A stretch of 64,000 bases of DNA from Mimachlamys varia. Lineage: Eukaryota; Mollusca; Bivalvia; Pectinida; Pectinidae. The notes under the pieces were generated by a model. It had not been told where the DNA came from. It made no database searches and saw only the letters and a program-made list of their open reading frames with translations. The stretch is from positions 6,706,001-6,770,000 of the forward strand of contig OX392534.1 in NCBI GenBank assembly GCA_947623455.1, written 5' to 3'. Position numbers and translations under genes: made by a program. This document shows positions 1 to 64,000 of this stretch, piece by piece. Numbering within the stretch: the first letter of the stretch is position 1; each line of letters starts with the position of its first letter.

Positions 1-345
1 TATTCAGAATGAGGTACATGTAATACATGTTATTATGTAAAATTATTCAGAATGAGGTTATTCACATAACTATGCAAAATATCAAAATTGTGGTAATACA
101 CATAATTAACATAAAACCTCAAAATTGAGGTAATACCCATACTTACATTAAATCTCAAAATTTAGGTAAAACATGTAACTACGTTAAATCTCAAAATTGA
201 GGTAATATATGTAATTACATAAGATCTCAAGGTTGAGGTAATATATGTAATTACATAAGATCTCAAAATTGAGGTAATACATGTAATTGCATAAGATCTC
301 AAGGTTGAGGTGATAATGTAATTACACAAAATCTTAAGATTGAGA
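1..345. repeat. 36-bp minisatellite, diverged
   Basis: About nine copies of a unit like AAGATCTCAAAATTGAGGTA followed by ATATATGTAATTACAT. The array continues past the left edge and lies in the SLC37A3-like gene beyond its last visible exon. Confidence 0.8.
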
Positions 346-604
346 TTATAAATGCAAACTATCAAGATACGTTCCTCCTCTTGTTTTATTTGCTTTTGAA
401 TAAATGTATTGCAATCCAAGAAACATTCTACAAAAAAATATTTTGACTTCTGTTTCATAGAATATCTGTTACTCAACAAAAAATTTCTTGATTCAAAAAC
501 ACAGTTTGAAGTGAAACTACAGCAATTTTGATCTATAATATATTTGAATTAAATTGATGGAGTAAAATAATCGGAATCTTAAATTATACAGTAAATCAAC
601 TTAC

Positions 605-3600
605 CAACATCTTTTGGGGAAGGCACTAATGCAAAGAAATTTAAGATTCCCCCTGCAAATAACACTGAGGACGGAACAAGGAACGCATACTGAAAGTAGA
701 AAAGGAAAATAATGAAATGGTGCAGATCATGTTATCTAATATTGAATTGTTCAATGATTTAAATGTTAAAAAACTATTATTGACTTTGCTAGTTTAAGTA
801 CCCTTAACTCTATTCAATTTGATACAATATAAACACATACTGTATATATTAAACAGCCTAATTATCCATAACATAAAAGGGGTTTAAAAATTTGGTAAAA
901 CCAGAGGCTGTGCCAAGTGCTTAGCCAAATAAATCTAATGTATAATTCCTACACCCTTGGGCATGAAAGAGTATTTCTCTCTCATTCCAACTACCAGGAT
1001 AAGCTGATAAATCATGAAAATATGATTGGGCTGGCTACCATTTTAAAAATATCAACTTCTCCCTCCCCTTTTTGGTAATGAATCAGTCACTGACTCAGCA
1101 GAATTTCCCATACCCTAATTTGCAAACATAGTAATTTATAAGTATATATTACCCTAATTTGCAAACATAGTAAGTATATATTACCCTAATTTGCAAACAT
1201 AATAAGTATATATTACCCTAATTCGCAAACATAGTAAGTATATATTACCCTAATTTGCAAACATAGTAAGTATATATTACCCTAATTTGCAAACAAAGTA
1301 AGTATATAGTACCCTAATTTGCAAACATAGTAAGTATTTATTACCCATAAGTATATATTATAAGATATTTTAATTTCATCACATTGTATTTACGGCATTG
1401 CTGCATGGGAACTCATGATGTCATATTATTGTTTAGACATTTCCACGTCATGTAACATAAAATTGGGTGTCTTTCCCTCGACAGCTCTATCTTACATATC
1501 CAAAAACGTGAGAATACCACAAATTGTCATTTTTCTATCCTGCACTAGTTTTGATTGTTATGGATAAAAAATAAGACATCATCAGATATAAGGAATCTGA
1601 ATTTAAAACTCAAAGGTGACCGATATAAATATTCGACTTACATCATACCCGTACTCCAACACTGAGGAAACCATGAGGGCGCCGATGATGTTACCAACCG
1701 AGGCACAAGCACTCCACAAACCAAGCACGAACCCTCGACTGTCAACACAAAATTATTTAAGTTTAATTCTAGTACAGTTTGTATGTAGGCAATTAAGTAA
1801 AAATGTATAAGCAAAATCATATAACATTAAAGGGGCATCCCGCGAAAGTAAGCTTTTTTTCATATTTTTTTTTCAAAATATTACATACACATATCGAGTG
1901 GGTATTCTTATGGACTACGATGATCGGATTTTGCTGATATGTATTCATAAAATAAATAATTTCAAAATAACTAGTGGAATTCCAAAATGACTGGCCAGAC
2001 GCCTGGATTGGGATTTCCACCTACCAACGCATGTGCAGCGAGCGCCGTTTCCATTGTAAACACTCTATCTGGTATTATCGTTACACCACGATTAGACCTA
2101 ACTACTAAGCGAAAAGTTGCCGAATGGTCAAAATATGACGCAAGACTGCGTTACAAAATCATATTGAGAGATGGGAAGTATTCAAAGGAGAAACTACCTG
2201 CTCTATTACGTGTATGTTACATATTTCTTCTGTGTAACGGTAACATGCACAAATAAAGCTTTGATTTGGTTTTGGGGCTACCCAAGGGGAAACTGTTTCA
2301 GTCTTCTGTTGTATAAATGCGTGTGTAATATTAAACTTAAAAGTGTGTTTTATGATATTCCCTTTATAAAATCTGATGTTCCAGTAAAACAGTATGATTT
2401 AATTATAATAGCTGGAAAGAAAGACATTTTCAAAAACAATATATATCATAACAGAAAAATTTGTTTGATTACGTTGTAAAACGGGACGTGCCACCGAGGT
2501 ACATACGGCTTCAATTTGGACAAAAGGAATAAAAAAATATGTTGTCACGCGTAAAAAAAAAATGATATTCATACTAATCTATAAATTAGTGAAGGTACAA
2601 ATATCATTGGGTTGCGACCCCGGTATTGAATTTGATATGGAAATATACATAATGGGAAAAAAAATACCCAAAGTTATACAACATATACATATGTATATTC
2701 CATTCCTGCAGTTTTTTTTAAAAGGTCATCGTCCCTTTACAAGACGCCAAAAAAGATGTAAAAGAAAGCGGAATTATCATAACATATTAATAACGGGTAG
2801 TTATAAGTGTTTCAACAGTTCCAAATCTGATATACGTATACATTTTATGCATGTAGTCATGCTTTGTGTTATATGAGTGTATGGACTTCAATATTCGCAT
2901 TCCGTGATAGTGTTAACGTATGAAGACGCTGAAAGTTGGATAGATTTTAAATGAATATGAATGTACATTGTATATATAGAGATAGTCTGAAAAAAAATCC
3001 TCAAGACGTTGAATTGTAAAAAAAATCGCAAACATTTCATATTTTTTTTGTACTTTTCAATACATGCTACATACATTTTATAAAATCATCTGAAAAGTTG
3101 GGTTCGTGAATATTACCTTTTACATAAATTAAGGTTTGTACTATGGCCGTATTCCGTACCCATGTGTACCGGTCTCGGTCAGGTAAATATAATATAGACA
3201 ATTCCTGGTGTCGATATATGGTGCCTATATGCCGACAATTATTCTTCATTTGAATATCGGTATGTGTGCAATTGATGTTTTATTTTAATGTGAATATGAT
3301 TCAATAAGTTATACACGGACTGTTTCATCAGCCGTATACATTACGCGAGGGGACCTCCTGTATGGCCCCTGCCGGCAAACCGATCGGCACACCTGTCACG
3401 TGGTGTCATCTCCGCTATTTTTATCAGGGCTTTCCCGGGGAATGCGATTTTGCAAGTGGTCAATATAGACATTTTTAATGAACTTTGAATATGGGAATAA
3501 CAGTAAAGTATGATTAGTGGTGCAGACGCCATGTATATTCAAGAACAGGCATTTAGGCTTTCGCGGGATGCCCTTTTAACTGGACCAAAAATAATAATCT

Positions 3601-6600
3601 CTGACACTCACCTTGACCTTCCAAACCAGTTGCCCATGACAGCTACTACGGTAGGCCACCCTGTGGACTGTAGTAGGCCGTTCAGGATCCATATCAGCAC
3701 ATACATGTACTTGTTGTAGAAATGTATCCACTCAAACAGGCATCCAAAGATAAAGACCTGGCAGAGAAAAAATATCAAATGAGCACATAATTATACCTCA
3801 TTAAATATTTGTATATCTGATAAATATAATGTTTACTTGTATACATTTCCAATTTTAAGACCAGAACACATCCAGCATGTGCAACACAAGATAAATGATT
3901 TTTTTTCTAAATCAAACCTGTCTTCAAAGAGTATGATTTTGAATTTTAAGATATGTCCGGTTCCCACATCCCCTCCACAATTGAAGTGCCAACCCTCTGC
4001 TTACAAAGATTTTGTCCCTTTGTTAAAAGCTACTCCAGGCCATAATAGGTTGATATACCTTTTCCTGACAGAAATAGTGTGGAAAGATTTGCCTTTATTT
4101 CTCTCAATGAGCTTCTTCTCTTTGACACTCCAGGGGAATATCCACTATTGTTATACAACACAAGTTTTCTTCTCCAAAGGATGATCCAAAATGAATTAAA
4201 AATGCCTTTACCCATACAGCTGATAAAATTAGTTATGTACTTTTTGTGCTATTTTCCTTGATTTATTCCTAAGATTACCACACTGATTGTGTGCAATTTC
4301 AATATTTAGTATTCTAGCCAAACAATTACACCAGACAAAAATCAGTCTAAACATCCTTCATGTTATGCAGAGTGTTCTAGGTATTTGCTTTAACATTATC
4401 ATTACATGTGTATATTTATATATGCTTACACCTTCTGAACAAGAACATTTTAAAATATATGCCATCTTAAAAGTAAGACTTACACAGATTGCAGATGAAG
4501 TCATTCCAAAGGATAGCACCAATCTCAAATTGAACCTTAATAAAAAAAAACATATTTCTGTACAGGAAATCATTCATACAAGACATCAAGATTAATGAAA
4601 TTAGTTAGGTGGAAATAACTGAATAATTACTCATATTGCAAAAACAAAACCAGAAATAATTAAAGATTCATCATTCATATAAAGCATTAAGTAAACTACA
4701 TAATAAGCTGTATGTGAAATTATTCAAAGAACATCAGGATTACATTGTTCATGTATTATTTTCGAGACCTGGTAAGGCATGAGTCAAAAACTGTCTACTT
4801 TTGTAATTTATATTTCTGTCTTATATAAAATATACATTTCAAAAGTGTTTAAAATACTTTTCATATCAATTGCATAAAACACAACATCATCAGTTTTCAA
4901 TATGTGTACAGACAAGTTGAACAGCTTCAATTAGAAAAGAATGTGAAAACAGCATGAAACTCAAATTATCTCCCTTCCATTGTAGTATGAACATAAATTA
5001 TCTCCCTTCCATTGTAGCCTAATCTGTTGGGGACATCATATTTACAAAGAATTTATTTTGCATTTTAACACCATTAAATAAAATGTTGCATTAATTGATC
5101 AGATTTTGATTTACTGGAGGCTATATATTTACTTCTGTGTGTGATATTCTGTTTATACAGTGCTTGATTTTGCTAGAACTAAAGCATATTTTCGTGAAAA
5201 CTATTTTAATATACTGATTTTATTATAAAATATTTGAGTTCTTACCTGTCTCCAAGCATTCCACTGATATAAAGACCCTGAATAAGAAAAGGAATGAGAT
5301 GATACCATATATATAAGCAAATCATTTATTTCCCTCTAGAACTGAACACATACATATGTAAACTGCCTAGCTACTGTATGCTGACAAGAATAACTGATCT
5401 CTGATTGCAGTGTATTCAAATATTCACGAAACAAAAAATCTTAAATAGATTTTTCATGTTTAACAATTAAAATAACTTGGATATGAAGAAAAATCAAAAT
5501 AAACTAAAATTCATGTAATGCTGGGGATAATTTACAAATCCAAATAGACTGCGACATCATGTGTATCTTCAGTTTAAACAATATTGTATTTTATATGACA
5601 TTTCATTGGTCATATATTACAAGAACACAAAAAGAATCTTGCAAAAAGATTTTTTTTTTTAATTGTTGATACCGGTAATTAAGCTGTCTCTTTTAAAATA
5701 TATAACAATAGCAAAAAAAATGAATATCTAACAAACGTATTTTACAGCAGAGAAAATAAAATTCGAAATTATAATGTAAATCACATACAACAGCATAGGA
5801 GATCATGAAGGCTGCATCTAAAACCCCCAGAAACTCTGTATCCTCTCCGTGCTTTTGAAACAGATGATGAGAATTCCATAACTGAAAGAAACAATAAACA
5901 CAAATAAAACATTGATTTGTATTCAATTATTGGATCACAAAGTATGTGAATTCCCAAATATAATATTAAATGAGCACAACCCACAGTGACTGAAATAAAC
6001 AAATGATAATCATTGTTTCAGTTTTTGTATGTTTTCAACTGTCTTGGAATTTGTTTTTCAAGTGTAAAGTATATATCTATTGAACCTGCCATTGGAAAAA
6101 AGGCCTATAATTTAATTTGCATGGTACACTTTATAAGTACCTATAAAAACATTTTCAATAAAATGAAAGGCAAAAATCAAAGCTGATTTAAGAATGAGTT
6201 GTATCATTTAATGTGTGAAAGGAAAGTTATATACAGTTTTACAACACATATTTAAGAAAAGTTGGTTGTTAAATTATCTTGTTGATTATTATGGAATCTT
6301 ACAACAAACATTTAGTCAGAGAGGTAAATATTTCTGTATTTCCAGATCTTACATCATATGGCTGACACGTTTCATTGTTACATCGGGTCTCATTATAAAA
6401 TGACGGAGTCCATTCCTCCGACACTGTTGTCTTCACATTGCTGAAAGTCTTTCTTGTTGCATGGAAAAATGCATAACTGAAAAAAAAAAGAAGAAAAAAA
6501 CATGTTATTTTTCTGTGATACCAATAAAGTCTGTATAAAGTGATAGGAATCGGACAGCTTTTTATTATTATTTCACTGATAAAATGTCCAATTCCTATGA

Positions 6601-7574
6601 CACAGTTCTATGTGATACTAATTGTTTACTAGTGAACATGTATTTATTTGTAAAAAAATTATTAAAAAAAAAAGAACATTTGCTTTTCAGTACTGTAGGC
6701 CTATATAATCATTTATTGAAATGTCAGATACATGTGACAGTGACTGCTGGTGTAGTTTGTAAATTGTGCAAGAAAATGACTACAAAGCACTTCCTGATTC
6801 AATGTCCAGCTTTATTTAACAGCAGGGACAAGTTACTTGGCCATCTTGTAAATTATTAATGGTAAACAATTTTGTAAAATTCGACCCAATAAACAAAACG
6901 TATTGGCACTTGTTCCTTCTAGGCAGTAGTGAGATTATTGAAATGGCAGATAATGAATGGGAAAGTTGCATCACTGGAGTTGCACATTGTGTATGAAGTA
7001 CTAGTCTACATTGTAGAGGGCATGCTGTACATGTGTTAAGTTAATTCCCTACTTACAAAAACAAAAAAATGATTATCACAAATTACCAATAGAGGATTTT
7101 TCTTTCTGATCTATTGGCATTGAACTCTATGCCCATGTTTGCATTCATTATTCAAGCTACAAATGTATAATTAATTGTCAATTTTCATTTCATTTCGTAT
7201 GATATGTAATCTCTAAACTGGAGGAAATAAATAATCTGTCTGTCTGTATATAACAAAATATCTTACCTTTTATTGTATTCTTATTTGTGCAAAAGGTGAA
7301 ATTGCTATAGACAATCAACATCTTTTTTTTTATAATCGAAACATGCCTTTATCTTTATACATATATCATTGTTGCAGATTAGCATATGAGCATTTTTATA
7401 TTAACCTGCTCTAACGAATAAAGCGGGAAATTTTCATTCAAAACGCTTATTTCAAATTAACAGTACAACCATCTGTTGACATTATATAATTAGCTGTGAG
7501 CTTGTGTCATTATAGATTTCCTACCTCATGAATGTGAGAACAAAAGTGACAACATGGTAAAACGTGTACGCCAT
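605..7574 (-). CDS. SLC37A3: SLC37A3-like sugar-phosphate transporter, 5' half (8 coding exons, continues past left edge)
   Basis: Coding exons read on the minus strand: 7574-7525, 6476-6353, 5881-5789, 5277-5246, 4535-4484, 3757-3612, 1738-1642 and 689-605. All introns are GT-AG and phases join cleanly, giving about 226 residues. The last exon ends in phase 1, so the rest lies left of the window. The product is an MFS-type membrane transporter of the SLC37 family. Recognisable stretches include SYAFFHATRKTFSNVK near the N-terminus, GLYISGMLGDRFNLR, LLQSTGWPTVVAVMGNWFG and GLWSACASVGNIIG, which match SLC37A3 better than the SLC37A1/A2 members as I recall them. SLC37 proteins lie in the endoplasmic reticulum or endolysosomal membrane; SLC37A1, A2 and A4 exchange sugar phosphates for phosphate, while SLC37A3 has been tied to lysosomal bisphosphonate release. 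The start ATG at 7574 is chosen because it opens the first hydrophobic segment and is followed by a good donor. A short extra 5' coding exon cannot be excluded. Confidence 0.88.
1112..1345. repeat. 32-bp minisatellite, about 7 copies
   Basis: Unit AGTAAGTATATATTACCCTA plus ATTTGCAAACAT, nearly identical between copies. It is in an intron of the SLC37A3-like gene. Each unit contains a donor-like GTAAGT. Confidence 0.85.
1827..3579. mobile_element. TTAA-flanked DNA transposon, piggyBac-like ends, no transposase seen (1.75 kb)
   Basis: The left end reads TTAA then AGGGGCATCCCGCGAAAG. The right end on the other strand reads TTAA then AAGGGCATCCCGCGAAAG, so the terminal inverted repeats differ at one of 18 positions and both sit next to a TTAA. 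TTAA duplication is the hallmark of piggyBac-type elements. The interior has only short frames (for example 1987-2256) with no recognisable transposase, so it looks non-autonomous. It lies in the SLC37A3-like intron between the exons at 1642-1738 and 3612-3757; the right end is 33 bp from the latter's donor. Confidence 0.75.
6584..7250 (+). mobile_element. 3' fragment of a non-LTR retrotransposon (LINE)
   Basis: The frame at 6584-6859 ends with LCKKMTTKHFLIQCP, a Cys-x2-Cys...His-x4-Cys-Pro pattern common at the C-terminus of LINE polyproteins. After a frame break, SSEIIEMADNEWESC is read near 6930. The segment closes with CTGGAGGAAATAAATAATCT and a short CTGT run near 7220-7245, like a LINE 3' end. 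It is inserted in the first intron of the SLC37A3-like gene, in the opposite orientation. Confidence 0.6.
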
Positions 7575-8138
7575 TGTGATTTCCGGAGTCTTCTGACGGG
7601 GCGATTAGCCTAATACCCAAGCTCTCGGATCAGTGGAAACCAGTCACTGAAAATCTGTGCATGTGAGCCTTAATGTGCCGCTCAACAGTTCAAGTTCACC
7701 CTACGCGATTTAGCTTATCTATGGCTAATATAGGTAGATGAGTGGACACGATGGTGTCTTAACAGCTCCTTATCCCTTTTCTTCCTTCTTCAGGCAATAT
7801 AGACAACACATCGAGCTCATTATGTCCATTGTGTATTTATAATCGTGTCGCCCAATTATCACATGATTGCCATCAAAACATCATCGTCTTGGTTAGTAAG
7901 ACACTTGCTCAATATGTCATTTTCCAAGCAGGTGCGTGATAACGTTTTCATCAAAACATCGGCGTCTGGGTTAGTAAGACGCTTACTCAATATGCCGTTT
8001 TCTAAGCAGGTGCGTGATAACGTTTCCAGACCGGATGTTTACAGATTGCGAATAAAAGGTGACATGTCATAACAAAACAACAAAAAGGCCTCAGGCGGGT
8101 TTTCTTAAATACCACCTTCCGGGTTAATATGGAGAAAA
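7575..8138. promoter_or_regulatory. Divergent intergenic region between SLC37A3-like and NEK genes, with a 78-bp duplication
   Basis: The two start codons face away from each other across 564 bp, so this stretch must hold both 5' UTRs and promoters. It contains a direct duplication at 7872-7949 and 7950-8026 (ATCAAAACATCATCGTCTTG ... AAGCAGGTGCGTGATAACGT). No TATA box can be placed with confidence. Confidence 0.6.
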
Positions 8139-11100
8139 ATGGAGGACAACGGTGTTATACAGTATGAAAGATCGCTCGGAAAAGGAGCATATGGGTCTGT
8201 CTTTCTCATAAGGAATGAATTAAACGATGAAAGGGTAATAACTTTTACTAATTCACATCATGGCGGAGTCCATTGTTTTTGAACCCAACATATATAGTTT
8301 ATATACTTCGATGTCATTTCAACTTTCGATTTGTTTAATGGTCTTGTATGTCATTTATATTCGATTTCAGTTTAGCTGGACGGCCCAGTTTATTCAAAGT
8401 TGTGGGTTGTATATGTTTTTGAAATGGTCGTCCACTGTGATGATGATTCATATATAAAGCAATTCGTTATTACAAATGCTTTCTTGATTGCTAATGAGAG
8501 ATTGAGGATTATTAAGGTTGGATGTCCCATAAACATTTTCTGTTTGTAGGCATTGATAAGTTATTATTTCTATTATCAATTATTCTTAAATAGACTACTT
8601 GAAATTAAAGGAAACAAATTTTGTTTTTAGAGAGCAGGCCTATAATTTTATATCTTTAAATTGTAAATTATTCAGTTATTTTGCTGATCATGTTTACATA
8701 GAAAACACAACGAGTATATTTATATGGTAGCAACAGTGTATGCTCTTTTTTTTATAAAACATTCCATGGTTTATAATTGAATTCTGTAAATATATCTCAG
8801 ATTTTTTTTGGGCGGAAAAGAGAAGAAATTTAGGTTTTAATTATACTGGATATGTTATTCATGCAACTCAGGAAAAGCCAGATGCCAACAAAAGTAAACT
8901 GCTGTTATCATATTTAAAGTTTTTTATTTGTTTTTAAATAAATTATTATGATGTATTACATGTGTGTGACTGTGTGTCAACATTAATATTACACACACAT
9001 ATATAGCCTATATTATATGCAATGTCATTCATCATCATGTAACTGCCAATGGATTCTAATTTTTCAAGGCAAATACCAGTTTCTAAATTTAGTGAGTACA
9101 CTGTGGTATATATATAAGTGCTTATAAGATTCTATGTTAACTCAATTAAAACATTTAATATTCCTTTAAAGTATGCACTTAAAAGGATAGACTTCCAGGG
9201 GAATGAAGAAGAATGTGAACAAGCACGAAAGGAAGCGGAAATTTTGTCCAAACTTAACCATGAAAATGTGTTGAAGTACATAGAGTCATTTGAAGATGAG
9301 GATACACTCAACATTGTTACTGAGTTTTGTGAGGGGGGAGACCTGGAGGATTACTTACGAGAAAGGAAGGGGAGACAACTTGCAGAGCAACACATCACTT
9401 TGTGGATTTACCAGACCATTCTGGGGCTGCAGGTGTGTATGAAAACCTCATGTGATGATAACCTATTGTTGTCTACTTCAACTAGCTATAGTGCATGTAG
9501 GAAAACAATTGATAAGAGGAAGTATTTTGAATTCAAATGTGATTCTATGATACATACCTACATGTATGTTGTTTGAACAGTCAATGTTTAAATTTCTTCC
9601 TTATATCTACATTTTTTATGTGACTGTACTAGTACTGTACTACATGTGTAGTGATGTAAATTCTTGATTTTACAATTCAAGATTGAATTACAGTAATATT
9701 TCCTTGTGAAGTTTTTTTTTTTTAATTTTATTTTTATTGGAATATATAATGAAAAAATGTAGTCTGCAACTGTGAAATTCATGTACAAACAATCTAGATC
9801 TAGCTGGCAATGTTTAGGGAAAATTATTGTAAGTTGGAAGTGTTATCAGATGAAAGTTAATGTGAAATGTTTTATATACCCCGATATATATATTCTTACA
9901 TTTTGAAAGGTGATTTTTGTCTAAATGTGAGTTGTGGTATTGGTTTAAGTTTTAAGATTGTGCATTTTTTGTTATAAGGCACCAAAGTGATGATAAGTGT
10001 TAATGTTGTATATTTTGCATTACAGTACATCCACGAGAAAAATATTTTGCACAGGGATCTAAAGACCAAAAATCTGTTTTTGACAGACAGTTTGAATATC
10101 AAAGTTGGAGATTTGGGCATTGCAAAGTGAGTGTAAAAAGCTTCTGAAATAAACAAAATTATTCAGTTATATCCATCTCAAAGGTCTTAGTGTAGTATGT
10201 GTAAACATACATTAACATATATTGTGCATAAATTGATATATTAAAATACATTTTATTTGTCATTTTGATCTTGATGATATTCATTTGAAATTCACTTTTA
10301 TGTATTTGCATTCCATTTGATATTGTGGTTAATAAGATGATGAGTGATCTTGATGATATTCATTTGAAATTCACTTTTATGTATTTGCATTCCATTTGAT
10401 ATTTTGGTTAAGATGATGAGTTTTTGAGATGTGTAGTTCCTTGTGAAAGCACAGACCAATCTAACTGTGTAGTGAAGGTAACTATGACCTTTCTGCTGAC
10501 TTTTAGGGTTTTAGAAGGTGAGAAAGCGAAAGCTATGACATTTGTGGGAACTCTGACCTACATGAGCCCGGAACAGTTTCAGCATAAGCCATACAACCAT
10601 AAGGTATTGAATTATAGTGTATTTACTTTTGATTAATCCATTAGTTCATTAAACTTATCATTATTCAATTTTTTTTTTAAATAGAATGGTTTTCACATTA
10701 CTAGTGTCTCTTTTAAATTTTACATACAATAAAGTGATATTGGAAAAACAACTAAATAACAGAAAATTAATCCAATTTATCTCAATGTTAATGATTTTGC
10801 TATAGGCTGATGTTTGGAGTTTCGGATGCTGTGCCTTTGAAATGGTGGCGTTACGTAGGGCCTTCAATAATGCTGTTTTGTTCAAAAATGTACAAGATAT
10901 CCAAAATGGAAAGGTGAGATCTTGATGAATATCAGGACATTGTATTAGATTTCAATGGAATACTAAGACTTTCGTTTAAAAGGTATATAATTCAATGTTT
11001 GTATATAAGTTGGTTTTTGTTTTTTGATAAAAATTGTTAACCAGGTAATTGTAGATATAATCAGTATGCCTCGTAAAAATGTTTTTCACTTTCCTGATTT

Positions 11101-14100
11101 TGTAATAAAATGTCATTAAAAAATTCCCAATAAATGGCAGAAGTTTTGCTTAGAAATAGTTCTTTAAAACAACTGGCAAGTACATATATACATGCTGATG
11201 GTTAATTTCACTGAACAGTTGGGTATGACCAAGATATAAAAAGCAGATAAATGTTACAGTGTTTTCTTATATGAGGCTATCACAACAATGAAAATTTATT
11301 TAAAATGTGCTGTTTGTAGTTACCCGAGTTCCCTGATGGTTACACTGCATCACTGAAAGACCTGGTGTTTTCTATGATGAGGACAGAACCGAAACAACGC
11401 CCCAGCGCCACCAAGTTGTTACAGCACAGTCTTCTACAGGTATTCTAAATCAGTGTTAGCCTGCATGTTGGTTCAAAAGCATATCAGATGATACAGATGT
11501 AAATGTATATAATATATTCTAAAATAGCTACCTGGTAATTTTGAAATAGCACCTTAATGTTTTCATCAGCTTGAAAACAAATTTAATTTTCAAAATATGA
11601 ATTAATTATGTTTAAAACGAACAAGTCATTCAAAATCCATTGTCAGAGAAGTTTCTTTCATTTTCTAATCTAAGGAAGCTGCAAATTGGAAAATACAAGA
11701 TATGTTGGTATTGTCTGAAATGGAAACGAAGGGAAAACCAAACAAGTCGGCTAGATTACGAAGGAGGAGGGATGTCGCTCAAGGAAAATTTGCCAAACCT
11801 GACCTTCGAATGTCAATGTCCTGGAAAGGCATACGGATGGAAATTGACAAACACGAGCAGGAAGTACTCAGCAATGTTATTGATAAACTAGCTCAGGTCA
11901 CTCTCAACAGAAAAGATCAAAACCGGACTCGGGGTTATGGTGAAACCATGCGAAGCAATGGTAGTGGGTATAATGATGATACAATGAGAGTTAATGAATG
12001 CGAAGAAAGTGATGAAACCATGAGGGTTAATCAGACTTATACTGGTACAGATGAAATGGACACAATGAGAGTTAATCGGACATATAAAGGAAGTGATGAT
12101 GATACGATGAGAGTCAATCGGATGTATAGAGATACGAACAATGACACAATGAGAGTTAATGATACGTACAAGGGTATGAGTGATTCGGATGATACAATGA
12201 GAGTCAACCGGACATATAGAGGTACTGACGAAGATACAATGCGAGTCAATCAGAAAGGTACGGGTGATTACAATGACACTATGAGAGTTAACGATACATA
12301 CCCAGGTACTGGAGATTACGGTGAAACCCTGGGAGTCGACGAAAGCAACGATTATGGAGATACTTTTGTTACGGCACGCTCAGAAAGTGACACTCTAAGA
12401 ACATTCTTAAGTAACGATACTGAAAAATACTATGATGCCTCTGAAAGTTTATCATCGATGGTAGCGACAGAGCTGGAAAGTCTTTTACAAACAAGTCCTG
12501 ATTCATTATCATCTCTGAAAATAAATATGGTGTCAAAAGATTTGCTAGAAGGGCAGGGACCAGGTAGCAATACATTGCAAGGCATTGAAAGCTCGGTGTT
12601 ATCAAGTCTGGAAGGATCTGTAGACATTTCCAGAAACCCCATAGCGGCGGCCAGAACCATGGTGGAGGGACTGAAGAAAAACCTGACTCCTTTCGATGGT
12701 TTTGATGAACCAGAGGCAGCACCTGTGCAGGTACCTCAGTATTTTCTAAGATATGTGTATCAATGATGCTATGGTGTATCGTTCATCAAACCAATACTTT
12801 TCCTTAAATAACCTTAGCTGTTAATAGGACTTTAAACAAAATTTAACCTAACCAGATCATCCACAGACACATTTACTGTAAATGTTGTGTATAATCTATT
12901 ATAAAAAATCAAATGAGAATATTACCTGGTAAGCAATATTAAGGGGATGTTCAAAAATAGCACATTATATTGATTTTATAAAAATCATTAAAATATTTCT
13001 AAGATGTTATCTAAAAATTTTTTCAAAATATTGAAAAACTTTGCCAATTCAAAATCATATTGCTATATATATATTGCTTTATAACAAATATTTTATAATT
13101 CATGTATGGAAATACATGTATATAATATTATATAACAGGTATATGGAAATATATATATACCGCCTGAAGAAGCCTGAGAAGGCAGAAAGGCCTTGCGGCA
13201 AAGTCTTTGTTTTTTGTTCTTTTTTATATTCAACTTCGCAAGGAAAACTAATAACTTTTCTTTATATATACCAGGTATATATAGTTACAGTTACATGATT
13301 TTGATTTCTAAGATTGTAAAATATTGAAAGCTCATATATGGTTCTGTGAATATTTTGTCTTTGTGTTTTTCAACATATTTTGTTTATTTTAATAGACAGA
13401 ATCATCCAGTCCTGATGGAGGTAAAAAGAAGAGGAAGAAAGCTAATTTTCTTGCCAAGAAAGCAGGTGAGCTGTTTAGAGAATTTGAACACACAAATAAC
13501 AAATGTTTATAATATAGGGCAGACATGTTACAAACAGACCCTCTATTTTTAAATAAGATAAATTTGGAAAGTACCTCCATGTATCTCCATAAAAATCTAT
13601 ACCAGAAATGTTTCTGATGTTTGACCGATTGGTGTAGTATCTTCCTGTTTGTGATGCTGATACTACATGTACCAGAAAATTCTTCTGTGTTTGCGGACAT
13701 TATACAGATGTTCCGCTTTGGAACTTTATATGATAATAGTATTATTGGTTTTGTGACCTTTTCATCTGTTTGTTTGTTTATCACGACTGTACACAATATT
13801 TCTGTTATTTCCATATTTACAACTTTGACATCAACCAAAATTGAAGAAAATTTTCTTTTCCATCTGGTCTGTTTTTATGTTTTGATACATGTTCATTTAC
13901 ATTTTTATTCTTTTCTTTTGCTCATTTTATTTGTGTTGTCCGGTCTATTGACAGAGAGGAAGAAAAGTGAGACAACATCCCCTGTGGGTAGTTTGACATT
14001 TTCTGACTCTGAGGTATGTCAAGTGCTCTTTTAGTTTGCTTGCTTGTTCCTAAGCTCACATTAAATTCACTATTCTTTCCTTTGAAACCCTGTCAATGAT

Positions 14101-17100
14101 GCTTTTGATCAACTCAATTTTACATAGTTGTATAATCATATTTGCTAAACACTGGATGCTTGTATATAATCATATCTGGGGATGCCAGGATAAAATACAG
14201 CATATTTATAGAATTACATTACCTGGGTAGCTAAAAGGACACTTGTATAACTATATCTGCAAAACACTGAATGCTTGTATAATTATATTTGCTATACACT
14301 GGACACTTGCATATAATCAAATAATAATATAAAACACTAGATGCTTGTATAACTATATTTTCAAAACATAACACTGGATACTTGTATAATTATATCAGCT
14401 TAACACTGGATACTTGTATAATTATATCAGCTTAACACTGGATACTTGTATAATTATATCAGCTTAACACTGGATACTTGTATGATTATATTAGCTTACA
14501 CTGGATACTTGTATAATTATATCAGCTTAACACTGGATACTTGTATAATTATATCAGATAACACTGGATACTTGTATGATTATATTAGCTTACACTGGAT
14601 ACTTGTATAATTATATCGCTAAACACTGGATACTTGTATAATTATATCAGCTAAACACTGGATACTTATATAATTATATTAGCTAATTATAACACTGGAT
14701 ACTTGTATAATAATATCAGCTAAACACTGGATACTTGTATAATTATATCAGCTAAACACTGGATACTTATATAATTATATTAGCTAATTATAACACTGGA
14801 TACTTGTATAATTGTATCAGCTAAACAATATGTATTTGTATAAATATTTAAGCTAATTATACACTGAATACTTGTATAACTCAACCAAGGGCTTATTCTC
14901 TGGAAATTAATTTCTTACAAATAAAACATTTTTACAAATGTTGGTGATATTTTTCATGAAATTATATTAGCTAGATTATAAATCCTGGCTATCTCATTTA
15001 ATCTCAGAGATTGATATGTACCATAATTCTGATGAAATTCGGATCCCTGCGAAAAGTTGCCAAAATCATGACTAAAAAAAAATATAAAAAATGACAGTAA
15101 TTAAAACAACAGTCAAGTTTGATAGAAAACAGAGTTACTGTGTTTGCTGTACTAGACTCAGTATGTTTAGACATACATGGTCTGGGATTTTGTTGTCTAG
15201 GGGCGCTCGCCATAGAGAAATTCATAGACAAATATCCATGGTCTGTTCGAACTTTATAAAGACCTAGTATGAGGTTTGGGGTCTGGAGACACATAGTAAT
15301 GGCCACCAAACATTCTTTGTCTGGGGTGTAGTTAAAGCATAAACATTTAAATAACAAACCTTTTTTTATGCAAAGTTCCACTTTTCGACTAAAAATTAAA
15401 TAAAAAAAGTCCTGTCCAGGGTCAGAAACACATTTCTGATTTATAGATTATTTAATCATGTAAAATTAAGATATCATATTATATATATGGTCTTTATTTT
15501 CTCTATCACCAACCTAGTTTGGATATGGTTAATCACTGCATCAATCTGGTAAAATACTTACGTATACTATATCTCTCAAATAACATTATTGATTAAGTTC
15601 ATATTTACACCATAATATATTGACATCAATTTCTGCTTAAGTGGTAAATATAAGTTGTCATAATCTGTTTCATTATTGTTATTAAATAAATAAAGTTTAT
15701 AAGAGGTTAAAGGTCAAAAGTCAGGCTTGAACTCTTTTGAAAATCAAAGTTTTTATTCAGTATATTTCTAAGACCGATAGACAGATTGAGTTGATAACTA
15801 CCCCATGGTGCTGTATTATCAGGTTCCATGTCTGATGAAGGTGGGATGAATGGAACATCTGTTATCCCCCGTTTTTCTCTCATATTACAGGATATTTAGG
15901 GTCATTGGGATGTGTGGTGGGTGGGGGGCACTGCATGAAAGGGGATGTCTGTTACAACTAACACAGTACAGTGAAAAATAAAATCTCTTGTATCATATGG
16001 AGACTTTGGTCCCAACTTTGATAAAGATTGGATACACCAAAGTTTCTGTATGAAAGAGATTCCATTGCATTAGAAATTAGCATGAAAATGGCTGTTGATC
16101 CTATGACCTTGATCATAGAATTTTGTATATTTGATTTGACCTTGGATAGAAATATACAGCACCTGTTGACCTTGTGACCTTGTACACACATGCTCAGAAA
16201 GCCACCTACAGAAATGTCAAAGAGGGAAATGAGGCACCTCCGGCCAATATGGTTCCCAAGGAAACGATGGAGGAAGAGGAGGAACCTGTCAGAATGAGGT
16301 AATTTAAACATACTATATTTTATATTGTTTTGTTTTTCTGATTCAATCAATAAACCATATACTTATATACACACAAGTACTGTATAGGTAATTTATGTAG
16401 TATATCTTCGTGTTATCAGTTATTTCTTGTGTAATAAAAAATATGATAATACTGTAATTAATTAAATCATTAGCATTTGATTAAAATGTTAATATCAATT
16501 TCTTGTTTCAAAATTGATTTGAATTACCAGAAAAGCTTTTTTTTTTTTATTTATTTAATTTACTTTATGACCGCTGTGTATTAATCTATTTCAGACCAAA
16601 ACGTGCACGTTCCCGTGGTTCCGGTTACGTACCCTTTGACAGAAGAAAGACAACAGATTCCATCCGAGGCATTCTGGGTAATGTCATTACATTCTTCAGT
16701 CAAGGAGGAAGTTCAATTTGTCAATCTAATGCTTAAAACATTTGTTTGAATTGTCAGCAGTGTAAACACATTGCTTCACTTAGAATCATTAGCTATACTT
16801 TGCAATATTTTTGAAGGAAGTATCAGGAAATGTCTAAGAAAGATATTTAGTCTTAATGATAGTTTTTCATTATGTAAATTTCTGTTTTCTAGCCATAATG
16901 AGTGTGCCTGAAAACAAGGGCATCTGTGATGACCAGGCAGCACTTTTACGAAGGTAGGTAGTGAGGAACTGGGTGTCACCATGACTCCTAAATATTATTC
17001 CATTTTGACACAGATTAGCAAATCTGCTGGTGTACATTACATAGAATAATTAACAATTTGTAGATCTGGCAGAGGGTTGTAATTTGATAGGTGTGATATG

Positions 17101-20100
17101 GCCCAGTTGTAGGTTTGGGGGAGGGTTGTAATTTGATGGGTTTTATATGGTCTTGTTGTAGGTCTAAGGGAGGGTTGCAATTTGATGGGTTAGACAATGC
17201 CTTGTTGTAGGTCTAGTGGAAGTTTGTAATTTGATGGGTTGGATATGGCCAAGTTATAGGTCTGGGGGAGGGTTGTAATTTGATGGGTTGGATATGGTCC
17301 TGTTGTAGGTCTAGTGGAGGTTTGTAATTTGATGGATGTGATAAGCCCCTGTTGTAGGTCTGGGGGAGGGTTGTAATTTGATGGGTTTGGTATGGCCCAG
17401 TTGTAGGTCTGGGGGAGAGTTGTAATTTGATGGGTGTGATATGGTCCTGTTGTAGGTCTGGGGGAGGATTGTAATTTGATTGGTTGGATATGGTCCTGTT
17501 GTAGGTCTGGGAGAGGGTTGTAATTTGATGGGTTTGATATAGCCCAGTTGTAGGTCTGGTGGAGGGTTGTAATTTGATGGGTTTGATAAGCCCCAGTTTT
17601 AGGTCTGGGGGAGGGTTGTAATTTGATGGGTTTGATATAGCCCAGTTGTAGGTCTGGTGGAGGGTTGTAATTTGATGGGTTTGATAAGCCCCAGTTGTAG
17701 GTCTGGGGGAGGGTCGAATTTGATGGGTTGGGTATGGCCCAGTTGTAGGTCTTGGGGAGGGTTGTAATTTGATAGGTTTGATATGGCCCTGTTGTAGGTC
17801 TGGGAGAGGGTTGTAATTTGATGGGTTGGATATGGCCCTGTTGTAGGTCTGGTGGAGGGTTGTAATTTGATGGGTTTGATATGGCCCAGTTGTAGGTCTG
17901 GTGGAGGGTCGAATTTGATGGGTTGGGTATGGCCCAGTTTTAGGTCTTGGGGAGGGTTGTAATTTGATAGGTTTGATATGGCCCTGTTGTAGGTCTGGTG
18001 GAGGGTTGTAATTTGATGGGTTTGATATGGCCCAGTTGTAGGTCTGGGGGAGGGTTGTAATTTGATGGGTTGGGTATGGCCCTGTTGTAGGTCTGGTGGA
18101 GGGTTGTAATTTCATGGGTTGGATATGGCCCTGTTGTAGGTCTGGTGGAGGGTTGTAATTTGATGGGTTTGATATGGTCCTGTTGTAGGTCTGGGGGAGG
18201 GTTGTAATTTGATTGGTTGATTAGGCCCAGTTGTAGGTCTGGGGGAGGGTTGTAATTTGATGGGTTGGATATGGCCCAGTTGTAGGTCTGGGGGAGGGTT
18301 GTAATTTGATTGGTTGATAAGGCCCAGTGTAAGTATGGGGGAGGGTTGTACTTTGATTGGTTGGATATGGCCCAGTTGTAGGTCTGGGGGAGGGTTGTAA
18401 TTTGATTGGTTGATTAGGCCCAGTTGTAGGTCTGGGGGAGGGTTGTAATTTGATGGGTTGGATATGGCCTTTTTATAGGTCTGGGGGAAGGTTGATATAC
18501 AGACTGATGATTTTCTTCAATTTAAGCTAAAGACTGAAGATTCCTAAGACATTATACCAGATATAGACTGATGGTTCTATACTCACAATATCATAGATAG
18601 ACTGATGGTTCTATACTCACAATTCAAGATATAGACTGATGGTTCTATACTCACAATTCAAGATATAGACTGATGGTTCTATACTCACAATTTAAGATAT
18701 AGACTGATGGTTCTATACTCACAATTTAAGATATAGACTGTTGGTTCTATACTCACAATTTAAGCTAAAGACTGATGGCTCTATACTCACAATTTAAGAT
18801 ATAGACTGATGGCTCTATACTCACAATTTAAGATATAGACTGATGGTTCTATACTCACAATTTAAGATATAAACTGATGGTTCTATACTCACAATTTAAG
18901 ATATAGACTGATGGTTCTATACTCACAATTTAAGATATAGACTGATGGTTCTATACTCACAATTTAAGATATAAACTGATGGTTCTATACTCACAATTTA
19001 AGCTAAAGACTGTTGGTTCTATACTCCCAATTTAAGATATAGACTTATGGTTCTTTACTCACAATATCATAGATAGACTGATGGTTCTATACTCACAATT
19101 CAAGATATAGACTTATGGTTCTTTACTCACAATATCATAGATAGACTGATGGTTCTATACTCACAATTTAAGCTAAAGACTGATGGCTCTATACTCACAA
19201 TTTAAGATATAGACTGATGGTTCTATACTCACACTTTAAGATATAGACTGATGGTTCTTTCTGTATGATACAACCTACAGATAAAGACAGAAAGAAAGTT
19301 TGATCAATTCAGCTGCTAATCAGAAATGTTAGACAATATGGCAATATTAAATGATATATCACGTATTCCACCACATAGCTCTACAATGCTGCTACTAAAA
19401 TAATGAAAGTTTTGTGAAGTTTCACATAAGGCACTGTAGCAATAATGAAAATTGAAATATATATAACATGTGCTTGGTTTAGATATTTCTGAAAATTATA
19501 TAATTATGTATATTATATATTTGCAATAAAGAATTTTTATATTTTCTAGGGAAATAACAAGTGACATAGGAAAGGACATGCTGGATAAATGTATGGACCT
19601 AATGACTAGTATCCAGGACGATAATATTCTACAGGTAAGGTTTTAATCTGTTACTGACGTAGGAATACAGAATGTATCCTTGTTCATGTGAGTTTTCAGG
19701 GTTTTTCCACCAGATGATATAGTTTTCATATTTTGTCCCCCAGTTATTGCCCATAATTTAGTAGCTATTATTGTTACAGTAAAACTATAAATTTACTCTA
19801 TGTTGTTTGTATAAAAGGCAATGTGTTGCTCCTTTTGCCAGCAGTTGAATATAGTCTTCATTAAAGGTAAAGCCCCCCCCCCCCCCCAAGTCTGCCGATC
19901 ATTATTACAATATTTCATCCCCACATTGTAGCTTATCTTATCTTATCTTAACCTCTTTTCTGCTGTCCATTGATGTTTTGTTGGAATTAATACATTAAAG
20001 TTTATACATCTACCATATTCGGCCTCCATCCCCTATCTGTTGCTCATTATCATAATATTCATAGCCCCAGCACATCCCCCATCTTCCAACTCCAGCTCCT

Positions 20101-20966
20101 TTCCTACTGTTCGTTGGTGTTTTTGTTAGGATTAGTGTGTAAAGAGTCCTGCCACCCTTCCCCAGTCTGCTGATCATTATAACTTTTATGTGAGTTAATG
20201 TATTTAATAGAACTAATTATTGCTGCTCTTCATCAGTGTAACTAGAACAAATGTCACTCATAAATGTATATATTTGAGTTAACATTGTGCCTCTGTCCGA
20301 TTACTGTTAGTTTGTTTTCATTATTTTGAAAGATTAATAGGGAGTCAATCTCATGACCTACTTATATGTTTGTATATTGTTGTAGATGGTGCTCATACTA
20401 AACATGTTTGTATATTGTTGTAGATGGTGCTCATGACCTACTTACATGTTTCTTTATTGTTGTAGATGGTGCCCATACTAAACATGTTTGTATATTGTAG
20501 GTTGTGCTTTAAAGTCTATCACATGACCTACTTACATGTTTGTATATTGTAGGTGATACTTTAAAGTCTATCTCATGACCTACTTACATGTTTGTATATT
20601 GTAGGTGGCACTTTAAAGTCTATCTCATGACCTACTTACATGTTTGTATATTGTAGGTGATACTTTAAAGTCTATCTCATGACCTACTTACATGTTTGTA
20701 TATTGTAGGTGATACTTTAAAGTCTATCTCATGACCTACTTACATGTTTGTATATTGTAGGTGATACTTTAAAGTCTATCTTATGACCTACTTACATGTT
20801 TGTATATTGTAGGTGGCACTTTAAAGTCTATCTCATGACCTACTTACATGTTTGTATATTGTAGGTGGTGCTTCAAGATTTGATTGGACCCAGAAAATAT
20901 GAGGAACACAAAATGCACCTGTTCTTTCTGAGGATGTTTGAATTAAATTCGTTAGCTTCATATTGA
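8139..20966 (+). CDS. NEK-family Ser/Thr kinase with C-terminal TMRVN repeat array (14 exons, 799 aa)
   Basis: Exons: 8139-8234, 9172-9432, 10026-10126, 10507-10603, 10806-10913, 11320-11439, 11675-12730, 13396-13465, 13955-14013, 16198-16298, 16595-16677, 16893-16953, 19550-19634, 20865-20966. They total 2400 nt with no internal stop. Residues 1-260 are a protein kinase: Gly loop GKGAYGSV (14-21), Lys36 in YALKR, HRDLKTKN (128-135), DLG in place of DFG (148-150), GTLTYMSPE, DVWSFGC. These features point to the NIMA-related family; EFCEGGDL and the domain order recall NEK11, but I do not assign a subtype. Residues 352-467 hold nine TMR[V/S]N repeats. A lysine-rich segment follows (KKKRKK, exon 8). 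The last about 80 residues (exons 11-14) are helical and resemble the C-terminal module of NEK11. The first ATG at 8130 is in another frame and stops quickly; 8139 is used because it leads directly into the kinase. NEK kinases act in cell-cycle control, cilia and DNA-damage signalling. Confidence 0.88.
10267..10419 (+). repeat. 79-bp direct duplication in a NEK intron
   Basis: GATCTTGATGATATTCATTT starts both copies (10267 and 10346). They stay almost identical through TTTTATGTATTTGCATTCCA to the GATGATGAGT end. Intron 3 of the plus-strand NEK gene at 8139-20966. Confidence 0.85.
11942..12292 (+). repeat. Nine coding [D/E]-TMR[V/S]N repeats in the NEK kinase C-terminal region
   Basis: Within exon 7, nine acidic-flanked Thr-Met-Arg-Val/Ser-Asn motifs lie at protein Thr positions 352, 364, 377, 391, 405, 419, 435, 449 and 463, spaced 12 to 16 residues. 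Most copies continue as N-x-T-Y-x-G followed by an acidic run. Degenerate relatives (ETLGV, DTF, DTLR) follow downstream. The nucleotide repeats are diverged at third positions (atgagagttaat, atgagagtcaat, atgcgagtcaat), so the motif appears kept by protein-level constraint and not only by recent tandem slippage. MST1/2 Hippo kinases use similar acidic Thr-Met motifs in their linker, autophosphorylated to bind MOB1 and the SLMAP FHA domain. That this array works in the same way is inference. Confidence 0.9.
14140..14880. repeat. 32-bp minisatellite
   Basis: About 20 copies of CACTGGATACTTGTATAATT plus ATATCAGCTTAA, more diverged at the edges. Intron 9 of the NEK gene at 8139-20966. Confidence 0.85.
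17050..18495. repeat. 50-bp minisatellite, about 29 copies
   Basis: Unit GTTTGATATGGCCCAGTTGT, AGGTCTGGGGGAGGGTTGTA, ATTTGATGGG. The complement of the unit lacks stops in all three frames, so a 300-residue minus-strand frame (17213-18115) appears with a cycling three-frame repeat. It lies in intron 12 of the NEK gene and shows no coding signal. Confidence 0.9.
18500..19262. repeat. 34-bp minisatellite
   Basis: About 22 copies of AGATATAGACTGATGGTTCT plus ATACTCACAATTTA, directly following the 50-bp array in the same intron. Confidence 0.9.
20368..20862. repeat. 52-bp minisatellite carrying copies of a 3' splice site
   Basis: Unit TTGTAGGTGATACTTTAAAG, TCTATCTCATGACCTACTTA, CATGTTTGTATA. The terminal exon of the NEK gene begins directly after the last TTGTAG at 20865, so every unit upstream carries a similar acceptor. 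Confidence 0.85.
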
Positions 20967-21465
20967 CATCGTTTGACATCTCTCCAATTTTCAAAGGGCA
21001 CAAAAGTTTTGTAGAAAATACTGTATATAAACAAACACTATGAAAGTTGAAAAATACTCTGTGCTTTCTAAATAATGGAAATGAAATAATGATTTGCACT
21101 AAAGGTATGTTTGGAAAAAGGTTATATGCAGCATAAAGGGAGTTAAAGGCATATGAGGCAATTTAACTTGCTCCTTTTAGTCCAAGTTAACTACATTCCA
21201 TAAATAGATAGATAGGATAGATTAACAAATTCAAATTTTGCACTAAATTTTATTTAAGTTTAACGTGTGAAATTTTATGCATACAATTTTGATAAGATGT
21301 GAATGTTAAAATTTTATTTTTAGAAATGGTTTGATAACAAGTCATGTAAATGAAACATTTTTATTTTTAGAAAAGTTGTACTTGTCATTACCTAGTATAC
21401 TAACAGAACTTAATACAGTGATTAATTCCTTCTTCTCTGGAATCAAGGTTTTGAGATGTTCCCTG

Positions 21466-22935
21466 TCGTAGGATATATATACCTGTTAGGCCTGTTGTAG
21501 GATATATATACCTGTTCGGCCTGTCGTAGGATATATATACCTGTTATGCCTGTCGTAGGATATATATACCTGTTAGGCCTGTCGTAGGATAAATATACCT
21601 GTTAGGCCTGTCGTAGGATATATATACCTGTTAGGCATGTCGTAGGAAATATATACCTGTTAGGCCTGTCGTAGGATATATATACCTGTACGGCCTGTAG
21701 CAGGATATATATACCTGTACGGCCTGTCATAGGATATATATACCTGTTAAGCCTGTCGTACGATATATATACCTGTAAGGCCAGTCGTAGGATATATATA
21801 CCTGTTAGGCATGTCATAGGATATATATACCTGGTAGGCCTGTCGTAGGATATATATACCTGTTAGGCCTGTCGTAGGATGTATATACCTGTTAGGCATG
21901 TCGTAGGATATATATACCTGTTAGGCCTGTCGTAGGATATATATACCTGTTAGGCCTGTCGTAGGATATATATACCTGTTAGGCCTGTCGTAGGATATAT
22001 ATACCTGTACGGCCTGTCGTAGGATATATATACCTGTTAGGCCTGACGTAGGATATATTTACCTGTTAGGCCTGACGTAGGATATATTTACCTGTTAGGC
22101 CTGTCGTAGGATATATATACCTGTTAGGCCTGTCGTTAAGGATATATATACCTGTTAGGCCTGTCGTACCTGTTAGGCCTGTCGTAGGATATATATACCT
22201 GTTAAGCCTGTAGTTGGATATATATACCTATTAGGCCTGTCGTAGGATATATATACCTGTTAGGCCTGTCGTAGGATATATATACCTGTTAGGCCTGTCG
22301 TAGGATATATGTACCTGTTAGGCCTGTTGTAGGATGTATATACCTGTTAGGCCTGTCGTAGGAAATATATACCTGTTAGGCCTGTCGTAGGATATATATA
22401 CCTGTACGGCCTGTAGTAGGATATATATACCTGTACGGCCTGTCGTAGGATATATATACCTGTACGGCCTGTCGTAGGATATATATACCTGTTAGGCGAG
22501 TCGTAGGATATATATACCTGTTAGGCCTGTCGTAGGAAATATGTACCTGTTAGGCCAGTCGTAGGATATATAGATCTGTTAAGCCTGTCGTACGATATAT
22601 ATACCTGTTAGGCCTGTCGTAGGATATATATACCTGTTAGGCCAGTCGTAGGATATATGTACCTGTTAGGCCTATTGTAGGATATATATACCTGTTAGGC
22701 ATGTCGTAGGATATATATACCTGGTAGGCCTGTCGTAGGATATATATACCTGGTAGGCCTGTCATAGGATATATATACATGTTAAGCCTGTCGTACGATA
22801 TATATACCTGTTAGGCCAGTCGTAGGATATATATACCTGTTAGGCATGTCATAGGATATATATACCTGGTAGGCCTGTCGTAGGATATATATACCTGTTA
22901 GGCCTGTCGTAGGATATATATACCTGTTAGGCATG
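21466..22935. repeat. 29-bp minisatellite, about 50 copies
   Basis: Unit CCTGTCGTAGGATATATATA plus CCTGTTAGG. Variants (TACGG, AAGCC, GTATATAC) recur in blocks, as expected from unequal exchange. It starts about 500 bp downstream of the NEK stop codon. Confidence 0.9.
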
Positions 22936-22949
22936 CGTTCGTAGTAATT

Positions 22950-24540
22950 TATCTTTGGTTGCCTATTTGTTGATGTATTAAATGTCTTTCATATTGTTAT
23001 TTCTGGGTGCCAGTTGGTTGATGTTTAAATTTTAATATCACTCTTGGGTACCTATATTTGTTAAAGTAATTTCTATCATAAAGTTGCTCCTAGGTGCTCG
23101 TTGGTCAATGTAATTTTACATCAAAATGTTACTCCAGGATGTATATATATATATTTATGTTGATGCTATTTCTGTCCAAATATTACTCTAGGGTGTCAAT
23201 TTTCAGGTCATCTGACCCAAAGGGTTAGGTGACCTATAGCCATCATGTATCATCTGTTGTCCTGCGCCATCAGCCGTGCGTTGTACATAAACTTTCCTTT
23301 CAAACGACTTCTTCTCAATAACAAAAAGGCCCAGAGTGCTGATATTATGCATGTAATATGCTGGGATAAAGGGCTACCAAGTTTGTTCAAATAAATGACA
23401 TTGACTTTCTTTCAAGGTCACAGGGGTCAAATGTCTGAAAATCTTCAAACAAAACCAAAAGGCCTGGGGTACTGATATTTGGCCTGTAGCATGCTGGGAT
23501 AAAGGGCTACCATGTTTGTTAACATGAATGACCTTGACTTACTTTCAAGATCACAGGTGTCAAATGACCGAAAATCTTTTAGAACTTCTCCCTCCTCAAT
23601 AACCAAAAGGCATGCTGGGATGAAGGGCTTCAAAGTTTGTTCAAATTAATGACCTTGACCCATTTTCAAGGTCACAGAGGTCAAATGCCTTAAAATCTTC
23701 AAGAAACTTCTCAATAAATCAAAAGCCAAGGGTTGTGATATTTGGCCCATAGCATGCCGGGATGAAGGACTACCAAGTTTGTTGGAATGAATGACCTTGA
23801 CCCATTTTCAAGGTAAAGGGTCAAATATGTTAATATCTTTTAAACTTCTTCTCAATAACCAACAAAACAATTATATAGATCTTTATAGTCAGATGGCCGT
23901 TCAGGCCCATGAGCCTCTTGTCTTATTCTATTTCTTAGTAAATTAGTTGATGTCAGTTATTCCATTTCTGTCTGATATTACTCCATATTGTCAATTTGTT
24001 TTGTCATTTCTGTCAAATATAAATCCAGGGTGTCTAGTTATTAATGCAATTTCTACCAAAATATTACTCCTGGTTACCATTTTGATGCCATTTCTGTCAA
24101 ATATTATACAAGGGTGTAAATTTGTTGATGCCATTTCTATAAAATATTACTCCAGGAAGTCAATTTGTTGTAAAATATCTGTCAAATATTACTTCAGTGT
24201 ATCAACTTGCTTTATTCCATTTTTTGTGTAATATTACTCAATTATGTCATTTTGTTTTGTTGTTTCTGTTAAATATTACTCCAGGAAGTCAATTTGTTTT
24301 GTTGTTTCTGTTTAATATTCCTCCAGTGTGTTTATATTTTGATGCCAGGTCTGTTACAATGCTACTCCATGTTGCCATTGGTTGATGCCATTTCTGTCAA
24401 AATGTTACTCGAGAGTGCCTTGATGATGCCTTTTTGATGATACCTTTATGATGATGCCTTTATGACAATGCCTGTTATGTGGGAGGGTACTCCATGTTGC
24501 CTGTTTGTTGATGTCTCCAAATATTACCAGGCTATTGTTT
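22950..24540. repeat. Old diverged tandem array of about 57 bp, split by an insertion
   Basis: Units of the form ATATTACTCCAGGGTGTCAA, TTTGTTGATGCCATTTCTGT, CAA are seen on both sides of the dispersed repeat at 23203-23925. The frames at 23947-24385 come from this array. Confidence 0.6.
23203..23925. mobile_element. Dispersed bivalve-type repeat with GGTCATCTGACC and GGCCC...CCTCTTG ends
   Basis: It begins TCAGGTCATCTGACCCAAAG and ends near CAGGCCCATGAGCCTCTTG. Inside are about four copies of a 125-bp unit containing GCATGCTGGGATAAAGGGCT, TGACCTTGACC and CAAGGTCACAGGGGTCAAAT. I recall similar repeats from bivalve genomes. It interrupts an older tandem array. Confidence 0.6.
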
Positions 24541-24879
24541 GTTTTATATTACAGCTTTTATGACAGCTTTGTATCTTTTACACTGATTTACACTGTTCTA
24601 CAAAGTTCTATAATGTTATAATGACTGGTTGATTATAGTACAGAAGTATTGATTCCGCAGATCAGTTGGACGCCAAAAGGGATACATGACTTGTATGTCT
24701 CAAAATAAGTTGTTTTTTATTTGACACGTTATTAACATATAACAGTGGTTTAAATATTATTATACAATAAAACGTCATACTTCAGAATATTTGTATAAAT
24801 TAAAAGATGTGTTGTGAATATGTAATATATATGTATCTGATAATCAAGGCATAGGAGTTACGTGTAATATAATGTACCT

Positions 24880-25385
24880 GGTACTGCTTCCTTACCAAAA
24901 GTGCTCGCTTAGGATTGCTTTTCATGGTCAAAGGTCAAGGTCACTATAGCTATAAATAGAAAATTGGTTTCCGTACGATAACTTCAATTTCCTGGGGCCA
25001 ATCAAACTCAAACTTCATACAGTGCTTCCTAAACAAAACTGCTCGCTTGGGATTGCTTTTCAGGGTCGAAGGTCAAAGGTCAAGGTCACTGTTGTTATAA
25101 ATAGAAATTCTGTTTCCGTGCGATTACTTGACTTTCCTTGGGCCAATCAATCTCAAACTTCTTACAATGCTTCATTACCAAAAGTGCTTGCTTGGGATTG
25201 CTTTTCAGGGTCAAAGGTCAAGGTCACTGTTGCTATAAATAGAAAATCTGTTTCGGTGCAGTTACTTCAGTTTCCTAAAAATTCCACTTGGAACTGATAC
25301 AATGCATATCCATAGCTAGCTCCTAAAAACTTATCTCCCAACTTGCTGCGCAGGCGACACATCCACTTCCATGGAATTCTTGTCT
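24880..25385. mobile_element. Dispersed repeat with three internal copies of about 144 bp
   Basis: Each internal copy contains GCTCGCTTGGGATTGCTTTT, GGTCAAAGGTCAAGGTCACT and GCTATAAATAGAAAATCTG. It closes with CGCAGGCGACACATCCACTT followed by GGAATTCTTGTC, a terminal motif I recall from bivalve repeats. The frame at 25022-25297 arises from the internal copies and is not a gene. Confidence 0.55.
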
Positions 25386-25943
25386 TAATACTAGGGAACA
25401 GGTACACATACTTGTCTACAACACTTTAAATGTACAGCAGAACATGCTCAAATAAACGGTATAAATGAATGCCAATCAGGCTGATCTATGAAACGTACAA
25501 AAATATTGAAGTTTGTTATAAATAATTCATGATTGTAATTCTTGTATAAATGCATCAAGTGTTTACCGTCTATGGTTTATGGTTTATGACCATTTATTTC
25601 CTAATGCCTAATAAAAATTTCATTCGTTTTAGTAGAAAACCTTATCTATGCAGACGTTTGATTAACACTTAAATAAAGAACACTGATGGTGCTGACAGGG
25701 TGTTATAAAACTTGTACCATTGACAGGTGGTTTTCTTAATACTAGGGAACAGGTACACGTACTTATATAAATAATGTCTACAATGCTTTAAATGTACAAC
25801 TAAAACATGCTCAAATAAACTGAATAAATAAATGCTAATCAGACTGATCTCTGAAACATTCCAAAATATTGAATATTGAAGTTTGTTATAAATAATTCAT
25901 GATTGTAATTCATGTATAAATGCATCAAGTGTTTACCGTCTAT
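25383..25943 (+). repeat. Direct duplication of about 200 bp
   Basis: Copies lie at about 25383-25576 and 25735-25943. Both run from TTAATACTAGGGAACAGGTA through ACATGCTCAAATAAAC and GAAGTTTGTTATAAATAATT to AAGTGTTTACCGTCTAT. They are separated by about 155 bp. Confidence 0.75.
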
Positions 25944-26344
25944 ATATGATGTTTAAATGTATTTGATACATAATATAGTATGCATGGGTTTATGGATGTA
26001 ATTATTTCCGAAGTGCCAGTTTATGTTAATGTACAACAATTTTTGATAAAATATTTGACTCAAAGAGGTTGTAGTTTTGTTGATGCTTTGATATTCTCTA
26101 ATATTTTTTTTATCTCCTCTAGTGAAAATAGAACTAACCTGATAGGTGTTTTTATACAAATATATAAATAGCTATTTTGATACACTGTATCATTATTAAA
26201 CGCTGTTATTGCAATAGAAGCATCAATGCTTGAATATCATTACGTTGTTAAATATTAAACATGAAGTGAGGGATATGATTGTACCTTGATTATGACTTCT
26301 GAAAATGTAATACTGAATGCCCTATTTGATGACAAGTCATTTAT

Positions 26345-26465
26345 GACATTTTCAATTAAAGTGGTTGGCCCAAAAATCTCGACCTGTCTATAAAGGCAAC
26401 CTGTCTATCGTGACCGTTTTTCTGTCTCCTCTTGAGCGGTCTTTATATACAGGTTTGACTGTATT
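26345..26465. repeat. Dispersed repeat of the 'GACCTGTCTATAAAGGCAAC' type
   Basis: CGACCTGTCTATAAAGGCAA and GCGGTCTTTATATACAGG form loosely inverted ends around TGACCGTTTTTCTGTCTCCT. It resembles a common molluscan short repeat, from memory only. Confidence 0.4.
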
Positions 26466-26596
26466 ATGTGATTTTAAATAGTCCTTACACTTATTTACCC
26501 CTGAAGACACAATGGAACTCTTCCACTTAAAAAGATTGGACTTTCTCATGATGGAAATTCAGGTATGAATGACTTAATCAAGATTAATAGATGTTG

Positions 26597-26757
26597 TTCA
26601 AGGATTAACCTAAATCTATTTTTTATGTTATGGAGGTATAACACCAAAAAACGTTGTATACTCTAAATAAACCCCGAAGCAATTTACGATGAGAGTACAC
26701 TCCGGCTTTTTGTGTTATAACCCAATAACATAAAAATTAATTAAAGTTAATCCTCAT
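26597..26757. mobile_element. Short MITE with long inverted ends
   Basis: AGGATTAACCTAAATC followed by TTTTTTATGTTATGGAGG and TATAACACCAAAAA on the left is mirrored on the right by AGGATTAACTTTAATTA, TTTTTATGTTATTGGG and TATAACACAAAAA on the opposite strand. The interior is about 60 bp. Confidence 0.65.
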
Positions 26758-27599
26758 AATTTAATCTTTACCCTGTGAAATTTTACTTTATCGATGGACT
26801 CTTTTCTCTTGCAAATTAATACGCTGCTGCATCAGCCAATCCAGCTCAGCTTATCTTTGTATAATAAAGGCTGCGCTTACCAAACAACTAATTTAACGTG
26901 TCACCTACGTCTGTATCAAGTATGAATTATTATCAACCTTTGACCAGCAAAGCTGTACCAGTGAAACAAAGGAAGTATTCGGCTCCAAAGTCACCGACTA
27001 CCGTGGAATGTAAGCAGGGTTAGTAGACTGGAGCTATATCGATATTGAAGTGTCCTTCCCTCTGATGTCTCCGTTAACTTGGGTTGTGCTTGTAAGAGTG
27101 AGTGCAGTTAGTGGTGGAGTGGCATGTACTATATATATGAACTATAATATATATTATTTCAGCCTACTGTTGAAAGGTAAAATTATATTATGCCTTTATA
27201 CTTTATTTTTTTTGCGAAACGGCATGTTGAAAATAAATGAATGGGGTGAAAGTTACATGAAAAAATAACAAAGATACCACTGTATCAGAGAAATAATAAT
27301 TAATGAAATTCCGAATTCAATATTGTATTTTCCCCATATTTTACATTCCATTTTACCGAAATAAAACAGGAAAGACATTGTTAAGTGAATACGATGTGAC
27401 ATATTTAATTATTAACAGGACACAGTTCAAAAGATCTCCATGAGCTGCAACTAAAATGATATTAGACATTGCCATTAAATATTATTTAAATTATATTGCT
27501 AATAGAGCATTTGTATAAGTTTCAATAGATATGATTTCCAGTTGATTGTACAATCATGATCAGTTTGATGTCTGTTACTTTGTACGTTTTGCTTTTACA

Positions 27600-28030
27600 A
27601 ATACATTTTCAATTTTGTTATTTGCAATGGATGTCGTATTGTTGTATAATATAATTGTTTCAGTGTTTTGGTCGCCATCTGATTGAGAGATATTCTGTAT
27701 CCTTGTATGATATAAAGGTGCACATTTTTGGATATGCTCATTAGTATACCCAGGTACCTACTTGTTGTGATTGAGAATGATGTCTTAGTTCTCACTTTTA
27801 GGACTTCACATTAACTTGAATATATATGTGACCACGATTTACTTAGCGGGTTCTCGTTAATGAAGCAGAAGCCGCTTACTCTTTCGGAACACATTGTCTT
27901 ATTCTCTTGTACTTTTTTCAAAAGTCTCCGTGTAAATCTTTCCTTTGTCTATATTTTGCCCCATGTTTAAATGATTTTGAGTTCGTATCATAGTTTTGTT
28001 GAAGCTTCGGTATTCTCTGAATTTTGTTTA
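27600..28030 (+). mobile_element. 3' flank fragment of the reverse-transcriptase element family
   Basis: It contains TCGCCATCTGATTGAGAGAT, ATCCTTGTATGATATAAAGG, TGCTCATTAGTATACCCAGG, GAAGCAGAAGCCGCTTACTC and GTTGAAGCTTCGGTATTCTC in the same order as the 3' flank of the copies at 31370-31820 and, inverted, 32300-32620. Confidence 0.6.
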
Positions 28031-29429
28031 TACATACAGCGATGTAATGCTACTCAGAAAACAGTCAATGAAGGAATTGTCTCTTTAATGTTGATACGTG
28101 TCGAGAAATGCAAAACATGAGGTTTTATTGTCGTGAGATAGTACCTCATAAAAATAAAAACCTGTCATTTTGCTTTATGGATGTTAAGTGCATAAAGCCT
28201 ATCATATTATAAGGTGATTATATGGAGTATTCTAGATTACGTTTTACTGATATAGTATGTAAAGTTGTGATGTTTGAGAACAATGCCATGCTGGCTTATG
28301 CCTCGGTTTCATAAACGTTTATGAAGCTGCTGGCAGAACACTTGTATTACCATGGTTCTTATGGACTTGAAAAGTACATGTCATGTCATCACTTGAAACA
28401 TGTCATGTTAAATATGGTTATATATATGCGTCTTTACCAGCATATGAACGCACAACGTTTTAATATGAAATTTGTCTGAAATGAAACATGTATTTTAGCT
28501 CGCCTACCAGATTGGTCGTTTGCTTAAATTGCCTTGCAAATGGACTTAATTCTGAATATTAATATTATCATTATTTTGTGTCTAAACTTCTCTTTCGTTG
28601 TCCAAATTTTGAAGATCAGTTACATGTTATGATTATGAAGTACGTGTGAAATAAATATATATTTGATATAAACTCTTGTTTTTTGTTTATGAAGTCACGA
28701 TATTGTATTTAATGCTTGTTTGTTTTTAGAGTATAGTTCATTTACTCTTTGCTCAATTTATGCGAGGGGGAAATTTACACTACATACGCGGAAGTTGTTA
28801 AATCGTGTAAATTTCTCCCACACATATAGTTTTGCGACATACGATACATATTGATTGGACAAATATGGAAAATTACATGCACGTCTGTGACACCGTGGTT
28901 TTCAATGCGGAAATGAAAGTGCGTTTTTAATACTGAAATCACTGCATTGTAGCGTATACGTACGGTTATATTTCATGAGGCCACGTGAATCGGGTATCAA
29001 TTAGTTAATCAAGAAACGTTTCCACATTTACAAACCAAAGTGACACTTGACACCTAATCAACACGGCGCACTCACCAATAATTATCGTATTGTACCCATA
29101 ATCTCTCGATTAATTATAAGCGCCATACACACTCCTGTTCACACATGAACCAGCGGACCAGTCTTATGATGTTATCTACCTGCGGAGATGATCTACATAT
29201 GATCGCGCACTGTGACAGATTTTCTGATCAGATGGCGTCCGTAGCTTTCAGAAGTGAAAGAATGTCATTCAAGTCATGTAATGGGCTTGTATTGGACACA
29301 TCTTTGTTAACACACATTGTAATTGCTGACAATGATTCTTAATGAATAAGCCTGTAGACATGCGCAAAAATAACAAATATTCCTGATATGTGTTCATATT
29401 TGCTGACTTATTTGTCGATTGTATGTTAT

Positions 29430-29716
29430 AATACTCTTCTGAACTTGAAATTAAGCACACACCATATTCTTCTGCTTTCCTCGATCTCTACTTGAACTAC
29501 GACCAACATGGACATGTATTTACTACTGAGTTATACGATAAACGTGATGATTTTAAACCGATCGTGAACTTCCTCTTATTTGATAGTAACATCCCGATGT
29601 TACATTCGATGTTCATTTACTTACTTGATTATATTCAACAACTTACCCATGATTGCACTTCTCAATATTTTAAGCCAAAGTCTGTCATGAGTTTTGGTCA
29701 CTATCGAATGCTTTAG
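29430..29716 (+). mobile_element. Fossil reverse-transcriptase C-terminal fragment
   Basis: In-frame residues ELEIKHTPYSSAFLDLYLNY and TTELYDKRDDF, then PIVNFLLFDSNIP, correspond to the LDLYL...YDKRDDFxFPIVNFP segment found downstream of the active site in invertebrate reverse transcriptases of the PMGTNCAPLLADLFL type. It stops at 29716 with no further conserved sequence. Confidence 0.65.
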
Positions 29717-31369
29717 TATAATCGACGAATACACAATAAAACTTTTTATTTTGTTGTTAAGTATTTGTGATTAAATTATGTAAATATTGCAATTGACTAT
29801 TAAACTGTAGGTTAATAGTGAAGATATACTATTGATAATTTATAATGTACAATGTAAATTTGAAATGTCTGAAATATTGAATTAAATGTAATATGTAATC
29901 ATTATGTACAAGTATTGAAATGTTAAATTATGTAAAGTTAAATGAAAGATACATAATCTTACTCTAATTGATGCGATATGTAATAATACTAATTAATAAA
30001 ATTAAATGAATGGAATAGAATTAAATTATAAAAATAGATATCTTACTCATGTAATCATGTGTTTAATCTTATATATATACTATAATCTATAGACACAGGT
30101 AACTTTGGCACAGGTAAGTTACCTAGTATGAAACATACTTTAATTATTTTGCCATTGTTCTCCTATATCAAAACTTTCTTTTGTTATATAAAAAGTGGGG
30201 AACACCCAGTTCTAGGGCTTGCTCTAAACATCGAGAATATCGCTATAGTTATATAGTTATCTTTAATTTTCAAATCTTGATCACCAATAAATTTACTTCG
30301 TACGCTCGATGACAACAACTTATGTCTTTATATTCACCCTAAGTGTTAAAGTGGCAATATTAGTAGTAAAGTATGGTATAGTACGACACCATGGTCATTC
30401 CTATGTCATCATTGAGGTTTCCATAGTGTGTTGTCAGGAAAGTAACATGAACACCATAAAGCCATATGCCGAGTGGTTTGTTTTACTGCACTCAGAAGTG
30501 GTTTAATGACCTTTATGATAAGAATGCACCACAAAAGGCATGGTTAGGGTGATTTAATGTTGTTAACCATATGCCGCATTCATAAATAACCGCACGATAT
30601 TGACAGGCGATTGTTCATACCATCACGTAGATATGATATTGAAGTGCATCGTATTGACGAAACATTTTGATATTGAATTGAACTTCAATGTTCACTAAAT
30701 TAACGTAGGCATTCTCGAGTTAAGGACTTCCTAGTCCAGTAACACAATATATGGGAGGGGTTTAACGTACATGTCTGTATTACAAACTATGTGGGAAATG
30801 GAGAGTCTCACTATAACACAGCTGTTTTACTTCCTTAACTAGTAGAGTGTAACAACAAAATACCGACTGTATTTGCTTGCATTATCGGAATTGTAGAAGT
30901 TTTCTTCTTTTAAGAATTCCTAACTATGTCTTATTTATATGTCGGTGAACCATTAAATAAACAGAAGTCCTGATTAAAGATAAGAAAATGGAAATAACAT
31001 GTTATAACAAAGGCGTAGCATACGTGGGAATTGATGGCATCCAAAAAGTAATATTTCAAGAAACTCTGACACTTTATTTTGAAATACATATTAAACAGAT
31101 ATGTTTCTTTTATTCGGTGTTTTCAAATCTTCGTTTTACAATAATGTGATATTCTGTGTCAGGCGTATAGTGACTAGAACTTTTTATTCATTTTCCCTGT
31201 TTAGATATCAAAATTCGCTCTTGTTGAAAATATTTCAATGCAGTAATGCCCGTAAGAAACTATGACCAACAAGAGCATCTTACTGCTGATCTGTACGTGA
31301 ACGTGGCAATTTTGGTTTTCCGATTTTGAATTTTCGCCTTTCTTGATAGTAACATCCAACCTATGGCAG

Positions 31370-31820
31370 ATAAATCGTTATTTTAGGTTTGCTCTGAATA
31401 TCGAGATTTTCATGACCGATATCGACTGCTTATGAACAAACTTATGGCAAATGGTTTCGAGATATGCATGTTGGTGAACAATATGAGATGGTTTTATGGT
31501 CACCATCTTCGGTCTCAATAAGAATATTTTGTTTCCTTTTATGATATGAAGATGGTAGTTTTTTATATGCTCATTTGTATGGCTTCTTGTTGTGATTGAC
31601 AAGTATGCCTTATATGCCTCGCTTTTTCTTGATTTATTTTTGCAAGGCGGATGTCGTCAATGAAGCGGAAGACGCTAACTCTTCCGAAACACCCGGTCTT
31701 ATTTTTCTTGTTCGTTTCCAAGAGCTTTCGTGTAAGTCGTTCCTTTTTTCTTATTTTGACCATACTGTTTCATCGACTTTGATTTCTAATTATGGTTTTG
31801 TTGACGCTCTGATTTTTTAA
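31370..31820 (+). mobile_element. 3' flank fragment of the reverse-transcriptase element family
   Basis: It shares GGATGTCGTCAATGAAGCGG, AAGACGCTAACTCTTCCG, CACCCGGTCTTATTTTTC and GGTTTTGTTGACGCTCTGAT with other family copies. No reverse-transcriptase motif remains. Confidence 0.6.
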
Positions 31821-32299
31821 AATAAAATCATTAAGGGTTGACCAGAGGTGTTAATGATAAGATCTACGGATCTTTATGAAATTACAATACCACTCTGTTA
31901 TTTCTGTAAGTTAAATCAGTCTTACATTTTCTGATACACATTTAGAAGGCATTGGATTCTGCATTCTGTTACCACTTCAGAAGACTTTTTATGGCAGAAG
32001 ATACCACTGTGTCTGTTCTGAAATGCAGAAAAGCGACGTATTAGAGATTTTATGAAATATGTTTATTTTGAATGAAGCAACGATTTTTTTCCAGATTTAG
32101 TGTTAGTTACTTCACGGTAGATGTAGCATTACTCAATACCAGTATTAAAATAATAGAACACTGTTCGTGTCGTAATTATAAAACACAAATACCGAAGCGT
32201 CATGGAAATCACAATCCTAACTCGAAATCGATAAGACTAGGTGCACAATGTGCACAAAAGAAAAATGTACACGGAGAGCCATGAAAAAGTGGAAGAGAA

Positions 32300-32730
32300 T
32301 AAGACCATCTGTTCCGGAAAAGTAACCGTCTTCTGCTTCATCGACGACACCCGCCATTTAAATGTCCCGTCCTCGATATGAAAACTTAATAATTATTCTT
32401 TATTACAACATATAAGCATACTAATGAGCATCCTCAGAAAAACCCGTCCACCTTCATATCATACAAGGATACCGAATATTTCTCATGATGGCGACCGCAC
32501 AACATGCCCTTAGTCGTCTTCAACTTGTATCTGTCGAATCCCTGTAGCAAAGAATCTCTGTTTGTTAGTCAACAACAGACACCTATCATGAAAACCTCCA
32601 TAAACCTTAGAAAAAAACGAATCGCCTACGACTTGTACACATCATCAAGTAGGAGAAACAGGGATGTAACTATCAATAAAGGGAAGTTTAAGCATTTTAC
32701 TTTTCGAATCCATTTGCCTTATTGACAAAC
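32300..32730 (-). mobile_element. 3' flank fragment of the reverse-transcriptase element family, inverted
   Basis: On the minus strand it reads CGCCATCATGAGAAATATTC, ATCCTTGTATGATATGAAGG, GCTCATTAGTATGCTTATAT and GGGTGTCGTCGATGAAGCAG, the family order. The short frame at 32504-32725 on the plus strand is an antisense shadow. Confidence 0.6.
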
Positions 32731-32969
32731 TAGTTGAAATGTAAATAAAAATCAACTAACTTAAGTAAATTTTCGAATTATTAATTAAAAATGTAATAAA
32801 GGGCTAACGGTTAAGCTGTCAAAACGGTAAACTTTGTTTAAGTAGGCCTATTGCTTTATCATCTGAACGCGACTTAAGCTGTCATAGAATGAAAACATGC
32901 CAAAAGGTTTATATCGATTACTACAGTTTGAGCTGACAAATCAAAATGTGAACGCCATATCAATAATGG

Positions 32970-33135
32970 AGTCAGCTTTAAGCTTTAAACCCCACCTTTT
33001 TGCCCCTAACATCACTGAGGAGTCTTAGGAGGACGAAACAGCTGTATGATGCAGTTTAATTTATTTTTTTTTCGGCATACCGTATCTATTACTAAATTTA
33101 AAAGATGTAGCATATGTGTGTGTTACGTCATCTTT
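32970..33135 (+). mobile_element. Hammerhead-bearing dispersed repeat, copy lacking the far 5' part
   Basis: It begins near CCCCACCTTTTTGCCCCTA, contains the intact ribozyme at 33010-33051, and ends with the shared CGGCATACCGTATCTATTAC, AAATTTAAAAGATG and GTGTGTGTTACGTCATCTTT. It lies about 700 bp upstream of the NEK gene that starts at 33849. Confidence 0.7.
33010..33051 (+). ncRNA. Hammerhead ribozyme, type I, second intact copy
   Basis: Stem I CATCA (33010-33014) pairs perfectly with TGATG (33047-33051). The core is CTGAGGA (33015-33021), stem II GTCT/GGAC with a TAGGA loop, GAAA at 33035-33038, then C-AGCT-G and cleavage triplet GTA ending at 33046. Position 7 of the core is G where the copy at 46479-46522 has C; that position is free in known hammerheads. 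Stem I has changed on both strands relative to the other copy (CATCA/TGATG against AATCA/TGGTT) while staying paired. Confidence 0.8.
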
Positions 33136-33848
33136 AAGTAGTAAGAAACTAAGCTGTATAAGGTCTTTCATTTCCTTGTATAATATTGTAATAACTTTAA
33201 TTACAATGCGAATTGCATTAATGGCCGTCATTGCATCATAACCCCCTACTGCCAACCCGGTACAATTACACGAAGCAATCAATACACAATACCCCCTGCT
33301 GCGTATGTAAACTATGTACTGTTCTTTTTAAACTGTTGACAGGTAGATCACGGCGGTATTGATTTCTACATTCATTTACAGTAAACGTGTGATAGGTGAT
33401 ATTATCATGTGAATTTTCCTACTAGTTCCTTTTCTGACGAATATAAATCGTGATAAATTTGCCTTTGTGCCAACACTATTTTTAAACAATTAAAATATAT
33501 ATACGATTTATAAGTACACACTACTGCGTCGATACACACAAAGGACACCAAATCACCCTGAGTGTAGACCACTATACCGGTACCCTGTATACACTCTTGC
33601 ACGGTTGAACGATCCAGGAAGTTAGAAACCAAAGGTTAGACAAACCAATGGGAAGTTTCGTCAACAACTACATGCTTCTACGTGCGCATTTTCTGGTAGT
33701 CTGCCAGTGCGAGTTGGAAAACCTGTGTAGATTGCTTGTAAACATTTCATTTTCAGCCATTAAGAAGTCGTTTATGGAGCAAATTGTTTAGTTCCAAACG
33801 TAGACATAATATGTAATCTATTGAAGATATATCAACAGAAATACGACA

Positions 33849-36800
33849 ATGGCAGGTTTAGCTGCTAGGAAGAAGACGTTTGGGGATTATGTGGAGATCG
33901 AACAGCTTGGGAAAGGAACATTTGGACAAGTGTATCTCGTCAAAAAGGCGGATGAGAAGGGCAAGGACGAGTCTCGAACACAGGTATGTGGATATTTACC
34001 GGTTCACCGTCTACATAACTGTATTAACTACAGCTATCTTAGTAAGGCCTTTGTTATATACCTGTGTAAACATTGATAACTGAAGATATAAGCACACAAC
34101 GGTAATGTTTCGATTTAAAGATATATAGATTACCAGGTGTATTGAAACCGAAACTCATTCAAGTCATTGTGAAGGTTTATGATGATAAGAAACCAAACAA
34201 ATGATAAAGAGTTTCTTTCTGCCTCTTTAGCACTTAAACTCATTAGATGTTTATTATGGAAACTACGTATTTGACAGGGCATATGTGTTGTTGTCCTGTG
34301 AATATCAGAAGAGGGGAAAGCGCTAGAGAGGCACTAGGAAACTCTTGTCATTTGTTTTAGATTTACAATTTTTATTTTAAAGAGAACAAAAGTCAGAATA
34401 CCGAAGCATAATCAAACCCACAGACAAAACATGAAGAAAGGGAAAAAGTACACGATGGCCTTCGAAAAAGCGAGAAAATATTGATAATATAAAACATGAG
34501 TAATGTTGCAGCTTTGATGAGCGTTATTTAACACGCCGTTAAAAGCTACTTCAGTTGTCCAAATAGATAATCATTTGTATCCTCGCTGGACTTTAAGATT
34601 ATTTATTATCTGTACTTAGTGTATATGACCATGATACGGACACACTTGTCTTATTAAAAATCCCTTTCTTGATAGTAACAACCCTATTTTTCCAACATAT
34701 GGTTTTTATATGTCCAGCCCATTCGTTTTTCTAGGGCTTGTTCTTAATATCGAGATTGTTGTGATAGATATCGACTTCCAACTAATAGGTTGATGATAGT
34801 TATAACCTAGTTTCATGGTCGCAATCTTGGTATCATTCAAAAATATTATGTATCCTTGTATGTGGACGGTATCGAATATGTTCATTAGTTCGCCTACGTC
34901 GCCTTGTTGTGATTCAGAGAGACATTTACTTCGATGTGACCTAAATTTACATGGTTGGTGTCGTCGATCTTACCAGAACAGCTGATCGTATTCTCTTATT
35001 ATGTTTTCAAGGGTCTCCATGTATCTTTCCTTTGTCCTTTTTTGCCCCATCCCCGTTATCCAGGGGTTATGATCACCTACGCTTTCTACACCCCTGGAAT
35101 ACGTCATGGTGAAACTGAAGGCTCGCTTAGATAAAAATAACCTAATCAATTCATAGGCTGCATGCTTGTCCATTGAAGATTACAAAGAAACCGCAACCGA
35201 TTTCAAAGCCTGTCAATTTATACCGTTATGTGACGACAAGATTCTTTTGATGTACATCAAATGGTCGAACCAGTCTCCTTGCCTCATCAACAAGGTGGCA
35301 CACATATAACTTTCAGTTTTGCCAAGACTTATTCCAGGGGCGAGAGAGCGTAAACGATCTAACCCCTGGATATCGAGGGTGATTTTGTCCCTGGTTGAAT
35401 CGAACCGGTACATCACCGGTGCAGAAAATGTTTTATTCGGGTTTGTTATAATGAAAGAAGAAGCTTTTTACTCAAAAATGTATTCCCCGACTGAATTGAT
35501 ACTTGATAACGAAGTAAAAAAATCTAGTTACTAATTACTAAATAACGCTAGTGAAAATCCATCATTTTAAAACAACACCATCCACAAACATATTATATGG
35601 TTTTATAAAGGTAAAACGGGTTTGTGTTTACAACAATGGTTTGTTTTTAACTAGAAATACGCCTTAAAGAAGATACCTTTCCCCGATGCAAACCGTAAAC
35701 GAGAAGAACAGCTGGTCGATCGTGAGGAGGATATCCTGAAGAAAGTGAAGCACCGTCACCTGGTACGTTATGTGGACTCGTTCAGGGACAAAGACACTAT
35801 GTATATGGTAATGGAATACTGCGACGGTGGAACACTGCATTCATACATCCGTGAACTGAACGAAGGAATGCCGGAAGATATGTTCCTATGTTTCCTTGAA
35901 CAAATCGCACATGGGCTGAAGGTAAAAAAACAGACTAACAATAATGATACATATATTTATGAAATTAATTGGGAATTGAAATATTTCTAAACTAAAAAAA
36001 AAGAATAATGTTGCTGTATGAAGTATCTTACTATCATTGTTTCGGAACAATTCATGCATGAATGTCACAATTTCAGGTATTATTTCATGTCATAAGAGAG
36101 ACCTTAACTAAAACACATATTTTCAAATTAGTGCATATATCTATGGTTTGATTGTCTTGTGTTGAAATCCGATTTTTTTTAATGATTCTCAAACAATATT
36201 TTCTTACGTCAATGCAGTATCTCCATATGAAGATGACTATAATGCACCGAGATATCAAGACCAAAAATATTCTGATGACCAGAGGCAACGTCCTGAAGAT
36301 ATGCGACTTTGGAATAGCAAAGTAAGTCTCGTGGTTGATATTCATACTCTTATATCTAAAGAGGTACTATTCATTTAGGGAAACAATTCTATATACAAAT
36401 AACGGATACTGGTTCTTTACATCTGAGCCATTTTTCTCGTGCACATGTATAGTATAGGTAATATTCTACTGATTCCCTCCACATCTTTATATATACTAAA
36501 ACATAATATTCCTAATGACAACATATTTAAGATATATAGTCTGTCTACCATTCTATTGCCTATGGTTTCTTGCTTCTATAAACTGCTGTCTCATATTTAC
36601 TTTGTATCAATGAAATTTCGTTTTAATATGTATACCATACCATAAATAAAATGATATATTAAGTATTATATTGACTGCATGCGTTATAGTCAACTAACTT
36701 TTTCTATTTTTGATCACACCAAACAATTATTCAGGTTGAAATGCTATGCTTTAAAAGTAAGAATAAAAGTTATTATTAATTTGTATGTCATAGATTTGCA

Positions 36801-39800
36801 GAAAATGCTGTACCAAACTCAATTTGGATGGGTACCCCGCGTTACATGAGTCCGGAGGTCGTACGAAAGGAACCGTATGCATTTAAGGTAAATACTTCAT
36901 TTTTGTTTTAAATTCAAAATTTTTTTTTTCAATATAAATTATGTATATGTTTAAGTTCATGAAACTGATGGTTGGTAGCAATCAAGCTTTCTTTGATCAA
37001 TATTTTATAATAATAGCGGAAAATCATAGAATACCGAAGGGTCAATAGAAGCTTAACCAGAACTAAAAATGAACAAAGTAGGGGGCAAAATATGAACAAA
37101 AGACTAGGCCCTAAGATCATGAAACAATCTAAAGTCGAAATTTGACTTAAGATTTGACTAAGCCAATCATGATTAATGTTACGAAAAGTAATGTCATACC
37201 TGATTGGCTAAGCAAAAACTTAAGTCTTAAATTGTTTCATGATCTCGGGGATAGGTGTTCGCGAATAATAATCATATTCAGCTTCATTAATGTCATACTC
37301 CATATACATCTAGGTAAAATCCAAGTAAATATCACGTCCGCAAATTGCGAAATGAGGCATCATTCTCAATCACAACAAGAAGGCATACCAATGACCATAC
37401 TCAAAAACGACAACCTCCGGTATTCTCTTATTTATTTTCATACCATACAAGGCTACTGGATATTTCTCAATGAGACCAGGATGGGGGACCACATACTTAA
37501 TCATTGTCTTCATCAACATTCCTCTCTCAAATCGTTTTGTCGTCAGTTTATTTATCAGATGAACTGCGACATATAAACACCAGGTTGGAGAAGCAGGGGT
37601 GTTATTTCAAGAAGGAAAAAGTTCACGATCGGAAAATGTCCATGTTTGTCATTGTTTATGTAGCAATCGATGTAAGCAGCTGACGTAGAAGAATCTGTTG
37701 TCTCTTTGATTTGTTCAGAAGGATACATATGATCGACTAGGTTACCTGTCCTGATAAACTCCTCGACAAATTCGATTTCACATGAAAGCAAAAACAAATC
37801 AGCCAAGAGAGGGGCAACGTTTGTTCTCATTGGGATGCCAATAGTCTGCTGTGAAATCTTTCCTTCAAACTCAACAAACAGATAGAAAACAGGTCTTTTA
37901 TTATGTCATAACCCCACTCCTCACATGTGGTAAATATTTCTTTCACAGACGGATATATGGAGTCTTGGATGTACAGCTTACGAGATGGCGATGTCAAAAT
38001 ACGCATTTTCAGCCGAAAATCTGACTAAGATTTTCAAGGATATCAGTGACAATAAGGTATATTGCTTTTTTTTAACAATAAGGCATAATTATATTAACCA
38101 GCGCTTGATATGCCTATGTTCTGTTTATACTTCGTTTTAATGAATAAGACAAAATAAGATATATACTTTTAATTATTTTTTTCGGCATACTGTATCTTTT
38201 ACTAAATTTAAAATGTGCAGCATAATTATGTGTGTGTTACGTCATGTTCTAAATAAATTTCGATAGCATTTCAGTCGGTGTCAGCTACCACAAAAATTAT
38301 ATTGTGTCGAATTTTTAAGTAAAGTGTATGGTTGCTTTTTTATTCTTCAATACAATGGGTTAGAACGGTTTGCATGCGTAAGTAACAAATTCAATATCAA
38401 TGTTATCTAAAGTGGACAATAATGAACAACAATGCTGTGTGTAGGGAATAATAAGGTTAAGTTGTTTCCGTTGTTTGCAACAACATCGTTCACCGTTGGC
38501 TTTGTTAGATAGATATCCATAAACTTTACGTCACAATCAAGGCAAGTGCCGAACGCGAATATTTGAAACTTTCGGGTTGGTTAATATTTGTTTTGTCATC
38601 TACATAATTATCATAAGATATCAGTCTCGGAAAGTTTAAGTTTTAAAATGAAAATGTAAATAAGGAAAGCTTTCTTTTTTTACAATGCAGTGTTAAATGT
38701 TTTGTTACATCAATAATTCATGATATTCACAGGATATGTATTGTAATATTATTATTATATAATAATACTTTAATAGCTATATGCATATAAAAATATTTGT
38801 TATCGTACTAAAGAACAACTAGGTTAATAATATAACTGTCTTTCATATTTAGGTTCCAGATTTGTCTAGAATTCCTTACTGCGGCGATATCAAAACACTA
38901 ATCAGTAGTATGTTGGAAGTCGCACAAGGAAAAAGACCAAGCGCTAAAGACGTATTGAAGATCATTGCTGATCACGAATGTACACGGCCGGTAACTCCAT
39001 CATCCGGGGTAGCTGCTTCAGTAATGGCGTCTCCAGGATCGAGGACAGATGGTGATGAGGACAGTGAACAGTCAACCCTAGCCAGCGGTACAGACAGTGA
39101 GTATTGACCCCAACATAGAGACGGGCAGCTGTGGTTGTTCATATAACTTTTTATAGTATATTTAGTGTACGGATATCATGATAAGGAGGACAATAACTGT
39201 AACTGCAGGATGAAGAAGGAATTTTATAGTTAAAATGAGGAATATACAAGAGAGAAATCAATATAAAGTTTAACGAAGTAAAAGACGCTTACTCTTTAGG
39301 AACACCTGGTCTTATTCTTTTGTACTTTTTCAAAGGTATCCCTGTAAACGTTCCCTTTTGAAATATTTCATTACGTTATATTGGTTTTGAGTTCGGGTAC
39401 TAGTTTTGTTGATGCGTCGGTATTCTCTGATTAAGTTTACACATAATAACCTTTGGGAGGCGATATGATGTAAACAAGTTTTGCCCAGTATGATTTTCAT
39501 CCTTTACGTTATATATAACATTGTTTCTTACTTTAAAAACTAATTCGAAGGACGAAAACGGAAAAATCAATCTGATTAAAATACAGATCCTCACTATTAC
39601 AAACGTGTAGGATCTGACAGCGACCAGTGGAAGTTCATGTGCAGATGACCTTTGTATTCACCAATCAAATCGCTGCTTACCAGATTCTGAAAGTGAAAAG
39701 CTAATTACGATTTGTTTCGATACTTGTCGTTAAACCAGAGTTAAGTAGCGAGAAACCCGAACGACCGTATACACAAATTGCGGCGCCCAGTTAAGCGGTC

Positions 39801-42800
39801 TCTTCGCCAAGGCGTGTGTTCTTTTTAGACATTATCAGTTTGATTCGTAGTTTTTCGTTTGTCCGAAAAGAAATAACAACTGAAGGTAAAGAAATTATCA
39901 CAAAATATAGTACTAATCAGATTGTTGGAATAATTTTCTCTTCTTCGCCGCCGCCATTTTTGTCCGTCTACCAAACACCGTTTACAAGGTGCATTTTGAT
40001 TGTCTGTTCATTTTCAAGATATGGAAATAATAAATTTCATCTGCACATGCCCTTCTACTGGTCGCTGTCAGATCCTACACACGATAGTAATAGTGAGGTT
40101 CTGTATTTTAATCAGATTGCGGGAAAAAACAGCGTTATACTATATAAAACTACTAAGACGAGTGCACGTGAACTGGTGTGTATTGGGTAGGACAAAGCAG
40201 GTTATAGAGAGGTTGTGATAAGGGTGAAACATGCTTATATGGTGGACGATTAAAAACAAAAGCAGTGTAGCATTAAAAGTTAGGTGATTAGAACTAATTA
40301 CATAACATGCAGTATCTGATATACCTGAGTAGTTAAACAGGGAAATAGAGTTAGCAATGACAACAGTGGTATAACAATTTGGTTGGTTGATTGATTAACA
40401 GCCAGGGTCATTTAAGGACGGCCTCCTGGTGTATGAGATGTGGGTGTGTGTGTTGAGAGCGTGTGTATTTAGGAGGCCGCGGTATATTCTCGTAAGGCTT
40501 CTTGCGATAGTCCTGATCTTTTTTCGATTTCATGTGCTACCACATTGAATCATACTGCCGAAAGCCCCCAACAGAACACCACAGCCGGTCACATTATACT
40601 GACAACGGGCAAACCAGTCGTTCCACTCTTATAATGCTGAGCGTCAATCAGGGAGTAATAACTACCATTGCTAAAGACTCTGGTATGTCTCGGCCTGAGG
40701 ACAGAACCCATAGCCTTCCTCACGGGGACGAACGCTCAACTAAAGTCCAAAAGTGAGGTTGTGCCAAGGGAGACATTAGGAAGGAGAAAGTTGTTTAGAA
40801 AGAATGGAAAAAATAAGATCCCAAGTTTAGTCGCCGTCTACGATCACGCAATGAGGGCAGCAGGACAATTCTCACGCCTACCTTCAGGGCTCTAGCTATA
40901 GATCACACGCGCACACTTTTTACTGTTATATAGTATGTTTAATATAGAAAAAGAACCAAACTTACCGTGCATTAATTGTAAGAAACGATATTCTATCCAC
41001 AGAGTCCTCGCGACAAACATTGGAAGGTACGTATCCTGATTTAACAATTGATCTAGTATATCATGTTTGTTTATAAAAATCATTATGTTTACATAATCAG
41101 ACTGTAATGTGATGACGTTTGGCTTTGAAGTAACAAGCAGTAAAAGATATGTTTTTGCGATTTGCTCTCTAATGCTGCTAATATATTATGATAACATACA
41201 TGCATTTATAATTATAATCACTTTTATACTCGCTAACGTTTTGGATTATTGTAACATGATAAGGATCCCTGTCAACATGCTGTGTATTTCAAATATACGG
41301 TAGCCTCCCTATAACTTATGTTTGAACTTAACTACTGTAAACCAACTCATTTTCGCGGCGAGTTAAATTCGCGTTTTCATACGAAACGACTATTTTATTG
41401 GCGATTAAATTTCGCAATTAATGCGGTCGTTAACCTTATGTGCATTACAGTACAGTACTTCTACAGCTGGCATACCTCTGATTTAAACTATTTCGTGGCG
41501 ATTAATTTTCGCGAATTGTAATCACCCGCAGAATACGCGAAAATTAATAGTACGCGAAAATAAATTGGTTTACAGTAATCTGAGGTTTCTCCGAAACATT
41601 TTTATGAATTATATTTTGGATATTTCGATTTCATTTCTTTTCATAAATTACTTTGCGTTTCTTTTAAGAAAAAAAAATTGGCGAAGCTATAGTCGTTTCG
41701 AAAGTATGCCCCCACTCATCCCAACCACCCAGTTTTTAACACTTATTTTTTTCAATATCACGGGGATCAATGTTGCCCTATGAGCATGACTAACCACTTC
41801 CCTTTCAACCTTTAGCCACCGGCACCACGGATTCCGGATTAGGTGTAAGCTGTGAGTAACATTTGTAATGTATACATTAATTTGAGCATATTAAATGTTA
41901 AATAAAACAGTTATGAACAGGTGATACCTTCATTTTATATGAGTATATTAATTATAGATTCGTTGCTTAAAATGAAGCCACAAACAATATGTTTGTTTTG
42001 CTCAAATTGTATTTCATGAATGTGTTTAAAAAATTTAATGTAGTCTGAATGAGGCATTCAAATTAGAGTTAAAAAGAAATCATATCTTTTTGGGAAAAAA
42101 CAGACTAACTAATAATAACAAATTCATATTTATGATACTAAACTGTAGTATTTATTTGACGAAATACCAAATAATATTATTTTGTACCAACATTTACAAA
42201 ATGACCCTATCATATAACAAACATTATATTGAATTATATCATCAGTTTTACTCTTCATATTTATTGATAGTTTGTATTATAGAAAATCGCAAAAAATATT
42301 ATGTTTACAGCGAAATTAAAGCATTCTTCTACGAGAGCTAAAAGATATTTAGAAAAGGCATCTACCGAGTTCCAGTCGTAAGTACACTTCTTACTGAATA
42401 AGTTTTTTAGGGGGGGGGCTTTAGTTGTCTTAGTTCACATTAAACAGCCATTGTGAGAGCTCTTCGAGCTCTTCTTATGAATGGAGCGTAACCCGGGCAA
42501 TAACAATGACATCTCAGATATTTAAAACTACTGTGTATCGTTTGAGATCCCTGTTTTCAGGGAAACGATTACAAATACAAATATGGCTGTTTTGAGTAAT
42601 TATTTAAAGAATGTATATTTTATTTTGTTACAAATCTTCTTTACAATATCAGTGTTAAAATGCTTCATAGAAAGAATAATCTCAGTTCTAAATGTCTTTC
42701 CTTTTTTTCGTGTTTTGTCCCTAGTTTAATCGATTTTGAGTTCATATTATTGTTTTGTTGACGCTTCGGTACTCTATAATTGTTTCGTTGAGGCACACGA

Positions 42801-43573
42801 GCATGTAAATACATTAAATTTTCCATTGCTTTATGGTTGATATAAAATCTTTGACGGAAATCTAATACTTACACGATGACTTTTTACAGCATGCTGGTAG
42901 AAATCATCCACTCTCGGCTTGGTGTGGATATAGTCAAGGATATTAAATCAGCAAGTTCTCTAGAGGACGCCGAGGTATGTTAATACACTCAAATATGTTA
43001 TTTCATTCCGTCTACAATTAGGTTATCAGTTTAAGACACATGGTTATACAAATGCAGACTCGATGTTTAACATGTAATCATGCTGAAATGTTACAATATC
43101 TTGTTGTTACACTAAGATAAGCTTCAAGTATATGTTGACCATTTTTAAACAAGTATAAGATTGGTTGTCAGGTGGGTTTTTTTTACATTTAAGATGATTA
43201 TAAAATTTCTCGTTATATTTTGAGTCAGTGGTGGTACACCTTCTGAAACAGTCTATGAACTTAAGTTTTTAATTGCTATTTTCTGAGGGACAAAATGAAG
43301 GTGGAAAAACTAACAATTTTGCCTGTTTAAAAAAGAATGAATCTGATAAGGTAATTTGTATTTCAGCAAATCTTGAAAAGGAATCGAAATTCTAGGATAA
43401 CTAAGAAGTTCAGCGACATTATGCAGATAATAGAGTCTCTCTACAACACTGAGAGGGAAATCCGTCGCCTTGATAACATTGATGCTACATTCTCCTCTCT
43501 GGAATCTCAGACGTGCTCCACCTGTTCTTCGACTCCGTCTCGGTCTCGCACTAGGAGTAGTAGTCATACTTGA
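33849..43573 (+). CDS. NEK-family Ser/Thr kinase, plus-strand paralogue (11 exons, 456 aa)
   Basis: Exons: 33849-33983, 35655-35921, 36218-36321, 36794-36887, 37949-38056, 38853-39096, 41003-41026, 41816-41851, 42311-42377, 42890-42974, 43367-43573; total 1371 nt, in frame throughout. The kinase domain is complete: GKGTFGQV (21-28), Lys50 in [13 protein letters not shown] (from residue 144), intact DFG at 164-166, [17 protein letters not shown], and RPSAKDVL near its end. The short C-terminal region has a Ser/Thr-rich linker (exons 6-8) and a helical segment (exons 9-11) with a Ser/Arg-rich tail. Two tiny phase-1 exons of 24 and 36 bp have no counterpart in the paralogue at 50105-62892. Residue pattern and exon phases place it in the NIMA-related group; I cannot name a vertebrate orthologue. 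The ATG at 33849 gives an N-terminus of normal length before the Gly loop. Confidence 0.87.
34193..34362. mobile_element. Small inverted-repeat element, probable MITE
   Basis: AAACAAATGATAAAGAGTTTC (left, 34193 on) is mirrored by AAACAAATGACAAGAGTTTC on the opposite strand ending near 34362. GCCTCT words follow inside each arm. It lies in intron 1 of the plus-strand NEK gene. Confidence 0.55.
34680..35070 (+). mobile_element. 3' flank fragment of the reverse-transcriptase element family
   Basis: GGCTTGTTCTTAATATCGAG, TATCCTTGTATGTGGACGG, TTGTTGTGATTCAGAGAG, GGTGTCGTCGATCTTACCAG and AGGGTCTCCATGTATCTTTC follow the family order with heavy divergence. It lies in intron 1 of the plus-strand NEK gene. 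Confidence 0.5.
37311..37900 (-). mobile_element. Fossil reverse-transcriptase element fragment
   Basis: The minus strand encodes GIPMRTNVAPLLADLFLLS (around 37770-37840), the recognisable PMGTNxAPLLADLFL motif of a reverse transcriptase. It is followed by YPSEQIKETTDSSTSAAYID and FPIVNF. The catalytic YIDD region between them is deleted. The 37320-37550 part on the same strand matches the 3' flank of this family. It is a dead copy in intron 4 of the plus-strand NEK gene. Confidence 0.7.
38180..38250 (+). mobile_element. Hammerhead repeat family, 3' fragment
   Basis: Only the part after the ribozyme remains: TTTTTCGGCATACTGTATC, TACTAAATTTAAAATGTGC and GTGTGTGTTACGTCATG. It lies in intron 5 of the plus-strand NEK gene. 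Confidence 0.6.
39270..39425 (+). mobile_element. Short tail of the reverse-transcriptase element family
   Basis: AGACGCTTACTCTTTAGG, ACACCTGGTCTTATTCTTTT and GTTTTGTTGATGCGTCGGTA match the family tail. Intron 6 of the plus-strand NEK gene. Confidence 0.55.
39563..40125. mobile_element. Foldback-type element with about 95-bp inverted arms
   Basis: The arm from about 39567 (CAATCTGATTAAAATACAG, then CCTCACTATTAC, GTAGGATCTGACAGCGACCA and CATGTGCAGATGA) is repeated in inverse order at about 40025-40120. The two arms flank about 370 bp. A CGGAAAAAT/CGGGAAAAA pair outside the ends could be an imperfect target duplication. It sits in intron 6 of the plus-strand NEK gene. Confidence 0.7.
40395..40895. 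mobile_element. Dispersed bivalve-type SINE-like repeat
   Basis: Characteristic segments are GGTCATTTAAGGACGGCCTC, AGGAGGCCGCGGTATATTC, GGCAAACCAGTCGTTCCACT, ATAATGCTGAGCGTCAATCA and CAATGAGGGCAGCAGGACAA. I recall close relatives in bivalve genomes. It fills the last part of intron 6 of the plus-strand NEK gene, about 110 bp before the 24-bp micro-exon. Confidence 0.55.
41003..41026 (+). CDS. 24-bp micro-exon (exon 7) of the plus-strand NEK gene
   Basis: AGTCCTCGCGACAAACATTG plus GAAG lies between TCTATCCACAG and GTACGT. It is entered and left in phase 1, so skipping it keeps the frame. The encoded residues are about KSSRQTLE with the split codons. Confidence 0.65.
41333..41577. mobile_element. 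TA-flanked MITE (245 bp)
   Basis: The inverted ends TACTGTAAACCAACTCATTT (left) and TACTGTAAACCAATTTATTT (right, other strand) are followed on both sides by TTCGCG-rich sequence. A TA dinucleotide flanks each end, as in Tc1/mariner-type MITEs. The interior has repeated TTAATTTTCGCG-like words. It lies in intron 7 of the plus-strand NEK gene. Confidence 0.7.
41816..41851 (+). CDS. 36-bp micro-exon (exon 8) of the plus-strand NEK gene
   Basis: It lies between CAACCTTTAG and GTGAGT, phase 1 on both sides, encoding ATGTTDSGLGVS. Like exon 7 it can be skipped in frame and has no counterpart in the minus-strand paralogue. Confidence 0.65.
42685..42775 (+). mobile_element. Short tail of the reverse-transcriptase element family
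   Basis: TTTTGTCCCTAGTTTAATCG, ATTTTGAGTTCATATTATTG and TTTGTTGACGCTTCGGTACT match the family tail. Intron 9 of the plus-strand NEK gene. Confidence 0.5.
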
Positions 43574-44401
43574 CCAGTATATTACCGCAGGTCTTTGTGC
43601 CATAGGATGTTTGTCTTCAACATACATTAACTTCATGTATTTGCAACTTAACGTTGACAGCAGATCAAGGACTTCTATTTTGACAATGTATATACAAGCA
43701 ATTCATGGATAATTATAAGCAACTACAATTAGTTAATACAATGAATACAATAAGCACATGGATAGGGCATTATAAATCGAAACGTTATCGCGATAATTTG
43801 TTCGTCTGGGTAATACCCGAACTACACTCAAACAAAACAAGAGTGCTTGCTTGAGAAACTTGATAAAATGCAAATACATACAAGTTTAATTATTAGGCAA
43901 TAGGTTAAAATATTCTGCAACGTCTATTGAAAATGACAACAATCTTTACCCAAATGCTACGATTTATTGGATAAGCTGACGCTTCTCCACACAAAGCGAA
44001 AAATGGTATTGTTCATTTGATAGATAAAAAACCACAGCACATTTTACAAGATTTAGTGTGTAAGTGTATACGTAGTATGGTGAAAATACTTTGTTCGTTT
44101 TTAGATGCAGATGTAAAAGTACCATGAATGTTGAAAACGTGTTCCCAAAATTATATAATGTGTTTGTGTAGTATGGTGCAAATTGTTTTATTTTTAAAAA
44201 GAAGTCCATGATAATGTACCATGAATGTTGAAAATGTAATTCCAAATTATAAATATTTGTTACTGATTGTTACTGATTACATTTCTACCGATAATGCCAG
44301 TGTAAGGCCTGACAAGGCATATTGTCAGACTCGTCTATCCCTCCGTTCGTCCTCAAAACTAAAGCTAAAGCTCGTGTCTTTTGTAGCTTCAAATAAATAA
44401 T

Positions 44402-44558
44402 GAACACGAGTGAAATAAATTCCATATCTAACAACCACTCGTTGTGTAATAATGAACTCGAGTGAAATAAATTCCATATCCAACAACCACTCGTTGTGTA
44501 ATATTGAACTCGAGTGAAATAAATTCCATATCCAACAACCACTGGTTGTGTAATCGCT
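44402..44558. repeat. Tandem repeat of about 54 bp, three copies
   Basis: GAGTGAAATAAATTCCATAT followed by CAACAACCACTCGTTGTGTA, repeated three times. It creates part of the 44325-45041 minus-strand frame. Confidence 0.8.
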
Positions 44559-44714
44559 ATATCCGTACTGGCTTATTATACTTTCTATAAACGTCATATG
44601 TGCCATATACCTATGCTGACGGAGGAATTTTACCCAATGGATGACAGAAGAATATGCAAAAGAAGAAGGGAGATAACTCCTCAAATAGAGGGGAATGACT
44701 GTTTTTACAAGTTT

Positions 44715-45800
44715 CCGTTCATCGTTTCTATATCCCTTTATTGGCCTGTTGTAGTTAGACAATGTAAGTTTCCGTCCATCGTTTCTATATTCCTTTATTG
44801 GCCTGTTAGACAATGTAAGTTTCCGTCCATCATTTGTATATCCCTTTATTAACCTGTTGTAGTTAGACAATGTAAGTTCCCGTCCATCATTTGTATATCC
44901 CTTTATTAACCTGTTGTAGTTAGACAATGTCAGTTTCCGTCCATCATTTCTATAACCCTCTATTGGCCTGTTGTAGTTAGACAATGTAAGTTTCCGTCCA
45001 TCATTTGTATATCCTTTTATAAACCTGTTGTAGTTAGACAATGTAAGTTTCCATCAATCGTTTCTATATCCCTTTATTAACCTGTTGTAGTTAGACAATG
45101 TAAGTTTCCGTCCATCGTTTCTATATCCCTTTATTAACCTGTTGTAGTTAGACAATGTAAGTTTCCATCAATCGTTTCTATATCCCTTTATTAACCTGTT
45201 GTAGTTAGATAATGTAAGTTTCCGTCCATCATTTGTATATCCCTTTATTAACCTGTTGTAGTTAGACAATGTAAGTTTCCGTCCATCGTTTCTATATCCC
45301 TTTATTGGCCTGTTGTAGTTAGACAATGTAAGTTTCCATCAATCGTTTCTATATCCCTTTATTAACCTGTTGTAGTTAGACAATGTAAGTTTCCGTCCAT
45401 CATTTGTATATCCCTTTATTAACCTGTTGTAGTTAGACAATGTAAGTTTCCGTCCATCATTTGTATATCCCTTTATTAACCTGTTGTAGTTAGACAATGT
45501 AAGTTTCCGTCCATCATTTGTATATCCCTTTATTAACCTGTTGTAGTTAGACAATGTAAGTTTCCGTCCATCATTTGTATATCCCTGTATTAACCTGTTG
45601 TAGTTAGACAATGTAAGTTTCCGTCCATCATTTGTATATCCCTTTATTAACCTGTTGTAGTTAGACAATGTAAGTTTCCGTCCATCATTTGTATATCCCT
45701 TTATTAACCTGTTGTAGTTAGACAATGTAAGTTTCCGTCCATCGTTTCTATATCCCTTTATTAACCTGTTGTAGTTAGACAATGTAAGTTCCCGTCCAAT
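44715..45800. repeat. 57-bp minisatellite, about 19 copies
   Basis: Unit GTTAGACAATGTAAGTTTCC, GTCCATCATTTGTATATCCC, TTTATTAACCTGTTGTA. Because 57 is a multiple of three, the minus strand stays open and reads a 19-residue repeat (SNYNRLIKGYTNDGRKLTL). Frame breaks, lack of a promoter or splice context, and near-identical nucleotides argue against a gene. Confidence 0.9.
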
Positions 45801-46389
45801 GCTATATCACCATTGTACTGTTCACTTTTAATCTGACGTATCCTACATATGTATCCGTTGATATTATGTTATTTTATGACCTTATAGTATTGTATCATAA
45901 TGTACATCATATTATAAGATAAAGTGCTGTCAGGTTTTCGTCGTTTCTTAACTAAGAACGGTAAGATACTGCCAGTTTGTAAATTTCAACCAGGGTACGA
46001 GTCTTTAGCATTTGTCACATGCCATAATAACATTCAGATGTTAACTTTTTTTAAGTTTATTGTAATACACGTCTTAGTTTTAGGGATTAACCAACTTATA
46101 ACGATCACATAGCTATATTTAGACGAGAAACGTTTTGTTTCGGACTTTTTGCATCATTATTGCTGCCGTCAGAGCAATTATAGAGGCATTTGTATTTTAA
46201 AATTTTAACCCCCACTTCACTTTATCATTTATTAGAGATCATTTGAACTTTTCACGAGAGCAAAACACATATTAACATGCATCTTTTCCAGGTCCTTTAT
46301 GTTAAGTTCATATGACCTACCTACATCCATAGAAATGTCCTTGAAATAAATTACATGTTTTTCTTTTATAACCGATTAATTGAAAAAGT

Positions 46390-46605
46390 TGCCATATTTT
46401 AGATGACGTAACACACACATGTGCTGCACCTTTTAAATTTAGTAATATATACAGTAGGCCGAAAAAATGAATTTAACTGAACCATACAGCTGTTTCGTCC
46501 TCCTAGGACTCGTCAGTGATTCGTTGGATTAAAAGGTGTGCATCCAATATTTCTAAACTAATGTAGAAGCAGAAGGGTCAGGTGCGTAAAACCCATTTAA
46601 TTTAT
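46390..46605 (-). mobile_element. Hammerhead-bearing dispersed repeat, complete-looking copy (about 200 bp)
   Basis: On the minus strand the unit runs from a GGGTTTTACG-like start through CTGCTTCTACATTAGTTTA, the ribozyme, a T-rich run, CGGCCTACTGTATATATTAC and AAATTTAAAAGGTGCAGCA to GTGTGTGTTACGTCATCT. The same order is found at 57430-57625. Partial copies are at 32970-33135, 38180-38250 and 49470-49550. No open frame is present, so it must depend on machinery encoded elsewhere. Confidence 0.75.
46479..46522 (-). ncRNA. Hammerhead ribozyme, type I, complete core
   Basis: Read on the minus strand, the order is stem I strand GAATCA, core CTGACGA, stem II GTCC-TAGGA-GGAC, core GAAA, a two-pair stem III (A-U, C-G closing AGCT), cleavage triplet GTA, and stem I strand TGGTTC. 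GAATCA pairs with TGGTTC over six pairs, one of them a wobble. Every invariant hammerhead position (CUGANGA, GAAA, NUH) is present. Predicted cleavage is 3' of the A of GTA, at 46485 on the minus strand. Short stem III is typical of hammerheads in Penelope-like elements and animal retrozymes. Confidence 0.85.
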
Positions 46606-47974
46606 GAATTTAGAAGTAAAATTAAACAAGTTCTGTATAATTTATACATTTTAGATATAGTGTAACGTATCATTGTATCAAACATTTTGTTTGTTTCATT
46701 TTTTTTCTATTTCGGTGATTTATGAATGTCAATTTTCTTGCTAACTGTGTCTTTACGGGTCTTACTTACCGCTGTGATATCATTTTTATTGTTAAAGCTG
46801 TCGACAAAGGGAATAAAATCAATTTAATTGTTTATCCCTTTATGCCTTTTTGACTAACGCCTGTCGTCATCTCTGGATTTGATTCCTTAAACAGTTATGT
46901 AACTGTGTGAATTATGTGAGGTCTTTGATGTTTGAAGACTGTTTTTATTTGTGAAAATGTGTGTGCGCGAGGTTGTGTGTTTGTATGAGGAAGGGGGATG
47001 CGTGTGTGTGTGTGTTTTTGACATTTACATAAGATTTTGATTGTAAAGTTACAAATTATAAATGCATGACAAAAAAATCATACTCCGATGCCTTCGATCA
47101 TGTGAAATTTCTTACCAATTTTACAAGCCAGTAAATTGTTTGCAACACTTTGTAAACATTCTAGTCCTTTATAGCTTAACATACAAACATTTGTTTTTAT
47201 TCTTCATCTTTAAAATGTTATCGTTGTTTCATACCGTTTCATACCGTCATTGATATTTGTATGATGTAACCTATGATTTAGTTTTGAAAGATATGCTTAA
47301 CCTTAGGTATACATCCAAGACGGAGTATGTAGATGCTTTGCTTGTAACCCAATCAAGCTGTTTATTGATACAATAAATCATATTGAAAACAAATGAATGC
47401 TGTTTGTATTTATTTTATTGCACACTGCCAGAAAACGTCGGACCCCTGCCCAAGGACACGTTACCGATAGATAGGATAATGAGTGTGTGAGTGAGCAAAA
47501 TAATATTCGAATTTTACTGACATTGACGTCCCGTAAAAAATACAATGTCGGACACAGTTGTAACAATATGAATTGTTTTATTAGAATGCCGAGTTAAAGT
47601 ATTTAACAACAAAATAAATCACCAAAACAATATTTACCAATAGTAAAACAACACAAACTATTAACGACAATCACAGACATGCTTTCAAAATAACAGGAAA
47701 GTATAACAGCAATGCCGTGAAAAATACCTCGTGTTACAGTTATCACAAGTTGTGTATACTTACAATGAACATAAAAATAACATATCGGTTTTCATGAATG
47801 ATATCACTTCTACCATTCATGGCAAATGTACACTTATAATAATCTTTAAAAAATGAATCAATTTTTATAGTATGATAGATAATATAACATCTGATAAATA
47901 TTCACAGACATTTAAAGAAGAGCCATTTTCCTTTCATGCAAACGTTTTGAAAACGTGTTTTAACTTTATTCGAT

Positions 47975-48357
47975 TTAAAGGCCCAACATACGTAACTTCA
48001 GCGAAATGTTCGTGATTCTGAAAAATTCTGGAAAAAAAATCCAGTTGATAACCATGCAAAAATAAGCCTAAAACGAAGTAAACCTGAGCGGTAACAAACA
48101 AGAAACTCTTGACAAAACAATTGAAAATAATTCAGGTGGGGCCCACTTCAACAACAAACCGGAGGTAGAAGACAGTTCGAAATGGTCGCGTGTTTACAAT
48201 AGAGTGTTTCAACTGCTGCTGTACCGGTAACCGCGTAAGAATTCATCTTGAATATTGCTGATACAAATAATCCTAACTAAATCTATAAATATAAGAAGTT
48301 ATTAGGATTGATTTTCGCTTCACGTTTTGCCGATAGTTACGTATATTGGGCCTTTAA
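47975..48357. mobile_element. TTAA-flanked MITE (383 bp)
   Basis: The left end is TTAA-AGGCCCAACATACGTAACT and the right end on the opposite strand is TTAA-AGGCCCAATATACGTAACT, nearly identical inverted ends next to TTAA. There is no coding capacity. Its ends differ from those of the element at 1827-3579, so it is a separate family with the same target preference. Confidence 0.75.
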
Positions 48358-49469
48358 GAGGAACATATTTGTTCAGAAATAATTGACAGATTCCTTGAAG
48401 AATGAAAACTTATTGTTCCAGAAACCATGTTTTTTATAAAATATCCCTAAAACAGAACGATGATTTGTTTACGCTTCGATACAGCATCATGATATCGGAG
48501 GAATACTAATGTTTTTTTAATATAAAAATAATCCCATTTAAACGTGAGCTAGTAACGACTTGTATTGCCTCTTGTAACACATCTTCATCATTTAAAGAAT
48601 AAGAAAGGATCAAATGATCGATGTCTTACAGACATTAATATCTCTTGTTAAAAGGGAAGTTAAAATTTTATTCTTAAATGTTATCATTATGATTTATCTG
48701 GTGAAGAAGGTCAAATTATACCAGTACGACGAAAATGGAAAAGTAGACGATAATGCCCTCTGAACAATAATACACCGGGGTTCCTGTTTATATACATTGA
48801 GTCACAGATAAACAAAAAATATGAAAGCCTACAGATGCTGAAATGTAACGAAAACGAAACATTATGATGATCGTGATATTTTATGCAAGTACTGGAATCG
48901 GTATGAAATATTACAAATCCAACACCATTAAATAGTTAGGTGAGTGTGATATGTTTTGTTTTAAAAAAACACACAATTAAATTGTCAGATGTAAATCTAT
49001 TACGGGTAACAATATAAATGCTTCGTATGGGTTGGTTTGATCGTGTCAAACGTCATATTAACAGTATAGGAAATTAATGACATAGTAGTCTAAACAATTT
49101 TGCAGAAAAATGCCAATATAATAGATTGAGGGGAAGAGTGGTTAATTCTGGTCTAAAGCTTGGCAACCAAGCTAATTTACAAGCAAAACACAATCCCGCT
49201 AACATAATTCAAGTTAATATCATAGGATATCAACTTTGTCTTTGTGTCATCAAAAACTGGGGGAGGGGGTTGTATTTGTTTCAGGTTTTCAACTTATGCT
49301 ATTTTTGTCTTGTTACAATTGGATTCCAAATCCCAGATTTATTAAATCATAGTTATATTGATATGTGTTTCAATCTGTCTGCCTGCCCTAGTAATGTCAT
49401 TTTAGTACCCATAGCATTGACATTCACGTTCATGATTATATATTTTAAGGGCTTGTCACTTACGTTCAT

Positions 49470-49550
49470 GACTAATTCATTTTTGACATACTGTATCTAT
49501 TACCAAATTTAAAAGGTGAAGCATATGTGTGTTACGTCATCTGTTATATG
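49470..49550 (+). mobile_element. Hammerhead repeat family, 3' fragment
   Basis: TTTTTGACATACTGTATCTA, TTACCAAATTTAAAAGGTG and CATATGTGTGTTACGTCATC match the 3' part of the family. No ribozyme core is present upstream. Confidence 0.6.
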
Positions 49551-49759
49551 TTATTATACAGTTTTCTCACAGTATTGTCATTTAGGTTCAGAAATAGACC
49601 CTGTAAGGGAGCCCTAATCGTTCCAATTAGATGTTGCAATTCTATCGATAAACCCAGTAAGGGCTTTCTCAATATTGTCATTCAAATTCATCAGAATATC
49701 TGATAAGGGCGCTCACAATATTGTTATGAGAGCTATTTTCTTTGTTTTAACACATCAGT

Positions 49760-49905
49760 GTATCTTATAGGGGCGCCCACAATATTGTTATCTTTGTCAT
49801 TTAACACATCAGTGTATCTTATAGGGGCGCCCACAATATTGCTATCTTTGTCATTTAACACATCAGTGTATCTTATAGGGGCGCCCACAATATTGCTATT
49901 TTAGG
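49760..49905. repeat. 53-bp tandem repeat, three copies
   Basis: CATCAGTGTATCTTATAGGG, GCGCCCACAATATTG, then CTATCTTTGTCATTTAACA. Confidence 0.8.
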
Positions 49906-49914
49906 GAATCCTGA

Positions 49915-50115
49915 TCGTTGTCAATCAGATGTATCGATTGGCCCGGTGAAAACTCCATCAGCGTTGTCAATCAGATGTATCGATGGGCCCGGTGAGAACT
50001 CCGTCAGAGTTGTCAATCAGATGTATCGATTGGCCCGGTGAGAACTCTGTCAGCGTTGTCAATCAGATGTATCGATTGGCCCGGTGAGAACTCTGTTAGC
50101 GTTGTCAATCATATT
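49915..50115. repeat. 46-bp tandem repeat, four to five copies, reaching into the last NEK exon
   Basis: Unit CGTTGTCAATCAGATGTATC, GATTGGCCCGGTGAGAACTC, TGTCAG. The outermost copy contains the stop codon of the minus-strand NEK gene (TGA at 50107-50105) within GTTGTCAATCATATTTATCG. Confidence 0.8.
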
Positions 50116-53100
50116 TATCGGTGGAACCAGTATGGGAGGATTCAGCGTTTTCCTTCGCCTCCTTAAGGGCATCCAGCGCCTGTTCGGTTCCCTGTAGGGC
50201 CATACAAAGTGATCGGACGGTATCCATTTCACAACTTGGGATGCTTCTTTTATATTTTGTCTGTAATTCAGTGAACAATGGTTGCAGATATTGAGAACAA
50301 GATGTTACATCTCGTTGATATACCTGTCAAGTATGAACTGGTGTAAATAACTATCATGCATTACCGTTAAAGATTCGAGAACTTAATGCTCGAAACAAAA
50401 CGTTTCAAATTATATCTAATGATATTTAAATTGTTATCATATACAAGTTCACACTGACTAGAACATCAATCACTTTTCGTAAATCGATGGATCCTTAGCA
50501 ACCTGACTACAAGTATCTGGGGATAGCTACACGTTTTTCCTTACATAAAACAGAACCGGAACAGTTCATAATGTTAAATGAAACATGGATCTCCGCAAAT
50601 CACCTTACATATTGTAGAACCTCTAAGCAAACCACATACAGGTCCAAGGTCATCCTCAGGACCCCCGGTAACCAGATTAACTAAGACAGCGCGCACGTAC
50701 AGGAACAGGACTCCCTCAGTTGTACCCCAGATACAGAACGGATACTGGAACGCCTCCCAATGACAAAAAATACTTGGGTTTCCACAGTTCATATGTTACC
50801 CGATATAACCTACAGGGCTGACACCAACAATTATAACCAAACCCACTCCGTCAGATAATAGAGCCTTGACCACTTACACTGGGTAGAATGGCGTCTACTA
50901 CGTTTCCTCCACATATAACAGAACCCGAATGTTTACAGAACATAAATTTCGGGGTTTTTTACATAAGTATTCAAATTGTGATTTTCTAACGATTCGTTCC
51001 AACCCTTTGAAATTTCTTTGAAAACTTGATATATAGCTGTGCAGTAATCAATAAAGATTATACATACCAGTATGTCTTTCTGCGGCATCCCCTCCCGGAA
51101 GTTTTTCTTCATGTTTGCCACAATATCGACAGCTTTAGGACTGTTTAGCTTCATGACAAGGAGTCTAGAGAAAATATATGAATACTTATATAGAGTAGAG
51201 TCATCAGCCAGAGACATACCATACTTCAGAGTCAGCTCGGAGAAACAAAATATATAAAACACAAAACATTGTCAAAACAAGACAGCATCACCCGAAAAGT
51301 GCACATAGATAGGGAAAATAAAATAAGTTTAAGGAGTTACACTAAAACTGTAATATTCCCTTGTCATACTTAATGATGGATTAACACTAATCCTGTAGCT
51401 ATATCGTCATACTTAAGGATGGATTAACACTAATCATGTAGCTATATCGTCATAGGTAATGATGGATTAACACTAATCATGTAGCTATATCGTCATACTT
51501 AATGATGGATTAACACTAATCCTGTAGCTATATCGTCATACTTAATGATGGATTAACACTAATCCTGTAGCTATATTGTCATACTTAATGATGGATTAAC
51601 ACTAATCCTGTAGCTATATCGTCATACTTAATAATGGATTAACACTTACCTGTAGCTATATCGTCATACTTAATGATGGATTAACACTAATCCTGTAGCT
51701 ATATTGTCATACTTAATGATGGATTAACACTAATCATGTAGCTATATCGTCATACTTAACGATGGATTAACACTTACCTGTAGCTATATCGTCATACTTA
51801 ATGATGGATTAACACTAATCCTGTAGCTATATTGTCATACTTAATGATGGATTAACACTAATCCTGTAGCTATATCGTCATACTTAATGATGGATTAACA
51901 CTAATCCTGTAGCTATATCGTCATACTTAAGGATGGATTAACGCTAATCCTGTAGCTATATCGTCATACGTAATGATGGATTAACACTAATCCTGTAGCT
52001 ATATCGTCATAGGTAATGATGGATTAACACTAATCATGTAGCTATATCGTCATAGGTAATGATGGATTAACACTAATCCTGTAGCTATATTGTCATACTT
52101 AAGGATGGATTAACGCTAATCCTGTAGCTATATTGTCATACTTAATGATGTATTAACACTAATCCTGTAGCTATATCGTCATACGTAATGATGGATTAAC
52201 ACTAATCCTCTAGCTATATTGTCATACTTAAGGATGGATTAACGCTAATCCTGTAGCTATATTGTCATACTTAATGATGGATTAACACTAATCCTGTAGC
52301 TAAATCGCCATACTTAATGATGGATTAACGCTAATCATGTAGCTATATTGTCATACTTAACGATGGATTAACACTAATCATGTAGCTATATCGTCATAGG
52401 TAATGATGGATTAACACTAATCCTGTAGCTATATTGTCATACTTAATGATGGATTAACACTAATCATGTAGCTATATCGTCATAGGTAATGATGGATTAA
52501 CACTAATCCTGTAGCTATATTGTCATACTTAATGATGGATTAACACTAATCCTGTAGCTATATCGTCATACTTAATGATGGATTAACACTAATCCTCTAG
52601 CTATATCGTCATACTTAATGGTGGATTAACACTAATCCTGTAGCTATATCGTCATACTTAATGATGGATTAACACTAATCCTGTAGCTATATTGTCATAC
52701 TTAATGATGGATTAACACTAATCCTGTAGCTATATTGTCATACTTAATAATGGATTAACACTAATCCTGTAGCTATATTGTCATACTTAAGGATGGTTTA
52801 ACACTAATCCTGTAGCTATATTGTCATACTTAATGATGGATTAACACTAATCCTGTAGCTATATTGTCATACTTAACGATGGATTAACACTAATCCTGTA
52901 GCTATATTGTCATACTTAACGATGGATTAACGCTAATCCTGTAGCTGTATCGTCATACTCAACGATGGTTTAACGCTAATCCTGTAGCTATATCGTCATA
53001 CTTAATGATGGATTAACGCTAATCCTGTAGCTAAATCGTCATACTTAACGATGGATTAACACTAATCCTCTAGCTATATTGTCATACTTAATGATGGATT

Positions 53101-56100
53101 AACGCTAATCCTGTAGCTATATCGTCATATTTAACGATGGATTAACACTAATCCTCTAGCTATATTGTCATACTTAATGATGGATTAACACTAATCCTGT
53201 AGCTATATCGTCATGCTTAAAGATGGATTAACGCTAATCCTGTAGCTATATTGTCATACTTAACGATGGTTTAACGCTAATCCTGTAGCTATATCGTCAT
53301 ACTTAATGATGGATTAACGCTAATCCTGTAGCTAAATCGTCATACTTAACGATGGATTAACACTAATCCTCTAGCTATATTGTCATACTTAATGATGGAT
53401 TAACGCTAATCCTGTAGCTATATCGTCATACTTAACGATGGATTAACACTAATCCTCTAGCTATATTGTCATACTTAATGATGGATTAACGCTAATCCTG
53501 TAGCTATATCGTCATACTTAACGATGGATTAACACTAATCCTCTAGCTATATTGTCATACTTAACGATGGATTAACACTAATCCTGTAGCTATATTGTCA
53601 TACTTAATGATGGATTAACACTAATCCTCTAGCTATATTGTCATACTTAATGATGGATTATCGCTAATCCTGTAGCTAAATCGTCATACTTAATGATGGA
53701 TTAACACTAATCCTGTAGCTATATTGTCATACTTAATGATGGATTAACACTAATCCTCTAGCTATATTGTCATACTTAATGATGGATTAACACTAATCCT
53801 GTAGCTATATTGTCATACTTAAGGATGGTTTAACACTAATCCTGTAGCTATATCGTCATACGTAATGATGGATTAACACTAATCCTCTAGCTATATTGTC
53901 ATACTTAATGATGGTCTAACACTAATCCTGTAGATGTATTTACTTACTTTTGGATTTCGGTTGAAGCACTTTCAAGGCAATCTCTAGGCTGCTGAAAAGG
54001 TTCGCTGGTAGATTCTGAAAAAAATGACAAAATGATCCTAACTGATGCGAACACATGATATATTATCATAATCCTAAATCTTAAATCAAGAATGTCTATA
54101 TTTTTAAACTAATAAATAAGATGAGATACTCGTTTATCAATTGAGTGTTATGAATATATTTAAATACATGCAATTGCTCGACCAGTAAATCAATATCAAA
54201 ATATCACTTTCTCATATTAACAGCGGTTTGGTAATTTGTTTATAATTAGTTTTATTCACATCCCTTTCATAAATAAAATCTGATACCAACACAATTGAGC
54301 ATAAATGAATAAGAGATAGAAACAAGTGATAACGTTTTATATTGGTTATATCGGTTAGATAATTTGAAAATGTAAAAAACAAAACAATGATAATATTTAT
54401 AAACCTGTGAATATTACTCTTTATTGGATAATTGTCTCTGTCCAGCAAAATCTTACCCTTCCTGGCTGCCTGAAGAAAACAATATTGTGTCGTGCCATTG
54501 TCCTCCTCGTCTATTTTTGGGGGTTCCGCTCCCACGTGCGTTGGTGAGGGCGGAAGTGACGGACCAGTGCATTCATGTCCCAACAGTGTTTTCAGTATCT
54601 GTTTGGCAGATGGTCGTTCATCAGGCTCTTTGTTGAACATTGATTTCATAAGACCCAATATACGACTGCAGTACTGGATTCCATCAAAATTTGGCAGCTA
54701 CAATCACGTATCACACTTATTAAGCAGTGGTTGTTATTTTGTCGTCGAAGTCGACACCATTATTAATAGTTCATCAATACTTTACACTTGAGATGGAAGT
54801 ATGGCGATATTTGTATCATTAAACAATAAGCATGAAACTCCAATATAGGTCAATAAAACAACAAGATGACCCTGAAGATCATTATATTAAATTGCTGAAA
54901 TGGCCAATTATTCTTACTGTTTACTTTTAGATACCAGACCAGCCCGGGTATTAGCGCGCGAGCGAGGGGTCATATTGTGGGGGGAACCGGAGTACTCTGA
55001 GAAAACCCACGTGGTTGGGCAGGTGACCCCATACATTTTCACGTCACTAACAACTTACCCTGTGATTCTTTATATCACTGACCGCCTTTTTTTCTCTATC
55101 GGAGGAAAACGCATAGTGCATTTCCGCCATTTCATAAGCTGTACATCCGAGACTCCAAATGTCAGTCTGAAATAATTAGCGAAAATAAATAGGTTAATTT
55201 GAAACTTACGTTTTAGTAAGTCCGGCCAAGTAATGTAAAACACTATGATTTAATTTATGTTCCGACTAGAATATATGAAAACTTGATGGACATGAGACAA
55301 CTTTAGAAGCTAAAAATGGTGTATTTTTTAACGTAATTTAACTTTATTTATTTGAAATATTTGCATCATTGAACGCTCTTAGTATATTTTGGTGGTACCT
55401 TATGTTTGAATTTATCTTTGGTTTTGCATTCTACATGATATACACTGTAAAAAGAGACATTTTCTAGTAAACCATCGTGTATACAAGGGTTTCTAGTAAA
55501 CCATCGTCTATACCAGGGTTTCTAGTTAACCATCGTCTATACCAAGGTTTCTAGTAAACCATCGTCTATACCAGGGTTTCTAGTAAACCATCGTCTATAC
55601 CAGGGTTTCTAGTAAACCATCGTGTATACCAGGGTTTCTAGTAAACCATCGTGTATACCAGGGTTTCTAGTAAACCATCGTCTATACCAGGATTTCTAGT
55701 AAACCATCGTCTATACCAGGGTTTCTAGTAAACCATCGTTTATACCAGAGTTTCTAGTAAACCATCGTCTATACCAGGGTTTCTAGTAAACCATTGATCA
55801 ACTTTGATCACGGATGTAAAATCGTATCCTATAAAAGGCAGGGAAGGGGGAAATATTTTTAGACAACTGAAGTAAAGGTCAATGGTTAATCTGAAACCAT
55901 ATTTACTACATATCGTACATAGACAGTCTGTCTTCACGTACATTTCACGTTAATATGAAGTTTTTCATTAATTTTTAACTTCGTGTTTTAAATAGACTTA
56001 TTTTTTACATGGATTTATGATGCATTTCACGTGCATTTCAATTGAAGTTCACGTGAAATTATTTGTTAAGTAAATTTTCACATGCCTATTTTTTAACTTA

Positions 56101-59100
56101 TTTCATGTGAAATTCATGTGTGAATTTCAAGTGAAAATGAAAGCATGTGAATTTCACGTGAAACGAAATCATGTGAATTTCACGTGAAAACGAAATCATG
56201 TGAATTTCACGTGAAAACGAAATCATTTGAATTTCACATTAAGAAGCACTGACTGTGTAACAGTAAGTCTCTCGGTAACATACATTTAATACTTTGTGTC
56301 AACACTACTTGATGACGTAAAGACAACACTACTTGATGACGTCACTACCTTCTGTCCGTATTCCTCTTTGTTCAGTACCTCTGGACTCATGTACCGCGGT
56401 GTCCCCATTCTTATCGAGTGCTTTGACGGATCGACGAAGTCGGTTATCCTGCACAACACAAATAACTCGTATTCGTTTATAAACTTTAAACTACAATGAA
56501 ATAAGTCTATATAGTTCAATTCACAAAAATACATGAGTTATGTGCAAAACGCAATTAAAAGGCCGTAAAGTTTGCGTTTTCTCTTTAAAACCCTGTTCAG
56601 TTACAGGAGATAAACACGTCTGTGTTCCTAAAGTTTAAACTTGATCAAACCCATTAAAACAATTTATGTTTTATTCATAAGACATATTATTGAATAAGTT
56701 GATGTAGAGTGGGATAATATTAACGAGGAATACAGTGCTAAATTGGAACAAACATAAATACTGAAACAGCTCATTAGGATAGATTAACTCCACAGAGAAG
56801 TCGAGTGGGGAAAATGAATTGAATGAAGACACCAACACAAACTAACAGTTCTACCAGAATACCCCCTCAGTATCTCAACCGTCTTGTACCACACTCAACT
56901 ACAGGAATACAATTATTACACTAATTCTTTGGCATTCTAACGTGCATCAAAAATATGTCTTCCTCTGTTATCGATAGTTGGAACTCTATTCCATTATATG
57001 TCAGGAGCAATTCTTCCATTAACCCATTTAAATCACATTTGGAACGCAACAACAAGATCACTGTTCACATGGCTCACGATTAGGACAAATGTCCCATTCT
57101 ACCTTATCTACCTGGACTACTAACCTTGATATACCGAAGTCGCTAATCTTAATTATTTGTCCCTCTGTCAGCAAAATATTTTTTGTCTTGATATCCCGAT
57201 GTAGAATCTTTTTGCGGTGAAGGTACTGTAACAATATCAATATTATAGTAACAATATCAAAATGAAGGTAACAATATCAATATCATGGTAACAATATCAA
57301 TATTATAGCAAAAATATCAATATTATAGCAAAAATATCAATATTATAGTAACAATATCATCATTATAGTAACAACATCAATATTATAGAAACAATGTTTA
57401 ACTGATATGCTGTACACACCAACAAATATAGATTAAAGGGGTTTTACGAACCTGACCTTACTGCTTCTACATTAGTTTAAAAAATTTGGATTCCCACCTT
57501 TTGGCCCCTAGCATCACTGAATAGGAGGATGGATGAAACAGGTGTATGATGTAGTTAAATTCATTGTTTCGGCATACTGTATCTATTACTTAATTCAAAA
57601 GGTGCAGCATATGTGTGTGTAATTGATTATTAAAGTATTTTATCAGATTGTGAAACTGTCATTGAAATGTGATATTGTGAATTTGTCTAGGAATATGTAT
57701 AATACTATTTAAAATGTAAAACAAAATCTATAAGATGTTTTCTCCATAATAATAAAAAAGAATAATATTAAGTGCTAAGTAATTTACAGCACTTATTATT
57801 ATCGCCATTTGTTTTGAAACAATAGGTGATTCACGATAAAATGCAGCATGTATTTTCTTACAACAAAGATTTTTTGGTTGGCACCTTCAGTGGCTTCTCG
57901 AACGCTTCAATACACTATCAGTTTTCGTCGTTTTAGCAGGACAATAAGGACCCCAAGCTATACCTGTCTACATTACGTTACTATACAGCATCAGTATTTT
58001 TGTTCTAGCAGGACTAGAAAGACCCCAAGCCATACCTGTCTACATTACGTTACTATATATAACACTTTTGTGACGGATGTTTAGAAAGATGTTTGAATGA
58101 CGAAACAAAAATATCTTTAAAAACATCCTCTTCCGGAACACCTGGTCTTGTTATCTTGTGTTTTAGAAGGGTCCCCGTGTAAATCTTTCTTTTGTTCCTA
58201 TTTTGTCCCTGGTTTAATCGATTTTGATTTTGGATTATGATTTTGTTGATATTCTCTACTATGTTGCTTTTATAAAACCAAGCCATACCTTCAAACCATC
58301 AGCTATCTGTTTGAGAAAGTTGACAAACATGTCCTCTGACATCTTGGACTTGCGGCTCCTGATGTACGTATATAGCGTTCCTCCTGAGCAGTACTGCATT
58401 ATCAGACAAACACGATTGTTCTCTATGAAGGAGTCCTCAAAGCGAACAACGTTTAGATGTTTTACTGATTTCAGAATTTCCTCTTCTCTGCTAACCAATT
58501 CTCGTTCCCGACTCTCTTGTCCTATTGCTAGCTCGACGATTTTTAAGGCGTAAAACTGGATTTAGAAAAAAAAATCATTTTTTTTACTATGATAATGGAA
58601 GAAATTGTAGAAATTAATGAAACTAAGATTTATCAACACATCATGTTGTTTTTTAACTAATTAATATATCTAACTATCCAACACATGGTTTATAAGAATC
58701 AGTCTAATACTGTTAAATTTTATAAATCATTTTGCGACATCTGAGGGACAATAGTACTGAAAGGGGAAATGATTATAACACTTTAACGGAAGGGGTAACA
58801 GTACTGATAGTGGGGGAGTAATATTACTGAACGGGGCGGGGTAATATAACGTATAGGGGAAGGTGGTTATATTACCTAAAGCTGAGGGGTAACAGAACTG
58901 ATAGTGGGGGAGTAATATTACTGAACGGGGCGGGGTTATATAACTTATAGGGGAAGGGGGTTATATTACCTAAAGCTGAGGGGTAACAGTACTCATAGTG
59001 GGGGAGTAATATTACTGAACGGGGCGGGGTAATATAACGTATAGGGGAAGGTGGTTATATTACCTAAAGCTGAGGGGTAACAGTACTCATAGTGGGGGAG

Positions 59101-62100
59101 TAATATTACTGAACGGGGCGGGGTAATATAACGTATAGGGGAAGGTGGTTATATTACCTAAAGCTGAGGGGTAACAGTACTGATAGTGGGGGAGTAATAT
59201 TACTGAACGGGGCGGGGTAATATAACTTATAGGGGAAGGGGGTTATATTACCTAAAGCTGAGGGGTAACAGTACTCATAGTGGGGGAGTAGCAGTACTTA
59301 ACGGGGAGGGGTTATATAACGTATAGGGGAAGGGGGTTATATTACCTAAAGCTGAGGGGTAACAGTACTCATAGTGGGGGAGTAGCAGTACTGAACGGGG
59401 AGGGGTTATATAACGTACAGGGGAAGGGGGTTATATTACCTAAAGCTGAGGGGTAACAGTACTGATAGTGGGGGAGTAGCAGTACTTAACGGGGAGGGGT
59501 TATATAACGTATAGGGGAAGGGGGTTATATTACCTAAAGCTGAGGGGTAACAGTACTCATAGTGGGGGAGTAATATTACTGAACGGGGCGGGGTAATATA
59601 ACGTATAGGGGAAGGGGGTTATACTACCTAAAGCTGAGGGGTAACAGTACTCATAGTGGGGGAGTAATATTACTGAACGGGGCGGGGTAATATAACGTAT
59701 AGGGGAAGGTGGTTATATTACCTAAAGCTGAGGGGTAACAGTACTGATAGTGGGGGAGTAGCAGTACTTAACGGGGAGGGGTTATATAACGTATAGGGGA
59801 AGGGGGTTATATTACCCAAAGCTGAGGGGTAACAGTACTGATAGTGGAGGAGTAATATTACTGAACGGGGAGGGGTTATATAACGTATAGGGGAAGGGGG
59901 TTATATAACCTAAAGCTGAGGGGTAACAGAACTGATAGTGGGGGGGGGGTAGCAGTACTTAACGGGGCGGGGTTATATAACGTATAGGGGAAGGGGGTTA
60001 TATTACCTAAAGCTGAGGGGTAACAGTACTGATAGTGGGGGAGTAGCAGTACTGAACGGGGAGGGGTTATATAACGTATAGGGGAAGGTGGTTATACTTC
60101 CTAAAGCTGAGGGGTAACAGAACTGATAGTGGGGGGGGGGGGGGTAGCAGTACTTAACGGGGCGGGGTTATATAACGTATAGGGGAAGGTGGTTATATTA
60201 CCTAAAGCTGAGGGGTAACAGTACTGATAGTGGGGGAGTAGCAGTACTGAACGGGGAGGGGTTATATTACGTATAGGGGAAGGTGGTTATACTACCTAAA
60301 GCTGAGGGGTAACAGTACTGATAGTGGGGGAGTAGCAGTACTGAACGGGGAGGGGTTATATTACGTATAGGGGAAGGTGGTTATACTACCTAAAGCTGAG
60401 GGGTAACAGTACTGATAGTGGGGGAGTAATATTACTGAACGGGGAGGGGTTATATATCGTATAGGGGAAGGTGGTTATACTACCTAAAGCTGAGGGGTAA
60501 CAGTACTGATAGTGGGGGAGTAGCAGTACTGAACGGGGAGGGGTTATATAACGTATAGGGGAAGGTGGTTATACTACCTAAAGCTGAGGGGTAACAGTAC
60601 TGAGAGTGGGGGAGTAGCAGTACTGAACGGGGAGGGGTTATATAACGTATAGGGGAAGATGGTTATACTACCTAAAGCTGAGGGGTAACAGTACTGATAG
60701 TGGGGGAGTAGCAGTACTGAACGGGGAGGGGTTATATAACGTATAGGGGAAGGTGGTTATACTACCTAAAGCTGAGGGGTAACAGTACTGATAGTGGGGG
60801 AGTAGCAGTACTTAACGGGGAGGGGTTATATAACGTATAGGGGAAGGTGGTTATACTACCTAAAGCTGAGGGGTAACAGTACTGATAGTGGGGGAGTAGC
60901 AGTACTGAACGGGGAGGGGTTATATAACTTATAGGGGAAGGTGGTTATATTACCTAAAGCTGAGGGGTAACAGTACTCATAGTGGGGGAGTAATATTACT
61001 GAACGGGCGGGGTAATATAACTTATAGGGGAAGGGGGTTATATTACCTAAAGCTAAGGGGTATCATTACTGATAGTAGGGGAGTTATATTACTAAACGGG
61101 AGGGGTTATATAACATTATATCTCATTTAATTTTCTATATAAGATATCTTGTTTAATATATAAGATATCTCATATAATATATCTGTTATAACTGAAATAT
61201 AGTTGCTATATAAGATATCTTATATAAATGAGATTTCGTTGCATTAAAAGCCAGAAACTGATTTCTCCCTCGAAAAACTTATTCGGAACATATTAGGCCT
61301 ACACGTCTCGCCTCTGTTATGGCCTCATTTTTTCCCTTTTTTATCAAGTTTTTGCTAAACTATTAACGATGTCCAAATTAATGATTTTATAGTCAAGAGG
61401 GATAGGGGAATCGAGAGTGTCTCGCTCTGTCAGTCTCATAGTATGGTTTATGTTAGGGTGGTTGAGGGGATATATTTTCAAGATTGTAATATTTGTACGT
61501 TTGATAAGTGTCATTTTAATTTGAATGGAATTGAATCTTAAGATGTTCTCGTGTAGTTACAAGCCGTTTCGTTTAAGCGTTTGAACCGATCCCATCCGAC
61601 CATATTTAATAAGGTCTAACCTATTAATATCATGCTACTTTCAGGCGAGCTTTGAAAAAGTCTTGCAAGGTCTGCATAAGCATTTGCCTACAAACGCTAT
61701 ATTTAAAAGCAGACAAATCGAACGTCACTACGTAAACCCTCGAGAGATTCCGGACGGGGAGTTTCATTTCGACATTTTGTTAAAATCTCGTTCCTTTATA
61801 AGATATCTTATATAGTACGAGATTTTGATTATATAAGATATCTTATACAGCTATATGAGATATCTTATATATTATATGATATATCTTATGTAGAAAATTA
61901 AATGAGATATCTAATATACTATATGAGATATCTTATATATTAAATAAGATATTTGATAGAGAATTGAATTTAATTTCAATATGAGATATCTCTTATGCTA
62001 TTAAAAAAATTTGATATATTGTTTCTGAAATACATTATCGACATTGCTCCTTGAATAAATGTTACGTTGGCTTGCCATAGAATGTACTAATTATAACATG

Positions 62101-62892
62101 ATGGGAGGGAATTTTATGTAAATTAGTTTTGTGAAAAAAGGAACACAATGTATATATATATTATATTGATCTAGTCTCATTTACATTTCAAAAAATAAGT
62201 CACGTGTCGTAATCTTAAAATGTGTGTTTGCATATGTAAAACAGAGAGGCCTCGATTTTGAACTTTATATCAAAATAACACAACAGAGTAGACTTGTATC
62301 TCTGTAGGGGAGAAACAAGTGCTTATCTAGCATACCTATGTTCCTTCTCTACTGTATTACTGTCAGTATTGATGTATAAAATACCTACATATACCAAATC
62401 ATAATGACGGTTCAAACTTAAAGGTATTCACAAAGCAATCTAGATCAGTATTGTAATCGTTCGTGCTGAATACGTGGGTTGATCAACAGTGTACATACGC
62501 TATACACTACTAAGGCTGAAGTTAATAAACCCATTCAACTCAGCGTTAGTTTAACGACGTTTACAGTAAAAATGCATTATTATGTAAACATAATACCTGA
62601 ATGAAATAAATGCTATGCAGATGCAAAATATGCCAATAAAATCGATAATCTAAATACTGAAATACCAACACATTAGATAACACAGTTGTAACATTTCAAC
62701 CCAACCAGGAAGTTTAAAAAGACTACTTTTAGACAATAGGCCATTATACAAACTGTGCAATGTTACCTCTCCGCCTGGGGCAGCGCCGGATTGTGGCTCC
62801 TTTTTAACTTTATACACTACTCCAAAAGTGCCTTGTCCAATCTGATCATGTTCAACGTAAGGACCATATCTCCTCCGAAGTAGTGCCGCCAT
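50105..62892 (-). CDS. NEK-family Ser/Thr kinase, minus-strand paralogue (9 exons, 441 aa)
   Basis: Minus-strand exons: 62892-62767, 58555-58289, 57225-57125, 56448-56349, 55166-55059, 54697-54457, 54014-53948, 51164-51068, 50323-50105; total 1326 nt with all phases joining. Kinase features: GQGTFGVV (19-26), Lys47 in [14 protein letters not shown] (from residue 140), DFG at 160-162, [25 protein letters not shown]. The stretches LGCTAYEMA and STE[I/F]Q are shared with the plus-strand gene at 33849-43573. The C-terminal exons correspond to exons 9-11 of that gene (67-bp exon of identical length and phase), so the two are sister duplicates in inverted orientation. Intron 1 is 4.2 kb and holds a 94-bp minisatellite; intron 7 holds a 43-bp one. 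The final exon boundary (acceptor at 50324-50325) is the least certain because the C-terminus is poorly conserved. Confidence 0.85.
51360..53940. repeat. 43-bp minisatellite, about 60 copies (2.6 kb)
   Basis: Unit GTCATACTTAATGATGGATT, AACACTAATCCTGTAGCTAT, ATT. It fills most of intron 7 of the minus-strand NEK gene, ending just before the donor of the 53948-54014 exon. Confidence 0.93.
54930..55045. mobile_element. Fragment of a dispersed repeat (GGAACCGGAGTACTC type)
   Basis: GGAACCGGAGTACTCTGAGA and AAACCCACGTGGTTGGGCAG are recognisable from a widespread bivalve repeat, from memory. The fragment ends about 14 bp from the exon at 55059-55166. Confidence 0.5.
55462..55797. repeat. 29-bp minisatellite, about 12 copies
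   Basis: Unit TTCTAGTAAACCATCGTCTA plus TACCAGGGT, in intron 4 of the minus-strand NEK gene. Confidence 0.9.
56020..56235. repeat. Cluster of TTTCACGTGAAA palindromes
   Basis: Repeats of AATTTCACGTGAAAACGAAA and TCATGTG give at least four exact CACGTG cores and several near copies. CACGTG is the classic E-box; no function is shown. Intron 4 of the minus-strand NEK gene. Confidence 0.75.
57230..57400. repeat. Short AT-rich tandem repeat, about 21 bp
   Basis: AACAATATCAATATTATAGT repeated about eight times. It starts immediately upstream of the 57125-57225 exon acceptor. Confidence 0.75.
57430..57625 (+). mobile_element. Hammerhead-bearing dispersed repeat, decayed copy
   Basis: It shares both flanks of the ribozyme with the 46390-46605 copy: TTTTACGAACCTGACC and CTGCTTCTACATTAGTTTA on the left, CGGCATACTGTATCTATTAC and AAAGGTGCAGCATATGTGTG on the right. 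It is inserted in intron 2 of the minus-strand NEK gene. Confidence 0.7.
57511..57552 (+). ncRNA. Degraded hammerhead ribozyme copy
   Basis: Stem I sequences GCATCA and TGATGT and the GAAACA...GTGTA part remain, but the first core box reads CTGAATA in place of CTGANGA and stem II (GGAGGAT/GGAT) no longer pairs properly. It should not self-cleave. It lies in intron 2 of the minus-strand NEK gene, antisense to it. Confidence 0.7.
57930..58073 (+). repeat. Two-copy tandem duplication of about 73 bp
   Basis: ACCCCAAGCTATACCTGTCT and ACATTACGTTACTATA occur in both copies. Intron 2 of the minus-strand NEK gene. Confidence 0.7.
58110..58260 (+). mobile_element. Short tail of the reverse-transcriptase element family
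   Basis: CTCTTCCGGAACACCTGGTC, AGGGTCCCCGTGTAAATC and TTTTGTCCCTGGTTTAATCG match the family. It ends only about 30 bp before the exon at 58289-58555. Confidence 0.55.
58740..61110. repeat. 94-bp G-rich minisatellite, about 25 copies (2.4 kb)
   Basis: Unit CAGTACTGATAGTGGGGGAG, TAATATTACTGAACGGGGCG, GGGTAATATAACGTATAGGG, GAAGGTGGTTATATTACCTA, AAGCTGAGGGGTAA. The plus strand is rich in G runs (GGGGG, GGGGCGGGG, GGGG). It occupies over half of intron 1 of the minus-strand NEK gene, whose transcript would be C-rich here. Confidence 0.93.
61115..61990. mobile_element. AT-rich inverted-repeat element built from AAGATATCTT palindromes
   Basis: The segment at 61119-61150 (ATCTCATTTAATTTTCTA followed by TATAAGATAT) is mirrored at 61881-61910 with one mismatch over 28 bases. 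Multiple AAGATATCTT and TATAAGATATCTTATA palindromes cluster at both ends. About 550 bp of more ordinary sequence lie between. It follows directly on the 94-bp minisatellite in intron 1 of the minus-strand NEK gene. Confidence 0.6.
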
Positions 62893-64000
62893 GTTGTTCT
62901 ATGTGCAGTATAGGTGTTAAACTGAAACCCGCCCCAACATGGGTACCAGCCAAAGTCTGTAATCATTAGCAACGACAATCGAATCATTATCTGGTTAAAC
63001 GTATTTTCCCAAAGTTTAAATATAGCATTAGGAAATGGCAAAATTCCAACGGAAAAATACAGCAATATTCACTGATATATCGCTTCAAATATGTCTTTTA
63101 TAATAATTATTTTGATTTATCAGGATATCATTAGGCAGTGATTTGATCGACTGTTATAAATACAATAAATGAAAATGATACAGAAGTATTACTACCATAT
63201 TTTATCATATAACAGCATAGGTATATATCTACCCGGAGTACTTATATGCATCTACATTGAATTACATTATTATATGCCCGTAACAAAACAGCTACACAAT
63301 TACTCATTACTCTAACGGGTATAATCTGTAGCCGCACGACAGTGTTTTGTCTCTCATACATAAAGGTATCATTGACAACATTTCCCCGCAGAAGCGAAGT
63401 ATAAATTCCCGTTATCACCTAGGTAAATTAGTCCCTGCATAGAAAACAACAAGAGGCTTGATTCAGAATTATTGCTTATGGAAAACATAGCTTTGGATTT
63501 TCAAACTATTTTACTTAAGTTACAGCTGTGTTTATGATATTTAAAGGTATGCTATCTGAAGTTTATAGCACACATGAATACTGTGTGATAACTCAAAACA
63601 CCAATACCCCATACAGCAGTGTGTACATGCCGTCCCCAACCAGGAAGTTGGAAAACTACTGTTGTATAGCTTAGAGTTATAACACAATGGTACCTGTCTG
63701 CTGAAGATTCCTCCGGGTAGATTGCTGCTCCTTCTACACCTTATATAGTAAGAAAGTCCCTCTAGCCGGTCTGCTCATATGGACTGACCACACCTACGAG
63801 GTAGCGAAGCTTTAAAATGGGTCTGTATACAGCATAGATGTAAAACTGACACCGGGCTAAACATGGACACCTGCCAAGCTTTGAGATAAATGTATATCCT
63901 AAAAGTTCAAATATAGCATTGAGAAGCGGTAAAATTCTTATATGTAAATATATCGATTTTCACAAAGCTTCGACTAATTTTCTTATTTTCTCCTTAATGG
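62893..64000. other. Upstream region of the minus-strand NEK gene
   Basis: It should contain the promoter and 5' UTR of the gene starting at 62892. A roughly 0.9-kb duplication places a decayed copy of exon 1 and its flanks at 63640-63960. No other gene is visible. Confidence 0.6.
63692..63815 (-). pseudogene. Decayed duplicate of the first exon of the minus-strand NEK gene
   Basis: The minus strand here aligns by eye with exon 1 at 62767-62892. Matching pieces include ATGAGCAGACCGGCTAGAGG against ATGATCAGATTGGACAAGGC, and a shared GGAGCAGCAATC/GGAGCCACAATC segment before a GGTAC donor-like end. In-frame stops and loss of the initiating ATG make it non-coding. Flanking DNA is duplicated too: the run around 63640-63660 (accaggaagtt) matches 62705-62716, and 63905-63945 matches 63016-63055, so the duplicated unit is roughly 0.9 kb long. 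Confidence 0.75.

Follow-up and report, generated by a model that had tools for sequence, protein, structure and literature searches.

A type I hammerhead motif between two kinase genes of Mimachlamys varia and the repeat family that carries it

Does a short hammerhead-like stretch lying between two protein kinase genes of Mimachlamys varia represent a genuine ribozyme, and what kind of element carries it? The window analyzed here is the whole stretch of 64,000 nt (64 kb) from contig OX392534.1, positions 6,706,001 to 6,770,000. An initial annotation, made from the letters of the window, described a complete type I hammerhead within a 200-bp repeat. The hammerhead is very probably part of an animal non-LTR retrozyme, a small non-coding retroelement present here as an old copy truncated at its 5' end; the full unit measures ~340-380 nt and has a single minimal type I hammerhead. 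The unusual part is not the window copy but the 45-bp ribozyme arrays found elsewhere in the genome.

The motif and its setting

The motif lies at 46479..46522 on the minus strand and was read directly, from 46522 to 46479, as GAATCA-CTGACGA-GTCC-TAGGA-GGAC-GAA-ACAGCTGT-A-TGGTTC. All parts named in the initial annotation (CTGACGA, the GTCC/GGAC stem, GAAA, GTA and stem I GAATCA/TGGTTC) were present in hammerhead order. The core is intact and fits CUGANGA..GAAA with an NUH triplet, the cleavable triplet being GTA, and the predicted cut falls between 46485 (A) and 46484 (T). All 12 of 12 stem pairs are standard and form three stems with stem I open: the six pairs claimed for stem I were confirmed, one of them a G-U, stem II has four pairs and a 5-nt loop, and stem III has two pairs with a palindromic AGCT loop. 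One stem I pair is A-T where most relatives have C-G and L036 and L058 have C-T; this single event was given no weight as a compensatory change.

The Rfam model RF00163 (Hammerhead_1) matched the same coordinates along all of its 45 positions (1-45), with an E value of 2.8e-5 when 601 bases were searched and of 0.003 for the 64-kb window against 4227 families. The covariance check proposed earlier thus gave a full-length match, but at 29.7 bits against a gathering score of 34, so that the motif is not listed at the curated threshold. An ungapped scan of the window (≤10 mismatches at 36 fixed positions) returned hammerhead sites at 46480(-) and at 33010(+) alone, and the reversed sequence, used as control, gave none. 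The isolated 44-mer folded in RNAfold at -10.8 kcal/mol with stems I and II formed. Stem III was missing from the minimum-energy folds of this copy (copy A) and of copy C, described below, the core CUG pairing with CAG instead, and both folds were unremarkable against shuffles (z = -1.33 and -0.84, respectively). The motif is of the minimal kind, with a 5-nt stem II loop and a stem I without internal loop; because of the latter, it lacks the contact between loops that stabilizes full hammerheads. The word 'complete' fits the core and the 12 pairs but needs qualifying as to the stem I internal loop, the Rfam cut-off and the host element, which is 5'-truncated. On sequence grounds, 46479-46522(-) is a genuine hammerhead motif for which self-cleavage is predicted.

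The repeat around the motif was found in five copies in the window, as the description of a 200-bp repeat had implied. Copy A spans 243 bp at 46405..46647 (-), delimited by the extent of homology and a flanking direct repeat, and ends 3' with ..TGTGTGTGTTACGTC. The 9-bp sequence ATCTAAAAT stands on both sides, at 46648..46656 (-) on the 5' side and 46396..46404 (-) on the 3' side, and was taken as a target-site duplication. The other four copies were delimited by homology on the plus strand. Copy C (32991..33140) is 5'-truncated ~19 nt before its ribozyme, a second hammerhead motif at 33009..33052 (+) with an intact core (CTGAGGA..GAAA) and 11/12 pairs, as determined by ungapped scan and pair check. 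Copy B (57428..57620) has a broken hammerhead, with core CTGAATA, a 2-nt deletion and stem II lost, and copies D (38167..38249) and E (49473..49547) consist of the 3' tail alone, truncated downstream of the ribozyme.

Placement between two kinase genes was borne out by Pfam matches to PF00069 at 36152-36322 (+) and 57061-57276 (-), with a weaker match at 37934-38137 (+). Three related protein-kinase genes, split into exons, lie at 9978-12766, 33825-38137 and 55125-57276; the first is followed by an ORF (11669-12766) with a repeated DTMRVN motif, and the stretch 55125-55169 repeats, in inverted orientation, part of the kinase exon located at 37.9 kb. Ten ORFs scanned against Pfam gave no family. 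An ORF at 37558-37905(-) (QTIGIPM..APLLADLFL), which we take to resemble a Penelope-type reverse transcriptase, had no Pfam or NCBIfam match, and its best PDB match had E = 0.56. Minisatellites are very frequent in the window (41 overlapping tandem-repeat rows in 64 kb, for example 17058-18494, 21462-22932, 51363-53933 and 58791-61114). A 552-bp stretch at 39568-40119, bounded by ~86-bp inverted repeats in two blocks (90 and 93% complementary), is probably a fold-back or MITE element. Copy A is best read as an ordinary, inert copy that inserted between the two kinase genes.

Copies, ends and units of the repeat family

The genome (975 Mb in 71 contigs, of which nineteen large ones, C1 to C19, measure 39.6 to 65.8 Mb) was sampled in three ways. 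Copy set 1 came from the RF00163 model search, in which 73 of 133848 candidates were scored, 40 matches reported and 30 fetched; as these copies were chosen by the ribozyme, their intact cores prove nothing. Copy set 2 was selected by similarity to the 201-nt window repeat, where 40/40 scored candidates (of 1503) matched and 30 were fetched, including the window copy, and is biased toward copies resembling copy A. For copy set 3, a 63-nt tail pattern was used and the ribozyme ignored; 53 exact places among 100 listed were read, L046 and L100 being one place, and L125 and L126 looking like a duplication.

Among the 40 genome matches reported from the 73 scored candidates, 35 reached the RF00163 cut-off, and none of 14 control genomes was positive. 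The tail pattern occurred at 3284 genome places with ≤3 mismatches and at none in the control. Four copies, including a weak piece of 48 nt, were found in five 10-kb stretches at pre-fixed positions; three of the four carried ribozyme sequence, with one core intact as judged by eye. Extrapolation gave ~78,000 copies per genome (95% interval 21,000 to 200,000), a rough figure from few counts which agrees with the five copies in the 64-kb window. In viral contigs, the ribozyme pattern had no matches.

All 30 similarity-selected copies, including the window copy, hold a hammerhead-like stretch (≤5 mismatches), and 22 of the 29 others keep the strict core. The 53 tail-selected copies contained 42 hammerhead-like stretches (≤14 mismatches), with the strict core in 23/42, or in 18/37 under a stricter pattern. 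Per-site divergence across 28 similarity-selected copies (without L058) was 4.4% in the ribozyme and 4.3 and 4.0% in the flanks. As ribozyme and flanks diverge equally, individual copies decay neutrally, and the ribozyme matters, if at all, in active source copies.

Ends were placed on a scale where 0 is the C of CATCA and the ribozyme cut follows 36. Copy sets 1 and 2 supplied 63 stretches, made up of 60 loci plus three copies from the window, of which 11 were dropped: the overlapping L025-L027 and L030, the arrays L003, L017, L018, L019 and L029, the near-duplicate L010, and L033, which is the window copy. In 46 of the remaining 52, homology ended 3' at +117 to +128; the exceptions were L004, L011, L013, L020, L028 and window copy B. 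The leftmost 5' ends of this set ranged from -4 to -442 once the pair L037 and L038, near-duplicates over their full extent, was set aside. The 5' ends of the tail-selected copies ran from +56 to past the fetched stretch (rightmost first: 56, 50, 47, 44, 44, 35, 34, 27, 25, 15, 14, 8, 4, 2, 2, 1, then upstream): 37 precede the ribozyme, 9 fall within it (0 to 32), 2 lie at 33-37 and 5 are downstream; 19/53 reached the limit of the fetched 200 nt, and 5/53 entered a next unit downstream. A fixed 3' end with a variable 5' end indicates a template copied from a fixed internal start over variable length. The 5' ends were not in excess at the cut site (2 of 53 tail-selected copies in the 5 nt at 33-37 vs. 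1.3 expected), so cleaved linear RNA has left no footprint in the genome. One element copy, L009 642-723 (minus), starts exactly at the predicted cut site.

Tandem units with one hammerhead each, within the range of ~170-400 bp, were found at seven loci, and copy A is a truncated monomer. Ribozyme-to-ribozyme spacings were 340 (L009), 340 (L010), 350 (L012), 380 (L034), 376 (L056), 376 (L061) and 378 (L062). The loci L009 and L010 are 96% similar for most of their length and may represent one duplication. Two spacings at L065 were not counted: one of 294, and one of 377 that separates a lone ribozyme from an adjoining array with another tail. Whole units of 340-380 nt contain no reverse transcriptase ORF, and unit-length RNA folded no better than shuffles (z = -1.08, 0.27 and -1.25 for three units). 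Copies exceeding one unit, with a 5' end at -402 or -442 and a 3' end near +123, need a circular or multimeric RNA. The fixed 3' and scattered 5' ends are indirect evidence that the family spread via an RNA intermediate.

Direct repeats of ≥7 nt were present at the ends of 9/42 copies, the 42 being those of the 52 for which boundaries were set by hand, vs. 4.3% of 1722 mismatched pairs (binomial, 6e-5). Among the 31 tail-selected copies whose 5' end could be seen, 2 had repeats of 9 nt vs. 0.11% in the control, and an earlier test on 21 copies gave one 10-nt match (control maximum 9) and one of 9. Most copies had no clear target-site duplication (33/42 below 7 nt; 29/31 tail-selected below 9 nt). 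At L028 872-1035 (minus), ~four tandem copies of a 3'-tail piece lie 44-46 bp apart. The proposal that the repeat is a non-autonomous, ribozyme-bearing retroelement thus agrees with the fixed 3' and scattered 5' ends, the 9-bp direct repeat, the 340-380-nt dimers and the thousands of copies.

Arrays of 45-bp hammerhead units

Ribozymes in tandem at 45-bp spacing were met at five places among the loci of the RF00163 search. A 36-nt pattern across the unit junction occurred 834 times in the genome (≤3 mismatches; none in the control), and the 100 exact occurrences listed fell, by hand count, in at least 26 places on contigs C1 to C12. Eight arrays were read (L003, L017, L018, L019, L029, L065, L066 and L068), with 19, 11, 8, 20, 16, 8, 23 and 4 units (≤14 mismatches), 109 in total, and the strict core was kept in 89. 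Divergence among units was 2.8% at ten core positions, 5.7% at the other non-loop positions and 15% in the stem II loop; a permutation over all 42 positions gave 0.013, with array units that are not independent. The free core position (N of CUGANGA) was invariant in 74 units of five arrays, which points to recent homogenization, not selection. The nearest relative of a unit lay in its own array for 49 units and in another array for 17, with 43 ties.

Most arrays read belong to a rarer subfamily, distinguished by its tail, which occurs at 10 places (≤3 mismatches). Its ten copies comprise three arrays (L019, L130 and L134), four single-ribozyme copies and three without a ribozyme in the stretch read. 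Among the 42 hammerhead-like stretches of tail-selected common-subfamily copies there was no array (Fisher, 0.002). The rarer-subfamily pattern, built from the tails of array loci, favors kin of those loci. Arrays occur in the common subfamily too (L003 and L068).

Ordinary minisatellite growth may explain the 45-bp arrays. L134 1-456 carries at least seven hammerhead-derived units of 47 bp with the GAAA strand broken in each, from which it follows that an array can grow without an active ribozyme in this minisatellite-rich genome. The same locus argues against array growth at the RNA level by ribozyme and ligase, a candidate that was rejected.

In predicted folds, a composed two-unit RNA formed a double hammerhead with a shared stem III of 8 pairs (-27.8 kcal/mol), and two-unit RNAs from real arrays did so for L017 (7 pairs) and L066 (8 pairs); that of L003 gave no double hammerhead, another pairing being preferred. 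These models raise a tentative, rather unlikely reading in which neighboring units would pair the palindromic ACAGCUGU as a shared stem III of 7-8 pairs to give double hammerheads. A transcript would then be cut every 45 nt, and the array would act as a self-shredding minisatellite that is mobile. If true, hammerhead arrays would yield 45-nt RNAs or minicircles, or serve to trim and terminate transcripts. No work on retrozyme minisatellites or on bivalve hammerhead tandem or satellite repeats was found in one open-licence library of papers, where the sole 'tandem hammerhead' passage concerns bacterial ribozymes. Tandem minimal ribozymes as such are not new, because axolotl Penelope-like elements carry minimal hammerheads in tandem (PMC7229834).

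Origin of the family and comparison with known systems

Four other readings of the locus were weighed. Copy A scores below the Rfam gathering score, as would a chance hammerhead-like sequence with no ribozyme ancestry. Yet both E values were low (2.8e-5 and 0.003), the reversed control gave no hits, a hammerhead-like stretch was held by 30/30 copies found by similarity and the strict core by 22/29, and 35 reported genome matches passed the RF00163 cut-off; with core and stems present family-wide, a chance motif was rejected as barely credible. Domesticated hammerheads have been claimed for a few amniote ribozymes, and the motif lies downstream of the minus-strand kinase gene on the same strand, as a ribozyme processing a host transcript might. 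It stands, however, ~8.6 kb past the last recognized kinase stretch, the motif is scattered across the genome, and ribozyme copies evolve at the rate of their flanks; host-gene function found no support in ribozymes that diverge like their flanks, and we give it next to no credence. Several copies have an imperfect inverted pair, CACCTTTT..AAAAGGTG, near both sides of the ribozyme, which would be the terminal repeats of a MITE-type DNA transposon. Many copies reach well past the left motif with scattered 5' ends, the 3' end lies beyond the right one and dimers exist, so this very improbable reading was rejected on end positions.

It is improbable, though less so than these three, that the repeat derives from an autonomous Penelope-like element, as a degraded fragment (pseudo-LTR), and is not a separate non-autonomous element. 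The ORF at 37558-37905(-), presumably similar to a Penelope-type reverse transcriptase, would suit such an origin, but it is without family match and unlinked to the ribozyme repeat, and the 340-380 nt from ribozyme to ribozyme in dimers leave no room for a reverse transcriptase. The literature assigns the minimal ribozyme type to Penelope-like elements (PMC7761336) and describes Penelope-like insertions that a fixed internal 3' end and 5' truncation would fit (PMC11167929).

For the preferred reading, a non-LTR retrozyme, a cycle can be proposed by analogy with published retrozymes. Multimeric transcripts would be cut by the hammerheads into unit-length RNA and then circularized; cut RNA is predicted to have its 5' end at TGATGCAG, and circular junctions of 340-380 nt are expected. 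Reverse transcriptase would come from another element, most likely a Penelope-like one, to judge from the insertion habits described in PMC11167929. The internal start of reverse transcription would be constant and lie ~80-90 nt beyond the cut (..TTACGTC), where the fixed 3' end is observed. Copying would run over a variable length, sometimes beyond one lap, as the dimers suggest; insertion would follow with a short target-site duplication or none, for which the signal is weak. Against this reading stand the lack of a clear duplication in most copies, the ordinary unit folds, a ribozyme as divergent as its flanks and the missing pile-up of 5' ends. As reported in PMC11167929, hammerhead cleavage was dispensable for in vitro insertion by the Anolis element, so a part for the ribozyme in insertion should be assumed only with caution.

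A tool-free reading was thus able to pick out a genuine ribozyme motif in a truncated element. A large and well-delimited retrozyme family is added, and the way its copies are inserted, truncated on the 5' side, ending on the 3' side at a fixed internal site and sometimes running past one lap, bears on the reverse transcription of such elements. The hammerhead minisatellites offer a natural system in which to study possible cis action of dimeric hammerheads within long arrays, as well as possible movement of whole arrays as units.

The nearest known systems are the animal non-LTR retrozymes, described in Cervera and de la Pena 2020 (PMC7229834) as 170-400-nt units with type I hammerheads (350-390 bp in mussel) that lack most loop 1-loop 2 nucleotides, and whose RNAs are called highly self-paired. 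At the DNA level, the family described here shares the type I hammerhead, the 340-380-nt unit, the tandem dimers, the thousands of copies and the loss of most loop-loop contacts. It differs in that stem I has no internal loop, the unit RNA is not predicted to be more self-paired than shuffles, and arrays exist whose 45-bp unit is the ribozyme itself. The minimal hammerheads of Penelope-like elements and Terminons (PMC7761336, PMC7229834 and PMC11167929) likewise have no loop-loop contact; their stem III is very short, and its palindrome would suit action as a dimer. Penelope-like elements share the tandem copies, the fixed internal 3' end and the 5' truncation, whereas the repeat here carries no reverse transcriptase. 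Dimeric action with a lengthened stem III has been suggested for Penelope-type hammerheads (PMC7761336 and PMC6155905), and the newt hammerhead acts as such a dimer (PMC6155905). The hammerhead satellite DNAs of newt, schistosome and cave cricket, covered in the same review, are likewise repeated genomic hammerheads, but their units measure a few hundred bp, whereas the arrays of M. varia are built of 45-bp units that consist of the ribozyme alone.
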